In this document: positions 1-64,000 of the stretch, one piece after another | Layout: every line of letters starts with the position of its first letter | Numbering within the stretch: position 1 is the first letter of the stretch | Assembly: GCA_000024525.1 (NCBI GenBank) | Contig: CP001769.1 | Coordinates: forward strand, 5,055,001-5,119,000 | Direction of reading: 5' to 3' | DNA from: Spirosoma linguale DSM 74 | GTDB lineage: Bacteria > Bacteroidota > Bacteroidia > Cytophagales > Spirosomataceae | DNA length: 64,000 bases | Position numbers and translations under genes: made by a program | Notes under the pieces: generated by a model | What the model saw: the letters and a program-made list of their open reading frames with translations, nothing else | Told to the model about the DNA's origin: nothing | Database searches by the model: none

Positions 1-1
1 C

Positions 2-142
2 TCTCTGCTTGAGATACTCACCCACATGAGCCACCACGCGGCTTATCATCGGGGGCAAGTGGTGCAACTCATTCGGCCCATGCTCAACGAAGCTCCCGTC
101 ACCGATTTTATCGTCTGGCGTCGTTCGTTAAAGGAGGTGTAA
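2..142 (+). CDS. DinB/YfiT-family protein, C-terminal end (partial)
   Basis: The frame is open from the left edge and stops with TAA at 140-142, giving the last 46 residues of a protein that begins outside the window. The tail reads THMSHHAAYHRGQVVQLIRP and then TDFIVWRR. This matches the last metal-binding helix of DinB-like four-helix-bundle proteins, where a HxxxHRGQ motif supplies the third histidine ligand and is followed by a conserved D-F-I/L segment. Most members are metal-dependent enzymes of unknown substrate, some acting as thiol transferases. The substrate cannot be read here. The open frame is too short to appear as a full gene, but the motif is distinctive. Confidence 0.7.
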   Translation, partial: SLLEILTHMSHHAAYHRGQVVQLIRPMLNEAPVTDFIVWRRSLKEV

Positions 143-257
143 TTCATCCGTTTGAGGCCTGTCAACAACGAGCAATCGAATAGCATTATAGCGTTGCCAA
201 CCTACCGCGTACGATTAGCCGGTTGCCGCGATCTGGTGCTCAACCTTCGTTACCTCT

Positions 258-3200
258 ATGTCTGCAACCACATCCCCTCAGCTCTCTGTTGACGAATACC
301 GAGAATTGATAGCGTCTTTTACCCAGGCTATCTGGGAAGCGGACTCGCAGGGAACAATCCGTACCGATTCCCCCAGTTGGCGAGCCTACACGGGCCAGCC
401 CCTCAACGAATGGCTGGATGAAAGTTGGCTGGCGGCTGTTCACCCCGATAATCGAGCCGAGGCCCTTAGCCAGTGGCAGGACGCCATTCAACAGCAAGTT
501 CCCTTCAACGCCGAGCTCAGATTGCGCAATGCCGACGGCGGCTGGCGGTGGACCAACGTGCGGGCTACCCAGGTTCTCCATCCCGATGGGTCAGTCAAAA
601 AGTGGGTAGGACTCATTATTGACATCAGCGATAAGAAGAAAGCCGAAGAAACGCGTCAACAGCACCAGTCCCGTCGGGAAGAAAGAAGTAATGTATTGCT
701 GCAGTCTACTGAAGAAGTGGCCCATACGGGCAGCTACGAAGCAAACCTACTGGCGGACACCATGCGCTTTTCCGACGGTATGTATCGGCTCTTTGGGGAA
801 GAACCGGGAGCAATCGACCCCTCGACGGCCTGGATTGACAGTCGGTCGAATCCCGAGGATGTCCAGCCGATCAGCCAAACCCTGAATGCGGCCATTGCTA
901 CGCTAAAGCCTTATTATTACCGGCGCAGAATTTATCGAAAAGACGGCGAACTCCGTCAGTTGGAAGCGCATGGCAGAGTTGTCGGCGACCAGACCGGCAA
1001 GGCCGTGAAGCTGATTGGCCTGGTTCAGGATATTACCGAACGCCATCGGGTAGAACAGGAGCTTACCCAAACCAAAGCACTCCTACAGACCATTTTCGAT
1101 ACCTCTCCCAATTCGATTACGGCTTACACGCCCGTGTATACGGATGACGTAATAATCGATTTCAAAATTGTTCTTGCCAATGCCTTCACGCAGCGAACCA
1201 CCGGGTTTAACCCTACCGGGCAGTTGCTTACCCAAACCTTCCCAACCGCTCAGCATAATGGCTTGCTGACCAAGTTAAAGGAGGTAATGGAGCACAAGAA
1301 AAGGCATGACTTTGAGCTGTGGTACGAAGGCGAAGGGATGCACCACTGGTTTCGTGTGATTGCCGTTCCAATGGACGAAATGGTGCTGGTAACTACAGAA
1401 GACATCACCGAGCGTCGGCAAGTCGAAGCGGAAATTCTTCGCCTGAATGATGAAATGGCCAGGAAAGCGACGGATCGATACTACTCGCTGTTCAACACCA
1501 TCGAAGAAGGCATGAATGTGCTGGAACTGGTTTACGATGACAACGGCAAACCGATAGACTTTCGCTGGCTGGAGGTGAATCCGGCGTTCGAAAAAATTAC
1601 CGGTCTAACCAACGTGGCCGGTAAGCTGGTCAGCGAAACTATCCCAACGGAACAATACTGGTTTGACACCTACGATCGGGTCATAAAAACTGGTGAACCT
1701 CTCCGCTACGAAAATTACCATGCAGGCCTTCAGCAATGGTTTCGAACGCATACATCACGAATAGGGGGTGCGGGGACCCTGCTCGTAGCGAATGTGTTTG
1801 AGGATATCACGCAACAGAAACGCCAGGAAGCTAACCTGGCGTTTCTGGCCAACCTGACGGTTGATCTTGCTCCTTTTGACTCCGTAGACAGGCTCATGGA
1901 AATGGCGGGCAGTCGCATCGTCGAACATCTCCGCCTGTCGCACTGCACATTTGTAGCCATCAATCCGGAGGCTGATGAATGCACGATTCTACACGACAGT
2001 TCCCCCACGGGGCTCACTGTGCTAACCGGCACGCTCAAACTGGCAGACTTTCATACTGATGAGGAAAACAGGCTGCTGGCCGGGGGAAACGCCATGATTG
2101 TGAACAATATCATGGACGGAACCCGTTCAGCCGAACAAATAGCCTCATTCAGGGCCATCGACGTGGCGTCGTTGGTCAACACCCCTATTGTCATTAATGG
2201 GCGATGGGTGTTTGACCTGGGCGTAACCCGCGACACCCCGTCTGTCTGGCTCCCGGACGAGATCGAACTACTACAGCAGGTTGCCAGCCGCATCTGGCTC
2301 AGGATAGAACGGACCCGCGCCGAACAAGCCATCCGCCAGTCTCAGGAGCGGCTGCAGAACGCAATTGCCATTGAAACGGTAGGTGTAATTTTCTTCGACC
2401 GGCAGGGTATCATTCAGGATGCCAATGCCGCTTTTGAGAAGATGAGTGGCTTGAGCCACGAGGAACTGGCGAGCGGACAAGTTGGGTGGGATAAACTTAC
2501 CCCGCCCGAGTTCATAGGCGTCAGCCAGATGGCTATGAACGAGTTGATAAACCAGGGCCAGAGTATACCCTACGAAAAGGAGTACATCCGTCCGGATGCG
2601 TCAAGGTGGTGGGGCCTGTCTGCTGGCAAACGACTCAGTGAACACGAAATGGTGGAGTTTGTGATTGATATTACCGAAAGCAAACGTACTCAGCAAGCCC
2701 TTCAGGAAGCCGTTCAGCGTAAAGACAACTTTCTGGCCATGCTGGCGCACGAACTGCGCAACCCAATGGCCACCATCCGTTCGGGGCTACAAGCACTGAA
2801 CCTGGCCCATACCGATGCCCAGCGGCAATCGACGGTGGCCATGATGAGCCGACAAACCGATCATCTGGTGCGCATGGTCGATGATTTGCTGGACGTGAAC
2901 CGCATTACCCGGGGTAAAGTCGAACTCAAAAAAGAACGAATTAATCTGGTCGATGTGGTACAGCAGGGCGTTGACAGTATCCAGCCGCAATTTCAGCAGC
3001 AAAACAAAACGCTTCATGTCGATCTGCCCGCCGTCCCCATTGTCATGGATGGCGATGCCACCCGGCTCAATCAAGTCGTTACTAACCTCCTAACCAATGG
3101 TGTTCGCTACAGCGGTGAAGAAGGTGAAGTCTGGCTGAGTCTGACGCACCAGCATCAGGAAGCCATTCTTCAGGTGCGGGATAACGGGATTGGCCTGGCA

Positions 3201-3815
3201 GCCGATCAGCTCTCGGCTATTTTTGAGCCGTTTGTACAGGCCGACCAATCGTTGGCGCGCTCGCAGGGCGGTTTAGGGCTGGGGCTAACCCTGGTGAACG
3301 AATTGGTGGCGTTGCATGGAGGCAAGGTAGCGGTCTGGAGCCAGGGACTTGGGACGGGCAGTACGTTTACGGTGCACCTGCCCACGTTACCTGCCGATTC
3401 GGTTTTACCCACCGAAGCCCCCCGGCAAGCGAAGGTCCCCTCAACACTCCGGCGCGTTCTGGTTATCGATGACAATGCCGATGCGGCCTTAACCCTGTCC
3501 ATGCTGTTGAAGATAAAAGGCTATGAGGTTTATACCAGGCACAGCGGCCAGGCGGGTATTGAAGCCGCAGAAAGCCTGCAACCTGGGGCCATCCTGCTCG
3601 ACATTGGTATGCCCGATATGGATGGCTACGAAACCTGTCGGCTAATTCGTCAGCAGCCCTGGGGCCAGTCTATGCCAATCATCGCCCTGACGGGTTACGG
3701 GCAGCCGGAAGACCGGCAACGCACGAGGGAAGCCGGTTTTACAGGGCACCTGGTAAAACCCGTGGATATGGGTCAGTTAACGGACTTGTTGACGAGCCTG
3801 CTGGCAGCCGACTAA
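258..3815 (+). CDS. Multi-PAS/GAF hybrid sensor histidine kinase with receiver domain
   Basis: This 1185-residue protein has no signal peptide and no clear membrane span, so it is probably a cytoplasmic sensor. In order it carries four PAS segments (about 10-125, 150-265, 270-390, 405-520), a GAF domain (about 525-680), a fifth PAS (about 695-815), HisKA with phospho-acceptor His831 in AMLAHELRNP, and an ATPase domain with DNGIGL and GGLGLGLTLV. A C-terminal receiver follows, with VLVIDDN, phospho-acceptor Asp1115 in LLDIGMPDMDG, and a late KPVD lysine. Known behaviour of the family is sensing a small ligand or redox state, autophosphorylation and intramolecular phosphorelay. No DNA-binding output domain or adjacent response regulator is present, so the downstream partner is encoded elsewhere. 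It appears monocistronic. The nearest candidate ATG at 258 fits the first PAS domain. Confidence 0.92.
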   Translation: MSATTSPQLSVDEYRELIASFTQAIWEADSQGTIRTDSPSWRAYTGQPLNEWLDESWLAAVHPDNRAEALSQWQDAIQQQVPFNAELRLRNADGGWRWTNVRATQVLHPDGSVKKWVGLIIDISDKKKAEETRQQHQSRREERSNVLLQSTEEVAHTGSYEANLLADTMRFSDGMYRLFGEEPGAIDPSTAWIDSRSNPEDVQPISQTLNAAIATLKPYYYRRRIYRKDGELRQLEAHGRVVGDQTGKAVKLIGLVQDITERHRVEQELTQTKALLQTIFDTSPNSITAYTPVYTDDVIIDFKIVLANAFTQRTTGFNPTGQLLTQTFPTAQHNGLLTKLKEVMEHKKRHDFELWYEGEGMHHWFRVIAVPMDEMVLVTTEDITERRQVEAEILRLNDEMARKATDRYYSLFNTIEEGMNVLELVYDDNGKPIDFRWLEVNPAFEKITGLTNVAGKLVSETIPTEQYWFDTYDRVIKTGEPLRYENYHAGLQQWFRTHTSRIGGAGTLLVANVFEDITQQKRQEANLAFLANLTVDLAPFDSVDRLMEMAGSRIVEHLRLSHCTFVAINPEADECTILHDSSPTGLTVLTGTLKLADFHTDEENRLLAGGNAMIVNNIMDGTRSAEQIASFRAIDVASLVNTPIVINGRWVFDLGVTRDTPSVWLPDEIELLQQVASRIWLRIERTRAEQAIRQSQERLQNAIAIETVGVIFFDRQGIIQDANAAFEKMSGLSHEELASGQVGWDKLTPPEFIGVSQMAMNELINQGQSIPYEKEYIRPDASRWWGLSAGKRLSEHEMVEFVIDITESKRTQQALQEAVQRKDNFLAMLAHELRNPMATIRSGLQALNLAHTDAQRQSTVAMMSRQTDHLVRMVDDLLDVNRITRGKVELKKERINLVDVVQQGVDSIQPQFQQQNKTLHVDLPAVPIVMDGDATRLNQVVTNLLTNGVRYSGEEGEVWLSLTHQHQEAILQVRDNGIGLAADQLSAIFEPFVQADQSLARSQGGLGLGLTLVNELVALHGGKVAVWSQGLGTGSTFTVHLPTLPADSVLPTEAPRQAKVPSTLRRVLVIDDNADAALTLSMLLKIKGYEVYTRHSGQAGIEAAESLQPGAILLDIGMPDMDGYETCRLIRQQPWGQSMPIIALTGYGQPEDRQRTREAGFTGHLVKPVDMGQLTDLLTSLLAAD

Positions 3816-3828
3816 CGTCCTGGGGTTC

Positions 3829-4242
3829 TCAAGGCACATGCAGATACAGTTCATTCACATTGACGCGCCCGGGCTCCCTCACCCGAAAGGTACCAACCTG
3901 ACAGGTTACCCCTTTTAAATCAAGCGGAGGCAGTTCCAGAACGATCTTATAATCGCCCCGTTGCTGATAAAGGAAGCTGATATTACAAAAATCCTGATAG
4001 TGCTCCCCAGCTTTTATCAGGGTAAACGAAACAGCTTCCGCATGTACTCCTGCCACATTCTGGGTCGTCTGGTTTTTAACATTCAGCAAAAGCCCCGCTT
4101 CCTGCCCCCTTGCAGCCGAAGCATGTCGGCTTACTATACTTAACTGTACAGAAATGTCTTTCTGAGCGTAAGTCGTGGCACTAACGAAAAACATAAACGA
4201 AAGCCACCTTAAACGCGAAGGCTTACGAATCATTCTGATCAC
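3829..4242 (-). CDS. Small secreted protein of unknown function
   Basis: The protein has 137 residues. The N-terminus is basic, followed by a hydrophobic stretch ending near TYAQ, a typical signal peptide. The mature part of about 110 residues is rich in beta-strand-like alternation (GLLLNVKNQT, FRVREPGRVNVNELYL) and has two cysteines in the second half, suggesting one Ig-like or sandwich domain. I do not recognise a family. It ends 13 bp from the end of the kinase gene and converges with it. A good promoter candidate lies directly upstream at 4264-4297, which argues that the ORF is real. Confidence 0.55.
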   Translation of the reverse strand: MIRMIRKPSRLRWLSFMFFVSATTYAQKDISVQLSIVSRHASAARGQEAGLLLNVKNQTTQNVAGVHAEAVSFTLIKAGEHYQDFCNISFLYQQRGDYKIVLELPPLDLKGVTCQVGTFRVREPGRVNVNELYLHVP

Positions 4243-4263
4243 CTTTTACCCGGAACAAATTAA

Positions 4264-4297
4264 CAAAACTAAATCTATAGACTTTAGTTCTTTACAA
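4264..4297 (-). promoter_or_regulatory. Bacteroidota-type promoter for the small secreted protein
   Basis: On the minus strand the box TAGTTTTG (4264-4271) fits the TAnnTTTG -7 consensus. A TTG (4295-4297) lies 23 bp upstream, inside the 17-23 bp spacing accepted for this phylum. The -7 box is 22 bp upstream of the start codon at 4242. This is a pattern match only. Confidence 0.4.
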
Positions 4298-4338
4298 AAC
4301 CGGTCTACCGGCATCTACTACTTACTCAACAGATACGA

Positions 4339-5496
4339 ATGAAAGCAGCCGTATTCCACAAAATTGGCGACATTCAGGTCGACACCGTCGACGATCCGCG
4401 CATCGAACAGTCGCGGGATGCCATTATCCGGGTCACGTCGACGGCCATCTGCGGGTCTGACCTGCACATCTACGACGGGTTTATTCCCCAGCTCAAAAAT
4501 GAAGTTCTTGGTCATGAATTCATGGGCATCGTTGAAGATGTGGGGTCTGAGGTGACCAACCTCAAAAAAGGCGACCGGGTCGTGGTGCCGTTTACAGTTG
4601 CCTGCGGCAAGTGCTATTTCTGCCAGAAGAATCTGCAAATGCACTGCGAAAACTCAAACCCCGAGCATTACGGCCCCGATGGCGGCTTACTCACCGAAAA
4701 AGGGGGCGGCCTGTTCGGTTATACCGATCTCTATGGCGGCTACAACGGCGGGCAAGCCGAATACGTCCGGGTGCCTTATGCCGATTATGGCCTTCATACC
4801 GTACCCGAATCGCTCAAAGACGAGCAGGTTCTGTTCCTGACCGATATTTTCCCGACCGGCTGGAGTTCCATTGAATGGGGCGAACTGAAAGGTGGCGAAA
4901 CCGTCGCTATTTTCGGGTCGGGGCCGGTGGGGCTGATGGCGCAGAAGTCAGCCTGGATACAGGGTGCCGCCCGCGTCATTGCGATTGACCCGGTAAACTA
5001 TCGTCTGGAGAAGGCCCGGCGCGTCAACAACGTGGAAACACTCAACCCCGATGAGGTCGACGTTATTGAAGCTATTCGCCAGATGACCAACGGGCGCGGA
5101 GCTGACCTTTGTGTGGATGCCGTGGGTATGGAAGCAGACCGGTCGCTGCTGGAAAAAGCCAAAGCCGTTATCAACTTCGAGAAAGGAACACCCAAAGTAC
5201 TGGAACTGTGTTTTCAGGCTGTTCGTCGGGGTGGTATCGTATCGGTGGTTGGGGTATATGGAACACCTTTCGACAATATTTCCATTGGCCGCATGTTCGA
5301 CAAAGGCATCACGGTTCGCTTCGGGCAGTCGTTCGTTCACAAGAACATGAACCACCTGCTGGATCTGGTCGTGCAGGGTAAAGTGGTTCTCGACGACATC
5401 ATCTCGCACACGCTCCCGCTGGCCGATGCCTCAAAAGCCTACGATATGTTTAAGAAGAAACAGGACGATTGTACCAAAGTTGTGTTGAAGCCTTGA
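4339..5496 (+). CDS. Zinc-dependent alcohol dehydrogenase (formaldehyde dehydrogenase-like MDR)
   Basis: The protein has 385 residues, the normal length of the family. The catalytic zinc ligands are Cys38 (AICGSD), His59 and Glu60 (GHEF). The structural zinc lobe has four cysteines, Cys89, Cys92, Cys95 and Cys103, in CGKCYFCQKNLQMHC. The Rossmann dinucleotide site is GSGPVGLMAQ. The long loop before the Rossmann fold and the sequence type resemble the glutathione-independent formaldehyde dehydrogenase-like group, so the reaction is NAD(P)-dependent oxidation of a small alcohol or aldehyde in the cytoplasm. The true substrate is not shown. It precedes a small membrane protein and a short-chain dehydrogenase on the same strand, which may form a stress-response group. 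Confidence 0.9.
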   Translation: MKAAVFHKIGDIQVDTVDDPRIEQSRDAIIRVTSTAICGSDLHIYDGFIPQLKNEVLGHEFMGIVEDVGSEVTNLKKGDRVVVPFTVACGKCYFCQKNLQMHCENSNPEHYGPDGGLLTEKGGGLFGYTDLYGGYNGGQAEYVRVPYADYGLHTVPESLKDEQVLFLTDIFPTGWSSIEWGELKGGETVAIFGSGPVGLMAQKSAWIQGAARVIAIDPVNYRLEKARRVNNVETLNPDEVDVIEAIRQMTNGRGADLCVDAVGMEADRSLLEKAKAVINFEKGTPKVLELCFQAVRRGGIVSVVGVYGTPFDNISIGRMFDKGITVRFGQSFVHKNMNHLLDLVVQGKVVLDDIISHTLPLADASKAYDMFKKKQDDCTKVVLKP

Positions 5497-5540
5497 TAAG
5501 TACGTTTCTTAGTCAATGTATCAACTAACTCAACAAAACA

Positions 5541-5897
5541 ATGGAACAGCCAATTTCGCGTAAACAACACGGCATTGCCGACTATGGATACGTTCCGCTG
5601 GTCGCTGCGGCACCTTCTTTACTAGGTTTCGACGATGAGCCAACGGCCACCCGACTAGCCCGAATCATCAGCGGTGGCGTTCTGGCTACCAGCTTATTAA
5701 CCCGCTATGAATTGGGGCTTTGGAAGGTTATACCGTTCAAAGCTCACCTGGTGGCTGACGCTGCCGTGAGTGCATTTTCACTGGCAGCTCCCTGGCTTCT
5801 TGGTTTTTCGAAGAACAAGCGCGCCCGCAACACCTTCCTTGCTATCGGTGCGTTTGGTACGGTTGTAGGACTGCTATCGAAACCGGAGGAGATGTAG
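5541..5897 (+). CDS. Small SPW-repeat-like integral membrane protein
   Basis: The protein has 118 residues and is mostly hydrophobic, with three to four predicted membrane helices (around 20-35, 45-60, 75-90 and 95-112). The motif APWLLGF near residue 85 and HGIADYG near the N-terminus resemble the two conserved parts of SPW-repeat membrane proteins. Function in the family is unknown. It starts 44 bp after the alcohol dehydrogenase and is followed by a strong palindrome, so it probably ends that transcription unit. Confidence 0.6.
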   Translation: MEQPISRKQHGIADYGYVPLVAAAPSLLGFDDEPTATRLARIISGGVLATSLLTRYELGLWKVIPFKAHLVADAAVSAFSLAAPWLLGFSKNKRARNTFLAIGAFGTVVGLLSKPEEM

Positions 5898-5899
5898 CC

Positions 5900-5968
5900 G
5901 TAGCCTGGACGGCCACGTCCGGGAGTAAATTAGTGCTATACTTACCCGGACGTGGCCGTCCAGGCTAC
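5900..5968. terminator. Long palindrome with 24-bp perfect arms
   Basis: The arms at 5900-5923 and 5945-5968 are perfect reverse complements of 24 bp around a 21-bp loop. The hairpin begins two bases after the stop of the upstream gene. There is no strong T run on either side, so it may act as a terminator, a 3' end stabiliser or an interspersed palindromic repeat. It overlaps the over-long upstream ORF of the next gene. Confidence 0.6.
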
Positions 5969-5999
5969 CTATTTACCAGTAAAACCTAATAACTCAACA

Positions 6000-7034
6000 A
6001 TGGAAAATACAACCGGAAAAACAGTTTTAATCACGGGAGCTACCAGCGGCATTGGCCGCGAATTGACCAACCTTTTTGCCAAAGACGGATATAACCTGGT
6101 CTTGGTAGCCCGTTCGGGCGATAGCCTCCGCCTGATTGCGAATGAGTACGAACAGCAGTTCGGCATCAAAGCCACAACCATTACCCAGGATTTGGCAGAT
6201 CCTAAAGCCGCCGATGCTATTTATGAACAAACCCAGCAGCAGGGTATCACGGTAGACATTCTGGTCAACGATGCCGGGATGGGCGAGTACGGCAAGTTTG
6301 CCACCGAAACCAACCTGCAAAAGGAACTGGACATTGTACAGATCAATGCCGTGTCGCTGATGCACCTGACGAAGTTATATCTTAAAGATATGGTAGCCCG
6401 GAATGAGGGTAAAATCCTGATGCTTGGCTCCGAGGTGTCCGTAAGTCCAAACCCGATGATGGCGGTTTACGGCGCAACAAAAGCGTTTATCAAGTCCTTC
6501 TCGGAAGCGATCCGCAACGAACTGATCGATACGAACATCACCGTTACGGTACTGATGCCGGGCGCTACCAACACCGACTTTTTCAACAAGGCTGGTGCCG
6601 CCCATGTTAAAGGGGCCGACCCATCAAAAACCGCTGACCCTGCCGATGTGGCCAAAGAAGGGTACGAGGCCCTTATGAAGGGGAAAGACCATGTGGTGGC
6701 GGGCTGGAAGAACAAAGCCAAAGTAGCCATGGCGCACATCCTCCCCGACCCAATGGTTGCCGCCAATGCCCGTAAAGACATGATGCCTAAAGATGAATCC
6801 GACGATCAAAAAAGCCAGCTGACCAGTCTGGCCATGGGCATTGGGGTAGCGGCCGGTGTTATAGCGGGGCTATATCTGGCTTACCGTCGGAGTACACCGG
6901 TTGAGCAGGCCGTATACCGCTACAAAGCAGGTAAGGCACTTAGTTCGGCAAAAAAATCGTCGAAGTACGTCGGCAATTCGATAAAGGAGTCAGCCCGCAA
7001 AGCCCAGGAAACACTGGAGGACGCATTGGCGTAA
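6000..7034 (+). CDS. Short-chain dehydrogenase/reductase with C-terminal membrane anchor
   Basis: I place the start at ATG 6000 (MENTTGKTVLITG), because the frame upstream runs back into the palindrome at 5900-5968. The protein has 344 residues. The SDR core holds the cofactor motif TGATSGIG near residue 12, NDAG near residue 90, a catalytic Ser (LGSEVS) and YxxxK (YGATK). After about residue 260 it continues unlike most SDRs, with a Lys/Asp-rich linker, one hydrophobic helix (GIGVAAGVIAGLYLAYRR) and a basic, Ala/Ser/Lys-rich tail of about 45 residues. The tail suggests anchoring to the inner membrane. The substrate is unknown. It may act with the upstream dehydrogenase genes. Confidence 0.88.
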   Translation: MENTTGKTVLITGATSGIGRELTNLFAKDGYNLVLVARSGDSLRLIANEYEQQFGIKATTITQDLADPKAADAIYEQTQQQGITVDILVNDAGMGEYGKFATETNLQKELDIVQINAVSLMHLTKLYLKDMVARNEGKILMLGSEVSVSPNPMMAVYGATKAFIKSFSEAIRNELIDTNITVTVLMPGATNTDFFNKAGAAHVKGADPSKTADPADVAKEGYEALMKGKDHVVAGWKNKAKVAMAHILPDPMVAANARKDMMPKDESDDQKSQLTSLAMGIGVAAGVIAGLYLAYRRSTPVEQAVYRYKAGKALSSAKKSSKYVGNSIKESARKAQETLEDALA

Positions 7035-7064
7035 GTGAGAGAATAATGAAGCGGTGAACTAGTT

Positions 7065-7107
7065 AAGTGGTGAAGTGGTGAGTTATCAACTTACTACTTC
7101 ACCACTT
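7065..7107 (+). terminator. Hairpin terminator after the SDR gene
   Basis: Arms AAGTGGTGAAGT (7065-7076) and ACTTCACCACTT (7096-7107) are perfect 12-bp complements with a 19-bp loop. They are followed by a T-rich stretch, consistent with a rho-independent terminator 30 bp past the stop. Confidence 0.6.
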
Positions 7108-7177
7108 TTACTTTATCTTCGTGTTGACTTAGACACGGTGCTGTTGGTTCGGTGCCGGGGTATACCGTTGACTCAGC

Positions 7178-7708
7178 ATGAAATACGCCTTATTCCTCTT
7201 TTTAATCGTCTCCTTCTCTTCAGTTGCCCAGGTACAGCTACCAACAAACGAGTTAGGTCAGGTTCAGTACCAGGATCTTGTACGGGTACCGGATAGTAAA
7301 CGGCCCGCCCGCCAGCTTATGGAACAGGTCCGGGCGTGGGCTAACCAATATTACCCACAAGCCAGCGAAGCCGAGCAGCAGTTCGACCAGGAACACAATA
7401 TTTTGTTTGTCAGAACCTTATATGATATCGGCAAGCAATCTGTACGCTATACCCTTACCATCGAGACAAAATTTGGCCGATACCGGGCTACCTTAACCGA
7501 TCTGATTGTCGACGACAATGGCCGCACACAACCTGTTCGGGCGGCTAGCTCGACGGTTGAAGAGATGGCCGCAGCCGCCGATAAGTCGCTTAAGAACCGT
7601 GACCTGCTCGAACAAATCGTTGCCGATCAGACCAGTTTATACCAGCAAATTGATAAGTCCTGCCGCAGCACGCTGGCCAGCCTGAAAAAGGCTATGACGG
7701 TGGAGTAG
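7178..7708 (+). CDS. DUF4468 (TBP-like fold) domain secreted protein
   Basis: The protein has 176 residues. The N-terminus MKYALFLFLIVSFSSVAQ is a signal peptide. The mature protein opens with LPTNELGQVQYQDLVRVP, the hallmark of the DUF4468 family found widely in Bacteroidota envelopes, and continues through IGKQSVRYTLTIETKFGRYR. The C-terminal part is helical with two Lys/Glu-rich segments. The role is unknown. It ends 3 bp from the convergent nth stop, so no room for a terminator exists between them. Confidence 0.75.
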   Translation: MKYALFLFLIVSFSSVAQVQLPTNELGQVQYQDLVRVPDSKRPARQLMEQVRAWANQYYPQASEAEQQFDQEHNILFVRTLYDIGKQSVRYTLTIETKFGRYRATLTDLIVDDNGRTQPVRAASSTVEEMAAAADKSLKNRDLLEQIVADQTSLYQQIDKSCRSTLASLKKAMTVE

Positions 7709-7711
7709 TTA

Positions 7712-8374
7712 TTACCGATGCCGCTCTACCCCTACCTGTTCGCACCAGGGCAACACGGGACAGGTTGAACAATGCGGCAAGGTACCCGTACAAATGTGCT
7801 TCCCGAAAGGCATGAGCAGCCGGTTGATATCGACCCATTGCTCATGAGGCACCTGCGTTTCCAGCACTTTCAGCGTTTGTTCGGGTTGTTTGGTATGCAC
7901 ATACCCCCAGCGGTTCACTACCCGATGCACATGCACATCCACACTAATGGCAGCCTGACCGGTTGCAACGCCCAGCGCCAGATTGGCGCACTTTGGGCCG
8001 ACGCCTTTCAGCGACGTCAGGGTTGCGTAGTCAGCTGGTAACTCGCCGTTGAATTCATTCACAATACGCCCGGCAATGCCCAGCATGGTGTACGCTTTCT
8101 GATCGGGGTAAGTGGTGCCGTAGAGTAATTCGGTCAGCGCGGCTACGTCGAGGGTAAGGAGCTGCTCAGGAGTGCGGGCGCGTTCAAACAGGCGCAGGGA
8201 CACCGGAATAGTCGTTTCGTCGAGCGTACGGATGGAGATAATACAGGAAATCAGCTGTTCGAAAAGGGTGTTGTAACCCCGCTCGAACAGATCGAACATG
8301 GCCGCTTTCGGGTATGGCCGGATAGCCGTTTCAATATGCGCTAAAACAACGCTGAGGTCGAAGTTGGGTTTCAT
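7712..8374 (-). CDS. nth: Endonuclease III (DNA glycosylase/AP lyase)
   Basis: The protein has 220 residues. It carries the helix-hairpin-helix segment SLKGVGPKCANLAL with the catalytic lysine, and then the catalytic Asp in VDVHVHRVVNRWG. The C-terminal iron-sulphur loop has the full C-x6-C-x2-C-x5-C spacing (CTGTLPHCSTCPVLPWC). The enzyme removes oxidised pyrimidines and cleaves at the abasic site in base excision repair. All key residues are present, so it should be active. It is a separate unit between DUF4468 and the OmpA-type gene. Confidence 0.93.
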   Translation of the reverse strand: MKPNFDLSVVLAHIETAIRPYPKAAMFDLFERGYNTLFEQLISCIISIRTLDETTIPVSLRLFERARTPEQLLTLDVAALTELLYGTTYPDQKAYTMLGIAGRIVNEFNGELPADYATLTSLKGVGPKCANLALGVATGQAAISVDVHVHRVVNRWGYVHTKQPEQTLKVLETQVPHEQWVDINRLLMPFGKHICTGTLPHCSTCPVLPWCEQVGVERHR

Positions 8375-8380
8375 GTATGT

Positions 8381-8466
8381 TTAACCGCAAAGGGGCAAAG
8401 ATGTCGTGAACTCCGCAAACTTTTTTCGTTGCGTTCTTTGCGACACCTTTGCCCCTTTGCGGTTAA
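8381..8466 (-). terminator. Long hairpin between the OmpA-type gene and nth
   Basis: Arms at 8381-8400 and 8447-8466 are perfect 20-bp complements enclosing 46 bp. The distal arm starts 6 bp past the stop of the minus-strand OmpA gene, so it most likely ends that transcript before nth. The proximal arm ends 6 bp upstream of the nth start, so nth may share the hairpin in its leader. Confidence 0.55.
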
Positions 8467-8472
8467 ACTACT

Positions 8473-9756
8473 TTATACTTTCACGATCACCATTTCCACC
8501 CGCCGGTTTTCAGGCCGTTCTTTCAGGCTTTTGTTGGTGTTGATGGGCCTCGAAGGTCCATAACCAACGGTTTCAATGCGGCTGGCACTAATTCCTTTAT
8601 CGACCAAATAGCGTTTTACTTCGTTGACCCGATTGCGGGATAGCTCCACATTGGCATCAAACTCGCCAACGGTATCGGTATGTCCTTCGAGTCGAATCTG
8701 CATTGTCGGATTCGACCGCATCACGGTTACCAGACGATCCAGCTCCGGGTAAGACTCAGGCTTGAGGTCATACTTGGAAACATTGAAATAAATATTCTTC
8801 AGGGTAATTTTTGCCCCGGCCTCAATGGGCACCAGGTTAAAATCGCGGGCCACATCGACCCGGTTGGTCACCAGCGTATCACTTTGACTAAAATAACCTT
8901 TTGCCGATGCCGTAACCGCATAAACACCCCGGCGGTCGATCTCTATCCGGTATTTTCCGGTTAGGCTACCACTTTGCAACGAATCGGCGGGCTCATCGCC
9001 CGATGCTTCGGCTCCTGATATCAGCCGGTACGTAACCGTCGCCGTAATAGGCTGCTTGGTTTTCGCATCGCGCGTAATGCCGTTGATGGCTACCGTTGCT
9101 GGCGCAGGCAACACCTTTGGCTGAACAGGAACGGGTGTGTTGTCAGGCGGAAGCTGTTCGGTCGGCGGCTCCGGCTGTGGGCGGGGAACCGTTCGGGGGG
9201 GCTGCTGCCGGGGCTGAACGGGCGGCTTCCGTTGAGAATAGCTATCCTTACGCGGATTAATGATGTGAACACCCCAGAAATTGAAACAGACATAGTTTTT
9301 ACTATCCCGGCATTCGAAGAGATCAAATTTTGTGTACCCCGGATCAATCCGTTCGAAATAAGCAATGAAGTCGACCCGCTCCCCTGGCCGAACCTGACGA
9401 CGCGTTTCTGCGGGTATGTTTTCGGCACGAATGAATTTATAGGAGCGTTCACCCTGGTTTACGTACAAACGGGATGTTGGCTGGAAGCCAATATTGCTTG
9501 TCGACTCCAATTGCTCCCACCCCCGGCTATTCGGTATGGGCATATCAAACGGGAATGACCGGCCATTGAAGCCCGTTTTCCGGGCCTGGAATTTCATGTA
9601 AATGATGGTGTATTGAGCCGTCAATTCAACCCGCTGAATCGTAACGTCGGTGTCGTTGATATCATCAACACGCGGACTTTCAGTCGTAAACTGAACCTGT
9701 GCCTGCACCGTAGCGGCAAGCAGCAGACAACTGATCGTGAAAAGTTTGAATTTCAT
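8473..9756 (-). CDS. OmpA-family peptidoglycan-binding envelope protein
   Basis: The protein has 427 residues. A signal peptide ends at VQAQ. A beta-rich N-terminal domain (about 20-165) of unknown type is followed by a proline-rich linker (about 170-215), then a carboxypeptidase-regulatory-like sandwich (about 220-310). The C-terminal OmpA domain (about 312-427) has LEGHTDTVGEFDAN, LSRNRVNEVKRYL and RPENRRVEM, the peptidoglycan contact motifs. It should tether the outer membrane to the cell wall. The linker and sandwich suggest a surface or periplasmic spacer. It is divergent from the first SusC gene. Confidence 0.88.
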   Translation of the reverse strand: MKFKLFTISCLLLAATVQAQVQFTTESPRVDDINDTDVTIQRVELTAQYTIIYMKFQARKTGFNGRSFPFDMPIPNSRGWEQLESTSNIGFQPTSRLYVNQGERSYKFIRAENIPAETRRQVRPGERVDFIAYFERIDPGYTKFDLFECRDSKNYVCFNFWGVHIINPRKDSYSQRKPPVQPRQQPPRTVPRPQPEPPTEQLPPDNTPVPVQPKVLPAPATVAINGITRDAKTKQPITATVTYRLISGAEASGDEPADSLQSGSLTGKYRIEIDRRGVYAVTASAKGYFSQSDTLVTNRVDVARDFNLVPIEAGAKITLKNIYFNVSKYDLKPESYPELDRLVTVMRSNPTMQIRLEGHTDTVGEFDANVELSRNRVNEVKRYLVDKGISASRIETVGYGPSRPINTNKSLKERPENRRVEMVIVKV

Positions 9757-10279
9757 TGAGTTTGTGTTTACTAACCTACTTTACGAATCCCTTCCCTTTG
9801 GTTTATAAGCGCCAGCTAGTCTACGAACTCGGGAACACCGCTGGCCGAGTCTTTTGGTGGCTAAAGCGTGTATACAAATGCGTACTGGATAACACTTAGA
9901 CAATGGCAGCTGTTCCAGAGTTTAACTGCTCTTTCTTAAAATTCCAGTCAACGATCTGTCCATACCTTTCGGCAATTCATTACAACAGCTACACTATTGA
10001 GCCAACAGCCAGCTCAGCAAAGTATAAATACTCATCCAGAAACTAGTTGAATCAAAAAATAAATATGAAAAAAGTTAGATTTAAGCATTTAGATACTATT
10101 TATAGCTAGTATAATCTTACACACATTTATAAGAATATTACATTACCTATAGACTAACAGTTAATTTATTCTATTGACATCTAAATTATTGTCCAAATTA
10201 TAATTTGTTAACCATTTTTTAATAGTGAGTTATAACTTGTAATTTTGCCATTCACTTAACATGTTCTCAACATACTACT
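9757..10279. other. Divergent intergenic region between OmpA-type and SusC genes
   Basis: 523 bp with no convincing gene, strongly A+T-rich in the half next to the SusC gene. A -7-like octamer TAATTTTG sits at 10240-10247, 32 bp upstream of the SusC start, but no TTG lies at the expected distance. The same octamer precedes the paralogous SusC gene at 20441. Confidence 0.45.
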
Positions 10280-13200
10280 ATGAGGAAATTACTACAAATT
10301 GGTTTCCTGATTTTGATAACCGTATGGGCAACCTACGCACAGGGTCAGGCCGTTTCAGGCAGAGTTACATCATCAGACGACGGTAATCCCCTACCCGGCG
10401 TATCTGTCAGTGTCAAAGGAACGACACAGGGAACGTTAACCGATGCCTCCGGTAACTACCGCATTAACGCAGGTAACAACGCGGTAGTCGTTTTCAGCTT
10501 TATTGGCTTCACGACTCAGGAAGAAAAGGTGGCGAATCGGTCAGAAATCAATGTCCAGTTAAAAACCGATGTACGTAACCTGAGTGAGGTTGTTGTAACA
10601 GGTTACGGGCAGCAGATCAAACGGGACCTAACCGGCAACATCGCGAAAGTTAAAGCCGCCGATATTCAGGATCAGCCCGTAACGACCTTCGATCAGGCAT
10701 TACAGGGCAAAGCGGCCGGCGTTCAAATCAATTCCGGCTCCGGCAAACTGGGTCAGGGAATACAGGTTCGGGTACGGGGCCAGTCGTCGGTATCGGCATC
10801 GAACCAACCGCTTTACATCATCGACGGTATTCCCGTCACGACAGACAACCTAAGTATCACCAGTTCAGCCACCAATCCTTTGGCCGATATTAACCCTCAG
10901 GATATTGAGTCGGTCGATATTCTGAAAGATGCGTCGGCCGGAGCTATTTACGGTGCCCGGGCGGCCAATGGTGTCGTGCTGATTACCACCAAACGCGGCA
11001 AAGCCGGACGTACCAACGTTAATTTCGGTGCTCAGTACGGGTCAAGCAAGCCAACCCGCAAGCTGGAGTTTCTGAATACGGAACAGTACGTTAAGTTTTA
11101 CAATCAGGCAGCGGCCAATTCCGACCGAATTGAGGGGCTAGATCCGAGCGACCCTGACTCGTATACCACGTATATGAAGGATTTCTACCAGACGCAGGGA
11201 TTAGGTACCTACGGCACGTCTAACCAGGCAAGTACCAACTGGGGTGATCTGGCCTATCAGGATGCCCCCTATCAGCAGTATGATCTGAACCTGAACGGTG
11301 GTAACGAAAAAACGACGTTTTACCTCTCGGGCCAACTGCTGGATCAGAAAGGTATTCTGGTTGGTAATGCCCTGCAGCGCTATGCCGGCCGTCTGAATAT
11401 CGAACACCAGGTATCCAGCCGGTTCAAAGCAGGCTTTAACATGGGACTGACTCGTACTCTGAACCAACGCATCTCGGGCGATAACCAGTTCGATAACCCC
11501 ATGCAGATGGTGGCCCTGCCGCCAATGACACCCGCAACGGATGCCACAACGGGGCTCCCTGTGGGCTCCCCTCCCGGCGACATCAGCATTCCGGTTTACT
11601 ACAACCCACTCATTAACATCGGCAATGCGTATTTCAACACCACCGTTTACCGGAATATCAGCAATGTATTTGGGCAATTGCAGATTATGAAAGGCCTAAC
11701 GTTCCGAACAGAGTTTGGCCTCGATGTACTGAATCAGCAGGAAGAGTTGTACTACAACAGCAAAACGCAGCGGAACTTTGGCTCACCGCTGGGCCTGGGC
11801 CGGAACCGTTTCGCCCGGGTAGAAAACTATACGACGAACAACTTCTTCAATTATTCCACCGCTTTTGGCCGGAGTAACCTCGACGCTACGGTGGGGATGT
11901 CGTATCAGCAATCGCAGCAGAAAACGAACTTCACCGAAGGCCGGGATTTCCCGTCTGATGCTTACCGGATGATTGCCAGTGCGGCCCGCAAAACCGACGG
12001 TAGCTCGTCGCAAACGGATTACCGCTTCCTGTCTTACTTTGCCCGCGCCAATTACAAATTTGCCGACCGCTACCTACTTGGTGTGAGTGCGCGGGTAGAC
12101 GGTTCATCCCGCTTTGGTAACAACAGCCGGTATGGCTTCTTCCCATCTGTTTCGGCAGGCTGGGTGCTTAGTGAGGAGGGGTTCATGAAAAACACAACGG
12201 CTATCAGCTTCCTGAAACTTCGGGCCAGCTACGGCCAGACGGGTAATGCCGAAATTCCGAATTTCCCGCAGTTGGGTCTCTTCACCGGCGATGCCGGCTA
12301 TGGTACGCTGCCTGGTCAGCGCCCATCGCAGTTGGCCAACCCCGACCTGAAATGGGAAACAACCAATCAGTTCGACATTGGTATCGACTTTGGTATTCTT
12401 AACAACCGCATCAATGGCGAAATCGACTATTACAACAAACAAACGTCGGGTCTGCTGCTCAATGTAAACGTGCCGGGAACGACAGGCTTTGCCACGCAGT
12501 TCCGCAACGTAGGCAGCCTCGAAAACAAGGGGGTCGAAATTGTTATTAATACCGAAAACCTGACGGGTGCTTTCCGCTGGACAACGAGCTTCAACGCAGC
12601 TACGAACCAGAACAAGATCAACAACTTACAGGGCCAGATTATCGAAGGCGGTATCAATGCGATGAGTCGTGCGGTAGAAGGCCAGCCACTGGGCGTTTAT
12701 TTCACGCAGGAATATGCCGGTGTTGATCCGGCCAATGGCGATGCTCTTTGGTTCAAAAACACCACCAATACCGACGGTACTATTGACCGGAGCACCACTA
12801 AAACCTACAACCAGGCTCAGCGGGTTGTTGCTGGTAGCCCGTTACCCAAGTGGACGGGTGGTATTACCAACACGTTCAGCTACAAAGGTTTCTCACTGAG
12901 TGTACTGTTCAACGGTGTTTTTGGCAACAAGATCAACTTCTACGGTGTAGGTCGCTACTCATCGGCCAACGGTCGTTTCGAGGATAACCAGACGGTCAAC
13001 CAGTTGGCAGCCTGGACGAAAGAGAACCCCAACACCAACGTTCCGGAAGCCCGTCTGTTCTACAACAACGGTGCCCAGTCGTCCAGCCGTTTCATTCTTG
13101 ATGGTTCATTCGTTCGGTTACGTACGGCTACCTTATCTTACTCGCTGCCCAAAACGCTCGTTAACCGGGTTAAGATGAATAGCGTCCGTCTGTTCGTTAC

Positions 13201-13351
13201 AGGACAAAACCTGCTAACGTTTACCAACTATGCCGGATGGGACCCTGAAGTCAACGCCGACTACATTGTGTCGAACATTGCGCAGGGGTACGATTTCTAC
13301 ACGGCTCCCCAGGCACGCACCATTACGGGCGGTATTAACATTGGTTTCTAA
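10280..13351 (+). CDS. SusC/RagA-family TonB-dependent outer-membrane transporter (pair 1)
   Basis: The protein has 1023 residues. After a signal peptide ending at TYAQ comes a carboxypeptidase-regulatory-like domain (about 25-105, GVSVSVKGTTQGTLTDASG). A TonB-box-like segment follows (SEVVVTGYGQ), then the plug domain (about 115-235, with VRVRGQSSVSASNQPLYIIDG and the GAIYGARAANGVVLITTKRG signature). A 22-strand-type barrel ends in ITGGINIGF. It should import an oligomeric nutrient captured by the SusD partner 48 bp downstream. The sequence is clearly paralogous to the SusC gene at 17358-20441. The substrate is unknown, and no glycan hydrolase is adjacent. Confidence 0.93.
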   Translation: MRKLLQIGFLILITVWATYAQGQAVSGRVTSSDDGNPLPGVSVSVKGTTQGTLTDASGNYRINAGNNAVVVFSFIGFTTQEEKVANRSEINVQLKTDVRNLSEVVVTGYGQQIKRDLTGNIAKVKAADIQDQPVTTFDQALQGKAAGVQINSGSGKLGQGIQVRVRGQSSVSASNQPLYIIDGIPVTTDNLSITSSATNPLADINPQDIESVDILKDASAGAIYGARAANGVVLITTKRGKAGRTNVNFGAQYGSSKPTRKLEFLNTEQYVKFYNQAAANSDRIEGLDPSDPDSYTTYMKDFYQTQGLGTYGTSNQASTNWGDLAYQDAPYQQYDLNLNGGNEKTTFYLSGQLLDQKGILVGNALQRYAGRLNIEHQVSSRFKAGFNMGLTRTLNQRISGDNQFDNPMQMVALPPMTPATDATTGLPVGSPPGDISIPVYYNPLINIGNAYFNTTVYRNISNVFGQLQIMKGLTFRTEFGLDVLNQQEELYYNSKTQRNFGSPLGLGRNRFARVENYTTNNFFNYSTAFGRSNLDATVGMSYQQSQQKTNFTEGRDFPSDAYRMIASAARKTDGSSSQTDYRFLSYFARANYKFADRYLLGVSARVDGSSRFGNNSRYGFFPSVSAGWVLSEEGFMKNTTAISFLKLRASYGQTGNAEIPNFPQLGLFTGDAGYGTLPGQRPSQLANPDLKWETTNQFDIGIDFGILNNRINGEIDYYNKQTSGLLLNVNVPGTTGFATQFRNVGSLENKGVEIVINTENLTGAFRWTTSFNAATNQNKINNLQGQIIEGGINAMSRAVEGQPLGVYFTQEYAGVDPANGDALWFKNTTNTDGTIDRSTTKTYNQAQRVVAGSPLPKWTGGITNTFSYKGFSLSVLFNGVFGNKINFYGVGRYSSANGRFEDNQTVNQLAAWTKENPNTNVPEARLFYNNGAQSSSRFILDGSFVRLRTATLSYSLPKTLVNRVKMNSVRLFVTGQNLLTFTNYAGWDPEVNADYIVSNIAQGYDFYTAPQARTITGGINIGF

Positions 13352-13399
13352 GACGTACATCAACGTGAGTCAACAGACATTTTAAACGCATTTTCTTTT

Positions 13400-14755
13400 A
13401 TGAATTCATCTATAAAACAGTGGTTATACGCAGGAACCCTTAGTCTTTCGATTATGGCCTGCGATAGCAAACTAAACGTTACACCTACGCAGAGCATTGA
13501 AGCCAGTCAGGCACTGAGCACAGAACAGGATGTTCAGATTACCCTGACGGGTGCCTACGATGGGCTTAGTGACGTCAACCTGTATGGTGGCGAAATTCAG
13601 TACGTCGGCGACCTGATGGGCGATAACCGGGATGTTGTGTTTGGCGGTACCTTTGCTACCATCGACGAAATCTGGCGCAAGACCATAACGACTTCCAATA
13701 CAGTTACCCGCGACTTCTGGCTGGATGGCTATAGTACCATTAACCGGTCCAATAACATACTGGCTGCGTTAGACAAGGTTGGAACGGCAAAACGTAACAA
13801 CTTCGAAGGCCAGGCCCGGTTTATACGGGGGGCACTGTATTTTGAACTCGTTAAAGCCTTTGGCAAAAGCTGGAACGATGGATCACCCACCGCAAACCCC
13901 GGTGTTCCCCTGGTACTAACGCCTACCAGCAGCGTTACGGATGCGGATTACAAAGCCCGCAATACGGTTGCTGAGGTATATGCCCAGGCAATTGACGACC
14001 TGACAAAAGCCGAAAGCCTGTTGCCCGCTACGCAAACTGGTGTGCTGGGCTTTGGCGCTGCCACCAAAGGCGCTGCGGCCGCCCTATTGGCCCGCATCTA
14101 TCTGCAACAGCAGAATTTCGCTGCCGCCCGCGATGCCGCTAACCGTGTCATTTCCTCCGGCACCTTCAGCTTAGTACCTAACTTTGCCGATGCGTTCAAT
14201 GATGCCACTAAAGGGCCGGAAGTTATCTTTAAAATCATCGTTACCGATCAGGATGGCACCAACGACCTGAACACCTTCTATGCATCGTCGCTCAATCAGG
14301 GACGGGGTGATGTGCGGGTGCAGAGCAAGTTCCGGGCGTTATACGCAGCGGGCGATGTACGGGGTACGTTCTTTAACACTGCCGGGCAAAATACCTTTAC
14401 CAGCAAGTTTAATGACCGCTATGGCGATGTGCCGGTGGTTCGTCTGGCCGAAATGTATCTGGTTCGTGCCGAAGCTAACTTACGGTTAGGGACAAGCACG
14501 GGCGACACCCCCTTGAACGATGTCAACCGGATTCGTAACCGGGCAAAAGCGGCACCACTCACGACCGTCGACTTACCCGCTATCTTACTCGAACGTCGGT
14601 TGGAGCTGGCGTTTGAAGGCCAGCAGCTTCCCGACATCAAACGCACAGCCGGTACCGTTGGAACAACCCCGTTCAACTCCAACAATCTGGTACTGCCAAT
14701 TCCGCAGCGGGAAATTGACACGAATAAAAGCCTGGTTCAGAACCCCGGGTATTGA
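13400..14755 (+). CDS. SusD/RagB-family surface lipoprotein (pair 1)
   Basis: The protein has 451 residues. The lipobox SIMAC gives lipidation at Cys21. The mature N-terminus (DSKLNVTPTQSIEASQAL) and the repeat region GARFIRGALYFELVKAFG-like helices are typical of SusD TPR folds. The C-terminal RLAEMYLVRAEA, RRLELAFEGQ and LPIPQREID segments are diagnostic. It binds substrate at the cell surface and lids the SusC barrel. It is transcribed with the upstream SusC gene and is closed by a very strong hairpin. It is about normal length, slightly short. Its paralogue is at 15971-17341. Confidence 0.92.
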   Translation: MNSSIKQWLYAGTLSLSIMACDSKLNVTPTQSIEASQALSTEQDVQITLTGAYDGLSDVNLYGGEIQYVGDLMGDNRDVVFGGTFATIDEIWRKTITTSNTVTRDFWLDGYSTINRSNNILAALDKVGTAKRNNFEGQARFIRGALYFELVKAFGKSWNDGSPTANPGVPLVLTPTSSVTDADYKARNTVAEVYAQAIDDLTKAESLLPATQTGVLGFGAATKGAAAALLARIYLQQQNFAAARDAANRVISSGTFSLVPNFADAFNDATKGPEVIFKIIVTDQDGTNDLNTFYASSLNQGRGDVRVQSKFRALYAAGDVRGTFFNTAGQNTFTSKFNDRYGDVPVVRLAEMYLVRAEANLRLGTSTGDTPLNDVNRIRNRAKAAPLTTVDLPAILLERRLELAFEGQQLPDIKRTAGTVGTTPFNSNNLVLPIPQREIDTNKSLVQNPGY

Positions 14756-14763
14756 TTATAATT

Positions 14764-14834
14764 TATAAAACCGCACCGGCGGTCGGGCGTGTGAGCAGCC
14801 AGTTCACACGCCCGACCGCCGGTGCGGTTTTATA
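14764..14834. terminator. Bidirectional terminator with 31-bp perfect arms
   Basis: Arms at 14764-14794 and 14804-14834 are perfectly complementary over 31 bp with a 9-bp loop. Each arm starts with an A-rich outer end, so transcripts from either side end in a T-rich tail. It lies between convergent genes, SusD (stop 14755) and the S51 peptidase (stop 14853), and can serve both. Confidence 0.8.
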
Positions 14835-14852
14835 CGTAACCAAGTCTGGTTT

Positions 14853-15854
14853 TCACCTCTTCACCCCGGTCTCGACAAACCAGTAGGCTGTTGCCGATTT
14901 AGTATTTAATTGAAAGGTCGTTAAATCAAACCCAGACGTTCCTGCTTCAGAACCTATAACCGTTGTAACAGACACGGCTTTCCCCTTTCGGTTCCAGGTC
15001 AGCGGCTGGTTGACCTGACAGATCTCAGGCTGGCGCTTGCCCGCTTTCAGGAAGTATGCGTTGCCTTTGCCGAAGACAATAGCATGACCATCGGGTGCGA
15101 TACAAACGGCCGTTTTTTCATCAACGCCAATACCCCGCGCTTTCAGTCCCCAGTCGGTGAAAGCCCGCGCCATAAATACCAGATGCCGCCCCTGCCGTTC
15201 CCGGGCGGCATAATGCATGTCGGTAATGGTGTTAGCGAGAAGGGGCTGCTTCAGAAAATCATCCCGGCGCAGGTCGACCCGTTTGTCGTAGGGATTAGCC
15301 AGTGCTTCGGCGGAGGTCACGGTACCTTCTTTAGCCGTAAAATACACCTGCCCCAGAATGCCGCACCCGGCACTGGTACCCCCGAGTACGGCCCCCGCCC
15401 GAATCCGTTCGTTGAGCGCATCGGCAATGGGCGTCCCCGGCCAGAAGTTTACGTAATTACCCTGATCGCCCCCGGCCAGAAAGATGGCTTCTGCATTACG
15501 TATTTTCCGGATAATGTCTGTATTAGTCGACAGTTGGCGATTGTCGAGCATGATCGTCTCAACGGAGTTGACAGACACGCCCAGCTTTTGGTAGAGGTAC
15601 TCGTTATACCCGTCCTTGCCCGATGACCGCAGAACAAGCACATCGCCCCCAGCCGCCCGCTGCAAAAACCAGCGCATGGCCGCATCAACATCGGTGCTGC
15701 CACCCGCCAGCACAACACCCCCCAACGGCCGGGTCTGCACGTCGGCCGTATCGCCCACAACCCAGGACGTATAGACAGGTGCTGGCTGTGGTACCGCTTG
15801 TGGATACAAGAGACGGGCAAGGTGAAGAAACAGGAAAGCGAGTGTGTTGGCCAT
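14853..15854 (-). CDS. Cyanophycinase-like serine peptidase (family S51)
   Basis: I choose ATG 15854 (MANTLAFLFL), because the longer frame to 15938 would begin inside the terminator hairpin at 15910-15943. The protein has 333 residues. Ser161 in GGTSAGCG is the expected nucleophile. AIFLAGGDQGNYV and the DMHYAARERQGRH block match cyanophycinase and related exopeptidases, which cleave beta-aspartyl or Asp-dipeptide substrates. The hydrophobic start suggests export. It lies between two paralogous, convergent SusC/SusD pairs, so a role in handling imported peptides is possible, but it has its own upstream terminator and may be transcribed separately. The exact substrate is not shown. Confidence 0.82.
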   Translation of the reverse strand: MANTLAFLFLHLARLLYPQAVPQPAPVYTSWVVGDTADVQTRPLGGVVLAGGSTDVDAAMRWFLQRAAGGDVLVLRSSGKDGYNEYLYQKLGVSVNSVETIMLDNRQLSTNTDIIRKIRNAEAIFLAGGDQGNYVNFWPGTPIADALNERIRAGAVLGGTSAGCGILGQVYFTAKEGTVTSAEALANPYDKRVDLRRDDFLKQPLLANTITDMHYAARERQGRHLVFMARAFTDWGLKARGIGVDEKTAVCIAPDGHAIVFGKGNAYFLKAGKRQPEICQVNQPLTWNRKGKAVSVTTVIGSEAGTSGFDLTTFQLNTKSATAYWFVETGVKR

Positions 15855-15909
15855 AGCAGAACCAATATGGGTATTTTTTCCGTCTTTCCGACAACTGCCC
15901 CGAAGCAAA

Positions 15910-15943
15910 CAGGCGTGCCACGGTTCAAACTGTGGCACGCCTG
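15910..15943 (-). terminator. Terminator after SusD pair 2
   Basis: Arms CAGGCGTGCCAC (15910-15921) and GTGGCACGCCTG (15932-15943) are perfect 12-bp complements with a 10-bp loop that can pair further. The hairpin lies 27 bp past the minus-strand SusD stop. The expected T run is weak. Confidence 0.6.
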
Positions 15944-15970
15944 CGAGAAACCAGAATTACTCAACCGCCA

Positions 15971-17341
15971 CTAATACCCGGCATTCTGCACCAGAGCGGG
16001 GTTGGTCGTAATCTCCCGCAATGGAATCGGGAAGATCAATTTTGGCGAGTTATACGGCAACGTACCCACGTTGGTCTTGGTCCGGCGAAGGTCGTGAATG
16101 TACGTTCCTTCGAAGGCCAGTTCAAGCCGACGTTCTTTCAGAATAGACGCCAATGTCAACTGAGCCGTTGTCAATGGGGTTGCACCGGCACGGGCCCGAA
16201 TCACGTTGATATCATTCAGCGGGGTATCCCCTACCGTTGTACCCATCCGGAAGTTGGCTTCGGCGCGGGTCAGATACATTTCGGCCAGGCGCAGTACCTG
16301 AATGTTACCGTACTGATTCACGTATTTAAGCGTCCGGATTGGGCCCCCATCGTCGTAGAACAGCTGCGACCGGAGGTCATTTGGCTCAAACTGATTAATG
16401 AACGTTTCGGTAACTTCAATATCACCCCGACCGCCTACATCGCTGGAGCCGTAGAACGTATTCAGGTCGTTGGTTCCATCCTGGTCGGTCAGCTGAACCG
16501 CGAAAATCGTTTCGGCAGTATTGATTCCGCTCTGGGACTCCCGGGTGTCGAACACGCTTTCAATATCGACTAACTGATAGCGCCCGCTGGTAATAACCCG
16601 ACTGGCGGCATTAGCCGCATTCGTGTAATCTGCTTTTTGCAGATACACCCGTGACAACTGCGCTCCGGCGGCCCCTTTCGTGGCAAAGAAGCCATTGGCG
16701 AGCGGCAGTTTAGCTTCTGCATCCGTCAGATCGGCAAGTGCCTGCGTGTATACAGCCGCTACCGTACTGCGCGGCACGTTTGAGTTAGCGTTCAGATCGA
16801 CCGTTGGGGTCGTTACGATAGGTACACCGAGGTTGGCATTCGGGTCGCCATCACTCCAGTCACGACCATAAAGCCGGACCAGTTCAAAGTACACGGAACC
16901 CCGAATAAACTTGGCTTCGCCCTCAATCCGAGGCTGATCGGCCGTGGTAGCCAGCTTCAAATTGGCCAGAACGGTATTGCAGATGTTGATCGTGCGATAA
17001 CCATTCGTCCAGGTTACGTCGGCCTGATCATTGTTGACCAGTATGTTCTTGGTATAGATCTGCTGCGGCCCTACATACGTGCCTGTCCAGAGAATATCGC
17101 CGGTACCGGGTACCGTACCCAGTAATTCGGCATCCCGGAGCAAACTACCGCCATACAGGTTAACACCGCCCAGCCCATCGTAGGCACCCACGAGAAGGGC
17201 TTTCAGGTCATCGGCTGTCGTCAGCGCCTGACTGGTAGCGACCGAGTTGACCGGCTTAATGTCCAATTGGCGGTTGCAGGAAGTCAGCCATAAGCCAACC
17301 GACAGCGCCGACGCCAGTAGTATTGATTTAGTCGTTTTCAT
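15971..17341 (-). CDS. SusD/RagB-family surface lipoprotein (pair 2)
   Basis: The start is taken at ATG 17341 (MKTTKSILLASALSV), since the longer frame would reach back into the SusC stop region and would bury the signal peptide. The protein has 456 residues. The lipobox LTSC lipidates Cys22. SusD hallmarks are GEAKFIRGSVYFELVRLYG, VLRLAEMYLTRAEANFR, KERRLELAFEG and FPIPLREITTNP. It lies 16 bp behind its SusC partner in one operon. It aligns along its length by eye with the SusD at 13400-14755, for example SQAL...DD/Q, GAYDGL and VNLYGG. Confidence 0.92.
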   Translation of the reverse strand: MKTTKSILLASALSVGLWLTSCNRQLDIKPVNSVATSQALTTADDLKALLVGAYDGLGGVNLYGGSLLRDAELLGTVPGTGDILWTGTYVGPQQIYTKNILVNNDQADVTWTNGYRTINICNTVLANLKLATTADQPRIEGEAKFIRGSVYFELVRLYGRDWSDGDPNANLGVPIVTTPTVDLNANSNVPRSTVAAVYTQALADLTDAEAKLPLANGFFATKGAAGAQLSRVYLQKADYTNAANAASRVITSGRYQLVDIESVFDTRESQSGINTAETIFAVQLTDQDGTNDLNTFYGSSDVGGRGDIEVTETFINQFEPNDLRSQLFYDDGGPIRTLKYVNQYGNIQVLRLAEMYLTRAEANFRMGTTVGDTPLNDINVIRARAGATPLTTAQLTLASILKERRLELAFEGTYIHDLRRTKTNVGTLPYNSPKLIFPIPLREITTNPALVQNAGY

Positions 17342-17357
17342 AAGTTGTGTTCGTCGG

Positions 17358-20300
17358 TTAGAAGCCAATTTGTAAACCACCGATGATTGTGCGCGGCTGC
17401 GGAGCCGAGTAGAAATCGATGCCGAGGTTAACCGGATTGCCAGTGTAGGCGTCCGAGTTAACTTCCGGGTCCCAGCCCGTGTATTTCGTGAATGTCAGCA
17501 GGTTCTGTCCCGTAGCAAAAATCCGAACCCGGCTCAGGTGAATACGCGTCAGCAGTTCTTTGGGTAGTGTGTAGCCCAGGGTAATGGTCCGCAACCGAAC
17601 GTAATCACCTTTTTGCAGGTACCGCGACGATTCGCCGGTGCCATTACCACCCAGCAAACGAGCCTGCGGCACGTTGGTAATATCGCCCGGTTTTTTCCAG
17701 CGGTTAAGCTGATCAATGGACTGGTTATCGAAGTAATCGCCATTGGCAGACTGGAATTTACCGCCACCATTATAGATGTAGTTACCGAACTGCCCGTTGA
17801 ACAACACGCTCAGGTCGATGCCTCCATAGCTGAACGTGTTGGTTATACCTCCGATGAATTTAGGCGCTGGATTTCCCAGGGGCACATAAGCCGCATCGTT
17901 GTAGTTGTTCGTCGTCGACCGGTCGATGGAGCCATCGGCATTGGTTGAATTCCGGTAATAGAGTGCGTCGCCATTCTGTACATCGACACCGGCATATTCA
18001 GGCCCGACGAACACGCCCAGGGGCTGTCCTTCCTGCGCCCGGTTGAGGAAGCTACCCGTAATGGTTGTGCCACCCAAATCGGTAATTACGTTCTTGTTAT
18101 AAGAAAGATTCAGCGAGGTTGTCCACTTGAAAGGGCCGTTGAAGTTGTTGGAGTTAAAGACAAACTCCACCCCCTTGTTCTCCAGCTTACCTACGTTGCG
18201 CAACTGCGTCCGGAAGCCCGATGAGCCCGGTACATTTACGTTGAGCAGCAAACCACTCGTGTTCTTCTGGTAATAGTCGATTTCGCCGGTGAAGCGATTG
18301 TTGAGGAAACCGAACTCCAGACCAATATCAGTCTGTAAGGTTTTCTCCCAGGTCAGGTCGGGGTTTGGTATTTGCGATGGGGCCTGTCCCGGCACACCAG
18401 CGTACCCTGCCGATGTACCCGCATTGTTCGTGGCCGCATACAGAGCCAATGAACTGAAATTACCGATTTCGGCATTACCGGTCAGACCATAACTGGCCCG
18501 CAGTTTGAGCAGGCTCAGAACTTTCACATCTTTCAGGAATGACTCTTCGGTGAGAATCCAGCCTGCCGATGCCGCCGGGAAGAAACCGTATCGGTTATTC
18601 GTTCCGAAACGCGACGATCCATCAATCCGGCCCGATACCCCCAGTAAATAGCGGTTATTGAATCGATAGTTGACCCGGGCAAAATAGGAAAGGAAGCTAA
18701 AGCTGGTTTCCTGCCCGTCGCCCGCCGTAATTCGGGCGGCCGATGTGATTTGTTTGTACGCGCTGCTGGGAAATTGCTGACCCGTTACGGAGCTGTAATT
18801 GTTGCGCGACTCCTGGTACGACATACCCACCGTAGCGTCTACATCATGTTTTTCGGCAAACGTCCGGCCAAAGGAGAAGTAGTTGTTGGTGGTATAGTTA
18901 GCCACCTGTCGGAATGTATTTGACCCCAGACCATTCGGTGCGCCCGTATTGCCCCGCGTTTCGCGACCGTAATATTCTTCTTCCTGCTGGCTCAGGAGGT
19001 CGGTACCGAACTCGGTACGGAACGACAGGCCGGGCAGTAGTTTATAATCGGCATATACATTCCCGATCATCCGGTACACCCGCGCCTGTAGGTTGGCAAA
19101 ATCGCGGTTGATCAGCGGGTTGTAGTACAGCGGGAAGCTTGGGTAAAGGTCAGGATCAGCACCACTCACCCGACCGGTACGCGGGTCGACAACCGGCGTC
19201 ATGGGCGACAGGGCCACAATCTGCATCGGTGTCGAGAAAGCATTGTCGTTCGAAACCCGGTCGTTAATGGAGTGCGACAGGTTGAAGTTCACCCCTAGCG
19301 TCAGTTTATCCGTGGCGGTATGGTCGAGGTTAACCCGGCCACTCAGGCGACGAAACCGGTTTTTGATGATAATCCCGCTCTGATCGAAGTACTGACCCGA
19401 AATAAAGAACCGGGTTTTGGCATCGCCACCGCGTGCACTCAGGTCATACTGCTGCGAAGGCGCTTTCTGGAAGGCTTCCTGCTGCCAGTCGGTATTGTAT
19501 TTTGGATTTTCGCCCTGCCAGCCTGCGGGATCACCGGCCGCGTAGCGCGTAAACCGGTTGGCCAGCGAGGTAGCCGAAGTAGCACCCGTATTGGCACGCG
19601 CTTCCTGCAACAGCTCTACATACTGCTGTGTATTTAACCACTGACGCAGGTGCGTTGGGTTACTGGCTCCCATTTGTGCCGACGCTTCGAAGGTTGTTTT
19701 GGCAGCACGTCCTTTCTTGGTCGTGATCAGTACAACCCCGTTCGACGCCCGTGAGCCGTAAATAGCGGCCGAGGACGCATCTTTCAGGATTTCCAGCGAT
19801 TCGATGTCGTTGGGGTTCAAATCGGCAATGGGGTTGGTTGGGGCAGTTGTCGACGACTGATCCGACGATGTGAGCGGGATACCGTCGATCACATAAAGCG
19901 GCTGGCTGCTGGCCGTCAGGGACGAGGAGCCCCGCACCCTAATCTGCAACCCCTGCCCGACTTTACCGTTAAGCGAGGTAATCTGTACCCCCGCTACTTT
20001 ACCCTGTAGGGCTTGTTCAACGCTGGGAACGGGGATGTTCTCAATATCGCGAGCACCTACTTTGGCGATATTACCGGTCAGGTTACGCTTCGACTGGGCA
20101 CCGTATCCGGTCACAATCACTTCATCGAGCGAACGGGTATCGTTACTCAATGCTACATCAATCACCGAGCGGTTTCCAATAGATACTTCCTGCGTAACCA
20201 CGCCCACGAAGCTGTACACCAGCGTACTAATCGTAGTCGGTACACTCAGCGAATAATTTCCGTTGGCATCCGTCTGCGTACCCCGGGTTGTCCCTTTGGC

Positions 20301-20441
20301 AACAATAGATACCCCTGGCAATGGGTTGCCATCCTCGGCCGACGTGACCCTTCCGGTCACTTGCCGCTCCTGCTGTGCACTGACGTTCGTCGCTATCAGA
20401 CAACCCCAGGTTACCAACAGAAGTAGTAAAAAGTTTCTCAT
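17358..20441 (-). CDS. SusC/RagA-family TonB-dependent transporter (pair 2)
   Basis: The protein has 1027 residues. A signal peptide ends near NVSAQ. The regulatory-like domain (about 27-108, GVSIVAKGTTRGTQTDANG), the TonB-box-like LDEVIVTGYG and the plug with VRVRGSSSLTASSQPLYVIDG and AIYGSRASNGVVLITTKKG are all present. The barrel ends in IIGGLQIGF. It shares long barrel blocks with the SusC at 10280, such as SGLLLNVNVPG..GF and FNG.FGN, so the two are recent paralogues. A well-formed promoter is visible upstream (20470-20501). The substrate is unknown. Confidence 0.93.
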   Translation of the reverse strand: MRNFLLLLLVTWGCLIATNVSAQQERQVTGRVTSAEDGNPLPGVSIVAKGTTRGTQTDANGNYSLSVPTTISTLVYSFVGVVTQEVSIGNRSVIDVALSNDTRSLDEVIVTGYGAQSKRNLTGNIAKVGARDIENIPVPSVEQALQGKVAGVQITSLNGKVGQGLQIRVRGSSSLTASSQPLYVIDGIPLTSSDQSSTTAPTNPIADLNPNDIESLEILKDASSAAIYGSRASNGVVLITTKKGRAAKTTFEASAQMGASNPTHLRQWLNTQQYVELLQEARANTGATSATSLANRFTRYAAGDPAGWQGENPKYNTDWQQEAFQKAPSQQYDLSARGGDAKTRFFISGQYFDQSGIIIKNRFRRLSGRVNLDHTATDKLTLGVNFNLSHSINDRVSNDNAFSTPMQIVALSPMTPVVDPRTGRVSGADPDLYPSFPLYYNPLINRDFANLQARVYRMIGNVYADYKLLPGLSFRTEFGTDLLSQQEEEYYGRETRGNTGAPNGLGSNTFRQVANYTTNNYFSFGRTFAEKHDVDATVGMSYQESRNNYSSVTGQQFPSSAYKQITSAARITAGDGQETSFSFLSYFARVNYRFNNRYLLGVSGRIDGSSRFGTNNRYGFFPAASAGWILTEESFLKDVKVLSLLKLRASYGLTGNAEIGNFSSLALYAATNNAGTSAGYAGVPGQAPSQIPNPDLTWEKTLQTDIGLEFGFLNNRFTGEIDYYQKNTSGLLLNVNVPGSSGFRTQLRNVGKLENKGVEFVFNSNNFNGPFKWTTSLNLSYNKNVITDLGGTTITGSFLNRAQEGQPLGVFVGPEYAGVDVQNGDALYYRNSTNADGSIDRSTTNNYNDAAYVPLGNPAPKFIGGITNTFSYGGIDLSVLFNGQFGNYIYNGGGKFQSANGDYFDNQSIDQLNRWKKPGDITNVPQARLLGGNGTGESSRYLQKGDYVRLRTITLGYTLPKELLTRIHLSRVRIFATGQNLLTFTKYTGWDPEVNSDAYTGNPVNLGIDFYSAPQPRTIIGGLQIGF

Positions 20442-20469
20442 TTGTTGATCTATTAAGTCTATAAACCAA

Positions 20470-20501
20470 CAAAATTACGAATCCATGTATTTTAATATCA
20501 A
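20470..20501 (-). promoter_or_regulatory. Promoter of SusC/SusD pair 2
   Basis: On the minus strand TTG (20499-20501) and TAATTTTG (20470-20477) are separated by 21 bp, matching the Bacteroidota TTG/TAnnTTTG consensus. The -7 box lies 28 bp upstream of the SusC start. Confidence 0.5.
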
Positions 20502-20545
20502 GCTATCATATAAAAATCAGAAAATATACTGATCAAAGGCCCAGC

Positions 20546-20650
20546 CTACCAGTCAAAGGCATAGCCTGCCAGCAAAAACAGAGTTGCTATCAGCAAACTG
20601 ACAAAAGCCGCCGTGGCAGCCTGCCGGGCAACGGAAGGGATATATTTCAT
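20546..20650 (-). CDS. Possible 34-residue single-pass membrane protein
   Basis: A small frame runs from ATG 20650 to TAG 20546-20548. It encodes a short N-terminus with a lysine and an arginine, then a hydrophobic helix (FVSLLIATLFLLAGYAF) ending in DW. It begins 13 bp after the DUF421 stop on the same strand, so it could be the last gene of that unit. The hydrophobic pattern favours a real small membrane protein, but no homologue is known to me and no clear ribosome site is visible. Confidence 0.35.
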   Translation of the reverse strand: MKYIPSVARQAATAAFVSLLIATLFLLAGYAFDW

Positions 20651-20663
20651 AAAGTGATTAGGG

Positions 20664-21230
20664 CTACTTTATCTGATTTCTGTTTGCCTGGGAAGGACGG
20701 GTAACATTTTGTAAACTAGGCATATCCGCAGAAAGGCTACCCGAAATAACGGTAAACGAGCCATCGGTTTCCAGCACAACAGCCGACACATCCGCTGGAT
20801 TGGCCGCACCCGACTGCCGCATGGCCGACAAGATTTCATCGGGTGTGACCCGTTCTCGCCGTAAAGCCCCGTGCAAGTAGGTTCCCTGATGAAACAGTAG
20901 CGCAGGCTCACTCTTGATGCCCCGCCGAAACCACGGCCATCGGACCGATAACCAGGCTACACTATATTGAAGACCGATGAGCAAGGCTAAGGCCATCAAC
21001 CCATCGGCCACCCCCGTTTGACGGGAAACGATGATGGTCGAGAGCGTAGAGCCCAGAGCAACGGTAACAACCAGGTCAAATGCGTTCATCTTCGATAGGG
21101 TACGCTTGCCGGATATTCGCAGGAACAGCAAGAGCCCTGCATAGGCTAGCACGCCTACAAACAAGACCCTACCAATGCTCTCCCATCCCTTAAATAGCCA
21201 ATTGCTGACATTATCGAACACATCTGTCAT
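20664..21230 (-). CDS. DUF421/YetF-family membrane protein
   Basis: The protein has 188 residues. Three membrane helices lie in the first 95 residues, with the family signature LRISGKRTLSKMNAFDLVVTV-like block and ALGSTLSTII. A cytoplasmic domain follows (PALLFHQGTYLHGALRRERV, then DEILSAMRQSGAANPADVSAVVLETDGSFTVI). This is the standard YetF/DUF421 architecture. Function is unknown in the family, with some members linked to stress and spore physiology. The C-terminus is cut shorter than in many members. Confidence 0.85.
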   Translation of the reverse strand: MTDVFDNVSNWLFKGWESIGRVLFVGVLAYAGLLLFLRISGKRTLSKMNAFDLVVTVALGSTLSTIIVSRQTGVADGLMALALLIGLQYSVAWLSVRWPWFRRGIKSEPALLFHQGTYLHGALRRERVTPDEILSAMRQSGAANPADVSAVVLETDGSFTVISGSLSADMPSLQNVTRPSQANRNQIK

Positions 21231-21303
21231 GATTACTTCCGGTTAATAAAGTGTCTTCTTTGTCTTTCAGGTGTGCAGATACCCGAGTAATAGCCCATAA
21301 GCG

Positions 21304-21864
21304 TTATGGGTTTGTGACAGGCAAAACAGGCATCGGTTTGTAAAACATGACCAGCGTACCCAGCCGCTTGTTGGGGGCTGTTACAGGAGCCGAAAGTTCA
21401 TAAACCGCCTTGTCATTAAAATAGATATCGTCCTTTTGAAGCAGATAAGCGGGAAAACGGCTGGCAAAGGAAATACCCTGATTTTTTTTGTTCGTGGAGA
21501 TTGTCACCTTACCCGATGGATCGACAAGCAACATTTCCTGAACGCCTTTATTCTGTACCAATGTGTTGAAGTACTCATTAATTTCACCCGGCTTATTCTG
21601 TAGTAAAGCATTTCGAACCGCCCATACAAACGTTTTCATGCTAAAGGTCAATTGCTGCTGATTAGCCGAAAGCTGGTTATTCCGAGCGGTTACGCGCATG
21701 GATTCACGCTCATGAGCAAACTGGGCCTTCAGCTGCCAATTTCTGTAGAGCAGATAGCTGCACCCAATCCCTAAAAGAATGATTGCGATATAAAGCACAT
21801 TTTTGGGGTCCAAACTCAGTTTGGACATCATCGTGGTTTCTGTAGATGGCTGTTGAGTCGTCAT
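21304..21864 (-). CDS. Single-pass membrane protein with periplasmic sensor-like domain
   Basis: The protein has 186 residues. A cytoplasmic N-terminus of about 20 residues, with a possible internal start at MMSKLS, is followed by one membrane helix (VLYIAIILLGIGCSYLLY), a short coiled segment and a periplasmic alpha/beta domain (about 75-180). The domain has MLLVDPSGKVTISTNKK and ELSAPVTAPNKRLGTLVMFY, the order expected of a single-Cache/PAS-like extracellular sensor. No output domain is attached. I do not know a named family. It stands alone between DUF421 and DUF1622. Confidence 0.55.
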   Translation of the reverse strand: MTTQQPSTETTMMSKLSLDPKNVLYIAIILLGIGCSYLLYRNWQLKAQFAHERESMRVTARNNQLSANQQQLTFSMKTFVWAVRNALLQNKPGEINEYFNTLVQNKGVQEMLLVDPSGKVTISTNKKNQGISFASRFPAYLLQKDDIYFNDKAVYELSAPVTAPNKRLGTLVMFYKPMPVLPVTNP

Positions 21865-22120
21865 ATTATCCGTTGAGTCGTTAGGTGATTAAATGCCCTG
21901 ATTGAATAGCACTTAATCTATAAACAGCGGAGGCCTTAGACGAAACTTAGGAGAAGCTTAGAATTTGATTAGAACGAATAGTGTTCGTTCAATTAAGCCG
22001 TTATGTCTGTTCTGAATGAGCCTGACCAAAACAAAACGCATCCAATCGTTATGCTGGTCAAGTGTTAATTCACCAGCCTTGCACAAAAAAGGCGGGTACG
22101 CGGTCATTTATTGTGGGCCA

Positions 22121-22498
22121 TTAGTTGTCCAGAGGAGAAGACGCTGGTTGTTGTCGTACGTTATCCCGTTGTTCGGCATTACGTAGTTCACGTTCCAGAA
22201 AGTAATTAAGGGCTGTTCTCAATACAGCAATGGCCGCTAACAGGCCAATGTCATTCCAGGTAGGGGCGACGGCCGTTTTTAGAATATCGGCTCCTAATTC
22301 CAATTCTAAAGCCAGCGCCAGCGATCGACCTAACGATAGTCGAATTTCCTCTTTTGGTACCGCCAAACTTCGGTCTGTAGCCATCGCCAGTAAGAAACTC
22401 CCCAATGCCCGCACCGATGCCGTTGCAATGACAAGGGCAGCACCGGCTTCGATCCACCAGGCCGATAGCAAAGTGGCCGCTTTAATAAATTCTTCCAT
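22121..22498 (-). CDS. DUF1622 membrane protein
   Basis: The protein has 125 residues with three hydrophobic helices. The conserved block LGRSLALALELELGADILKT followed by VAPTWNDIGLLAAIAVLRT and NYFLERE is the DUF1622 signature. The last 20 residues are polar and variable. Function is unknown. It ends up 26 bp downstream of the DUF2254 gene on the same strand, so the two likely form an operon. Confidence 0.85.
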   Translation of the reverse strand: MEEFIKAATLLSAWWIEAGAALVIATASVRALGSFLLAMATDRSLAVPKEEIRLSLGRSLALALELELGADILKTAVAPTWNDIGLLAAIAVLRTALNYFLERELRNAEQRDNVRQQPASSPLDN

Positions 22499-22524
22499 GA
22501 GCCAGATACTTATTTATGGCCACT

Positions 22525-23856
22525 TTATGACCATGTCTTTTTAAGCTGGGCGTACAAGTCGAGTACCTGTTGCTTTTCATAATCGCTATTGAGCGTCTGC
22601 TCCGAGTAGGTCACAAGTAGCGATGCCTGCTTTATAAGGATCTGTTTGCGGTCTACGGAACAGGCTGCGTCATTTACCAGAGCCAACGCCCGCAGTAATC
22701 GACGAAATACGGCGTGGTTTCCTCTGGCATTGATACGGGGGAGGTCAAACGCCTGCCGGATATAGTCGTCAAAACTCGTACTGCGAATCAAAACCCTCAG
22801 GTGCTTACCGTCAGAACGCAAGCGGGATGGAAACTCGCGCCGGGCAAGTCGTTCACAAACAGCACCGAGGTAATCTACCGCCATTATGGCGGTAGTTGTG
22901 TCGTTGATACCCGGCGAAAGTGCCTTGAGTGCAATATCTACCAATTGCTGAATACCGAACGCAACGTCCTGCTCTACGTTGCGATGCCGTCCGATGCTTA
23001 CGTACTTCATCAGATCACCAGGCCAGTCGGCTTCAGCCGGGTCAGGGCGCTCCATACCACTACGAACGCTAAAGAGTATAGTTCCCTCGCCCACAAACGC
23101 TCCCATTTCTTTTTCTATACGCAGCACCACATGGTTTTTACCAGCCCAGTCCAGCAGCCCATCGGTGTTGATGCGTTGCAGATAACCCGACTGACTTGTC
23201 CTGACTGGATGCCAGCCCTTTTGTTCTTCTGTATAGTGTAAAGCTGCTTCAGCTTTCTCAGGGTCGTCGATCGGTTCACCAAACCGTTCTGGAAAAAGGC
23301 TCTCAATGGCTTTACTCGTTTCATGGAAAATATGCTGGACAATGGTGCCTGTCTGGAGCGATTCGGCAATATGGTGTATAAAAAAGATCAGCGCAGCTAC
23401 CCCACCCAGGGCTAATAACAAACCAACCAGCACAGCCGTGGCCGGAACGAATTTTATCTCATCGGTTCCCCGAATCGTACCCAGTACGATCAGGCAATAG
23501 GCAAAGACACTGACAAAGTAACCCATAACCAGCTGATTGAGCCGATCCCGCATAAAATTTCGCAACACGCGTGGCGAATACTGGCTACTCACCTGGGTAA
23601 TGGTGGCCAGGGTCAGGGAAAAGGCCAGAGCAGCTACCGTAAGCATTGAACTCGCAATGGCCGACAGCATACCCCGGGCTCCATCGGCTCCGGTACCGAA
23701 CAGAAGAGGAAGCCGTTTCTGCCCATTCCAGGCAGTATGCACATCGAACTCGATTAACCCATAGGCCAGCCCAAAGGAAAACAGTACCATCAGGCCCGGC
23801 ACAAACCACAATGATTCTTTAAGTTGCTGCCAGTATTGCTCAAGCCGGGTTGTCAT
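22525..23856 (-). CDS. DUF2254 predicted membrane protein
   Basis: The protein has 443 residues. Four membrane helices occupy the first 165 residues, including the motif SSMLTVAALAFSLTLATITQ and the phrase QYSPRVLRNFMRD typical of DUF2254. A soluble domain from about 190 to the end includes SGYLQRI and ALSPGINDTTTA, also diagnostic. The function is unproven, with a channel or transporter-like role proposed for relatives. Probably co-transcribed with DUF1622. It is divergent from a decayed gene remnant. Confidence 0.85.
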   Translation of the reverse strand: MTTRLEQYWQQLKESLWFVPGLMVLFSFGLAYGLIEFDVHTAWNGQKRLPLLFGTGADGARGMLSAIASSMLTVAALAFSLTLATITQVSSQYSPRVLRNFMRDRLNQLVMGYFVSVFAYCLIVLGTIRGTDEIKFVPATAVLVGLLLALGGVAALIFFIHHIAESLQTGTIVQHIFHETSKAIESLFPERFGEPIDDPEKAEAALHYTEEQKGWHPVRTSQSGYLQRINTDGLLDWAGKNHVVLRIEKEMGAFVGEGTILFSVRSGMERPDPAEADWPGDLMKYVSIGRHRNVEQDVAFGIQQLVDIALKALSPGINDTTTAIMAVDYLGAVCERLARREFPSRLRSDGKHLRVLIRSTSFDDYIRQAFDLPRINARGNHAVFRRLLRALALVNDAACSVDRKQILIKQASLLVTYSEQTLNSDYEKQQVLDLYAQLKKTWS

Positions 23857-23964
23857 CAGGCGGATGTGTGGGGTGTGCTTTACAAACCCGGCGAGCCAAA
23901 AATGGTTTTACGGCTGCCACCTCGCCATACAACCGAACCATCCCTCAATACACTGTAGGTGGCC

Positions 23965-24283
23965 ATGCTGTTGTGCCATCAGCAACGCACTACTATTCAT
24001 CTGGTTTGTATACTGGACCCTGATCGGATGGAGTACTCACCGGTTTACGGCCCAGACGAGTTTATCGGAATAGAGACAGAAAACATTCAGACCCTGACCG
24101 CTGATGATTAATTTTCATGAAGTAGCAGATATTATTCTCGACGTAAAAAAAGCAAGAGGGTGGCGCCGGAAACTATTTTTCGTCTTTGCCAGCCCCATTA
24201 AAATAGCGCAGGAAAAGCAGCAGATTCGTGATGGAGAAGTCATACTTAGAGGCAAACATGAAACACTAAACACCGTTTCCTGA
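23965..24283 (+). pseudogene. Decayed gene remnant, possibly sterol desaturase/fatty-acid hydroxylase C-terminus
   Basis: Two short overlapping frames are read here. The first, 23965-24111, ends in GIETENIQTLTADD. The second, 24104-24283, starts INFHEVADIILDVKKARGWR and continues KLFFVFASPIKIAQEK. The second fits the tail of sterol-desaturase-superfamily hydroxylases (NFH..xDI..D......W+.KL...F..P). A frameshift at about 24100-24110 would join the two into one C-terminal fragment. The histidine-box region of the enzyme is absent upstream. The family call rests on memory of the tail motif only. The remaining bases of 23857-24378 hold nothing else I can support. Confidence 0.35.
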
Positions 24284-24334
24284 GCATAAGTACATTTGTG
24301 TTTCTACCTCTGACTTTGAACAGAACCTGGTTAT

Positions 24335-24380
24335 AGACGCGCAAAGGGGCGGATTTTTCAATCCGCCCCTTTGCGCGTCT
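24335..24380 (-). terminator. Terminator overlapping the M43 protease stop codon
   Basis: Arms at 24335-24354 and 24361-24380 are perfect 20-bp complements with a 6-bp loop. The stop codon (24379-24381) of the minus-strand protease lies in the stem. The hairpin would form in the 3' end of the operon transcript. Confidence 0.7.
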
Positions 24381-26745
24381 ACTGCTTCACAATCCGTCGT
24401 CTGAATACCTGTTCGCCTATCCTGACCTCGATGAAATACACGCCGGGCGGGGCCGTTTTTATATCGAGCGTTTGCTGGAAGAGGTCAGCGGTTTTCTGGT
24501 GATTTTGTCGGGAAAGTTCTACACCTGTCAGGTTACGCACGCCCAGCGTAAGTGTGCCCCGTTGCGGACCACTGAAGAGCACCATCATCTGCCCGTCGCT
24601 AGGGTTGGGCGTTACCTGTAGCGCCTGTTCGGCCAGGGGCGTATTCGCCGTGACGGTTCCTGCCCGCACGTTGATCGTTACCACGGCCGTGGTGCTACAC
24701 AGGTCCAGGCCTGAACCGGTAACGGTATACGACGTGGTCTGAGTGGGTGAGGCTAGTACCTGCGGCCCTAGGGTGGTGTTCAGCCCAGTGCCAACCCAGT
24801 TGTAGATACCCGCTCCACGGGCATTCAAGGTAACGGTTTCGCCCGGACTAATGAACAGCGACGATGCCGCTATTTGTACCGATGGTTTCTGGCCCACGTT
24901 GGCCACAATGTTATGCGCTACGTTCAGCCCCAGACTGTCGGCATACCGGAGCCAGTTGCCCTGCTGGTTCTGCCGCCAGGAGGTTGCCGCAAGAGACTCA
25001 CCATTTTTCGTCGTGAAAACAGCAATGGTATCGCCGGTAGCGTACGGGAACGTAACCCCCACATGGAAACCCAGTCCGCTTACCGGCACATTTTTGTCGA
25101 AGGTAACGGTAGTTGGGCGGTTGTTGGCGACATCGTCCAGAATGGTACGGAGAGGTACGTCTTTTTCTCCCAGCACAGCACCGGGGCCACCTTGAAAACC
25201 GCGTCCGTTCCAGACGGTTACCGTCACTACCGATTCGGTAGAGGCTCCCCTGGCAGCCTTAGCCACCCCAAACTTAAGCGATGCTCCAGCCAGATTTGTA
25301 TAGCCCAGCTTATTGGCAAAAAACTCCGATACGGCTTTACTCCGGCGGCTGTTCTGCCCGGCTACATAACCGGTTCCGCCCACTTCACGTAACACCGTTG
25401 GCGTTCCATCAAAGTTCTTGACCGTATTGCAAAGCCCCTGGTTGAGCACTTCAATGTATTCGGTACGCGTAACCGGGTCCGACTGCCCAATGGCATTGGA
25501 CGTGACCAGCGTTACCTTAAACTTACCCGGCTGGGTATACGTAACAACGGGATTCTGCTCCGTTGAGGTAGATGGCGTGCCTCCCTCGAACGTCCAGGAC
25601 CAGCTCGTCGGGAATCCATCCGAGAGGTCGTTGAACTTAATCTGGCCGCCTAATAATACCTGCTGATTATCGGCGCGGAAGTTCGACACCGGCCGAACGG
25701 CCACCAGCGTACCACACACATTGGATGATAAAAGACTTACCCGCCGGGGACTAAGTGCCATAACGGCCCGAATTCGATCTTTCTGATTTAGGGTAAAAAT
25801 ATTCATGCAGGCATCGTTGGAGTAATCCATGTAGTTCTGCACCATATTAGTCGATCCGCAACTCACCCGACCAACCGGGCAACCTCGGCTCTCCGATGCC
25901 TGCGGGGGCGTATCGGCGCAAAAGTCGTCACCGCAGTTCGCATCACCCCAGATGTGACGAAGACCAAACCAGTGGCCCGTTTCGTGTGATAATGTACGAC
26001 CAAGGTTATACGTATCGCGCATGGTGGGGAAGGTCCCTTTCTCGACATTGCCAAAGGAGCGGTAGTCGATCACGACACCATCCGTACTGGCCGGGCCTTC
26101 GCTCGGGATACCGGGCAAATTCGACTGGCTCGGAAACTGGGCATACCCCAATAGCTGACCACCTCCGGCTACGGCATCGTTCAGGTCGACAACCCAGATG
26201 TTATAATATTTGTCGGGATTCCAGTAGCTGCTGGGTTTGAGGATACCTTCAATGTCGTTTCGGTTCCAGTTGGCCCGGTTGCCATTGTAGCGGTCAATAC
26301 CCGGCTCAGCCATCGACTGCCCCTGTGGATTGACGATGGCTGGGCAGAATTCGATTTCAATATCGGCACCTAGTGGGTTGTCGTTGAACCCCCGCGTACC
26401 GGCCTTCCGCCGAAAATCTTCGTTGAGTGTGGTAAGCTGCGCCTGCACCTGTGCCCGGCTGATGTTGCGCCCCGAACCAACCGCTTCGCCGTTATGCACG
26501 ACGTGGATCACAACGGGAATGGTAATGACCGTCGCTAAACCTACCCGGCCACTAGCCATCTGTTTTTTGATCTCGACCATTTTACGCTGCAACGCCCGCT
26601 CAAAGTCGTTGAGGGTGCCCAACTCAGGATGACGAGCGCGGAGCAGACTATCCATCTCCATCGTAGCACATTGCTGGGCAGTCTGAGCGCGTACTCCCGA
26701 TGTCAACAGGACAAGTAGTGATAAGCTGAGTAGTAGTCGGAACAT
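24379..26745 (-). CDS. Secreted M43 (pappalysin-type) metalloprotease with PKD and type IX sorting domains
   Basis: The start is set at ATG 26745 (MFRLLLSLSLLVLL). This gives a clean signal peptide and 4 bp of spacing, whereas the longer frame overlaps the preceding gene. The protein has 788 residues. The zinc motif HExxHxxGxxH runs from His254 to His264, with a Met-turn NYMDYSNDACM. A PKD domain follows (GQIKFNDLSDGFPTSWSWTF), then further beta-sandwich modules, and a C-terminal type IX sorting domain (VTPNPSDGQMMVLF ... VYFIEVRIG). It should be exported across the outer membrane to cut proteins outside the cell. It is the last gene of the SusC/SusD operon starting at 32690, so its fragments may feed that transporter. 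Confidence 0.9.
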   Translation of the reverse strand: MFRLLLSLSLLVLLTSGVRAQTAQQCATMEMDSLLRARHPELGTLNDFERALQRKMVEIKKQMASGRVGLATVITIPVVIHVVHNGEAVGSGRNISRAQVQAQLTTLNEDFRRKAGTRGFNDNPLGADIEIEFCPAIVNPQGQSMAEPGIDRYNGNRANWNRNDIEGILKPSSYWNPDKYYNIWVVDLNDAVAGGGQLLGYAQFPSQSNLPGIPSEGPASTDGVVIDYRSFGNVEKGTFPTMRDTYNLGRTLSHETGHWFGLRHIWGDANCGDDFCADTPPQASESRGCPVGRVSCGSTNMVQNYMDYSNDACMNIFTLNQKDRIRAVMALSPRRVSLLSSNVCGTLVAVRPVSNFRADNQQVLLGGQIKFNDLSDGFPTSWSWTFEGGTPSTSTEQNPVVTYTQPGKFKVTLVTSNAIGQSDPVTRTEYIEVLNQGLCNTVKNFDGTPTVLREVGGTGYVAGQNSRRSKAVSEFFANKLGYTNLAGASLKFGVAKAARGASTESVVTVTVWNGRGFQGGPGAVLGEKDVPLRTILDDVANNRPTTVTFDKNVPVSGLGFHVGVTFPYATGDTIAVFTTKNGESLAATSWRQNQQGNWLRYADSLGLNVAHNIVANVGQKPSVQIAASSLFISPGETVTLNARGAGIYNWVGTGLNTTLGPQVLASPTQTTSYTVTGSGLDLCSTTAVVTINVRAGTVTANTPLAEQALQVTPNPSDGQMMVLFSGPQRGTLTLGVRNLTGVELSRQNHQKTADLFQQTLDIKTAPPGVYFIEVRIGEQVFRRRIVKQ

Positions 26746-26749
26746 ACGC

Positions 26750-27244
26750 TTATTTAGTAGTAACCGAGTTGAACGTAAACTGATAGCTGGCATTAATATC
26801 CGGGAAGTAGTACTGTACCGTCAGGGCACTGGCGGTCAGGTTCTTGATCGTCCAGGGGTACTTACCATCGAGTACAGGAATGTAGAACTCCAGGCTTGCA
26901 TTGGCGTTGACCAGCGTCCAGGTATCCGTTACGTAAATATCCGGGTCTGACGCGTTACACTTGGTGGACCCTTCGCTGGCTTCGAACTTGTGTTCGGGGT
27001 TAGCATAGAAGGTGAGCAGATCGTCATAAATACAAGGATTAATCCCCGACTGCGAAACCGGAATCACGCCCGATGGAGTACCATCATCAATTATCTGGAG
27101 GGATACCATCTTCCAGGTTTTCTTCTCAGTACCCGTCAGCAGTTGAGAATAAGTGGCGGGTTTGGGCTCCAGCTTTTCGGAGCATCCTCCAAAGAGCCAC
27201 CCTGTCACAACCGGAATTAATAGTAAACGTATAAACTGTCGCAT
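26750..27244 (-). CDS. Lipocalin-like lipoprotein of a SusC/SusD operon
   Basis: The protein has 164 residues, lipidated at Cys21 (LFGGC). The mature part (TWKMVSLQI, NPCIYDDLLTFYANPEHKFE, WTLVNANASLEFYI, TVQYYFPDINASYQFTF) has the strand order of small lipocalin-like Bacteroidota lipoproteins that sit beside SusC/SusD genes. Two cysteines in the middle may pair. It could be a surface accessory to the SusD protein. The family assignment is tentative. It is followed 4 bp later by the M43 protease. Confidence 0.6.
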   Translation of the reverse strand: MRQFIRLLLIPVVTGWLFGGCSEKLEPKPATYSQLLTGTEKKTWKMVSLQIIDDGTPSGVIPVSQSGINPCIYDDLLTFYANPEHKFEASEGSTKCNASDPDIYVTDTWTLVNANASLEFYIPVLDGKYPWTIKNLTASALTVQYYFPDINASYQFTFNSVTTK

Positions 27245-27343
27245 AGCATAAATCTTTCAACTAATGAACTATCAATTGGTTATCAGCTAGTTACCTCACC
27301 CCATCACTTCTGACAACCAGCAACTTAATAACTAGTAACCAAA

Positions 27344-28192
27344 CTATTGGGGTGTATAGGTTTGGGCGTACGACAAGGTTGTATCCCGCCCGTTGCTCAT
27401 TCTGAGCCGGAACTGAAGCGTCAGCGAAATTTTCCGGTCTTTCGGGTTCCAGGCACCCCGACCCGAAATCTGATCGGTTGAGCTGAGTTCTGAATTACTC
27501 TGCGCCGGTACGGTAATGGAGTTATCGCCATTGTCGATAAACGTAAGGGTTGGCTTTGTTGCGTTGAAGTTGAGAAGGCCAATGTTCCAGTTTTTCAGAA
27601 CATACTGTTTGCAGTCGGTACTGGTAATCTCCACATCCGACACCGAATACGTTTGTGCGCCTACCCGACCGGTACCCGAATACAACCCACCCAACAGACA
27701 GTCGTCCTGAATGGTGAACTTCAACTGCTTACCCAAAGCGCCCTCTTTGCCGAATCCAACCTGTAATGTACTGGGCTGAACGCCGGTCAGGGTAAAGATG
27801 AGCGACTGCGATTCGAGGATGTTGTTGGCGTTGTTGATCAGTTGAAGCTTGATGCTTCCCGAACTGGCCTTTGCCGGAATGATTACCGTTCCCTTCGTAC
27901 CCGCAATGGAATAATCCTTGCCTTCACGAGCTGTACCGCTGATGCTGTACGTGACGGTTATCGGCTGGTCGAGTATGGGACCTGCGTTGTGTATACTGAG
28001 GGAGATAGGCTTGCTGTAGCTTTCCTTGTAGGTTAGTGTGGTGTCCGTAAACCGTACGAAGTAAGGACCCTGAAACGTCCGGTCCAGATCCTGTGGTTCG
28101 CAGGCACTCACCACCCAGCCAATCAGGGCAACAGCCAACAGACCAAGCATCCAGCGGCCACTGGTTATTGAATATTTCTTTTTATTTTCCAT
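27344..28192 (-). CDS. Calx-beta-like surface lipoprotein of a SusC/SusD operon
   Basis: The start is placed at ATG 28192 (MENKKKYSIT), giving 282 residues and a normal signal peptide with lipidated Cys31 (VVSAC). The longer frame to 28225 is less likely. The first half contains a Calx-beta/DUF-type sandwich (VRFTDTTLTYKESYSKPISL, GTAREGKDYSIAGTKGTVII, LQLINNANNILESQSLIFTL). The second half is a further beta domain with two Cys (DDCLLGG, STDCKQY). It is likely a surface binding partner of the SusD protein. No exact family is claimed. Confidence 0.6.
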   Translation of the reverse strand: MENKKKYSITSGRWMLGLLAVALIGWVVSACEPQDLDRTFQGPYFVRFTDTTLTYKESYSKPISLSIHNAGPILDQPITVTYSISGTAREGKDYSIAGTKGTVIIPAKASSGSIKLQLINNANNILESQSLIFTLTGVQPSTLQVGFGKEGALGKQLKFTIQDDCLLGGLYSGTGRVGAQTYSVSDVEITSTDCKQYVLKNWNIGLLNFNATKPTLTFIDNGDNSITVPAQSNSELSSTDQISGRGAWNPKDRKISLTLQFRLRMSNGRDTTLSYAQTYTPQ

Positions 28193-28272
28193 AGTCCAGA
28201 ACAAGACAGTTTTTACCATTTCCATGCACTATCAACTGTCGATCAACGAATTACCTTATAACGAATAACCAA

Positions 28273-29646
28273 TCAATAGCCCGGATTTTGGGTTAAGGCT
28301 GTGTTTTGCTGAATTTCCCGCTGCGGTATCGGCCAGAGTTCAAAGCGGCTGTTCCAGTTGGGGGAAAACGCCGACATAACCGCCTGCGCCCGGCCAGTCC
28401 GAACCAGATCATACCAGCGATGGCCCTCAAACGCCAATTCATATACCCGTTCCCGCTCTACGGCGAGGAGTACATCTGCCTGAGCGGCTGCCGTAATGGC
28501 TGGTGCTTTTGCCCGGGTACGGAGCACGTTGAGATCAGCAATAGCCCCCGATGCACCCGTTAGTTTACCCTGCTGTGCTCTGGCTTCGGCCCGAATCAGG
28601 TACATTTCGGCCAGCCGTATCAGCACAATGTTGTTGTTATCTTCCGAAGCGGTACCGTATTTCCGCACCGTCCAGCCATTATCATTTCCCCGCTGCTGCT
28701 GGGCATTGAAGGTAATGGTTGCACTACGCGTACCGGACTCGACCGAGAGCAGCGAGCTAACGAGCTGGTTGGATGGAATAACTTCCCGCCGACCCACCAG
28801 CAGGTTATTCAGGCTGTAAGCTCCTGTGCCGGGATCATCCGTCAGGTTGTACCCTACTTCAATAATTGATTCATTGGTAAAATCTTTTGTGACAACGTCC
28901 GAGTAATTGGTTTGCAGCGAATACACGCCCGAGCTAATCACAACTGTAGCCAGTTGCTCAGCCTGTGTCCAGTTTTTCTGGTACAGGTAAAAGCGGGCCA
29001 TTGCTGCCTGGCAATTTATCTTGTTGATGTAAGCGGCATTGGTCGTTGCATTGGTCGAAGCCGAGGTCACGTTGGGCAGATCGGTCAGCGCGGCCTGATA
29101 ATCGGCCAGAACAGAGGCCAGAATATCTGCTTTTGCCGACCGGGTGATCGTCGTATTAGCCACCTGATTCGTGGAGGTGACTTTAGGAATGTCGCCGAAG
29201 GTGTAGGCCCCGATAAAGTTAGCCCAACCGCGCAAGAAACGGGCTTCGGCCGTAACCTGTTTTCGGGTGGCTTCGGTCACATTTGGCACAGATGGTAACC
29301 GTTCAAGAATAAAATTAGCGACGTAAATGGTGTTGTAAATACTACCCCAAAGCGCATCGACGGCCCCATTTGTTGCCGTAATTCGTTTGGTACCGAACTC
29401 GATATTATCGGTAAAGGTCCCGTTTGCCTGGATGTAATCGGCAGTAAAGTCCCCGGCTATGATGTTGGGAGACGCCATGCCCCGAAACGCACTGTACAAA
29501 CCAATCCGTACTGGCTGCACGTCATTGGGTTCGTTCAGCACCAGTTCATCGACGAGCAGGGTAACCGGTTTGGGTTCGAGTACCTCCTGACAGGCCCCCA
29601 GGCTCACCAGTGTAATCAATAGGCTATATCGTAGAAAGCGAATCAT
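28273..29646 (-). CDS. SusD/RagB-family surface lipoprotein (pair 3)
   Basis: The protein has 457 residues, lipidated at Cys19 (LGACQE). Hallmarks are ARFLRGWANFIGAYTFGDIP, IVLIRLAEMYLIRAEARAQ, RERVYELAFEGHRWYDLVR and LWPIPQREIQQN. It sits 11 bp after its SusC partner. The operon continues with two lipoproteins and a secreted M43 protease, so the system probably takes up peptides or protein fragments rather than a glycan. That substrate guess is inference from context. Confidence 0.93.
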   Translation of the reverse strand: MIRFLRYSLLITLVSLGACQEVLEPKPVTLLVDELVLNEPNDVQPVRIGLYSAFRGMASPNIIAGDFTADYIQANGTFTDNIEFGTKRITATNGAVDALWGSIYNTIYVANFILERLPSVPNVTEATRKQVTAEARFLRGWANFIGAYTFGDIPKVTSTNQVANTTITRSAKADILASVLADYQAALTDLPNVTSASTNATTNAAYINKINCQAAMARFYLYQKNWTQAEQLATVVISSGVYSLQTNYSDVVTKDFTNESIIEVGYNLTDDPGTGAYSLNNLLVGRREVIPSNQLVSSLLSVESGTRSATITFNAQQQRGNDNGWTVRKYGTASEDNNNIVLIRLAEMYLIRAEARAQQGKLTGASGAIADLNVLRTRAKAPAITAAAQADVLLAVERERVYELAFEGHRWYDLVRTGRAQAVMSAFSPNWNSRFELWPIPQREIQQNTALTQNPGY

Positions 29647-29657
29647 CGTAAAGCGAA

Positions 29658-32600
29658 TTAAAAGCTAAGGGTTGCCCCTACCAATACCGTTTTGATCTGA
29701 GGGAAGGTGAAAAAGTCAATGCCCTGCGCCGTGGTAGAGCCATCGAGCGTGCTTACTTCCGGATCTGCGCCAGAATACCGGCTCCAGGTTAGGATGTTCG
29801 TAGCCGAGACGTACAGACGGGCGTTGGCCACTTTGTATTTATTGATCCAGGTCTTGGGAATGTTGTAGCCCAGCGAAACGTTTTTCAGCCGCAGATAAGA
29901 CCCGTCTTCCACAAACCGGCTGCTGGTGTAGTTATTATAGGTATTCTGGTATTCGTAACGGGGTACGCTCGTGATATCGCCTTCTTTACGCCAGCGTTTG
30001 AGTGCCTGCCGCGTCTGGTTATTCTGAATGTCGGCACCCGAGTTTAGGAGCGTTTGGTTCGAGAAGTTGAGAATGCTGTTCCCGTACGAAAACTGAAGCA
30101 GCGCACTCAGGTCAATCCCTTTCCAGGAAATCTTGTTGGTCAACCCGCCATACACCTTGGGCTGGGCATTGCCAATAACCTGTCCGTCGGCGGGAGTAAT
30201 ACGCCCATCGCCGTTTTTATCATCATAGATCGCGTCGCCGGTAGCGGGGTCAACTCCCAGGAATTTCAACCCCCAGAATGTACCCAGTGGCTGACCTGGT
30301 ATTACCACGTTGGTGGTGGCTACCCCATTGCCCTGATAGCCCCGCAGAACAGGCTCTGTACTGGCCAGTTCCACCACTTTGTTTACATTGTGGGACAGGT
30401 TTAAATCGGTACTCCAGCGAACAGCCTTATTGACGTTCACCGTCGAAATGGTTAGTTCAAGGCCTTTGTTGGATACTTTCCCGATGTTGCCCTGCACGGT
30501 GCTGAAGCCAGTGGTTTGCGGAATCGGCTGGGCAAACAGGAGTTTATCCGTCAGGTTATCATAGGCATCAACGATAAAATTAAGCCGCCCGTTAAAGAAC
30601 GAAGCATCTAGGCCTATGTTCGCTTCGCGGGTGCGCTCCCATTGCAGGTTTGCATTAGCCAGCGTGGCCGGACCCACGCCCGTTGCGCCACTGTAGGTAA
30701 CTGATGCCCAAGTGCCCAGAAACTGAAAATCGCCAATGCGCTCGTTGCCCGTAAAGCCGTAGCTCGTCCGTAACTTCAGGTCGCTCAGGAACCGGAAGCG
30801 TTCCATGAATTTCTCGCTCGAAATACGCCAGGCAAAGGAGGCTGACGGAAACACCCCGAACCGGCGGCTCTGCCCAAAACGCGACGATCCATCGTAACGG
30901 GCGGTAATCGTGGCCAGGTATTTTTCATCGTAACTGTAGCGGACTTCGCCGAAGGTCGACAGCAGGCCGTTGTTCGTTACGGAAGAGCCCCCCTGATCGA
31001 CAATACCCGCTGAATTTATGTAGGTAAAGTCATCGCTGGGAAATAATCGACCCTGAACATTACCGTCCCGGGCGGTAGCCTGTAGAATCTCTACCCCTGC
31101 CAGCGCGTTGAACTGGTGCTTTTCAGCCAGCTGAAAATTATAGGTAAGGGTATTTGTATTGACAAAGGTCGATGACGACTGATTGATGAACACCCCGTAG
31201 CCCTGCCCGCCTACGCTGGACAGAAACCCTCCAATTGCCGTTGTGGACGGTTCAAATTGATCTTCGGTTACGTTGTTGTAGTCGATATTTACTTTCGACC
31301 GAAAGCGGAGGTTCTGGAGGATTTCGTATTCGGCATACAGACCCGCCAATATTTTCACCGTGTAGGCGTTGAATCGCGGCAGCACAGCCTGTGCAACGGG
31401 GTTGAAATTTGGGAATCCAGGGTATTCGGCGTCGGCGGGGCCGTAAAGTCGCCCCTGCTCATTGTAAGGCGAATAGTACGGCAGACTTTTCATGGCACCA
31501 GAGTACACACCATCCAGAAAGTTATCGCCTTTTACCCGTTTGTTCAGCGCCCTTGACAGGGTCACGTTTGTCCCGAACGATAATTTGTCGGTTGCTTTAT
31601 GATCCAGTTTCAACTGGCCTGTATACCGGGTAAACTGGTTATTCAGCTGTACACCCTGTTCATCGCGGTAGCTGCCACTGAGGTAAAACTGTGTGCGGTC
31701 GTTACCGCCCTGCGTCGACAGCTGATATTGCTGGTAAACCCCTCTTCGCAGTACGGCATCTATCCAGTCCGTATTCTGCCCGTCGGTAACCCCTTTTATC
31801 AGACCCAGTTTGTCGGGGTCCAGCCCGGCATTGGTAACCGCTTCGCGCTGTAATTCGAGCAGCTCGACCGAATTAAGTAGATCCGGCCGCTTTACCACGT
31901 CCGTTAACCCCCGCTGCACATCGGCGGTGAAGCTCGTTTTCTGGGCCTTCCCGCGCTTGGTCGTTATCAGCACCACGCCGTTCGCAGCCCGTGAGCCATA
32001 GATCGCTTTGGCGGAGGCATCTTTCAGTACCTGGATGGATTCGATGTCGTTGGGGTTAAAGAGCGACAGCGCATTGTCTGTTTGCCCGCCAAACTCCCGA
32101 CCCGATAAGCCCCCGTCTGATACGGGCACCCCATCGACAATAAACAGCGGGCGGTTACTGGCCGATATGGACGTATTGCCCCGCACCCGCACGGTAAGTC
32201 CGCCACCGGGTGTACCCGACGACTGTGTTACCTGCACACCAGCCGCCTGGCCCTGCAAAGCCTGGTCGAAGCTGGCAACGGGAATATCTTTGAATTTATC
32301 GGGAGAAACGGATGCGATAGAGCCGGTAATATCTTTTCGCTGTGTAGTGTTGTAACCCGTAACGACAACCTGACTCAGCTCATTAACGGCTTCCTTCATC
32401 TGGACGTTGATCACCGTGCGGTTACCCACCGTTATCTCCTGCTGCACCAGACCAATGGAAGTAAGCAGCAGCACGGCCGAACTACCCGAAACGGTGATGC
32501 TGTAATTACCGTTGGCATCTGTACTGACCCCGTTTGTTGTTCCCCGAACGGAGATGTTGACACCAGGTATCGGCAGCCCATCCTGCTGTGATGTTACTCT

Positions 32601-32690
32601 ACCCGTTATACGCAGCTGCTGAGCAAACAGATAACCCGGCAGCAGAACCAGCAGCGCCAGTCCCAAAATAGTACCACAAAATTTTCTCAT
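29658..32690 (-). CDS. SusC/RagA-family TonB-dependent transporter (pair 3)
   Basis: The protein has 1010 residues. A signal peptide ends at FAQQ. The regulatory-like domain (GVNISVRGTTNGVSTDANG), the TonB-box-like LSQVVVTGYN and the plug motifs VRVRGNTSISASNRPLFIVDG and AIYGSRAANGVVLITTKRG are all intact. The barrel ends in VLVGATLSF. The unit reads 32690 to 24379: SusC, SusD, Calx-beta lipoprotein, lipocalin-like lipoprotein, M43 protease. No clear TAnnTTTG promoter with good spacing was found upstream. Confidence 0.93.
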   Translation of the reverse strand: MRKFCGTILGLALLVLLPGYLFAQQLRITGRVTSQQDGLPIPGVNISVRGTTNGVSTDANGNYSITVSGSSAVLLLTSIGLVQQEITVGNRTVINVQMKEAVNELSQVVVTGYNTTQRKDITGSIASVSPDKFKDIPVASFDQALQGQAAGVQVTQSSGTPGGGLTVRVRGNTSISASNRPLFIVDGVPVSDGGLSGREFGGQTDNALSLFNPNDIESIQVLKDASAKAIYGSRAANGVVLITTKRGKAQKTSFTADVQRGLTDVVKRPDLLNSVELLELQREAVTNAGLDPDKLGLIKGVTDGQNTDWIDAVLRRGVYQQYQLSTQGGNDRTQFYLSGSYRDEQGVQLNNQFTRYTGQLKLDHKATDKLSFGTNVTLSRALNKRVKGDNFLDGVYSGAMKSLPYYSPYNEQGRLYGPADAEYPGFPNFNPVAQAVLPRFNAYTVKILAGLYAEYEILQNLRFRSKVNIDYNNVTEDQFEPSTTAIGGFLSSVGGQGYGVFINQSSSTFVNTNTLTYNFQLAEKHQFNALAGVEILQATARDGNVQGRLFPSDDFTYINSAGIVDQGGSSVTNNGLLSTFGEVRYSYDEKYLATITARYDGSSRFGQSRRFGVFPSASFAWRISSEKFMERFRFLSDLKLRTSYGFTGNERIGDFQFLGTWASVTYSGATGVGPATLANANLQWERTREANIGLDASFFNGRLNFIVDAYDNLTDKLLFAQPIPQTTGFSTVQGNIGKVSNKGLELTISTVNVNKAVRWSTDLNLSHNVNKVVELASTEPVLRGYQGNGVATTNVVIPGQPLGTFWGLKFLGVDPATGDAIYDDKNGDGRITPADGQVIGNAQPKVYGGLTNKISWKGIDLSALLQFSYGNSILNFSNQTLLNSGADIQNNQTRQALKRWRKEGDITSVPRYEYQNTYNNYTSSRFVEDGSYLRLKNVSLGYNIPKTWINKYKVANARLYVSATNILTWSRYSGADPEVSTLDGSTTAQGIDFFTFPQIKTVLVGATLSF

Positions 32691-33062
32691 GTATAGGTTA
32701 TACGCTAGGCAAAAGCTTTTGAGAGTGAACTACGTATTTACAGGAAAATGACAACCGAAAACTACTGGCAAGCTACTATTTTTTACATGAAAATACACCA
32801 TTATTCCATGAGCTCAATAGTTTTAACCCAGTAAGAGCAGACGCCTTTCTTTTAACAGGCTCTCTAGATGGCAAGGTAAAATATCGTCCTGCGTTAGCTG
32901 CCTTTCAGCAAATCATTTACTCTTCGGTACGTGGAAAACGCTCTATCTGATGCATTATATATACTCAGTGACAATATTTTTTGAACGGCAGTTTTTACGC
33001 TATACGCAGAAGAGGCTCCCCGGATTTCCGGGGAGCCTCTCTTTACTATCCACTACAGGTGA
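32691..33062. other. Intergenic region upstream of SusC pair 3
   Basis: 372 bp with no supported gene. It must hold the promoter of the minus-strand operon starting at 32690. It also holds the terminator of the following SusD gene (33011-33040). Confidence 0.6.
33011..33040 (-). terminator. Terminator of SusC/SusD pair 4
   Basis: Arms AGAGGCTCCCCGG (33011-33023) and CCGGGGAGCCTCT (33028-33040) are perfect 13-bp complements with a 4-base loop. It is 22 bp past the SusD stop. Confidence 0.8.
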
Positions 33063-34691
33063 TTACTTCGGATTTTTCACGGGTGCACTTCCCGCAGCCG
33101 CCGGGTTGTAGGCCAGCTCATTATCGGGTACATCCCAGTAATCGAGAAAGTTATACGTAATGGTTGCATTCGTATTCACTTTACCGGCTTTGTCAACAAC
33201 AACGGCACCGGTACGGCCTTTCGAGATCACTTCCCAACGACGGGCATCGTAGAAAGAAAGCCCGCGGAAAACCAGGGCTACCCGACGCTCTTTACGAAGC
33301 TCTTCTTTAGCATCAGCGAGCGTTAGTCCACTCAGCGGAGCTAAACCGGCACCCTGGAATGAACGCACGGCATCAATCGACGCCAGGGCACCAGCAATGT
33401 CGCCCGTGTACAGTTTAGCCTCGGCTTTCATCAGTTCGTTTTCTTCGTAAGTACCTGCCAGATATAATTCATAGGCACCAACGTTCAGGTTGCTCAGGAC
33501 AACAACACCGGCTTGTCCTTTACCACCACTCACCAACTGCCAGCGGGTGTTAAACGAGTTACCCCGGTCGGAGTTGAACAGCGCGGGAGCGGCCAATTGG
33601 GTAAAGTTGTTGGTTAACCGCTTGTCACCAGCCGGGAAATCCTGGATCAGGCGCTCGCTGATTTTGTAGGTAACCGTACCCGGCGTACCGGTCGATTTGG
33701 CAGCCATACTCCCGTTGACGCTGGAAATAAAATCGGCGTTGTCGGTCGAGCGACCCGTAAATACGTTATCGGTCGATTTTATACCGTCGTTTGTCAGGGT
33801 CAGAATCTGGCCCCATTGCGCAGCGGTCATGGCAGCGGCCGTTGTGTTTACCAGAATATTGCGGGCTTTGAGCGTGTTGATGCTCCGTTTCCACATATCC
33901 GTTGTTGGCGGAACACCTTTACCCACCTGATTGAACTGAGGAACCAGCGCCGTGATCGTTGCCGTATAAGCCGCATCCGTACCCAGTGCCGTTAATAACG
34001 CAGCGGCCTGGTCGAGGTTTTTATTAGCTTCGTCAATGATTTTTTCTTTGGTCACGTAGTTTGCGTTCGTAGAACCCGTTTTATCATTGATCAACCCCGC
34101 GTAATAAATCGATCCAATGCGTGAGTACGCAAATCCTTTCCACCAGTAAGCCCAAGCCAGAACGGTGTTCTTTTTCGTAGCCGCCGACGTGCCCGAGAAC
34201 GTAGTTGAGTTAACGATGTCAATTACGTTGTTCATGGCGTTGTTCAGGTTGTACATGTACCCCCACTCGTAGAACAACGGGTTTGCACCGGCATTAGCGT
34301 TGGTATTAACCGTCCGCAGCAGGGCGATCTGGGTATTGATGGCACTTGGGTTGGCCACTTTGGTACCATCGTCCAGCGTAACCATGTCGGGCATACCAAC
34401 CTGGTTACCATACACGTTAGCGGCTTCTTCGCCTACTACATCGCCCATCAATTCGTGGAAACCGACTGCACCGGTCCAGAAATAGCCCGGAATACCGTCG
34501 CTGTATTTAATTCCGTCGCGGAATCCGTTGATGTACACACTACCCTGCGCCAGGGCAATAACGCCCGTTTCGGTAGAGGCACTGGCCGGCGTAGGCTGGT
34601 TGGGGTTTTTGACATCCAGTTGCTCCTTGCAGGCACCGAGCAGACTCACCAGTGCCAGAGACAGGACTGTTGTTTTTATATATCGTTTCAT
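33063..34691 (-). CDS. SusD/RagB-family surface lipoprotein (pair 4)
   Basis: The protein has 542 residues, longer than the other SusDs here. Lipidation is at Cys21 (LLGAC). The helical core shows AWAYWWKGFAYSRIGSIYYAG, YLAGTYEENELMKAEAKLY, KEELRKERRVALVFRGLSFYDARRWEV and a DVPDNELAYNP tail. These place it in the SusD/RagB superfamily, in the RagB-like branch rather than the glycan-type branch. It follows its SusC partner by 24 bp. No enzymes or extra lipoproteins accompany this pair, so the substrate is unknown. Confidence 0.9.
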   Translation of the reverse strand: MKRYIKTTVLSLALVSLLGACKEQLDVKNPNQPTPASASTETGVIALAQGSVYINGFRDGIKYSDGIPGYFWTGAVGFHELMGDVVGEEAANVYGNQVGMPDMVTLDDGTKVANPSAINTQIALLRTVNTNANAGANPLFYEWGYMYNLNNAMNNVIDIVNSTTFSGTSAATKKNTVLAWAYWWKGFAYSRIGSIYYAGLINDKTGSTNANYVTKEKIIDEANKNLDQAAALLTALGTDAAYTATITALVPQFNQVGKGVPPTTDMWKRSINTLKARNILVNTTAAAMTAAQWGQILTLTNDGIKSTDNVFTGRSTDNADFISSVNGSMAAKSTGTPGTVTYKISERLIQDFPAGDKRLTNNFTQLAAPALFNSDRGNSFNTRWQLVSGGKGQAGVVVLSNLNVGAYELYLAGTYEENELMKAEAKLYTGDIAGALASIDAVRSFQGAGLAPLSGLTLADAKEELRKERRVALVFRGLSFYDARRWEVISKGRTGAVVVDKAGKVNTNATITYNFLDYWDVPDNELAYNPAAAGSAPVKNPK

Positions 34692-34715
34692 GAAGTTGTT
34701 CGTGCTGATAAAAAA

Positions 34716-37700
34716 TTAGAAGCCAAAATTGAGAGAAACCTGATACGAACGGTTGTTTGGCGTCGTGTTATGGTCCGTACCCCGATCCCATGCCGAACTT
34801 TCGTTACCCGTTGTCTGGCCGGAGCTTACCTCAGGATCGAATCCTGTGTACTTCGTGAAGGTGAGCACGTTACGACCGCTGAAGACAACCTGTAACCGGC
34901 GCATCGGCAACTTGATGAGCTTGGTCAACTCTACACCCAGCGCAACGTTCCGAAGCCGTACAAACGAAGCATCTTCGTAGAAGTAATCTTTCGTTCCGTT
35001 GTTGGCACCCGCCTGATAAACACCCCGGTAGAAGGCCGTCCAGGCACCCGTTTGACCATTTATCGTAATTGGGTTGGTGTAATCCTTGTGGATACCATCG
35101 CGGTACATCCACTCTTTCGTCTGGTTATAAATGTGGCTGCCCTGCGTCCAGTCGAACTGGAAGTTCAGTGTTACGATGTCGCGGAACGAAATATCGTTGA
35201 TGAACGACGACACAAACGTAGGGTTCGGATCGCCGAAGCTGTACTGAGCCGAGCTAAACAGAGGCTGCTTGGTCGTTTTGTTGACCACGTAGCCGTTGCT
35301 GGCCACTTCGTAATTTGCTTTAGCGCTTTCGGCAATGGCGGGCTTGCCATCGGGCAACACCTGATCAAGGCTATGAATAGCCAGGAATCCGAACAGCTGA
35401 CCAATTTTCTGACCGGCTTTCAGTACATAGTTCGTACTACCCGCGCTGGATGTCACAACGATCTGCTGATTTCCTTTTACGGCATCGATCTGTGAACTCT
35501 GATGGCCAAAGTTCGTCGTGAAATTCCAGGTAAAGCTACGCCCCCGGTAAACGGTCGCGTTCAGGGAGAACTGGGTACCTTTCGAAGATAGCGAGAAGGC
35601 ATTGTCTTTCACCGTACCGATACCCGTAGACGGAGCCGAGTTTACGTTATAGATGGCATTGTCGGTAGAACGATCCCAGTAGCTGAACGAGAAGTTCAGC
35701 TTACGGAGCCAATCGCCGTTGCCGCCTTTAATCGTGAAGTCCGTTCCCAGTTCAAGTTCTTTCGACACCTCTACGCCCAAATCCGGGTTACTTTGTGTAA
35801 CAGTGTTATAAAAGACGTTGTTAGCTCCAAACGTACGCGTACCCAGCGTTACGTACCGGTCAAACGGCTTAGGCTGAATACCCGCCTGTCCGTAAGCCGC
35901 CCGCAGTTTGAACTCAGGCACGTACGTTCCCAGGGCGCTGTTCTGCCAGAACGTAAGCGACGAAGGACGGATATATCCATCGGCGTGCGGGAAGGTAAAC
36001 GGCGTCGACCCACGTCCGAATGCCGATGAATAATCGGAACGGAAACCGGCGGTAACACCCAGCAGTTCACCGTATTCGATGTGCTGATTGATCAGGTATC
36101 CGTACGTTACGAATGGCGTGCTGTTATCAAGCGAAACCCGGTAGGTACTGGCCTGAGCGGCTGTATACGGGTTGTAGGTAGGTACGCCCAGCGCATAGGT
36201 ATCGAATTCCTTGTAATTGTTTTTCCGATAGTCGAACGAGATTTGCGTTGATGTACGGATGGGAATATTCAGCTTAAAATCTTCCTGGAAATCCGTTTTG
36301 ATGAAGGCACTGGCCAGGAAGTTCTGGAATACGGTTTTGTAATCGTAGGTCGAAATCTCCCCTTTGGCGTCACTGGCGTTCAGCGAAGTAGCATAACCGG
36401 CTCCGTTGGCAATGATGTTGCGGTTCAGGGTCTGGTTGCCATACGTATAGCGTTCGCCTTCCTGGGTGTAGTTCAGACCATAGCGGGCATTCAGGTCCAG
36501 GTATTTAATGGGCTTGTAGTCCAGTTCAACGCTCTGAATAACGTCTACTTTGTTATCAACGTGATTTCGGTATTGCAGACGGTAGTTCGGGTTGTACCCG
36601 TTTACGCCCGACGCGCTGCCGAAATAAGCGGCATAGTTTCCGTCGGGATCAACATAATCGTAATTGTCGAACGGACGGGTGTTGTTGATATCGTACCAGA
36701 CAGCCCGGTCGTAGGTGTTGATCGTATTCTTGGTATATACCAGCTGAGATATGCTGCGCAAGGTCAAATTCTTGGCAAGGGTCATCCCAATGTTACTAAC
36801 CAGGTTGCTCCGGTTGAAAGCACCATTGTTTTTCAGAATGGTCGACTGGTAGCTATTGGAAGCCGTGATGCTGTAATCGGCTTTACCGCTTCCGCCCGAG
36901 ATGTTCAGCGAGTTGTTGATCGTTTCCGAAGGCCGGAAAAACATCTTGTAATAATCGTAGAACTTCAGGTTCTGGTCGTAGGGCTTGTTGGCCTGGCTGT
37001 TTACATCCAGGGCATTGTACTGTACGTTTTCGCTCCAGGTGCTGGTTGCCGGATCGAAAGCAAGGGGCTTACCGGACACACCAATTACATTGTTGCTGGC
37101 ATCCGTTACAAAGGCGTGTTTATCGGCCTGGGCCACACCACCTTTGTTGATGTAGGTGTTGCTGGCATAGCTGTTCGAGAAGCTGATCTGCGCCGGGCCA
37201 TCTTTACCCCGTTTGCTGAACAATTGAATAACGCCATTGGCACCCTGTGCTCCGTACAGTGTACCGGCAGCCGCACCCTGGATAACTTCAACCCGCTCAA
37301 TGGTACTAAGATCGAGGCTGTTAATGTCGGTAGAACCCACCTGCACACCATCCATCAACACAATTGGCGATGTACCCCGGTTAATTGTGTTGATACCGCG
37401 CAGCAGAATGTTGGCTTTTGAGCCAGGTGTACCGTTGGCACTCACGATCTGAGCACCGGCAATTTTACCAACCAGTGCCTGGTCGATAGAAGCCGTTGGT
37501 GCAGCGGGAAGGTCTTTCGCCGATACTGATTCCACGGCAATACCTAACTTGGTTTTTGAGGTAGCCACCCCAACCCCTGTTACCACAACTTCCGACAGTT
37601 GACGCGAGTCCGACACCAGGCTTACATTCACTTCCGACTCACTGCCGAGTTTAACTTCCTGCGTCGTAACACCGACGAAGCTATATACCAGAATTGTCCC

Positions 37701-37907
37701 TTTTCCACTGGGTACCGTAAGACTATAAATACCACTGGCATCCGTCGTTGTCCCTTTCGTCGATCCTTTTACTACCACCGAAACACCGGGTAAAGCGGAC
37801 CCATCCTCTGCCGACGTAACCTTGCCGACTACTCTCCGTTCCTGAGCCCACGCTGTAGACCAGATTGAGCCTATGAACAGCAAACTCAATATTAGAATTC
37901 TACTCAT
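34716..37907 (-). CDS. SusC/RagA-family TonB-dependent transporter (pair 4)
   Basis: The protein has 1063 residues. A signal peptide ends at AWAQ. The regulatory-like domain reads GVSVVVKGSTKGTTTDASG. The TonB-box-like LSEVVVTGVG and plug LLRGINTINRGTSPIVLMDG are present. The usual AxYGxRAANG motif is GTLYGAQGANGVIQLFSKRG here, marking a different branch from pairs 1-3. The barrel ends in QVSLNFGF. A -7-like TAGTTTTG lies at 37948-37955 on the minus strand, but the TTG partner is too close, so I do not call the promoter. Confidence 0.92.
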   Translation of the reverse strand: MSRILILSLLFIGSIWSTAWAQERRVVGKVTSAEDGSALPGVSVVVKGSTKGTTTDASGIYSLTVPSGKGTILVYSFVGVTTQEVKLGSESEVNVSLVSDSRQLSEVVVTGVGVATSKTKLGIAVESVSAKDLPAAPTASIDQALVGKIAGAQIVSANGTPGSKANILLRGINTINRGTSPIVLMDGVQVGSTDINSLDLSTIERVEVIQGAAAGTLYGAQGANGVIQLFSKRGKDGPAQISFSNSYASNTYINKGGVAQADKHAFVTDASNNVIGVSGKPLAFDPATSTWSENVQYNALDVNSQANKPYDQNLKFYDYYKMFFRPSETINNSLNISGGSGKADYSITASNSYQSTILKNNGAFNRSNLVSNIGMTLAKNLTLRSISQLVYTKNTINTYDRAVWYDINNTRPFDNYDYVDPDGNYAAYFGSASGVNGYNPNYRLQYRNHVDNKVDVIQSVELDYKPIKYLDLNARYGLNYTQEGERYTYGNQTLNRNIIANGAGYATSLNASDAKGEISTYDYKTVFQNFLASAFIKTDFQEDFKLNIPIRTSTQISFDYRKNNYKEFDTYALGVPTYNPYTAAQASTYRVSLDNSTPFVTYGYLINQHIEYGELLGVTAGFRSDYSSAFGRGSTPFTFPHADGYIRPSSLTFWQNSALGTYVPEFKLRAAYGQAGIQPKPFDRYVTLGTRTFGANNVFYNTVTQSNPDLGVEVSKELELGTDFTIKGGNGDWLRKLNFSFSYWDRSTDNAIYNVNSAPSTGIGTVKDNAFSLSSKGTQFSLNATVYRGRSFTWNFTTNFGHQSSQIDAVKGNQQIVVTSSAGSTNYVLKAGQKIGQLFGFLAIHSLDQVLPDGKPAIAESAKANYEVASNGYVVNKTTKQPLFSSAQYSFGDPNPTFVSSFINDISFRDIVTLNFQFDWTQGSHIYNQTKEWMYRDGIHKDYTNPITINGQTGAWTAFYRGVYQAGANNGTKDYFYEDASFVRLRNVALGVELTKLIKLPMRRLQVVFSGRNVLTFTKYTGFDPEVSSGQTTGNESSAWDRGTDHNTTPNNRSYQVSLNFGF

Positions 37908-38457
37908 TTAGATGTTGTTTGTTAGGTTAAAAAGAAGTTCCTAACCACAAAACTAATATTAAAATAATTCAATAAGAAATTAGGAACAGTTGATCAAAAT
38001 TAATTTAAAGTATGCTATCAACTCCATAAAACGAAATTATATTTTGCTAATTGTTAACATAAAAGATAATCTTAATCGTCTTCGTTATTACTTTTTTATC
38101 AAAATCGAAACAATATGTATATGAGTAATTCTAACATACCTTAACCATATACTTAAATATTATAACGTTTACTTTTTAAAGTGCTAAAATCTTCACAGAA
38201 ATACATAACTCTACCAATAATGATCTTCACTATTTTATGCAATTTTTTAATCTCGTTTTAACTATTTGTTAGGTTTATATGTGCATGAGCGTATTCTTGA
38301 AATTATACATTTTTCAGGAACACTATTCCAGGTAGAGAAGATCACTATTTGATACGTAAATGGGGTATTTGTATGCGTTGTGGATCGGCAGCCAGACTGA
38401 TAGCTGACTCATTTATAATGAGTATATTGCCTTTAATTTGTAGATAAACAGACGGGT
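37908..38457. other. Divergent intergenic region, strongly A+T-rich
   Basis: 550 bp without a supported gene, between SusC pair 4 and the redoxin gene. It must hold both divergent promoters. I saw no hairpin or repeat of note. Confidence 0.5.
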
Positions 38458-39072
38458 ATGGGTCATTTAAACCAGTCGGTAAAGGGCTTGAATTCGTTTT
38501 ACAGCCGCTGGATTTATCAGGTTATCCAACCTGGTGTATTCGCACGAATATCACGTGGAAAGGGCGACTGGAAGTTTAAAGGGCTGCCAGTGATAGGATT
38601 GGCTCTTCTGCTGTTTGTCCAGTTAAAGCCTGCTTCATCAGGACTGACGGTTTATGCCTTTCTTAGCACTGAGTGCCCCATTAGTCAGCAGTACGTTCGG
38701 ACATTGGAAAAACTGCACCAGCGGTATAGCCCAGTTGGGGTTCGATTTATAGCCATGTTTCCGCTGTCCACTGATTCGCCCCAACGGATCAGGCAATTCC
38801 GCTCTGAATATGGCCTTCCTTTTACTGGCCGCCCGGATGTTGGCGCGCAACTGGCCCGACAATTCCGTGTACGTACCACGCCCGAAGTAGTAGTTATGCA
38901 GGCAAATGGCATCGTACGATACCAGGGCGCTATCGACGATTGGTATATTTCGCTGGGCAAGCACCGCCCCCAGGTGACGAACGCTTATCTTCAGCAAGCT
39001 CTGGACGCGCTGCTGGCCAATCAGGCCGTTACACCGGCCCGAACAGAGGCTATTGGCTGTTTATTGAACTAA
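38458..39072 (+). CDS. Membrane-anchored redoxin (thioredoxin-fold) protein
   Basis: The protein has 204 residues. A basic N-terminus of about 40 residues, a hydrophobic helix (GLPVIGLALLLFVQL) and then a thioredoxin fold follow. The active segment is STECPISQQY with one reactive cysteine, like peroxiredoxin-type redoxins, and the cis-proline is in RTTPEVVVM. The end carries GAIDDWYISLGKHRPQV and TEAIGC. This tail is typical of redoxins that occur next to copper-monooxygenase-like proteins, and such a gene is next door (39081). It probably reduces or repairs a periplasmic metalloprotein. The start codon is uncertain, since the long N-terminus before the helix is unusual. Confidence 0.72.
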   Translation: MGHLNQSVKGLNSFYSRWIYQVIQPGVFARISRGKGDWKFKGLPVIGLALLLFVQLKPASSGLTVYAFLSTECPISQQYVRTLEKLHQRYSPVGVRFIAMFPLSTDSPQRIRQFRSEYGLPFTGRPDVGAQLARQFRVRTTPEVVVMQANGIVRYQGAIDDWYISLGKHRPQVTNAYLQQALDALLANQAVTPARTEAIGCLLN

Positions 39073-39080
39073 CGAAGTTG

Positions 39081-40334
39081 CTACTTTATGTAATAGAAGA
39101 CCAGATTCATCATTTCATCGGTCGAGTTCCAGCCGTAGCCCACCGTTCGGGCAGGCCGGTTTGGATTGAGGGGGTTTTGGTCTGTGTTGTCGTAACTGGC
39201 TTCGGCAATGATAGTAGCCCCTTTAGGCAACACAAGCGGGGTTTGAAAGAAGTAAGACAGTTGCCAGTTATAATCCCAGGCATCAATCTTTATGAGATTG
39301 ATCACATCCCCATCGGGGGTAATGGCAAACGCCCGAACCGATTTCCCCAATCGATGCATGTGGGGTAAAACGGATAGAAGGCGGACTGTATCGCGTAGCG
39401 GGCCGTAGTTCATAAAAAACGTCGGCTTTGTATTGGCAGGCAGTTGAAAGGGTTGATTGGTCACATTATTCTCCGTAAGGGTAAGTGTTTTCACGACCCG
39501 TTCCACTGGTTTTCGGGCAAAATACAACCTCACTTCAGACTGGTCCTGATCGGCCTTTGCCGACGGAGCATAGTGTATATTAAGAATAAGGTCGCTACCC
39601 GCCCGAATTCGCTTGGCCGCTCCCTCCGGGAATGTTACCCGGTCATTACCCGGCACCCATCCATACAGAAACTCATCGGCCAGCGGTGTTTTCTGAAATT
39701 CCCGCAGTCGGGGGTCCTCTTCACTTATGCCGTCAATACCGGCCATCGTGCCCGTAGAGTCGATCATAAGCCGACTGTGGTGGAGTAACTTACGGTTACC
39801 AGGTACAAACTCAACGGCTTCGACCCATATGTCCTGCGTTAAGCCCATGGGTACGTGGAAATACCGAAAGTCCTCCTGCACGTCGCCCTTAATATTGTAA
39901 GGCTTCATACGCAGCACAAGGTCCGGCGTTCGGGCATTGCGTTCGGATTGGATCGCACCTCCTTTCGCCCCCACCCTATTATCCTTTCCCCGTACCTCTT
40001 TACCTTGTACCATCCCCCCCTGCACCCAGGCCTGAATGGTATTGATTTCGGCTTCTGACAGCCCCCGCTCGTTCGCATAATGCTGAAACTGCCGGTCGGC
40101 TGGAAAAGGCGGCATGTATCGAATCTGGGTGACTTTGGCAATAAATTTACCTCGTTTGGCTACGTCTTCGTAGGTCAGCAGGCTAAACGGCCCTAAACCG
40201 CCCGGGTGATGGCAGGGAGCACAATGATGAGCCAGAATGGGCTGAATATCGGCCGTATAAGTGGGCGTCTGCGCCAACAGCACAGGAGTCGCCAGCAGCA
40301 AAAGTAATAAAATTCCAATTGGCTCCTTTTTCAT
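39081..40334 (-). CDS. Secreted monohaem cytochrome fused to a copper type II monooxygenase-like domain
   Basis: The protein has 417 residues with a signal peptide (LLLLLLATPVLLAQ). Near residue 33-43 the sequence HHCAPCHHPGG supplies a CxxCH haem-binding site with PFSLLTYEDV after it, the usual start of this group. The C-terminal two thirds contain HHSRLMID, LNIHYAPS and LPHMHRLGKSV, the His-rich copper sites of ascorbate-dependent type II monooxygenases. An electron-transfer or oxidation role in the periplasm is likely. It converges with the redoxin, 8 bp apart. It was probably downstream of the fifth SusC/SusD operon before the island inserted. Confidence 0.8.
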   Translation of the reverse strand: MKKEPIGILLLLLLATPVLLAQTPTYTADIQPILAHHCAPCHHPGGLGPFSLLTYEDVAKRGKFIAKVTQIRYMPPFPADRQFQHYANERGLSEAEINTIQAWVQGGMVQGKEVRGKDNRVGAKGGAIQSERNARTPDLVLRMKPYNIKGDVQEDFRYFHVPMGLTQDIWVEAVEFVPGNRKLLHHSRLMIDSTGTMAGIDGISEEDPRLREFQKTPLADEFLYGWVPGNDRVTFPEGAAKRIRAGSDLILNIHYAPSAKADQDQSEVRLYFARKPVERVVKTLTLTENNVTNQPFQLPANTKPTFFMNYGPLRDTVRLLSVLPHMHRLGKSVRAFAITPDGDVINLIKIDAWDYNWQLSYFFQTPLVLPKGATIIAEASYDNTDQNPLNPNRPARTVGYGWNSTDEMMNLVFYYIK

Positions 40335-40354
40335 TGTAGCCGAATATATAAAAA

Positions 40355-40382
40355 TAGCAGCAACGGATTCCCGTTGCTGCTA
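40355..40382 (-). terminator. Terminator after the truncated repeat copy
   Basis: Arms TAGCAGCAACGG (40355-40366) and CCGTTGCTGCTA (40371-40382) are perfect 12-bp complements with a 4-base loop and a T-run on the minus strand. A similar but diverged hairpin lies in the same place after the full gene (54891-54914). Confidence 0.8.
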
Positions 40383-40403
40383 GCCAACAAATAAATAATA
40401 CAA

Positions 40404-40845
40404 TTACCGCACCGTGAAATTCAGGCGGCAGTTGGAGTTAGCCTGTGATACCGGCGTTGGATCGAGGCAGATACTGTCTTCGTTCCACACTTTAAACACC
40501 AGGCCATCGGTGGTGGTAAGCTCCCAGGTAATTACAAACGCATCGGCATTGGCAACCGTTTTACCGCCTACCACCTGTGCACCTTGCAGACGGGCACCGG
40601 CCGGACGAGGCCGCGCCGGGTTTTCGAACACCTTTACCGCATTTACCTTGTCGTACTTAACGGTTGCATCCTTATAGAGGGCATAGATATCAGCAGGAGC
40701 AAGGCTAAACGCATTCCACTGGCGGTTAGCCGTTGGTGCATCAATCGTTTTCACTACTTTTCCGCCACCACCCAGCGATACTGTCTTTGGGTTTCCGTCG
40801 GGGTCAGTGTACGACTCGATCATGTCTACCTTGATAACTATCTTA
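40404..40845 (-). pseudogene. 3' fragment of the SusC/SusD-operon lipoprotein gene (left direct repeat)
   Basis: This 442-bp segment equals codons of the C-terminal two thirds of the gene at 54939-55631. I read one mismatch in 442 bp, in the region of 40734. It lacks the lipobox and N-terminus. An accidental frame continues to 40862 (MCEILT) but has no signal peptide. It is therefore a truncated copy that bounds the left side of the lanthipeptide island, not an expressed protein. Confidence 0.85.
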
Positions 40846-41121
40846 GTAAGGATTTCACACATATTGAATACCTCATTTTAGCTTACAAAGTAAATTAAAC
40901 TTACAAGGACATTTTTCATTTTACTAAACTTATCACAATAAATTTTTATCAAGATATATTATCATATAAAAATTAGTAAAAAAGATTAATTGAATGGCTT
41001 AAATTAATATTACTATGATTAATCACCTGACTAAATCTTTTTTACGCGTAAGGGTATAGATGTAAAAAAAGTATGTATTTTGCAGTGATAATTATTTTTC
41101 CACTATCACAACACTTTTTTT

Positions 41122-41406
41122 ATGAAAATGCTTAAACTCAGTGACCTCAAAGTACAAAGTTTCGTAACACAACTAAACGATTCTAATGAAGGAAATCGTT
41201 TGTGGGGTGGAAATACAGAACAGAATATGTGTACCGGTACAGATACATACACTAAGGACACCCACTGCAATTCTGCCCCAGGCTCTACTAATTGTCCACC
41301 AGCCATGTCCTATAACTGCACTTATGGCGTAAATCGTTGTACAGACGAGGGAATCAATTGTACGCTTTATTACTGTGAACAAAGTGCTACCCCCCCCTGC
41401 TACTAA
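41122..41406 (+). CDS. lanA: Lanthipeptide precursor with eight cysteines
   Basis: The product has 94 residues. The leader contains LKLSDLKVQSFVT (residues 4-16), the kind of L-x-L-x-x-L-x-V-x-SFVT box known from Bacteroidota class I lanthipeptide precursors. It ends in a double-glycine site LWGG (27-30), suited to the C39 peptidase of the exporter at 44028. The core would be residues 31-94 and holds Cys 37, 49, 58, 66, 73, 80, 85 and 93, with fifteen Ser/Thr. Each Cys has a Ser or Thr between it and the previous Cys, so eight non-overlapping rings are possible. The final TPPC resembles the T-P-G-C ring B type of nisin-like peptides. The upstream region 40846-41121 is A+T-rich; no clear promoter is assigned. 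Cleavage and ring pattern are inference. Confidence 0.85.
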   Translation: MKMLKLSDLKVQSFVTQLNDSNEGNRLWGGNTEQNMCTGTDTYTKDTHCNSAPGSTNCPPAMSYNCTYGVNRCTDEGINCTLYYCEQSATPPCY

Positions 41407-41938
41407 TTTGTGATATCCGATTATGTATTCAATAATGATGGATACCCAATCGGGTTTTCATCATTCAAAATAGGGATGAGCAATCAACTGATCATTTTTC
41501 GTTCCTATTTTGAATGATAAAACTATAAATAGTTTGCCTTTATGTATGGCTAAGATGATGTTGGGCATGGATACATTTGCGCATACTGTAGAAATAAATA
41601 TTGGTATTATTGGGAACAGATCAGATTCAAGTTAGTCAGTATATAAACAACTCTTTATGCAGGGTCGCCATCACTAATTTGTTTATATTACTCTTATTAA
41701 TCATTTCAAATAAAGTCTAAGTTATTATTAAAAACTTAGACGCAAAAATACATAGTGTTCGCCCAACAAAAAAGCGTTTCCTACTCGCACCATTTACTTT
41801 TGTATACCAGTCATGAATCATACGCCTTTATCAACCACCATTTTCTAGGTATCAACGCAGATAGGCTACCAACGGTTTATCAATATATAATTTAACAATT
41901 TCACTAAAAATCTTTTCTCGGGATTATATCTCTATCAT
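41407..41938. other. A+T-rich leader between lanA and lanC with two exclusive hairpins
   Basis: 532 bp with no supported gene. Two hairpins share bases: 41434-41446 with 41453-41465 (AATGATG/CATCATT and a CCC/GGG core), and 41460-41474 with 41504-41518 (15 bp perfect, ATCATTCAAAATAGG). Because 41460-41465 is used by both, only one can form at a time. They lie just past lanA and could lower or switch read-through into lanC. No T-run follows, so a classic terminator is not shown. A weak -7-like TACTTTTG is at 41795-41802. Confidence 0.5.
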
Positions 41939-43924
41939 ATGGTTTTTAAAAAAGTTAATACCTTATTACAACCTGAAGATGCATCAATTTTCTTATCAGA
42001 AGCAATATCAATTGGAACGTGGACTATTGAACAAGCGAAACGGTCTGAGCAAGGTATCTTCTGGACGATGTACTATAATGATGATGACTTAATCTCAGAA
42101 GCGGCAACAACGCATTTATACAGTGGAACTGCGGGAGTTATTCATTTCTTAATGGAATTATATCTAGTTACTAACGACCCTAATCTTGAAGAATATATTC
42201 ATGGTGGCTTAAGATGGTTAATCCATCATTCCAAATCGAGTGGTCTTGATTCATATAGCATGTTTACAGGACGCTTATCTGTGGCACTATGCTTTTTGCG
42301 TGCAGCATCACAATTCAACAATCCCAATTATCTTAATTTTGCATATTCTTCCCTAGAATCTGTGGAAAGTTTTCTAACGAGTTCGACAAACGATTTAATT
42401 AATGGTATATCGGGTTGCTTACTTGGCTTAGTACATTTTTATCACCATACAAAAGATGAATCAATTTTACCATTAGTATTCAAGTTTATTGACAGACTTC
42501 TTCAAAACTGCCGATTTCTTAGAGATAGTGTATATTGGGATTTAACAAAAGACCATACTCAACCATTGTGTGGTTTTTCTCACGGTCTTGCAGGAATTGG
42601 ATTTTGTCTTCTTGAAGTAGGGCACTATTTTAATTTACCATTTCTTACTGATTTGGCCCAAAAAACTTACCAAGCTGAGAACTATCATTTTCAACCTCAC
42701 AAATTGAACTGGCCTGATTTTCGAAAAGGCAGTTATTCAAAAAAGGATGAAAATGAATTTCGCCGTTCCCTAATCAACAAAGACTTATATCCATTTATTA
42801 AGGAAAAGTTTATGTTTGCATGGTGTCACGGCGCCCCCGGTATCGGGTTGTCAAGGCTTCGAGCCCATCAGATTACTGGCAACAAAACTTGGTTAAACGA
42901 TTTAGAAATGGCTATCACGTCTACTAGTCATGATTTAGATAATACCGGTATAAATTCCTATTGCTTATGTCACGGAGGTGCAGGCAATGCCGACCTGTTG
43001 ATCGAGGCATTTTTATATACTAACAAACAAGACTATTTTGAGGCCGCGCTTAAGGTTGGTAAAAAAGCGCTTCAACAAAAAGAGCAACTAGGGTATTACC
43101 GCCCTGGTTCTTTAACTGACAAGCCTGATGCTGCTCTTTTCACCGGTACATCTGGGGTTGGCCTTTTCTACTTGCGCTTGCTATTCCCATCGAGCATCCA
43201 CTCTGTTTTATATCCAGTATTACCTAAGCCTGAAATGCAATTTCACCTTAATAATAACCTATGGAGTGAAAAAAAAGCATCTTTCAATCTAGTTAAAGCT
43301 TCTTTTAGTAATGCAACGAATTATTTAAATTACAAGGGCATCAATGAAATTGGTCTTCCGATTGAATCAATTCTTGGAATTAATTTTCTTTCAAAAACCA
43401 CCCTTAAACATCATCTCATCTGGATACGATTAAAGTTATTCAAAAAAGACTATAAAAAATATGTATCTCTGCTAAAGCTAGACATAAAACTATTCAGATC
43501 CAGGCTAAGTTTCGAGTCAAACAATGTACTTTCCTATACAAAGTATAGATATCGCCTTGAACAGTCGCAATATCTTTTGTCAAAAGTTGAAAATCACATC
43601 AACACTTTCTTTAAACTTACCGCAGATGCCTCTTTAGTACAGAATTTGACAGAGCTAAATGAAATCCAATATTTTCTTGTTTACTATAATCCTTACATTA
43701 ACTCAACTTATTCAGTTATTAAAATTTCATCCCTCTCAAATGCCATTTTGACCTATTTGTTGACTAGTAATACACTTACATCGACTGTTAGATACGTAGA
43801 TGAACTTTTGGAAGATAATCATGACATTAGCCTTTTGCAAATTTCTGAGTTAGTTAGAAATCAACTTTGGGAATTTATTAAAATGGGGCTTCTCGAGGAG
43901 TCATCAACAGTAAATTCACAATAA
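41939..43924 (+). CDS. lanC: LanC-type lanthionine cyclase with long C-terminal extension
   Basis: The protein has 661 residues. Usual LanC proteins have about 400-430. The first 430 show the LanC barrel repeats (YSGTAGVIHFL, GFSHGLAGIG, WCHGAPGIGL, LCHGGAGNADL, TGTSGVGLF). The zinc ligands are Cys296, Cys344 and His345, and His215 matches the catalytic histidine. It closes thioether rings by adding Cys to dehydrated Ser/Thr. The extra 230 residues are Lys-rich in the middle, and the last 80 or so look like beta strands followed by a winged helix (LSNAILTYLLTS ... IKMGLLEE). This is like a PqqD/RRE-type leader-binding domain; that part is inference. There is no dehydratase domain, so it is not a LanM. 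Confidence 0.85.
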   Translation: MVFKKVNTLLQPEDASIFLSEAISIGTWTIEQAKRSEQGIFWTMYYNDDDLISEAATTHLYSGTAGVIHFLMELYLVTNDPNLEEYIHGGLRWLIHHSKSSGLDSYSMFTGRLSVALCFLRAASQFNNPNYLNFAYSSLESVESFLTSSTNDLINGISGCLLGLVHFYHHTKDESILPLVFKFIDRLLQNCRFLRDSVYWDLTKDHTQPLCGFSHGLAGIGFCLLEVGHYFNLPFLTDLAQKTYQAENYHFQPHKLNWPDFRKGSYSKKDENEFRRSLINKDLYPFIKEKFMFAWCHGAPGIGLSRLRAHQITGNKTWLNDLEMAITSTSHDLDNTGINSYCLCHGGAGNADLLIEAFLYTNKQDYFEAALKVGKKALQQKEQLGYYRPGSLTDKPDAALFTGTSGVGLFYLRLLFPSSIHSVLYPVLPKPEMQFHLNNNLWSEKKASFNLVKASFSNATNYLNYKGINEIGLPIESILGINFLSKTTLKHHLIWIRLKLFKKDYKKYVSLLKLDIKLFRSRLSFESNNVLSYTKYRYRLEQSQYLLSKVENHINTFFKLTADASLVQNLTELNEIQYFLVYYNPYINSTYSVIKISSLSNAILTYLLTSNTLTSTVRYVDELLEDNHDISLLQISELVRNQLWEFIKMGLLEESSTVNSQ

Positions 43925-44027
43925 CTATATATATATTAACAGTATACCTCAATAATTTCAGGAACTTTGTCTATTAACTCTTAAAGGTTTATACTTAAAA
44001 AGAGTTGTGCGGGCAATCTTAAAATAC

Positions 44028-46208
44028 ATGAAAAGATTTCCTTTTATTAAGCAGTTGTATGAGATGGATTGTGGCCCTACCTCATTATTAATGATAGCCC
44101 AGTATTACGGAAAACGATTTACTCTTCACAAACTTAAAGAAAAAGCAGGGAACAATCGGGCCGGCGTTTCCATTAGCGGATTGGCTAATGCTGCTGAAAG
44201 TATTGGCTTTAAAACATTATCAGCTCGTTTACCCTTCGACAAGTTTCGGGAATTAGCGCCCCTTCCGGCTATTGCTTATTGGCAGGGAAGACACTTCTTG
44301 GTTGTTTATAAAACAGATCGAAAATTCATTTATGTTTCAGATCCTGCCCGCGGTCAACTACGTTATACCCACAATGAATTTAAAAGTGGGTGGGTAGAGC
44401 AGGGTGACATTGGAAGTGTATTATTTGTTGAGCCTACACCCGCTTTTTATCAATATGAAGAAGATAAAGTAACACAAGATTCGGGATGGGAATATATATT
44501 TAACTATATCAAGCCATTTAAAGGATATATTTTTCAATTGTTTTTAGGTATGCTGCTTGGCAGTCTACTGATGCTAGTATTTCCCTTCTTAACTCAGTCG
44601 ATTGTCGATGTAGGAATTAATACCAATAATATTGGATTTGTAAACCTGATACTATTAGCGCAGTTGATGCTTACTATCAGTCGAACGAGTGTTGAGTTTA
44701 TTAGAAGTTGGCTGTTATTACACATTAGTTCTCGGCTAAGCATCAATATCTTAGCCGATTTCCTCATTAAAATGATGAAACTTCCAATTTCATTTTTCGA
44801 CACCAAAATGACAGGAGACCTACTGCAACGGATTGGGGATCATCGTCGTATAGAATCATTTTTATCATCCCAAACGCTCAGCCTTATCTTTTCACTTTTC
44901 AATCTGCTCATCTTTAGTGCTATAATGATATACTACAACCTCACTATTTTTGGAGTTTTTGTAGCTGGTAGTATTATATATATGTTCTGGGTGTTATCGT
45001 TCATGAATCGACGGCGTAGACTTGACTTTCGTATGTTTGATCAGCAGTCGGCAGCACAGTCAAACATTATACAGCTGATTACGAGTATTAGCGAGATTAA
45101 ACAACAAAACAGTGAACGCGTTAAGCGTTGGGAGTGGGAGCATTTACAAGCTCGTCAGTTCCGCATCAATCTTTACAAATTATCTTTAAACCAAATACAA
45201 GATGCAGGGTCAATGCTAATTAATGAAACGAGAAATATTTTTATCACTTATTTAACTGTCCGTTCAGTTATGAATGGGGACATTACATTTGGAACAATGC
45301 TCTCAATTCAATATATCATCGGGCAGCTTAACGGGCCTATTTTAACGTTTATAGGCTTCATGCACTCGTTTCAGGATGCGCAAATTAGTTTAGAGCGTCT
45401 TCAGGAAATATATAAACAACCCGATGAAGAACCCGATCCTAGCTCAAAAATTACCCGTCTTCCTGCTGACCAGTCGCTATCTCTTGATAATATCTCATTT
45501 TCTTATCCAGGCATTCAACAGCCTGTAATAGAGAGCCTTAGCCTTTATATTCCAGCAGGTAAAACTACAGCAGTTGTTGGATCAAGTGGTAGCGGTAAAA
45601 CTACATTGATCAAACTATTACTTAAATATTACCCCCCCACAAGTGGTGAAATTAGGCTTGGTAATGTTAACCTAAATAGTGTCAGCATTCGTCTCTGGCG
45701 CGACCAATGTGGTGTTGTATTACAAGATGGTGTACTTTTTAGCGATACTATTGCGCGTAATATTGCTGTAGCAGATGATGAAATTGACTGGGAACGTCTT
45801 GAATATGCTTGTAAAACAGCTAATATCGCATCATTCATTGAAACATTACCACAAAGCTATCGTACCAAAATTGGTAGTGAAGGGCAAGGACTAAGTCAAG
45901 GCCAAAAACAGCGTATCCTACTTGCTCGTGTTGTGTATCGAAACCCCGCAATAGTTATTCTCGACGAAGCTACCAATGCCCTTGACGCGAATAATGAGCG
46001 TACAATCTTGGCGAATATGAACGAGTTTCTACACACCAAGACGGTAGTAGTAGTAGCACACCGACTTAGCACAGTTATTAATGCTGACCAAATTGTCGTA
46101 CTTAATCAGGGACGTATCCAAGAATGCGGAACCCACGACGAACTTATACTTAAACATGGTGCTTACTTTCAATTAGTCCGCAACCAATTATCACTAGGTA
46201 CAGATTAA
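44028..46208 (+). CDS. lanT: Peptidase-containing (C39) ABC exporter of the lanthipeptide
   Basis: ATG 44028 (MKRFPFIKQLYEMDCGP) is preferred to the GTG at 44007, because it places the peptidase motif at the usual distance. The protein has 726 residues. The N-terminal C39 peptidase has Gln9, catalytic Cys15 (DCGPTSL), His89 (GRHFLVV) and Asp105 (SDPARG). Six membrane helices follow (about 165-450), then the ATPase with Walker A beginning at Gly518 (GSSGSGKTT), signature LSQGQKQR and Walker B IVILDEATNAL. It should remove the leader after LWGG and pump the peptide into the periplasm, with the HlyD adaptor completing the route. It overlaps the convergent dehydratase gene by 4 bp at the stops. 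Confidence 0.92.
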   Translation: MKRFPFIKQLYEMDCGPTSLLMIAQYYGKRFTLHKLKEKAGNNRAGVSISGLANAAESIGFKTLSARLPFDKFRELAPLPAIAYWQGRHFLVVYKTDRKFIYVSDPARGQLRYTHNEFKSGWVEQGDIGSVLFVEPTPAFYQYEEDKVTQDSGWEYIFNYIKPFKGYIFQLFLGMLLGSLLMLVFPFLTQSIVDVGINTNNIGFVNLILLAQLMLTISRTSVEFIRSWLLLHISSRLSINILADFLIKMMKLPISFFDTKMTGDLLQRIGDHRRIESFLSSQTLSLIFSLFNLLIFSAIMIYYNLTIFGVFVAGSIIYMFWVLSFMNRRRRLDFRMFDQQSAAQSNIIQLITSISEIKQQNSERVKRWEWEHLQARQFRINLYKLSLNQIQDAGSMLINETRNIFITYLTVRSVMNGDITFGTMLSIQYIIGQLNGPILTFIGFMHSFQDAQISLERLQEIYKQPDEEPDPSSKITRLPADQSLSLDNISFSYPGIQQPVIESLSLYIPAGKTTAVVGSSGSGKTTLIKLLLKYYPPTSGEIRLGNVNLNSVSIRLWRDQCGVVLQDGVLFSDTIARNIAVADDEIDWERLEYACKTANIASFIETLPQSYRTKIGSEGQGLSQGQKQRILLARVVYRNPAIVILDEATNALDANNERTILANMNEFLHTKTVVVVAHRLSTVINADQIVVLNQGRIQECGTHDELILKHGAYFQLVRNQLSLGTD

Positions 46209-47188
46209 CAGGTACTTAATAGCTTTTGCATAATATAGCCAATGTACCCCTCATCATAGTTGCTAATACCTAAACGATTGTTAGACATGTGGATATAGCT
46301 ATGTAGCAAATATTGTCGCCCTGCAATAGATAAAGGATTAGTGGTATAGGGAGTTTTCATTTGGCCGGACTGAACTAACACGTCAATATCTCGACGGTGC
46401 TGGCGCATATGTTCAATCCAATCCATATACCAAGATTCTTGAAAGTCAGATTGGGTATTTAACATTATCCATAAGTTTGAGAAAAAAGGGGTTAGGGCAA
46501 GTTTTTGTTTATCGAAAATAGCTTCGTACTTATTGTATGTATCTAAAAGCATATTGTAATTCGATGTGTTTTTTAAATTTTGAGTCTTCAGCATATACAT
46601 TGACCAATTAGCGGTGAATGTATTCCAGAAATCAATGCGTTCGGCAATAGTATCAAGCATGAAAAATGAATAAACAGCATGGAGTTGTATAGCTAAACCT
46701 ACCGAATGGCTATAAGTCAATTCGGCTGAAGCGATTCCCCTGCCTATGGTTTCGGATGAGGCTTGAAAATGTTTCTCAGCCAATCTGATTGCAATTGGCC
46801 CTCCATAACGGTCAATTTCCGGTTCATAAGCAATCCATACCAATGAATCATTAGGATACCATTCTGATAAACGTGTAATGACCTTTTTTGAAGGGCGTTG
46901 AATAAAGTATATTTTGGTTTTCTCTTCCAGAAACGGCACAGCTTCGGCAAGAAGTTTGTCAGGTTGCCCCAACAACCGTAATCGCAGATGGGGGCCATTC
47001 TCAGCATATCGAATAAAGAAGAACCCTTCGATTATTTCCTGCTTTCGTAATGTCTCAGCCCAACAAAAAAGACTATCTATAATTAGATGTGTTAAATCAT
47101 CCGTGTAGAAGATATGTCCACTGAGCCAAGTACGTGGTCCAAGCGTTGTGTTATGTAAGTTAGCCGCAAAATGTTCGTTCCAGTTCAT
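46205..47188 (-). CDS. Split lantibiotic dehydratase, elimination subunit
   Basis: The protein has 327 residues. It is the thiopeptide-type/SpaB C-terminal domain that removes glutamate from glutamylated Ser/Thr to give Dha/Dhb. Typical blocks are FFIRYAENGPHLRLRL, YEPEIDRYGG and SYIHMSNNRLG. As a separate gene it must act with the glutamylation subunit immediately upstream. The genes overlap as ATGA (start 47188-47186, stop 47187-47185), a sign of translational coupling and fixed stoichiometry. Its stop overlaps that of the convergent exporter. Confidence 0.88.
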   Translation of the reverse strand: MNWNEHFAANLHNTTLGPRTWLSGHIFYTDDLTHLIIDSLFCWAETLRKQEIIEGFFFIRYAENGPHLRLRLLGQPDKLLAEAVPFLEEKTKIYFIQRPSKKVITRLSEWYPNDSLVWIAYEPEIDRYGGPIAIRLAEKHFQASSETIGRGIASAELTYSHSVGLAIQLHAVYSFFMLDTIAERIDFWNTFTANWSMYMLKTQNLKNTSNYNMLLDTYNKYEAIFDKQKLALTPFFSNLWIMLNTQSDFQESWYMDWIEHMRQHRRDIDVLVQSGQMKTPYTTNPLSIAGRQYLLHSYIHMSNNRLGISNYDEGYIGYIMQKLLSTC

Positions 47189-50073
47189 TGTGGTTGATTA
47201 GTATACCATTGAACTAAGCATTCACTAACTAGCGATTTGTCTGCAACCGTTGCCATCTGGTTAATCCCAGGTAACATTTCTACTATTCGATAGCTGTCAG
47301 GAGCTTTGACCATCATTTTCTCAAATAACAACACTAAAAGTGGATGTGTAAAGTCAATATATTGAGGCTTATAGTCGTCGCGGGTAAGCTTACGAGCCTG
47401 TTCGCCGACGGGCTGGTATCCGCTATGAGATTCATTAATTGTTACAAATACTTGATTGGGTATTTTATGCCTCTGTTGCCACTGAAGTAATTTATATGCG
47501 TAAGCCGCATCTGTTTCAAGTGGGTCTCGTTGTGGAGTTTCTTTGGTAGATACTCGCCAATACCGTCTCTGTAATATAATTTGTTTGTTATAAATTATTC
47601 GCGGAAACTGCTGTATTCCTAAGTTTGGCTGGAGTTCAGCTGCTACTGTGTTAGCTACAGATGTAAGCCTTTGATAGCTTGGATACTCGGGTAACGTAAA
47701 TTGTGTCGCAAGTCTAAATAAGGGCGAACGTCCGGTTGGACTCTGGAATCCTAAATCGAAACAAAAGGCCGGTTTGCCTGTTGGTATGTGAGTTAACTGT
47801 AGTTTATTGTAAACTAATTGCAAATGCAAATCGGATACAGGTATTTGTTGTTGAATCGGTAATGAGGTATGACCATTAGGTAACTGAAGCTCATACGGCA
47901 TCAATGGGGGATGAATATTTGCATTAAAGTAAGATGCATCAACACATTCAAGAAGAATTACTTCGTCGGCGTCTTGCTCATTCCAAATTCGTTGTGTTGC
48001 CAGTACATCGGGGTCAAGGATATGCAAAAAACGGCTAAACATACGTCCCCAGCCACTTAACACTGAATTAACAACACCTATTAATTGATTGTCTTCAGTG
48101 AAGAATTGAACAAATGCGGCTTTTGACTCCGTTTTGATGCGTGAAGGAGTAGGCAAAGTTACAATAGATAAGAGGGAATCTAAATCCGCTTCCGACATTT
48201 CGATAGTTGTTGGAAGTAACTGATTCTGCAATTGAGACAAACAGAAATTATAAATATTTTCATTAATAATGTTAAGAATAGACTTACCCTTAACATTTAT
48301 TGATTCAGGTACATTTTCACTTATTCTGTCAATATCATTTACCTTAGTATTGCTAATTGCATTTGCTTTTTCATGATTTTTGCGACGTATCTCTACCTGA
48401 GCAGGCATTTGTACAATGCGGTAATAATCCTCGTAAAAAGTCAATAACGGAACTGATAGTTTATTTGGATAATAGGATTTGAAAAAATTCAGCATTTGCT
48501 GTTGTTCATTTTCCAACGAAGAAATCCCATGCAGAAAATTAGAAATCTTTTCCAATTGTTCAGTCCAATTCTTCAATCCACTGATAGATAAAGAAGCTTC
48601 GATGGATGTAGTGGTATCTTCATAAAACAATTGTTTTGGAAGTAAACGAAATACAGTTGAAGCCTGATAACGAAATATTCCATCTGTTTCCTCTAAATTA
48701 TATTCATTATCCTTTTCAACCTTAAGTTTTACATCCTGACCAACTTGTAATCTAGTATTTACAGGCTCTCTCTTGGCTTCGCGATAGGCATTAGAAATTT
48801 CTTCAGGTGTACGACGCTCTTCAACTGGTAACCCTGCAGCCTTATGAATATCCCAGAATAACGCCCTAAAATTATTGTGTGCTTGAGCAAGAATACGCAT
48901 TCGTACAGTCGACGAAGCAGTAGAAAACTGATTAGCCCAACCACGTAAGTCATTTAACCCTTGTACTAATTCCATAGCCATAGGTACATTTTCTGTAGCC
49001 AGTTTATCTAGCCATAAGATGAGTATTTTATCCCAATCAGGATCTAGTCCTGAAGATGGCCAAACCAATTCTATAAACCCAATCTCGATCAATTGCCGCA
49101 GATAGGTTTCTATTGCATCAGGATCAGCATCGACTAATTCACCCAAAAGTTCCATTAATTTACCAAATGTAAGTTTTGGCTCTTGCTGAAGTATTTCTAA
49201 AACCGCATTGGGAACTTGTTGTATTGGCAAGCGTTGGAATGATTCAACATTGTTCACATTCGTAAGATATATCCATTGACTTTCTTCCGATACTTGGCGA
49301 AGAGTTGGATTAGGGCGTAAATTTACATAAGCAAAAATTGGCTTGTAAGCCCATATTAAATCCCTTAGAGCCTTATAAATATGATTGTTTAGCCGAACAT
49401 GTCCTATTATTTGCAATTCATGGTCATATTCAAGTTTATATAATAAGTTAGTCTTATCATATAATCGACCCAGAGCTATATTTGTGAATGTACTGAATGG
49501 CGATGTTTTAGTTACCATCCGAGTCAGGTATTTCAATAAACTTTGTTCGGTATTATTCTCACGTTTTCGAAATAATTTCGGTGTTGCATGGGTAAATGAA
49601 TCTAAGTTAGCTACTAAATCAGGACTTGATAAAGCTAATCCTTGCTTCAAAGTTTCATTACACGCCAACGTCTGTAAATAGCTTCTGTGAGCCATTAAAC
49701 TATTTTGATACGTTTCTTCCCAAAGCTGCCAAGAATTGATAGCAATATTTTGTGTCTCTCGGTAGGTATATATTTTACCTTTCAAATCAGAGGAGAGCCG
49801 ACCGATTAAAGCCGCTTCGACTTCAGTTTTAATCGGTCGGTCATTATAGAGATTTCTCCTAAAATTATGTACTTGCTTCTGCCAAACCCCCTCTTGAGTT
49901 TGCAAATAGGCAAGTAAATCAATGCTTATAACCTGCTTCTGTTCTTGACAATCAGCATGCAGAGAAATAATTTTATTAAATAGATCATTAAGTACTTGAG
50001 ATTGTTGAGATTGAATCAAATCAATACTTTCTCCTCCAACGCGACAAATTAAATATGGAAATAGATAAATCAT
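47185..50073 (-). CDS. Split lantibiotic dehydratase, tRNA-Glu-dependent glutamylation subunit
   Basis: The protein has 962 residues. It begins MIYLFPYLICRVGGESID, close to the start of LanB proteins (usually RxP), though the arginine is late. The block RKRENNTEQSLLKYLTRMVTKTSPFSTFTNIALG, read in parts, carries the conserved TSPFSTFT segment of the Lant_dehydr_N domain. The role is glutamylation of precursor Ser/Thr from Glu-tRNA. The C-terminal elimination domain of full LanBs is missing and is provided by the next gene. The HlyD gene lies 244 bp upstream on the same strand, so they may share a transcript, and the IS21 insertion may have a polar effect. Confidence 0.88.
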   Translation of the reverse strand: MIYLFPYLICRVGGESIDLIQSQQSQVLNDLFNKIISLHADCQEQKQVISIDLLAYLQTQEGVWQKQVHNFRRNLYNDRPIKTEVEAALIGRLSSDLKGKIYTYRETQNIAINSWQLWEETYQNSLMAHRSYLQTLACNETLKQGLALSSPDLVANLDSFTHATPKLFRKRENNTEQSLLKYLTRMVTKTSPFSTFTNIALGRLYDKTNLLYKLEYDHELQIIGHVRLNNHIYKALRDLIWAYKPIFAYVNLRPNPTLRQVSEESQWIYLTNVNNVESFQRLPIQQVPNAVLEILQQEPKLTFGKLMELLGELVDADPDAIETYLRQLIEIGFIELVWPSSGLDPDWDKILILWLDKLATENVPMAMELVQGLNDLRGWANQFSTASSTVRMRILAQAHNNFRALFWDIHKAAGLPVEERRTPEEISNAYREAKREPVNTRLQVGQDVKLKVEKDNEYNLEETDGIFRYQASTVFRLLPKQLFYEDTTTSIEASLSISGLKNWTEQLEKISNFLHGISSLENEQQQMLNFFKSYYPNKLSVPLLTFYEDYYRIVQMPAQVEIRRKNHEKANAISNTKVNDIDRISENVPESINVKGKSILNIINENIYNFCLSQLQNQLLPTTIEMSEADLDSLLSIVTLPTPSRIKTESKAAFVQFFTEDNQLIGVVNSVLSGWGRMFSRFLHILDPDVLATQRIWNEQDADEVILLECVDASYFNANIHPPLMPYELQLPNGHTSLPIQQQIPVSDLHLQLVYNKLQLTHIPTGKPAFCFDLGFQSPTGRSPLFRLATQFTLPEYPSYQRLTSVANTVAAELQPNLGIQQFPRIIYNKQIILQRRYWRVSTKETPQRDPLETDAAYAYKLLQWQQRHKIPNQVFVTINESHSGYQPVGEQARKLTRDDYKPQYIDFTHPLLVLLFEKMMVKAPDSYRIVEMLPGINQMATVADKSLVSECLVQWYTNQPQ

Positions 50074-50317
50074 ATTTTTTTAGTTCAAAACAAAGCACAA
50101 TGTAAAGTTAATGCTAATTGCAAATCTAAATTATTATTTTAATTTAATTTTTAAATATAGATTACGGCTCTACTATTTAGTCTAGAGTAATTTACTCGAT
50201 TCGTTTTAAGGTGGATTAAGTATATAAAATATTTTAAGCACATAATTGTTAATTATATAAATGGCAATAAAGGTGTTTAGTGCCGAGAACTCACTTAAAT
50301 TCAGTCATCAAAAAATC

Positions 50318-51409
50318 CTATGAAAACCGAACAAAAATGGAGCGTATCTGATAAAATACTCTATTGAATAGACTAATATCAGCAGTTATCACATCAGCAC
50401 TTCCGGTCATCTCCTGCCTGAATAATAATTTTTTATTATAATTAGTTATAAGGCCTTTGGGAAACGTAATTCGAACTGTGTATACGCCATCGCGTGGTAC
50501 CGATGACACTGCTGCAATATATCCTACGACAAAGCCAAACTCATTGTATGGAAAATTATCAAACTTAACGTTGACCTTTTGTCCAACCTCTACTTTGCCA
50601 GACCTTGCGATAGGGACAAATGCTTGTCCATAAATTGGCTGCATTGACGGTACAATCGTTATCAGTTCAGTTCCTGCTGTTATATAACGGCGGTTATTCA
50701 AGAAACGTAGCAATGTAACCCGCCCTGCTATTGGTGCTTCCAACCAATATGTTTGTTGATAAGTAATTAGTTGGCTTTCTAGTTGGCGATGGTAAGTCTT
50801 TATATCAGTAAGTAGTCGCTCATTAATCTCCAACTGTCTTACATCAAGGTCAATTATTTGGGCTTCAAACTGTTTTATTAAAATCTGGTTATTAGCAAGG
50901 CTAATCTCAATAGCTTCTAACTGCTGTTTTACGTGAAGATACTCTTGTTGGCTGCGAGTAAACTCAACTTCAGCAATAACTCTATCTGAAAAAAGTTTTC
51001 GACTGGTGTTTAAAATCTTTTCAGCTAATGCTAAATCTTCGAGTCGGGTATTCTTTTGACGTTCCAATTGTAATTGCAGATTGCTATAAAGTCGAATGCG
51101 CTGTTTAATACCTATTATCTGTTTATCGTAACTATTAACCTTCTTTGAAAGCTGATACGTATTTAAGGCGTTCTTTAAGTTTAAGTATACAACTTGAAGT
51201 TCACCTATTTGCAAATCATCCGGTAGTTTAATGGGAAGCAAATCAGGCTTAAACTGAAGTAACCTTACTTTTAGCTCTGCCAAAGCTTGAACCAATTGCT
51301 GTACATTATCGAAACGAGCTTCATTTTCAATCGTAGCTAACAATTGATCAGAAGTAACAATCTGGTTATCAGATACGTGTAAATTAATTTTCCCAGATAC
51401 ACGAGCTAC
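50318..51409 (-). pseudogene. HlyD-family secretion adaptor, 3' part (interrupted)
   Basis: The frame reads from the IS junction through RVSGKINLHVSDNQIVTSDQ and on to the stop at 50318. It contains the long coiled coil (about 51300-50800, Leu/Gln/Glu-rich), then EAPIAGRVTLL and GQKVNVKFDNFPYNEFGFV, the barrel-sandwich and beta-barrel of a membrane fusion protein. Translation from the apparent internal TTG at 51343 would lack the membrane anchor and the first lipoyl half. It should link the ABC exporter to an outer-membrane channel. It is split from its 5' part by the IS21 element. Confidence 0.88.
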
Positions 51410-51414
51410 TATGT

Positions 51415-51457
51415 ATTCCGGACAAAGTGACCCAGGCGTTTCGGAGCAAACTGACCC
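51415..51457 (-). repeat. Left-end IS21 transposase-site repeats (two copies)
   Basis: Two about 20-bp repeats in inverted orientation to those at the right end: 51415-51433 (ATTCCGGACAAAGTGACCC) and 51438-51457 (GTTTCGGAGCAAACTGACCC). Such repeats are the transposase-binding sites of IS21 elements. Confidence 0.8.
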
Positions 51458-51497
51458 ACCCCGCCTGTGGGTAGGAACCGCTCAAAGTTAGTACACT

Positions 51498-52241
51498 TTA
51501 TTTCTCAGCCGCAAGACTTTGCTTGCGTCGCATCGATTCACCCTTCAACTCCATCCGATGAGCCTTGTGAGTTAGCCGGTCCAGGATGGCATCGGCCAAG
51601 GTAGGATCGTCGATGTATTCGTGCCATTTACTCACCGGCAGTTGCGAGGTGATGATCGTAGCGGCCTTGCCATGCCGGTCCTCCATGATCTGTAACAGGG
51701 CCAATCGGCCATTCTGATCAAGGGGTTGTAAGCCCCAGTCATCCAGAATGAGCAGGTGTTGCCGCTCCAGACGACTCATCTCCCGCTGGTAGGAGCCGTC
51801 GGCTTTAGCCAGTTGCAGTCGCTGTATGAGCCGGATCAGATTGTGATAACCCACCCGATACCCCAGCTGACAGGCCTGATAGCCCAGGGCCGAAGCCACG
51901 TAACTTTTGCCGCAGCCAGTTGATCCCGTCAGGAAGATATTCTCGGCTCGATCGATGAAGCGGCAGTCGGCCAAACGAAGCACCAGCGTCTTATCCAGGT
52001 TGCGGCCAGGGCCGTAGTGCAACTCTTCCAGCGAGGCCTGATAGCGAAAGCGGGCCGCCCGGATGGCCATCTGGGTGCGTCGGTGTTGACGGTACTCATG
52101 TTCAGCTTCAGTAAGCTGGGCCAGCAGTTCGTCGGCAGGCGGTTGCTGGTGAAGGGGTAGGCGAAGCAGGGTCTCGAAGGCCTGATACATGCCCACCAGT
52201 TTAAGGTCCCGTAGTCGGTCAAGTGTCGCTTGGTTATTCAT
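51498..52241 (-). CDS. istB: IS21-family helper ATPase IstB
   Basis: The protein has 247 residues. AAA+ motifs are Walker A GSTGCGKSYVA and Walker B LLILDDWG, with SQLPVSKWHEYIDDPTLADA and DRLTHKAHRMEL at the C-terminus, typical of IstB/DnaC-like proteins. It loads the transposase and chooses target DNA. It lies 48 bp after istA in the same unit. The length is normal for the family. Confidence 0.95.
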   Translation of the reverse strand: MNNQATLDRLRDLKLVGMYQAFETLLRLPLHQQPPADELLAQLTEAEHEYRQHRRTQMAIRAARFRYQASLEELHYGPGRNLDKTLVLRLADCRFIDRAENIFLTGSTGCGKSYVASALGYQACQLGYRVGYHNLIRLIQRLQLAKADGSYQREMSRLERQHLLILDDWGLQPLDQNGRLALLQIMEDRHGKAATIITSQLPVSKWHEYIDDPTLADAILDRLTHKAHRMELKGESMRRKQSLAAEK

Positions 52242-52289
52242 ACTTTTTATTCCCTTTTGTAGTTGGTACGTGTGTTGATTGGCTCGGCT

Positions 52290-53831
52290 TTACTGGTAGG
52301 CTGATGCGCCCCGGATGTTTTCATGGCTGGGTACTGAGCTGACAGGACTGGCATCGGAGAGCGTATCCAGCCCGCGTTCGATGATGGATCGGATGACTTT
52401 GTAGCTCACGCTCTGGTAGCACAACGCCCGTTGGCAGGCCCGCTCCAGACGTTCTCTACCCACTTTCTTTTCCAGACTTAGTACACCCTGGCACGACTTA
52501 TAAGCCTGTTCGGGATGCGCCCGGCTCGTTAGGATGGCTTCGACGGCCTGCCGGGTTTGGGGGCCAATGCGGTCGGCCCGACGGACGAACGTCTCCGGGC
52601 TCCAGTCACTGATCCACTGATGGGCTGGGGGCAAATGCTCTTTGAGTGTCGAGTAATGGTACTGTCCCTGTAATCGCTGGTGAGTCGCAATACGCTGGTG
52701 CTGGCAGTAGACTTCAACGCTTGACGCCGTGTAGATCAGCCGTACCCACTGGCCGATGTAGCGATAGGGTACGCTGTAATAATGCTTGTCTTCTGACAGC
52801 AGTACATGGCCGTTTTTCTGAACCCGGCTCCCCGCATAGTGTTTGATGAGATAAGCCGTGTTGGGCAACCCCATCAAGTGCATTCGCTCCCGCTCCTCGA
52901 ACTGCGACTGCCGACTATGGCCCCGGTTCTGAAAGCGCATTTGGTTGTGGGCGTCGAGTAAGGGGCGGATAGCCGCATTGAGATCGTCAAGTCGATGAAA
53001 GACCTCATTGCGCAGGGGAGCGTAGATGCGTCGATAGAGGATGTTGACGGCTCCTTCGACCAGAGCTTTGTCGCGGGGCTTACCGCTCCGGGCCGGCAGG
53101 ATCGTCGTTTGATAATGGAGCGCAAAGTCAGCCAGCGTCTCATTGATCTGGGGTTCATAGCGATCCGAGCGAATCACAGCCGCTTTGAGGTTATCGGGCA
53201 CGATGGCCGCTGGTACGCCCCCGAAGTAATGCAGGGCGTTTTGCAGGGCGGTGATGAAGTCCTCCTTGCGCTGAGTAGCCACTACCTGGGCGTAAGTGAG
53301 CTGACTGCAACCCAGCACGGCCACGAAGAACTCGACCGGCCTAACCTCCCCTGTTGTCTGGTCGACCAGCGAGAGCCGCTTGCCCGCAAAGTCGACGAAG
53401 AGTTTGTCGCCCGCTTTGTGCTCAATGTGCATGCTGGTCTGCTGCCGCTGGCTCCAAAGCTGATAATAGTGGCAGAACTGCGTATACTGATAGCCGTTGG
53501 GATGTTCGGCTTTGTAATCCAGCCAAAGACTATACCGGGTAACGCCGGGTCGGGTCAGTTCGCGGTCAATCTGAGCGAATCGTTGTTGAAGAATAGTTAG
53601 GGGGGCGTCGGGTGAGGGCGCAGGCGGACGACTTTGTACCAGCTCATCCAACTGTTGGTCGGAGAGTTGCGGGAGGGAAAGCGTTGCCGGATCGGGAAGC
53701 ATGCGCAGGTAGCCCCGGACGGTATTGCGAGCCAGGCCTAGCGAACGGGCAATATCCCGGATAGACTTATGTTGCTGCTGGAGAAGCAGAATCTGACGGA
53801 GTAGGTGCATAGGAAGACGCTGGTTGGCCAT
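52290..53831 (-). CDS. istA: IS21-family transposase IstA
   Basis: The protein has 513 residues. The N-terminal helix-turn-helix is HKSIRDIARSLGLARNTVRG. The integrase core contains a DDE triad in FVDFAGK, VPDNLKAAV and the DKALVEGAVNIL helix. The tail is a normal beta-rich end. It cuts and joins the element ends. It appears complete and uses the host-like G+C-rich codon style. Confidence 0.95.
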   Translation of the reverse strand: MANQRLPMHLLRQILLLQQQHKSIRDIARSLGLARNTVRGYLRMLPDPATLSLPQLSDQQLDELVQSRPPAPSPDAPLTILQQRFAQIDRELTRPGVTRYSLWLDYKAEHPNGYQYTQFCHYYQLWSQRQQTSMHIEHKAGDKLFVDFAGKRLSLVDQTTGEVRPVEFFVAVLGCSQLTYAQVVATQRKEDFITALQNALHYFGGVPAAIVPDNLKAAVIRSDRYEPQINETLADFALHYQTTILPARSGKPRDKALVEGAVNILYRRIYAPLRNEVFHRLDDLNAAIRPLLDAHNQMRFQNRGHSRQSQFEERERMHLMGLPNTAYLIKHYAGSRVQKNGHVLLSEDKHYYSVPYRYIGQWVRLIYTASSVEVYCQHQRIATHQRLQGQYHYSTLKEHLPPAHQWISDWSPETFVRRADRIGPQTRQAVEAILTSRAHPEQAYKSCQGVLSLEKKVGRERLERACQRALCYQSVSYKVIRSIIERGLDTLSDASPVSSVPSHENIRGASAYQ

Positions 53832-53840
53832 AGGTTCGGA

Positions 53841-53965
53841 GGGTCAATTTGTTCCGAAACTACGGTGATTAGGCGGCTCCTGCTCAGCGGGCGGGGTGGG
53901 TCAGTTTGGCCCGAAATGGGTGGGTCAACTACATCCGAAACAGGTGGGTCAGTTTACTCCGAAAT
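53841..53965 (+). repeat. Right-end IS21 transposase-site repeats (four copies)
   Basis: Four copies of the consensus GGGTCARTTTNNTCCGAAAY start at 53841, 53898, 53922 and 53946. The last three are spaced by exactly 24 bp. The left end carries only two, in inverted orientation. Confidence 0.85.
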
Positions 53966-53970
53966 ACACA

Positions 53971-54176
53971 GCTACGACACCAGTGGGCGGAACGAGTGTT
54001 GTTAATGTTAGTCGGGCAGACACTATATCTGGATACTTAATAAATGTTGACAGTAGTAACACGAAGGCAATGCACCCCAGAAATAATGAAATACCCCAGC
54101 GTACAATCCAACGAGGTATCTGGCCTATAATATCTTGAATTTCGACAGAATATTGTGATGAATCATTTTCAGCCAT
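53971..54176 (-). pseudogene. HlyD-family secretion adaptor, 5' part (interrupted)
   Basis: From ATG 54176 the frame encodes a short cytoplasmic part, a membrane helix (WGISLFLGCIAFVLLLSTF) and the start of the periplasmic part ending VPPTGVVA. It then runs into the IS and stops at 53949 after VYFGVN. Removing 2561 bp of IS and one gctac rejoins it in frame to the 3' part (VVA + RVSGKIN), total 430 residues, a normal HlyD length. The product of this piece alone is a 75-residue stub. Confidence 0.88.
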
Positions 54177-54938
54177 TTGCTACATCTATACTTAAAATTT
54201 ACTGAATTTAAGAACTATTTTACATTCCCTAAACTACTCCTTTCTTTAAATAGGTAATATAAGTCCTTAATTGAAATAATAAAAGTAAAGTATCAAACTT
54301 ACTAAAATAATACTTTTTATATTTACCTTACATTTTCATTTTGAATCCATACTTACATTGCTTATTAGTTTTTCTTATTTTTCCGAATTCGCTTTATTAA
54401 CGCAGACCGTTTCACGAATCGAACTTTGTGGAAATACATAAAGGCCACTTCGCAGACTGTGCGGTAAAATAATAAACTATCATCTATTAAACACTTAGAC
54501 AGACTCAACTTTGAATTGGCTTTAAAGTTTTTTTTGGTTACCTTCTATAAACATTTCCCATATACTCTCAAATTAACCACCATTATTTCAACGGCTAATT
54601 GTATTCGCTTCGGCCGTCAGCTTAAAGGCGCTGTCATTCTGGTATGTCTAAGCCATCGAACTTTTTCGTAATTCTAAGAAGTAGGTTCACGGATACGCAC
54701 CGCTCATCAGCGACGTTCATAGTATCAGCTTGTGGAAGGATAAAAAAGATTGTGCTTTTGTAAATTTACTCTTCTCTGTAAGTGATGATTTTATTATTTA
54801 AGGTATTGAAAGTCACCCGAACCCTGCACTATATAGCAATCCAAGGTTTTTACAGGAAGCTCAAGCAGAAATAGTTCTGTCAAAAAATAACAGCAACGGG
54901 TTATCCCGCTGCTGCTAGCAAATGAATTGTTGACGCTC
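54177..54938. other. A+T-rich intergenic region upstream of the HlyD gene
   Basis: 762 bp with no supported gene on either strand. It should hold the promoter of the HlyD-dehydratase unit. A -7-like TAAGTTTG on the minus strand lies at 54294-54301, 118 bp upstream of the start, without a TTG partner. The right part, from about 54580, is less A+T-rich and may be chimeric DNA carried in with the repeat. It ends with a hairpin (54891-54914). Confidence 0.5.
54891..54914 (-). terminator. Terminator of the fifth SusC/SusD operon
   Basis: Arms CAGCAACGGG (54891-54900) and CCCGCTGCTG (54905-54914) pair in 9 of 10 positions with a 4-base loop and a T-run (minus strand). The sequence resembles the hairpin at 40355-40382 but has diverged. 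Confidence 0.7.
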
Positions 54939-55380
54939 TTACCGCACCGTGAAATTCAGGCGGCAGTTGGAGTTAGCCTGTGATACCGGCGTTGGATCGA
55001 GGCAGATACTGTCTTCGTTCCACACTTTAAACACCAGGCCATCGGTGGTGGTAAGCTCCCAGGTAATTACAAACGCATCGGCATTGGCAACCGTTTTACC
55101 GCCTACCACCTGTGCACCTTGCAGACGGGCACCGGCCGGACGAGGCCGCGCCGGGTTTTCGAACACCTTTACCGCATTTACCTTGTCGTACTTAACGGTT
55201 GCATCCTTATAGAGGGCATAGATATCAGCAGGAGCAAGGCTAAACGCATTCCACTGGCGATTAGCCGTTGGTGCATCAATCGTTTTCACTACTTTTCCGC
55301 CACCACCCAGCGATACTGTCTTTGGGTTTCCGTCGGGGTCAGTGTACGACTCGATCATGTCTACCTTGATAACTATCTTA
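54939..55380. repeat. 442-bp right direct repeat of the island
   Basis: Identical to 40404-40845 except for one base by my reading (g to a in GGCGGTTAGC). The match stops exactly at 55380/40845, where the two sequences become unrelated. On the other side it stops at the stop codon, after which only a similar hairpin is shared. Confidence 0.95.
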
Positions 55381-55631
55381 CTAACCGTCAGCTTATTATC
55401 AAGCGATACCCAACGGATTTTGAAGTCAATCTTTGCGGCATCCTGTCCTGTGAGCGGAAAGTTTCTGGCGTTGGCCGCAAAATTGGCTTTAGCGGTTTCG
55501 GCTACTCCGTCAAAAACCCCCAGGGCGTGTACACCTGGCTCCCAAGCTTTGTTTGGGTTAAGTGACTCATCCTGGCAACCGACCAGCAGCATAACTGCCG
55601 CCGTTAATGAATATAAAAATAGTTGTTTCAT
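54939..55631 (-). CDS. Surface lipoprotein of the fifth SusC/SusD operon (unknown family)
   Basis: The protein has 230 residues. The lipobox LLVGC lipidates Cys19. The mature part has KIDFKIRWVSLDNKLTVSKI, VDMIESYTDPDGNPKTV, a Gly-rich LGGGGK, then TANRQWNAFSL, ITWELTTTDGLVF and a CRLNFTVR end. The strand-rich pattern suggests a sandwich fold. I know no named family. It lies 70 bp after the SusD gene and is likely a surface substrate binder. Its 3' 442 bp is duplicated at the far end of the island. Confidence 0.75.
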   Translation of the reverse strand: MKQLFLYSLTAAVMLLVGCQDESLNPNKAWEPGVHALGVFDGVAETAKANFAANARNFPLTGQDAAKIDFKIRWVSLDNKLTVSKIVIKVDMIESYTDPDGNPKTVSLGGGGKVVKTIDAPTANRQWNAFSLAPADIYALYKDATVKYDKVNAVKVFENPARPRPAGARLQGAQVVGGKTVANADAFVITWELTTTDGLVFKVWNEDSICLDPTPVSQANSNCRLNFTVR

Positions 55632-55701
55632 TGCTGTCGTTATCTGGTTAATCCACCGGCTACGTGCTTATGCATATTCGTAGCTGGTGGCTATGATTTT
55701 C

Positions 55702-57438
55702 CTAGTACTCCCACTTAACTTTTACCTTGTCCCAGAAAATTGGATCCCGGTCGAAAATCACATCGGCAACGTATTTAGCTGCATTCGGATTCAGGGCACC
55801 TTCAGACTGCGGATAGGGTAAGCGAAGCGCATACTGACGGGGTGGCTTTGAAATTGGAGCCTGAATCCCTACCGAGAACTGTTTGAACTGGCTTTGAATG
55901 GGGTAGCCGGTTCGGCGCTGTAAGTTCCAGATATCCATACCCTGTCCCCAGGAGCAGAACCAGATTTGCTTGGCGACCACGTTCAATTTTGACTGGGCGG
56001 ATGTAGCCGCATCATACAAATCCAGCCATGCTTTTACATAGGCATCCACTTCGGTCTGGGCCGGTGCTTTGGCACGGGTGGGATCTGATTTAAGGCCTTG
56101 AGCCACAACCACGGCAATCTGCTCACGCATAGCAGCTTCAAAAAGAGCTCTGGGGTCACCTGTTACACCAGTTCCGTCCAGAATAGCTTCCACCTGATAA
56201 TATTTCGTGTTCCAGCTATGGATCAGTGGCCACATACCATCGCCACCAAAGTTCAGCGATGCCTGACCCGTCAGCGCTACAGCAGGTACGCTCCGATCAG
56301 AATAAACGCCACCCGCCGGATAGGTGCCGGGGGCCGTCCGTAGTGGACCATCAGCAGCAGCACCCGATACATCGGCCCGATCGCGTCCGAAGTAACCGGC
56401 GATGTAAGCCAGATCAGCAGTAGGAATAGCTCCGGTGATACCAAATACGCTCTTGTATTCATCGAGGAATGACGCCCGGAGCGGCAGGTACGATCCACCA
56501 AACGGCGTGGTACCCCGGTCGGTTGGGTTGTTTTGGTCCAGAATCCGTGATGTTTGCCGGTAGAAGTAGAAAGGCAGACGTGGATCTTTATTCAGAATCA
56601 TTTCGCCCATCAACTGGTGGTTGATGTAGTTAGGATCAGACGTACCCGTGTAGGTAATAAACCAGGGGTGGGTGTTGCGCTCGGGTGAAATCTGCTTGGA
56701 ATACAGGTAGGACCAGTTTTGCGCTGGTGTTGAAATAAATCCACCTGCGTCGAAAGCCGCCTTCAATTCAGCATTACCATTGGTACGGCCTTTGCGCGAG
56801 TTAAGTAACAAACGCAGCTTAACCGTTCTGGCAATGCGCGTCCAGGTCGTTGCATTACCTCCACCCATGTAGTCATTGATTACGGCAACGGGCTGGGGTT
56901 TAGCCAGTTCCACAACGGCCTGATCGCACAGTTTAATCAGATCCTCGTAAATAGCTGCGTCCTTATCGAATACAGGGGATGTATTCTGTTGGGCTGCATT
57001 ACCTTTCCAGGCTTCTGTGTACGGCATATCGCCAAACATATCCACATAGTTACCCATCGCATAGGCCTTGAGCACTAGGGCAATTCCCCGATAGCGGGGA
57101 TTCTTACCGTCTTCCGTAGCCCGCAGCATCTCCTCCATGTTCTGCATATTTCGATACGCATCATTCCAAGTGGTCTGGAAGTCAGTATTGCTCAGGTTGT
57201 AGGAGGTGGTTGCATTACTGGAATTCCACAAACCCGCAAAACTCATCGCACCGCTATTGACACTCGTAAACGCGTCACGAGCGGCATTTTCAGCTACCGG
57301 CAACAGCAGACCCAGCGAACCAGTTGCCGGTTTGTTGGGATCTGTATTGATATCCAGATCGGTATAGTTACACGAGCTGGCTATGCTTATAACTCCAGCC
57401 AGTGCCAGTGTCCTGACAATGTTTTTAGTATTGATCAT
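55702..57438 (-). CDS. SusD/RagB-family surface lipoprotein (pair 5, SusD-like_2 type)
   Basis: The protein has 578 residues, longer than SusD and like the SusD-like_2 branch. Lipidation is at Cys23 (ASSC). The helices FAGLWNSSNATTSYNL, MGNYVDMFGDMPYTEAW, TRIARTVKLRLLLNSRKG and IWFCSWGQGMDIWNLQRRTG with the end LRLPYPQSEGALNP are typical of the branch. It is placed 63 bp downstream of its SusC. No catalytic genes are linked, so the ligand is unknown. Confidence 0.92.
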   Translation of the reverse strand: MINTKNIVRTLALAGVISIASSCNYTDLDINTDPNKPATGSLGLLLPVAENAARDAFTSVNSGAMSFAGLWNSSNATTSYNLSNTDFQTTWNDAYRNMQNMEEMLRATEDGKNPRYRGIALVLKAYAMGNYVDMFGDMPYTEAWKGNAAQQNTSPVFDKDAAIYEDLIKLCDQAVVELAKPQPVAVINDYMGGGNATTWTRIARTVKLRLLLNSRKGRTNGNAELKAAFDAGGFISTPAQNWSYLYSKQISPERNTHPWFITYTGTSDPNYINHQLMGEMILNKDPRLPFYFYRQTSRILDQNNPTDRGTTPFGGSYLPLRASFLDEYKSVFGITGAIPTADLAYIAGYFGRDRADVSGAAADGPLRTAPGTYPAGGVYSDRSVPAVALTGQASLNFGGDGMWPLIHSWNTKYYQVEAILDGTGVTGDPRALFEAAMREQIAVVVAQGLKSDPTRAKAPAQTEVDAYVKAWLDLYDAATSAQSKLNVVAKQIWFCSWGQGMDIWNLQRRTGYPIQSQFKQFSVGIQAPISKPPRQYALRLPYPQSEGALNPNAAKYVADVIFDRDPIFWDKVKVKWEY

Positions 57439-57501
57439 TGTAACTGCTTAGTTAGAATTTTTAATGAGGGAGATGTATCAGACAACTCTCCCCGATCGTA
57501 G

Positions 57502-60500
57502 TTAGAATGAAGCATTGAGGTTAATACCGAAACGGCGCGTGGATGGCGAAGCGCCCAGGTCAAAGCCCTGGATGTTCGAATCGGCGAAGTTTGACAGTAC
57601 TTCAGGGTCGAAGTTCAGCCCTTTCAGCATGTTAGGCGCGTAGAACCACAGGTTACGACCCGATACTGACAGACGCATGCTGCCAAATACCTTAGCATAC
57701 CGCTTCAGGAAGGCTTTAGGTACACTATAGCCCAGCGATACTTCGCGTAAGCGCACGACCGTAGCGTCGTAAATGTTTACCTCGTCAGCACCGTAAGCAC
57801 CGTATCCATCCGTAAAGTGATACTGGAAGGCCGACATGGCGATGGTGTTTTTTATCGGCTGACCATTGTCACCTACAAGTGGCTTGTAGGTAGCCGGATC
57901 ACCCAGTACACCCGGAATTACCCGCATACCTTCGCGATCTTCGGAGTTCTTGAGCTGGCCACGCAGCAGCAGCGAAGCAGCCGTGCTGGAGAACAGGCTA
58001 CCACCGGCTTTGTAGTCCATCAAAACACTCAACGAGAAATTTTTGAAGTTTACCGTATTGGTCCAGCCTACCTGGTATTTCGTATTAGGGTCGCCAATAA
58101 TGTCTGACTTAGCAGCCCGGATCGGAAGACCTGTGCTTGGGTTAATCAACAGGTTACCCGCATCATCCCGAGCATTCTTCGAACCGATGATCTGCCCATA
58201 CGGCAAGCCGTTCCGGAAAATGGTTCCCAGCGAAGAAAGGCCCGTGCCACCAATGAAAATTTCACCACCGGGACCAGCATCCTCCACTTTCGACTTAATA
58301 CTTGTGTATGCAAAGTACGATGTCCAGGTCAGGCCATTAGCCATCCGTAGCGGAACGAGCGTCAGGCCAATCTCCCAACCTTTGTTCGAGATTTTACCGG
58401 CGTTCGTTATTTCAGTAGCAAAGCCTGATGTACGGGGTAGCTCCCGGGTAACAATCAGGTCAGTCGATACCCGATCAAAGTAAGCTGCGTCAATACCAAT
58501 ACGGCTATTAAAGAACTGGAGTTCAGTACCTAACTCCACCTCCGATGTAAACTCAGGCTTCAAATTGACGTTGTTCAACTGGCTTGGCAGGTTGGCCGTT
58601 GAAATGGCGGTACCGTTGTAGAACGTACGACCCAAGTTATAGGCTGTAAATACCTGATAGGGCGAAGCATCCTTACCCACTTTGGCGTAGTTGGCCCGCA
58701 GTTTACCCAGATTGATAATGTTCTTGGGCAGGTTCAGCACGTCGGAGAAGACAAACGAACCGGATACGGCCGGGTAGTAGTAGCTGTTATTTTTAGCTGG
58801 CAGTGTCGATGACTGGTCATTACGAACCGAAGCCGTCAGGAACAGGAAGTTGCCGTAACCCAGCGTTAACTCACTGAAGATTCCGTATAAACGGCGCTGG
58901 CTCCGGTAATCGGCCGCGTTCTGGTTCAGTGTACCGCCAATTGTCAGGATGTTTGGATCAATAACGGGCGCTCCACTAACTGAAGATTCCGTATAGGTCC
59001 GCTGGTTCGGGTTGAAACCAACCAGTAACTTGGCATTGATCTTTTCCGAAAAATCGTGCTGCGCTGTAGCAAGAAAGGTAAAATCGATTTCTGTATTCGT
59101 CAAATCTGTCCGGGACACCGAACCGAGCGGAGAAAACGAACCACCGGGACGGAGGACATTTTTGCGGGTTTCTGAATACGTATTTATTCCACCACGGGCG
59201 GTGAAGTTCAGCCAGGGCGTAACGTCATAGCTCAACGTCATATTTCCATAAACCCGGTTCACGCTGGAGTTATAGAGGTTATACTTAGCGGTCCAGAGCG
59301 GGTTATCGAGCGCCCGGTAGAATACGTTTGAACCATCTACGGGGTTTTCAAACGGATAGCCGTTCAGGTCGAAGTTACGGGGAAGATAGAACAAACGGCT
59401 GTAGATAGAACCGGCAGAAGCCAGCCCGCCGTAGTCAGCGTAGTAACCAGCACCCGACTGTGGACTTTGCTGATTGGTATTCGTATATGCTACGCTACCG
59501 GCTACGTTTACTTTGTTGGTGAGGGTAGCATTACCACCAAAGCTCAGGGTGGTACGGTCCGTGAATGAGTTTGGAATAATACCCTCATTTTTGGTTCGTG
59601 AGACCGACGCGTTCAGCGATGTTTTATCACCGGTAGAGGTGATCTGAATACCATTTTCCATCACTTTACCCGTCCGGAAAAAGCCGCCAATAATATCGTA
59701 AGGCTTGAGTGGCACCGCAATACCCCGGCCGTTTGACTGGAGCAATTCAGGGAAAGCCGATTGGTAGCGGGCAGCACCATAGGGTACCGTTGCATCGACC
59801 AATGGATGAGGAATGGTACCCGCCGGATAATCCGGATCAACTACTTTTGAATACCGCTCAAAACCCAGGCCGGCGTTGATGCGGTCAACCTCCGATGGGA
59901 AAACAGTTCCCCAGTTTCCGATAAACCCACCGTTGTAGGTCTGGTTGGAGCCCTGCGTATAGGTGTTCTGGTAATCAGGAACCGTTGATACGTTTTCGAC
60001 TGAGTACGAGGTGTTGAAATTAATCTCAAGACCTTTCCGCGCCGACTTGCTACCCGATTTGGTTGTGATAACAATAACGCCGTTGGCAGCCCGTGAGCCA
60101 TATAACGCCGATGCAGCCGCACCCTTCAGTACGGTCATCGCTTCAATGTTGTTCGGGTCAATGTCGTATGCCCGGTTTGTTGTTACAGTGTTTGTGTTGT
60201 AGCCCTGGCTACCATTTTGTGGAGTATTTACAGAGTTATCGAAAGGAATACCATCGACAACGAACAGCGGCTGGTTGTTACCTGTGAAGGAGTTGTTACC
60301 CCGGATGGTAATCCGCGTACCCGCACCGGGTGCTCCGTTACCGGCCGTGATATTTACCCCCGGTACTTTACCCGATAAGGCCCGCAGCGGGTCCGGCTCC
60401 GACCGTTGCTGGAGCACATCTCCTTTTACGTTGGAGACGGCATAGGCCAGTGCTTTCTTATCCCGTTGCTGGCCCAGAGCCGTTACAACCACTTCACCCA

Positions 60501-60807
60501 ATTGCTTGGCGTCGTTCGCCAGTTTAACGTCAATAACGGAACGGTTGCCGATTTCGATTTCCTGCGAAGCCGCTCCAACAAAGCTGAATACCAGCGTTCC
60601 CCCTTTTGTCGGGACATTGAGTGAGTAGGCACCGTTAGCATCGCTATTCGTTCCCCGGGCCACTCCCTTCAACACAACAGATACACCCGGTAAAGGCGTA
60701 CCATCTTCGGCGGCCGTAACCTTACCTGTAATTGTTCGTTCCTGAGCCCAGGCTGGAAGCCAGAATGAGCATACCAGAAGTAAGCTCATCAGTAAAATTT
60801 TCCTCAT
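57502..60807 (-). CDS. SusC/RagA-family TonB-dependent transporter (pair 5)
   Basis: The protein has 1101 residues, the largest transporter here. A signal peptide ends at AWAQ. The domain order is regulatory-like (GVSVVLKGVARGTNSDANG), TonB-box-like LGEVVVTALG, plug (TIRGNNSFTGNNQPLFVVDG, ALYGSRAANGVIVITTKSG) and barrel ending in FGINLNASF. The VVVTALG-type box marks a branch distinct from pairs 1-3. A strong promoter match lies upstream (60849-60879). Its operon is SusC, SusD, lipoprotein. Confidence 0.93.
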   Translation of the reverse strand: MRKILLMSLLLVCSFWLPAWAQERTITGKVTAAEDGTPLPGVSVVLKGVARGTNSDANGAYSLNVPTKGGTLVFSFVGAASQEIEIGNRSVIDVKLANDAKQLGEVVVTALGQQRDKKALAYAVSNVKGDVLQQRSEPDPLRALSGKVPGVNITAGNGAPGAGTRITIRGNNSFTGNNQPLFVVDGIPFDNSVNTPQNGSQGYNTNTVTTNRAYDIDPNNIEAMTVLKGAAASALYGSRAANGVIVITTKSGSKSARKGLEINFNTSYSVENVSTVPDYQNTYTQGSNQTYNGGFIGNWGTVFPSEVDRINAGLGFERYSKVVDPDYPAGTIPHPLVDATVPYGAARYQSAFPELLQSNGRGIAVPLKPYDIIGGFFRTGKVMENGIQITSTGDKTSLNASVSRTKNEGIIPNSFTDRTTLSFGGNATLTNKVNVAGSVAYTNTNQQSPQSGAGYYADYGGLASAGSIYSRLFYLPRNFDLNGYPFENPVDGSNVFYRALDNPLWTAKYNLYNSSVNRVYGNMTLSYDVTPWLNFTARGGINTYSETRKNVLRPGGSFSPLGSVSRTDLTNTEIDFTFLATAQHDFSEKINAKLLVGFNPNQRTYTESSVSGAPVIDPNILTIGGTLNQNAADYRSQRRLYGIFSELTLGYGNFLFLTASVRNDQSSTLPAKNNSYYYPAVSGSFVFSDVLNLPKNIINLGKLRANYAKVGKDASPYQVFTAYNLGRTFYNGTAISTANLPSQLNNVNLKPEFTSEVELGTELQFFNSRIGIDAAYFDRVSTDLIVTRELPRTSGFATEITNAGKISNKGWEIGLTLVPLRMANGLTWTSYFAYTSIKSKVEDAGPGGEIFIGGTGLSSLGTIFRNGLPYGQIIGSKNARDDAGNLLINPSTGLPIRAAKSDIIGDPNTKYQVGWTNTVNFKNFSLSVLMDYKAGGSLFSSTAASLLLRGQLKNSEDREGMRVIPGVLGDPATYKPLVGDNGQPIKNTIAMSAFQYHFTDGYGAYGADEVNIYDATVVRLREVSLGYSVPKAFLKRYAKVFGSMRLSVSGRNLWFYAPNMLKGLNFDPEVLSNFADSNIQGFDLGASPSTRRFGINLNASF

Positions 60808-60848
60808 AAATACAGCTGTTTAGTAAGTTAAGAAATGAGTACTTTCCA

Positions 60849-60879
60849 CAAAAGTATATCAAGCACTACATTTATCAAA
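60849..60879 (-). promoter_or_regulatory. Promoter of SusC/SusD pair 5
   Basis: On the minus strand TTTG (60876-60879) and TACTTTTG (60849-60856) are separated by 19 bp, matching the TTTG-N19-TAnnTTTG consensus. The -7 box is 41 bp upstream of the SusC start. Confidence 0.55.
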
Positions 60880-61134
60880 ATTTCCCTTAATAGCCTTATT
60901 ACATACCATAAAGAACATATATTATTTATTGTTCAAAATATTATTCCGAGTTTCCACACCTTCTTCAGCCTATTACAGTATTAAAATTGCGTTAAATGGC
61001 CGTATTTATACTTAAACAAATAAAACAGTATGGCTTCGCAGTAGCGTATAAACTGAATTATTGCTTCAAATAATAGTTAATGAGTTTACATCTATCATCA
61101 GAACGTTATACTTTTTCATTAAACACTTCAAACA

Positions 61135-61166
61135 AAAAATGCTGAACTACACAGTTCAGCATTTTT
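61135..61166 (-). terminator. Terminator of the patatin gene
   Basis: Arms AAAAATGCTGAACT (61135-61148) and AGTTCAGCATTTTT (61153-61166) are perfect 14-bp complements with loop acac. The T-run on the minus strand is clear. It lies 20 bp past the patatin stop. Confidence 0.85.
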
Positions 61167-61185
61167 ACCCCTTCTATAGTATAAT

Positions 61186-61965
61186 CTATAATGTCTCCAG
61201 TGTTGGCTTATCTAACGATCTATTAATCTCGGCAGCCATGGATCGAGTATATTGATAGCCGATTCGAAACAGCTCTCGGGCTTTACTGATATCCGTGGTT
61301 GTATACTGCGCTAGTTGCGGAGGTTCGATCAGCACATTACACTTCGCGAAACGGTCCCTTGTTTTACTTTGGACGGCCAGCACCAGACTTCGTTCTATAA
61401 CCCCACGCATCGACGTAATAGGCTTTCTCGGCCCTAATACATTGCAGTGTGAGCCAATCAAAAAGTCGACTTTATTCTCGATCACATCGACCGGCAAGTT
61501 GTTAAGTACGCCCCCATCCACAAACTGTCGCTTATGGATAAGCATAGGCTCAAAAATGCCCGGCAAACAACAGGAAGCCAGAACGGGCCGGATCAGCTCA
61601 CCCGTCTCGAAAACGACCTGCTCCCCGGCGTTCAGATCGACAGCAACAACATGCAGCGGAATCTTCAACCCTTCGAACGTATCGTGTGGGATGTATTTCT
61701 TATAAAGATCAACCACGTTATCCAGCCGAAGTAGACCCATGCGGTTCCAGGCGGGCCGCAGATGACGCATAAACGAAGAAGATTCAATGATTTTCAGGCT
61801 TTCGTCGGGTGAGTAGCCCTGCGCCAGCAGCGCACCGGCAATCGCTCCGGCACTGGTACCGGCGAGCTGGTCGAACTGTAGCCCCATTTCCTGAAGGGCC
61901 TTGATAATGCCCAGATGGGCGATACCACGCGCTCCTCCTCCTGATAATACTAACCCTATTTTCAT
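61186..61965 (-). CDS. Patatin-like phospholipase
   Basis: The protein has 259 residues, the compact bacterial form. The motifs are GGGARG for the oxyanion hole (LSGGGARGIAHLG), the nucleophile Ser38 in GTSAG, and the catalytic Asp150 in DGG (FVDGGVLNNLPV). All are in order, so it should be an active lipid acyl hydrolase of the cytoplasm or inner face of the membrane (RssA-type). It is a single gene with its own terminator. It ends near SusC pair 5 but is not part of that operon. Confidence 0.9.
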   Translation of the reverse strand: MKIGLVLSGGGARGIAHLGIIKALQEMGLQFDQLAGTSAGAIAGALLAQGYSPDESLKIIESSSFMRHLRPAWNRMGLLRLDNVVDLYKKYIPHDTFEGLKIPLHVVAVDLNAGEQVVFETGELIRPVLASCCLPGIFEPMLIHKRQFVDGGVLNNLPVDVIENKVDFLIGSHCNVLGPRKPITSMRGVIERSLVLAVQSKTRDRFAKCNVLIEPPQLAQYTTTDISKARELFRIGYQYTRSMAAEINRSLDKPTLETL

Positions 61966-62030
61966 AGCTCAAATAGATCACTCAAACAACTTCTTAACGG
62001 CAGGTGTATGAAATTGGTTTTTGACGCTCG

Positions 62031-62909
62031 TTACAACAACTCAGTCAGGGTACCCTTCTCGTTTACCCGGATACCTTTTTCGGTACGCTCAACGGTGGCC
62101 GCTTCATAAACGGGGTCGTGATCGAAGACCAGCAGCCAGTTTTCATCAACCGCCCGGTTAAGAAACTGTGTTTTCTCGTCCATCGTCAGCAGTGGCCGAA
62201 CGTCGTAACCCATAACGTAAGGAACGGGCACGTGGGCGACCGACGGAATCAGATCAGCGCAAAATACGACGGTGCGCGGCTGACCCGTGCTTCCCACGAG
62301 CTGAAACATCGGCAGCGTCATTTTCTCGGTGTGCCCGTCCATGTACAGTAAGTCAACACCGGGCAGGTTCAGGTCTTCTTTATCCGTAAAGCGAAGTTGG
62401 CCGTTGGCCTGGAGGGGCATGAAGTTCTCGCGCAGATAGGTGGCCCGCTCACGGGGGTTAGGGTTCGTTGCCCAATCCCACTGCCCGCTATGGCTCCAGT
62501 AAGCGGCCTTCGGAAACGTGGCTTCGAGTGTTGTACGCCCCGCATCGGCATAGCGAACAGCCCCGCCCGCGTGGTCGAAATGCAGGTGAGTCAATAACAC
62601 ATCGGTCACGTCGTTTACCGAATAACCGGCCTTCTCAACCGCACCGGTTAGGGTTTTTCCGTTGGGCAGATCATAAAAACCAAAAAATTTAGCGTCCTGC
62701 TTATCGCCAGTACCAGTATCGACGATCATAAGGCGGTTGCCATTTTCAACGAGTAAACAGCGTAAGGCCCAGTCGCAGAGATTTCGGTCATCGGCGGGGC
62801 ACTGTTTCTGCCAGATGGTTTTTGGCACAACGCCAAACATGGCTCCTCCATCCAGTTTAAAAGGGCCAATATCAATGGGTCTGATGGTCATATACGAGAT
62901 TTTTGGCAA
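62031..62909 (-). CDS. MBL-fold metallo-hydrolase
   Basis: The protein has 292 residues (or 286 from MTIRPIDIG at 62891). The metal motif HxHxDH is His108, His110, Asp112, His113 in LLTHLHFDHAGG. Further ligands are expected in GQWDWATNPNPRE, MDGHTEKM and the Asp/His tail. No signal peptide is present. The sequence type is near the metallo-beta-lactamase-like lactonases and esterases, but the substrate cannot be read. It is divergent from the AraC regulator, so the latter may control it. Confidence 0.85.
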   Translation of the reverse strand: MPKISYMTIRPIDIGPFKLDGGAMFGVVPKTIWQKQCPADDRNLCDWALRCLLVENGNRLMIVDTGTGDKQDAKFFGFYDLPNGKTLTGAVEKAGYSVNDVTDVLLTHLHFDHAGGAVRYADAGRTTLEATFPKAAYWSHSGQWDWATNPNPRERATYLRENFMPLQANGQLRFTDKEDLNLPGVDLLYMDGHTEKMTLPMFQLVGSTGQPRTVVFCADLIPSVAHVPVPYVMGYDVRPLLTMDEKTQFLNRAVDENWLLVFDHDPVYEAATVERTEKGIRVNEKGTLTELL

Positions 62910-63091
62910 GTTATACTTTTCCGCTAATTGCCAAAAAACGCATTTCTTCGTATGGGAGTGTCACTTACCCTATGTACTGTTCATTGATTAGCGTAACTCT
63001 GGAATACACTGGCAATCAGCTTTCCGGGCCGGACTACTCGTTCGGTTACTTTTTGCCAAAAAAATACGTTCAACGGCTAATTCACTACTGT

Positions 63092-63967
63092 ATGTTCTAT
63101 ACCTATCACGAACCCAAAACAGAAGGCACGCTAAATCTTATCTGCCAGGAAGCTTCGTTCGGACGGCAGTTCTTCAAGGAACGCCAAAGCCGACTGCTGA
63201 CTATTGCCTGGAATACTGGCCCTGATCAAACGGTCACGATTGACGGTATTGATTTCCTTTTTCCGACGCAAACGATAGTCCCCTTCATGGTTAACCAAAC
63301 CGTTAACTTTGCACGTCCTGTCGATATCGTAGCCTGGCAATTTGACCGGGCGTTTTACTGCATTGTCGATCACGACAAAGAAGTTTCCTGCGTTGGGTTT
63401 TTGTTTTACGGGGCCAAAGACCCCCTTTTTCTTCGCCTGGACGACAGTGAGCAGCATAAGTTCAACGCCTTGCTGACAGTTTTTTTCGATGAGTTTTCGA
63501 CCCACGATACCATACAGGGCGAAATGCTCCGAATGCTGCTGAAACGTCTGATCATTAAGCTTACCCGCCTGGCTAAAGGCCAGTACCTTGATCCTGAGTT
63601 AAGCGAGAAAGACCTCGATATTGTCCGCCGGTTCAATCTGCTGGTTGAAATTAATTACCGCCGACTGCACGCTGTGAGCGACTACGCCGATCTGCTGAAC
63701 AAATCCCCCAAAACGCTGTCTAACCTGTTTGGGCTTTATAATCAGAAAAGTCCATTGCAACTTATTCACGAACGAATAGCCCTGGAAGCCAAACGGTTAC
63801 TACTCTACACAGATAAATCGACCAAAGAAATTGCCTTTGAGCTAGGCTTCGAGGAAGTCCCGCATTTCAGTCGTTTTTTCAAGAAGCAGGTTAATCTGTC
63901 CCCATCGGAGTTTAAGGAGCAGCTCAAACGCAGCCTTGCGGCTTATTCGCCGGTCGGGAAGAATTGA
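63092..63967 (+). CDS. AraC-family transcriptional regulator
   Basis: ATG 63092 (MFYTYHEPKTEGTLN) is my preferred start, as longer forms (62972, 62903) would overlap the promoter region or the start of the divergent MBL gene. The protein has 291 residues. The N-terminal cupin-like sensing part has FKERQSRLLTIAWNTGPDQT and FARPVDIVAWQF. The C-terminal double helix-turn-helix runs from about 180 to 285, with YADLLNKSPKTLSNLF and STKEIAFELGFEEVPHFSRFFK. It likely regulates the divergent MBL gene or nearby genes. A -7-like TACTTTTTG is near 63049. Confidence 0.82.
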   Translation: MFYTYHEPKTEGTLNLICQEASFGRQFFKERQSRLLTIAWNTGPDQTVTIDGIDFLFPTQTIVPFMVNQTVNFARPVDIVAWQFDRAFYCIVDHDKEVSCVGFLFYGAKDPLFLRLDDSEQHKFNALLTVFFDEFSTHDTIQGEMLRMLLKRLIIKLTRLAKGQYLDPELSEKDLDIVRRFNLLVEINYRRLHAVSDYADLLNKSPKTLSNLFGLYNQKSPLQLIHERIALEAKRLLLYTDKSTKEIAFELGFEEVPHFSRFFKKQVNLSPSEFKEQLKRSLAAYSPVGKN

Positions 63968-64000
63968 TAACAGGGCGGGCAGTCTAGTCATTTTTATGCG

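Follow-up and report, generated by a model that had tools for sequence, protein, structure and literature searches.

A probable horizontally acquired, pinensin-type class I lanthipeptide pathway in Spirosoma linguale, with a cyclase predicted to carry an RRE fold

What does an island of low GC content make in the genome of Spirosoma linguale DSM 74, and how might its cyclase recognize the substrate? Recognition of substrates by class I LanC enzymes is only partly understood. To our knowledge, class I cyclases of the MadC kind bind the leader without an RRE. For MadC, the maddinglicin cyclase, the accessible portion of the published account states that binding requires the FxLx motif of the leader. 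We analysed a stretch of 64,000 nucleotides (the window; contig CP001769.1, positions 5,055,001 to 5,119,000) and read its island as a pathway for a class I lanthipeptide of the pinensin type, gained by horizontal transfer, with a putative working order and an RRE fold taken from a model. We give this reading a probability of about 80%.

The island's coordinates, 40846–54938, correspond to the edges of a direct repeat, found at just these two places in the genome:

40404–40849, minus strand: left repeat copy (446 bp), the displaced 3′ end of a 230-aa target gene
54939–55384, minus strand: right repeat copy (446 bp), within the intact 230-aa gene (54939–55631)

The copies agree at 444 of 446 positions, with mismatches at 40725 and 40846 only. 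Each ends in its own terminator-like tail, an arrangement that fits recombination with a donor carrying a second 3′ end, or gene conversion. The GC content of the island is 36%, against 50–52%, and the island site is empty in all seven congeners found to carry the 230-aa gene, where a homologue of 39081–40334 directly follows it. Among ten proteins scanned, no integrase was found besides the IS21 transposase. A plasmid origin of the island is not supported, since tblastn of LanC against 72,556 plasmid records found matches in 49 of them, in every case below 60% identity and short of 80% query coverage.

The initial annotation had described a complete system in two convergent units: a precursor with eight Cys, a LanC cyclase, a C39 ABC exporter, two genes for one dehydratase and an HlyD adaptor. 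All these parts are encoded, the adaptor in two pieces on either side of an insertion element:

41122–41406, plus strand: lanthipeptide precursor, 94 aa, by NCBIfam leader_pinensin (NF038180) and residue counts
41122–41211, plus strand: precursor leader, 30 aa, taken to end at the GG of residues 29–30
41212–41403, plus strand: precursor core, 64 aa, with 8 Cys and 15 Ser/Thr
41939–43924, plus strand: LanC cyclase, 661 aa, cyclase domain at residues 58–419
43604–43900, plus strand: predicted RRE-fold domain of LanC, residues 556–654
44007–46208, plus strand: C39 peptidase-containing ABC exporter, 733 aa (PF03412, PF00664 and PF00005 all over cut-off)
46205–47188, minus strand: LanB elimination subunit (glutamyl lyase), 327 aa (PF14028, 140 bits)
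47185–50073, minus strand: LanB glutamylation subunit (LanB-N), 962 aa (PF04738 over cut-off)
50318–51409, minus strand: HlyD adaptor, C-terminal piece (PF13437), residues 80–440 of a 445-aa relative
51405–51409: left target-site duplication, GCTAC
51410–53970, minus strand: IS21-family element (NF038214 and NF033546 over cut-off)
51498–52241, minus strand: IstB, within the element
52290–53831, minus strand: IstA, within the element
53971–53975: right target-site duplication, GCTAC
53971–54176, minus strand: HlyD adaptor, N-terminal piece, residues 25–86 of the 445-aa relative

The precursor scores 36 bits with leader_pinensin (cut-off 24) and is the only one of 64 ATG-initiated ORFs of 60–130 aa in the window to hold at least eight Cys. 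It would presumably be cleaved after the GG. A protein search returned its own record only, and no characterized lanthipeptide; this is weak evidence of absence, because the search requires shared 5-residue words and overlooked the precursors of related clusters, which have the same kind of leader, shared in part.

The two units do converge, the stop-codon ends of the exporter and elimination-subunit genes overlapping by 4 nt. Membership in its family suggests that the exporter removes the leader and exports the peptide. HlyD is interrupted after about 70 residues by the IS21 element, the ends of which were fixed from a comparison of five copies and of which 51420–53970 occurs in 18 identical genomic copies, the window's included; the N-terminal piece keeps a hydrophobic stretch that we read by eye as a membrane anchor. 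The word 'complete' was thus an overstatement for this strain, as its adaptor is disrupted, and the dedicated export route has probably been lost if no other adaptor stands in. Other HlyD-like proteins are encoded in the genome, the best being a 452-aa open frame at C1:948348 with 29% identity.

The class I assignment, the split dehydratase and the kinship with pinensins, all proposed at the outset, are supported by the leader family, by the LanC residues and by alignment of the LanB subunits. In the elimination subunit, R69, R71, E124, R127 and H300 are present (profile aligned to the NisB and MibB chains); they match the NisB pattern HxRxR, E..R, SxxH...NR and are invariant in 17 aligned proteins. 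The glutamylation subunit matches the TbtB profile (6ec7) at E 3.5e-51 and has a TbtB-type block, Y182, R185, K189 and S191, that would be equivalent to Y80/R83/R87/T89 of NisB. Loss of these dehydratase residues, which would have spoken against the system, is therefore not seen. This subunit also has an RRE region of its own, at about residues 245–345, as placed by alignment with TbtB and the RRE range of that protein. Across 36 genomes of the genus, own included, no close copy was found elsewhere; LanB-N matches at E ≤ 0.001 occur in 11 of the 36, again counting its own, and the best others are proteins of 865–898 aa with 32–34% identity over about 315 residues.

The cyclase domain of LanC shares its fold with NisC and contains the zinc ligands C296, C344 and H345, together with the acid His, H215; these catalytic residues are invariant in 25 aligned sequences. 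Behind it comes an extension that the initial annotation had flagged and left without identity. Its model, which resembles TglI and 3dee in combining a helical part (residues about 441–548) with an RRE, has three strands followed by three helices in its last part and matches known RREs, some of them leader-bound, over the full domain; an RRE fold is predicted on this basis. In profile searches, the window's extension alone had no Pfam match up to E 5 and a chance-level match in NCBIfam. Among 21 LanC extensions, the window's own not being among the matches, Pfam PqqD matched two (best E 0.0046), NCBIfam PqqD two (best E 0.043) and the HvfC RRE one (E 0.027). Aligned by hhalign with 17 segments of the same enzymes, the extension found its top partner in the RRE segment of LanB-N (91 columns, E 1e-4, probability 29.9%), while the remaining 16 stayed at or below 2.3%.

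The pathway might work as follows. The RRE of the glutamylation subunit would hold the leader of the 94-aa precursor while glutamate is transferred from Glu-tRNA to Ser and Thr of the core, and the separate lyase subunit would then remove glutamate by canonical anti elimination, giving Dha and (Z)-Dhb. LanC, gripping the same leader through its C-terminal RRE, could form up to eight (methyl)lanthionine rings. Finally, the C39 domain of the exporter would cleave after GG30, and the peptide would leave by way of HlyD, acting as a bridge, and a channel in the outer membrane whose gene lies elsewhere.

Other readings concern the chemistry of the lyase. Split LanB systems with syn-lyases are described (PMC9011353, PMC9486935), and a lyase of the SapT kind (SptBb) would lead to allo-methyllanthionine. 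Syn-lyases are further marked by a Lys, conserved at the position of a NisB Tyr. Split systems with anti-lyases are described too, and in SptBb the catalytic His is missing and Leu replaces an Arg, whereas here H300 aligns with the His of NisB, and R127, which we take for the Arg replaced in SptBb, is present; we rejected this very improbable alternative. The PF14028 protein might also be a [4+2] pyridine synthase making a thiopeptide-like macrocycle: the thiopeptide-type model TIGR03891 scores 97 bits, over its cut-off, and the pyridine-synthase model NF045556 gives 39.9 bits. The latter score is far below its cut-off of 325, however, the invariant elimination residues include the His, no YcaO is seen among the ten proteins scanned, and a LanC with zinc ligands is encoded alongside. 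This reading, extremely improbable, was rejected as well.

A further reading concerns the extension of LanC. It might have the RRE fold without binding leaders and serve solely to bring LanC together with the exporter or the split LanB subunits. In a comparable way, the RREs that LanB-like proteins carry in thiopeptide clusters may be vestigial according to the accessible part of PMC7470986. LanC extensions are indeed poorly conserved (10–18% identity to the window's) and LanB-N already possesses an RRE region; yet the model shows the whole fold and matches leader-bound RREs over the full domain, and all 28 complete LanB-linked LanCs retain the extension. We consider docking alone rather unlikely. 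Decay of the island, with no exported product in this strain, is nearly an even bet, and is compatible with the lanthipeptide pathway. The early break in HlyD and an IS that looks recent, given its identical copies, point that way, while the remaining island genes are uninterrupted ORFs, the catalytic residues of LanC, lyase and glutamylation subunit are retained, and the HlyD-like protein mentioned above might substitute.

Returning to the lanthipeptide pathway, long LanCs co-occur with LanB and cluster together on the tree. As this reveals shared ancestry, we do not take Fisher's test of long LanC against LanB to show that the two became associated repeatedly. Among the loci, 50 lack LanB; these gave no match with two full-length LanBs of a second cluster either, and hence offer no control for full-length-LanB systems. 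We put forward, at even odds, that the LanC–RRE fusion of split-LanB class I systems has a single origin and has spread over several phyla, the cyclase recruiting the leader independently of the dehydratase in a relay of two RREs (LanB-N and LanC). No description of such a fusion appeared in the accessible parts of PMC12710340, PMC7470986, PMC7268733, PMC9889658 and PMC10352776, or in the literature searched (few subscription journals, without supplements).

Comparison with known systems places the island more precisely. The nisin system has an FxLD leader and a separate protease, NisP. Elimination residues and LanC fold are common to NisB/NisC and the present enzymes, but NisB is one protein, split here, and the NisC chain, of 409 residues, has no extension. 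TbtB, of the thiomuracin pathway, is likewise a stand-alone glutamylation protein with a KTSP-type block; it belongs to a thiopeptide pathway without LanC. SapT (SptBa/SptBb) shares class I and a split LanB. TglI/DUF2063-type proteins, 3dee and the discrete RREs (PqqD, lasso B1, TbiB1) match the LanC extension in structure; unlike them, the unit of helical part and RRE is here fused to the C-terminus of LanC. Clusters of Adhaeribacter, Rhodocytophaga and Fulvivirga have the same enzymes (split LanB, C39, HlyD, long LanC) and, in most, GG leaders; their LanB-N is 28–37% identical to the window's, their cores look unrelated, and their HlyD is one ORF where the contig is complete, in contrast to the split one here. 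All genes of the Adhaeribacter cluster lie on the same strand, by contrast with the convergent units of the island.

That described class I lanthipeptides are mostly from Gram-positive bacteria, as previously noted, understates the share of Bacteroidetes, to which almost one in four class I LanCs belongs according to the accessible text of Walker et al. (2020). The same text describes, for Bacteroidetes, LanBs in split form, LanM-like LanCs and GG leaders that go with C39 proteases, and has pinensins as the sole lanthipeptides isolated from the phylum at that date. The pinensin system of Chitinophaga shares with the island the NF038180 leader family and, in the available portion of Walker et al. 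(2020), a LanB divided into two proteins and a LanC from the LanM-like branch. It differs in its product, which the available account describes as two-component, with two methyllanthionine rings, against one precursor and a 64-aa core with 8 Cys here.

If an RRE fold is built into the cyclase, substrate hand-over in class I would be open to direct tests, and the enzyme would provide a portable, leader-addressed cyclase; a two-RRE relay, if true, could allow a single set of enzymes to act on leader-tagged precursors at scattered sites elsewhere in the genome. For genome mining, long LanC plus split LanB is a handle on the lanthipeptides of Bacteroidetes.

One further feature lies between precursor and LanC:

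41460–41518, plus strand: strong RNA hairpin, by folding energy

Its region, 41440–41540, folds at −35.8 kcal/mol (z −6.9 against 200 shuffles), and the hairpin is likely an attenuator or a partial terminator.

The lanthipeptide island lying between the two copies of a 446-bp direct repeat encodes a class I system that is real, horizontally acquired and of a known kind, the pinensin type, while its HlyD adaptor is broken in this strain. The gene list and convergent layout proposed in the initial annotation were borne out, with every part located:

41122-41406, plus strand: precursor
41939-43924, plus strand: LanC
44007-46208, plus strand: C39 ABC exporter
46205-47188, minus strand: LanB elimination protein
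47185-50073, minus strand: LanB glutamylation protein
minus strand, in the same unit as both LanB genes: HlyD, in two pieces
51410-53970: IS21-family element separating the HlyD pieces, with GCTAC at either flank

The plus-strand unit thus faces that formed by HlyD and both LanB genes. 'Complete', as the system had been called, it is not: the N-terminal HlyD piece corresponds to residues 25-86 of a 445-aa Adhaeribacter relative and the C-terminal piece to residues 80-440 of the same protein. The ends of the intervening element were set by comparing four other copies. Its sequence at 51420-53970 occurs in 18 identical copies genome-wide (that of the window counted), spread over three contigs, which suggests a recent burst. 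Further HlyD-like genes are present in the genome, the best being 29% identical.

The precursor leader scores above the cut-off of the NCBIfam model leader_pinensin. The 64-residue core contains 8 Cys along with 4 Ser and 11 Thr; of the window's 64 ORFs that begin with ATG and encode 60-130 aa, no other reaches eight Cys. A strong RNA hairpin (41460-41518, z -6.9) separates it from LanC and may raise the output of precursor over that of enzyme.

Several features speak of foreign origin. The GC content of the island, the insertion element left out, is 36%, against 50-52% in the flanks. The repeat (40404-40849 and 54939-55384, equal at 444 of 446 positions) corresponds to the 3' end of a gene encoding 230 aa; the tails downstream have diverged, and each carries its own terminator-like hairpin. 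Eight of the 29 genomes searched, this one included, hold the 230-aa gene. In all seven others, which are congeneric, a homologue of 39081-40334 comes directly after it and the 10-13 kb fetched around it contain no LanC match, so that the site is empty there. A survey of 36 genomes from the genus, this one counted, found no second close glutamylation subunit.

As to chemistry, the residues whose absence would have spoken against dehydration are in place. Aligned to NisB, the elimination protein keeps R69, R71, E124, R127 and the catalytic H300, all invariant across 17 proteins. The syn-lyase SptBb, by contrast, is described as having no catalytic His and one Arg replaced by Leu (PMC9011353), and anti-lyases have been reported from split LanB systems too (PMC9486935); we therefore predict from these sequences anti-elimination, giving ordinary MeLan. 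The glutamylation protein matches TbtB at profile positions 7-338 and 505-935, including a YxxRxxxKTSP block, where Y182, R185, K189 and S191 are probably equivalent to NisB Y80, R83, R87 and T89, reported as important for dehydration (PMC4341554). LanC retains H215, C296, C344 and H345, none of which varies among 25 sequences.

How widespread is the long LanC, whose C-terminal extension has a predicted RRE fold in the case of the window? Among the matches listed in a search of genome contigs we sampled 80 loci, 30 of which have, in the fetched stretch, a gene resembling the LanB genes of the window (both subunits in 24). LanC is cut by a contig end in two; the remaining 28 all have a long LanC, 26 scored automatically and two, L020 (663 aa) and L074 (628 aa), judged by ORF length. 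The 50 loci without such a LanB include a single long LanC, L053, and none of them gave a match to the full-length LanBs that the second cluster of this genome encodes. L053 (9845-11758), from Chryseobacterium, sits beside a C39 exporter gene and one for an outer-membrane efflux protein, with no LanB found in the 21 kb fetched. In a tree of LanC cores, whose bootstrap had not settled, the window belongs to a group of 29 rows with full support; 28 of these are LanB-linked, itself included, and L053 is the other. All 31 LanB rows and L053 split from the other 49 (100/98). These 32 rows, many of them metagenome bins, span Bacteroidota, Acidobacteriota, Ignavibacteriota, Gemmatimonadota, Planctomycetota, KSB1 and Aminicenantes. 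The long LanC looks like one old, widely shared fusion.

Loci picked by leader rather than by LanC (leader_pinensin matches, 19 regions in 9 other genomes) provide a partly independent check: five regions have a LanC, always long (632-778 aa), four with LanB also. By the length of their contigs and the place of the matches, L131, L152 and L163 are apparently identical to L038, L013 and L029; L132 and L159 are new. The Cys-His-Gly motif was not found in two long LanCs lying beside LanB, those of L074 (9842-11725) and L159 (near 7092-8258), which may lack cyclase activity or work in another way. Leader matches are dispersed over many contigs in two genomes, G464 (12) and G479 (7), and LanB or LanC like those of the window are absent from eight of the nine regions examined there, which suggests that one enzyme set processes these precursors in trans.

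Much of this has precedent. For Bacteroidetes, Walker et al. 2020 (PMC7268733) had already described LanBs split in two, C39 proteases paired with GG leaders, and LanCs of the LanM-like kind that are linked to the precursor family of the pinensins. A protein search of limited reach returned no relatives of the precursor. In the largely open-access literature searched we found no description of a LanC-RRE fusion; the pinensin cyclase may well have the fusion too, and the predicted architecture would make this system a variant worth testing. An acquired pinensin-type class I pathway, RRE-fold extension included, is the best explanation overall, with a probability of about 0.8, a figure that was lowered slightly, the RRE having less backing at the sequence level than initially stated.

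A second, separate class I-type cluster lies elsewhere in this genome (G000:C1:5719000-5738500; features at 6943-10125, 10165-11409, 15646-18813 and 11496-12301). Its two full-length LanBs (1060 and 1055 aa, each with both Pfam domains) and its LanC of only 414 aa, which lacks the extension, contrast with the split LanB and long LanC of the window. Three small GGG-leader ORFs there, two of them identical, resemble precursors.
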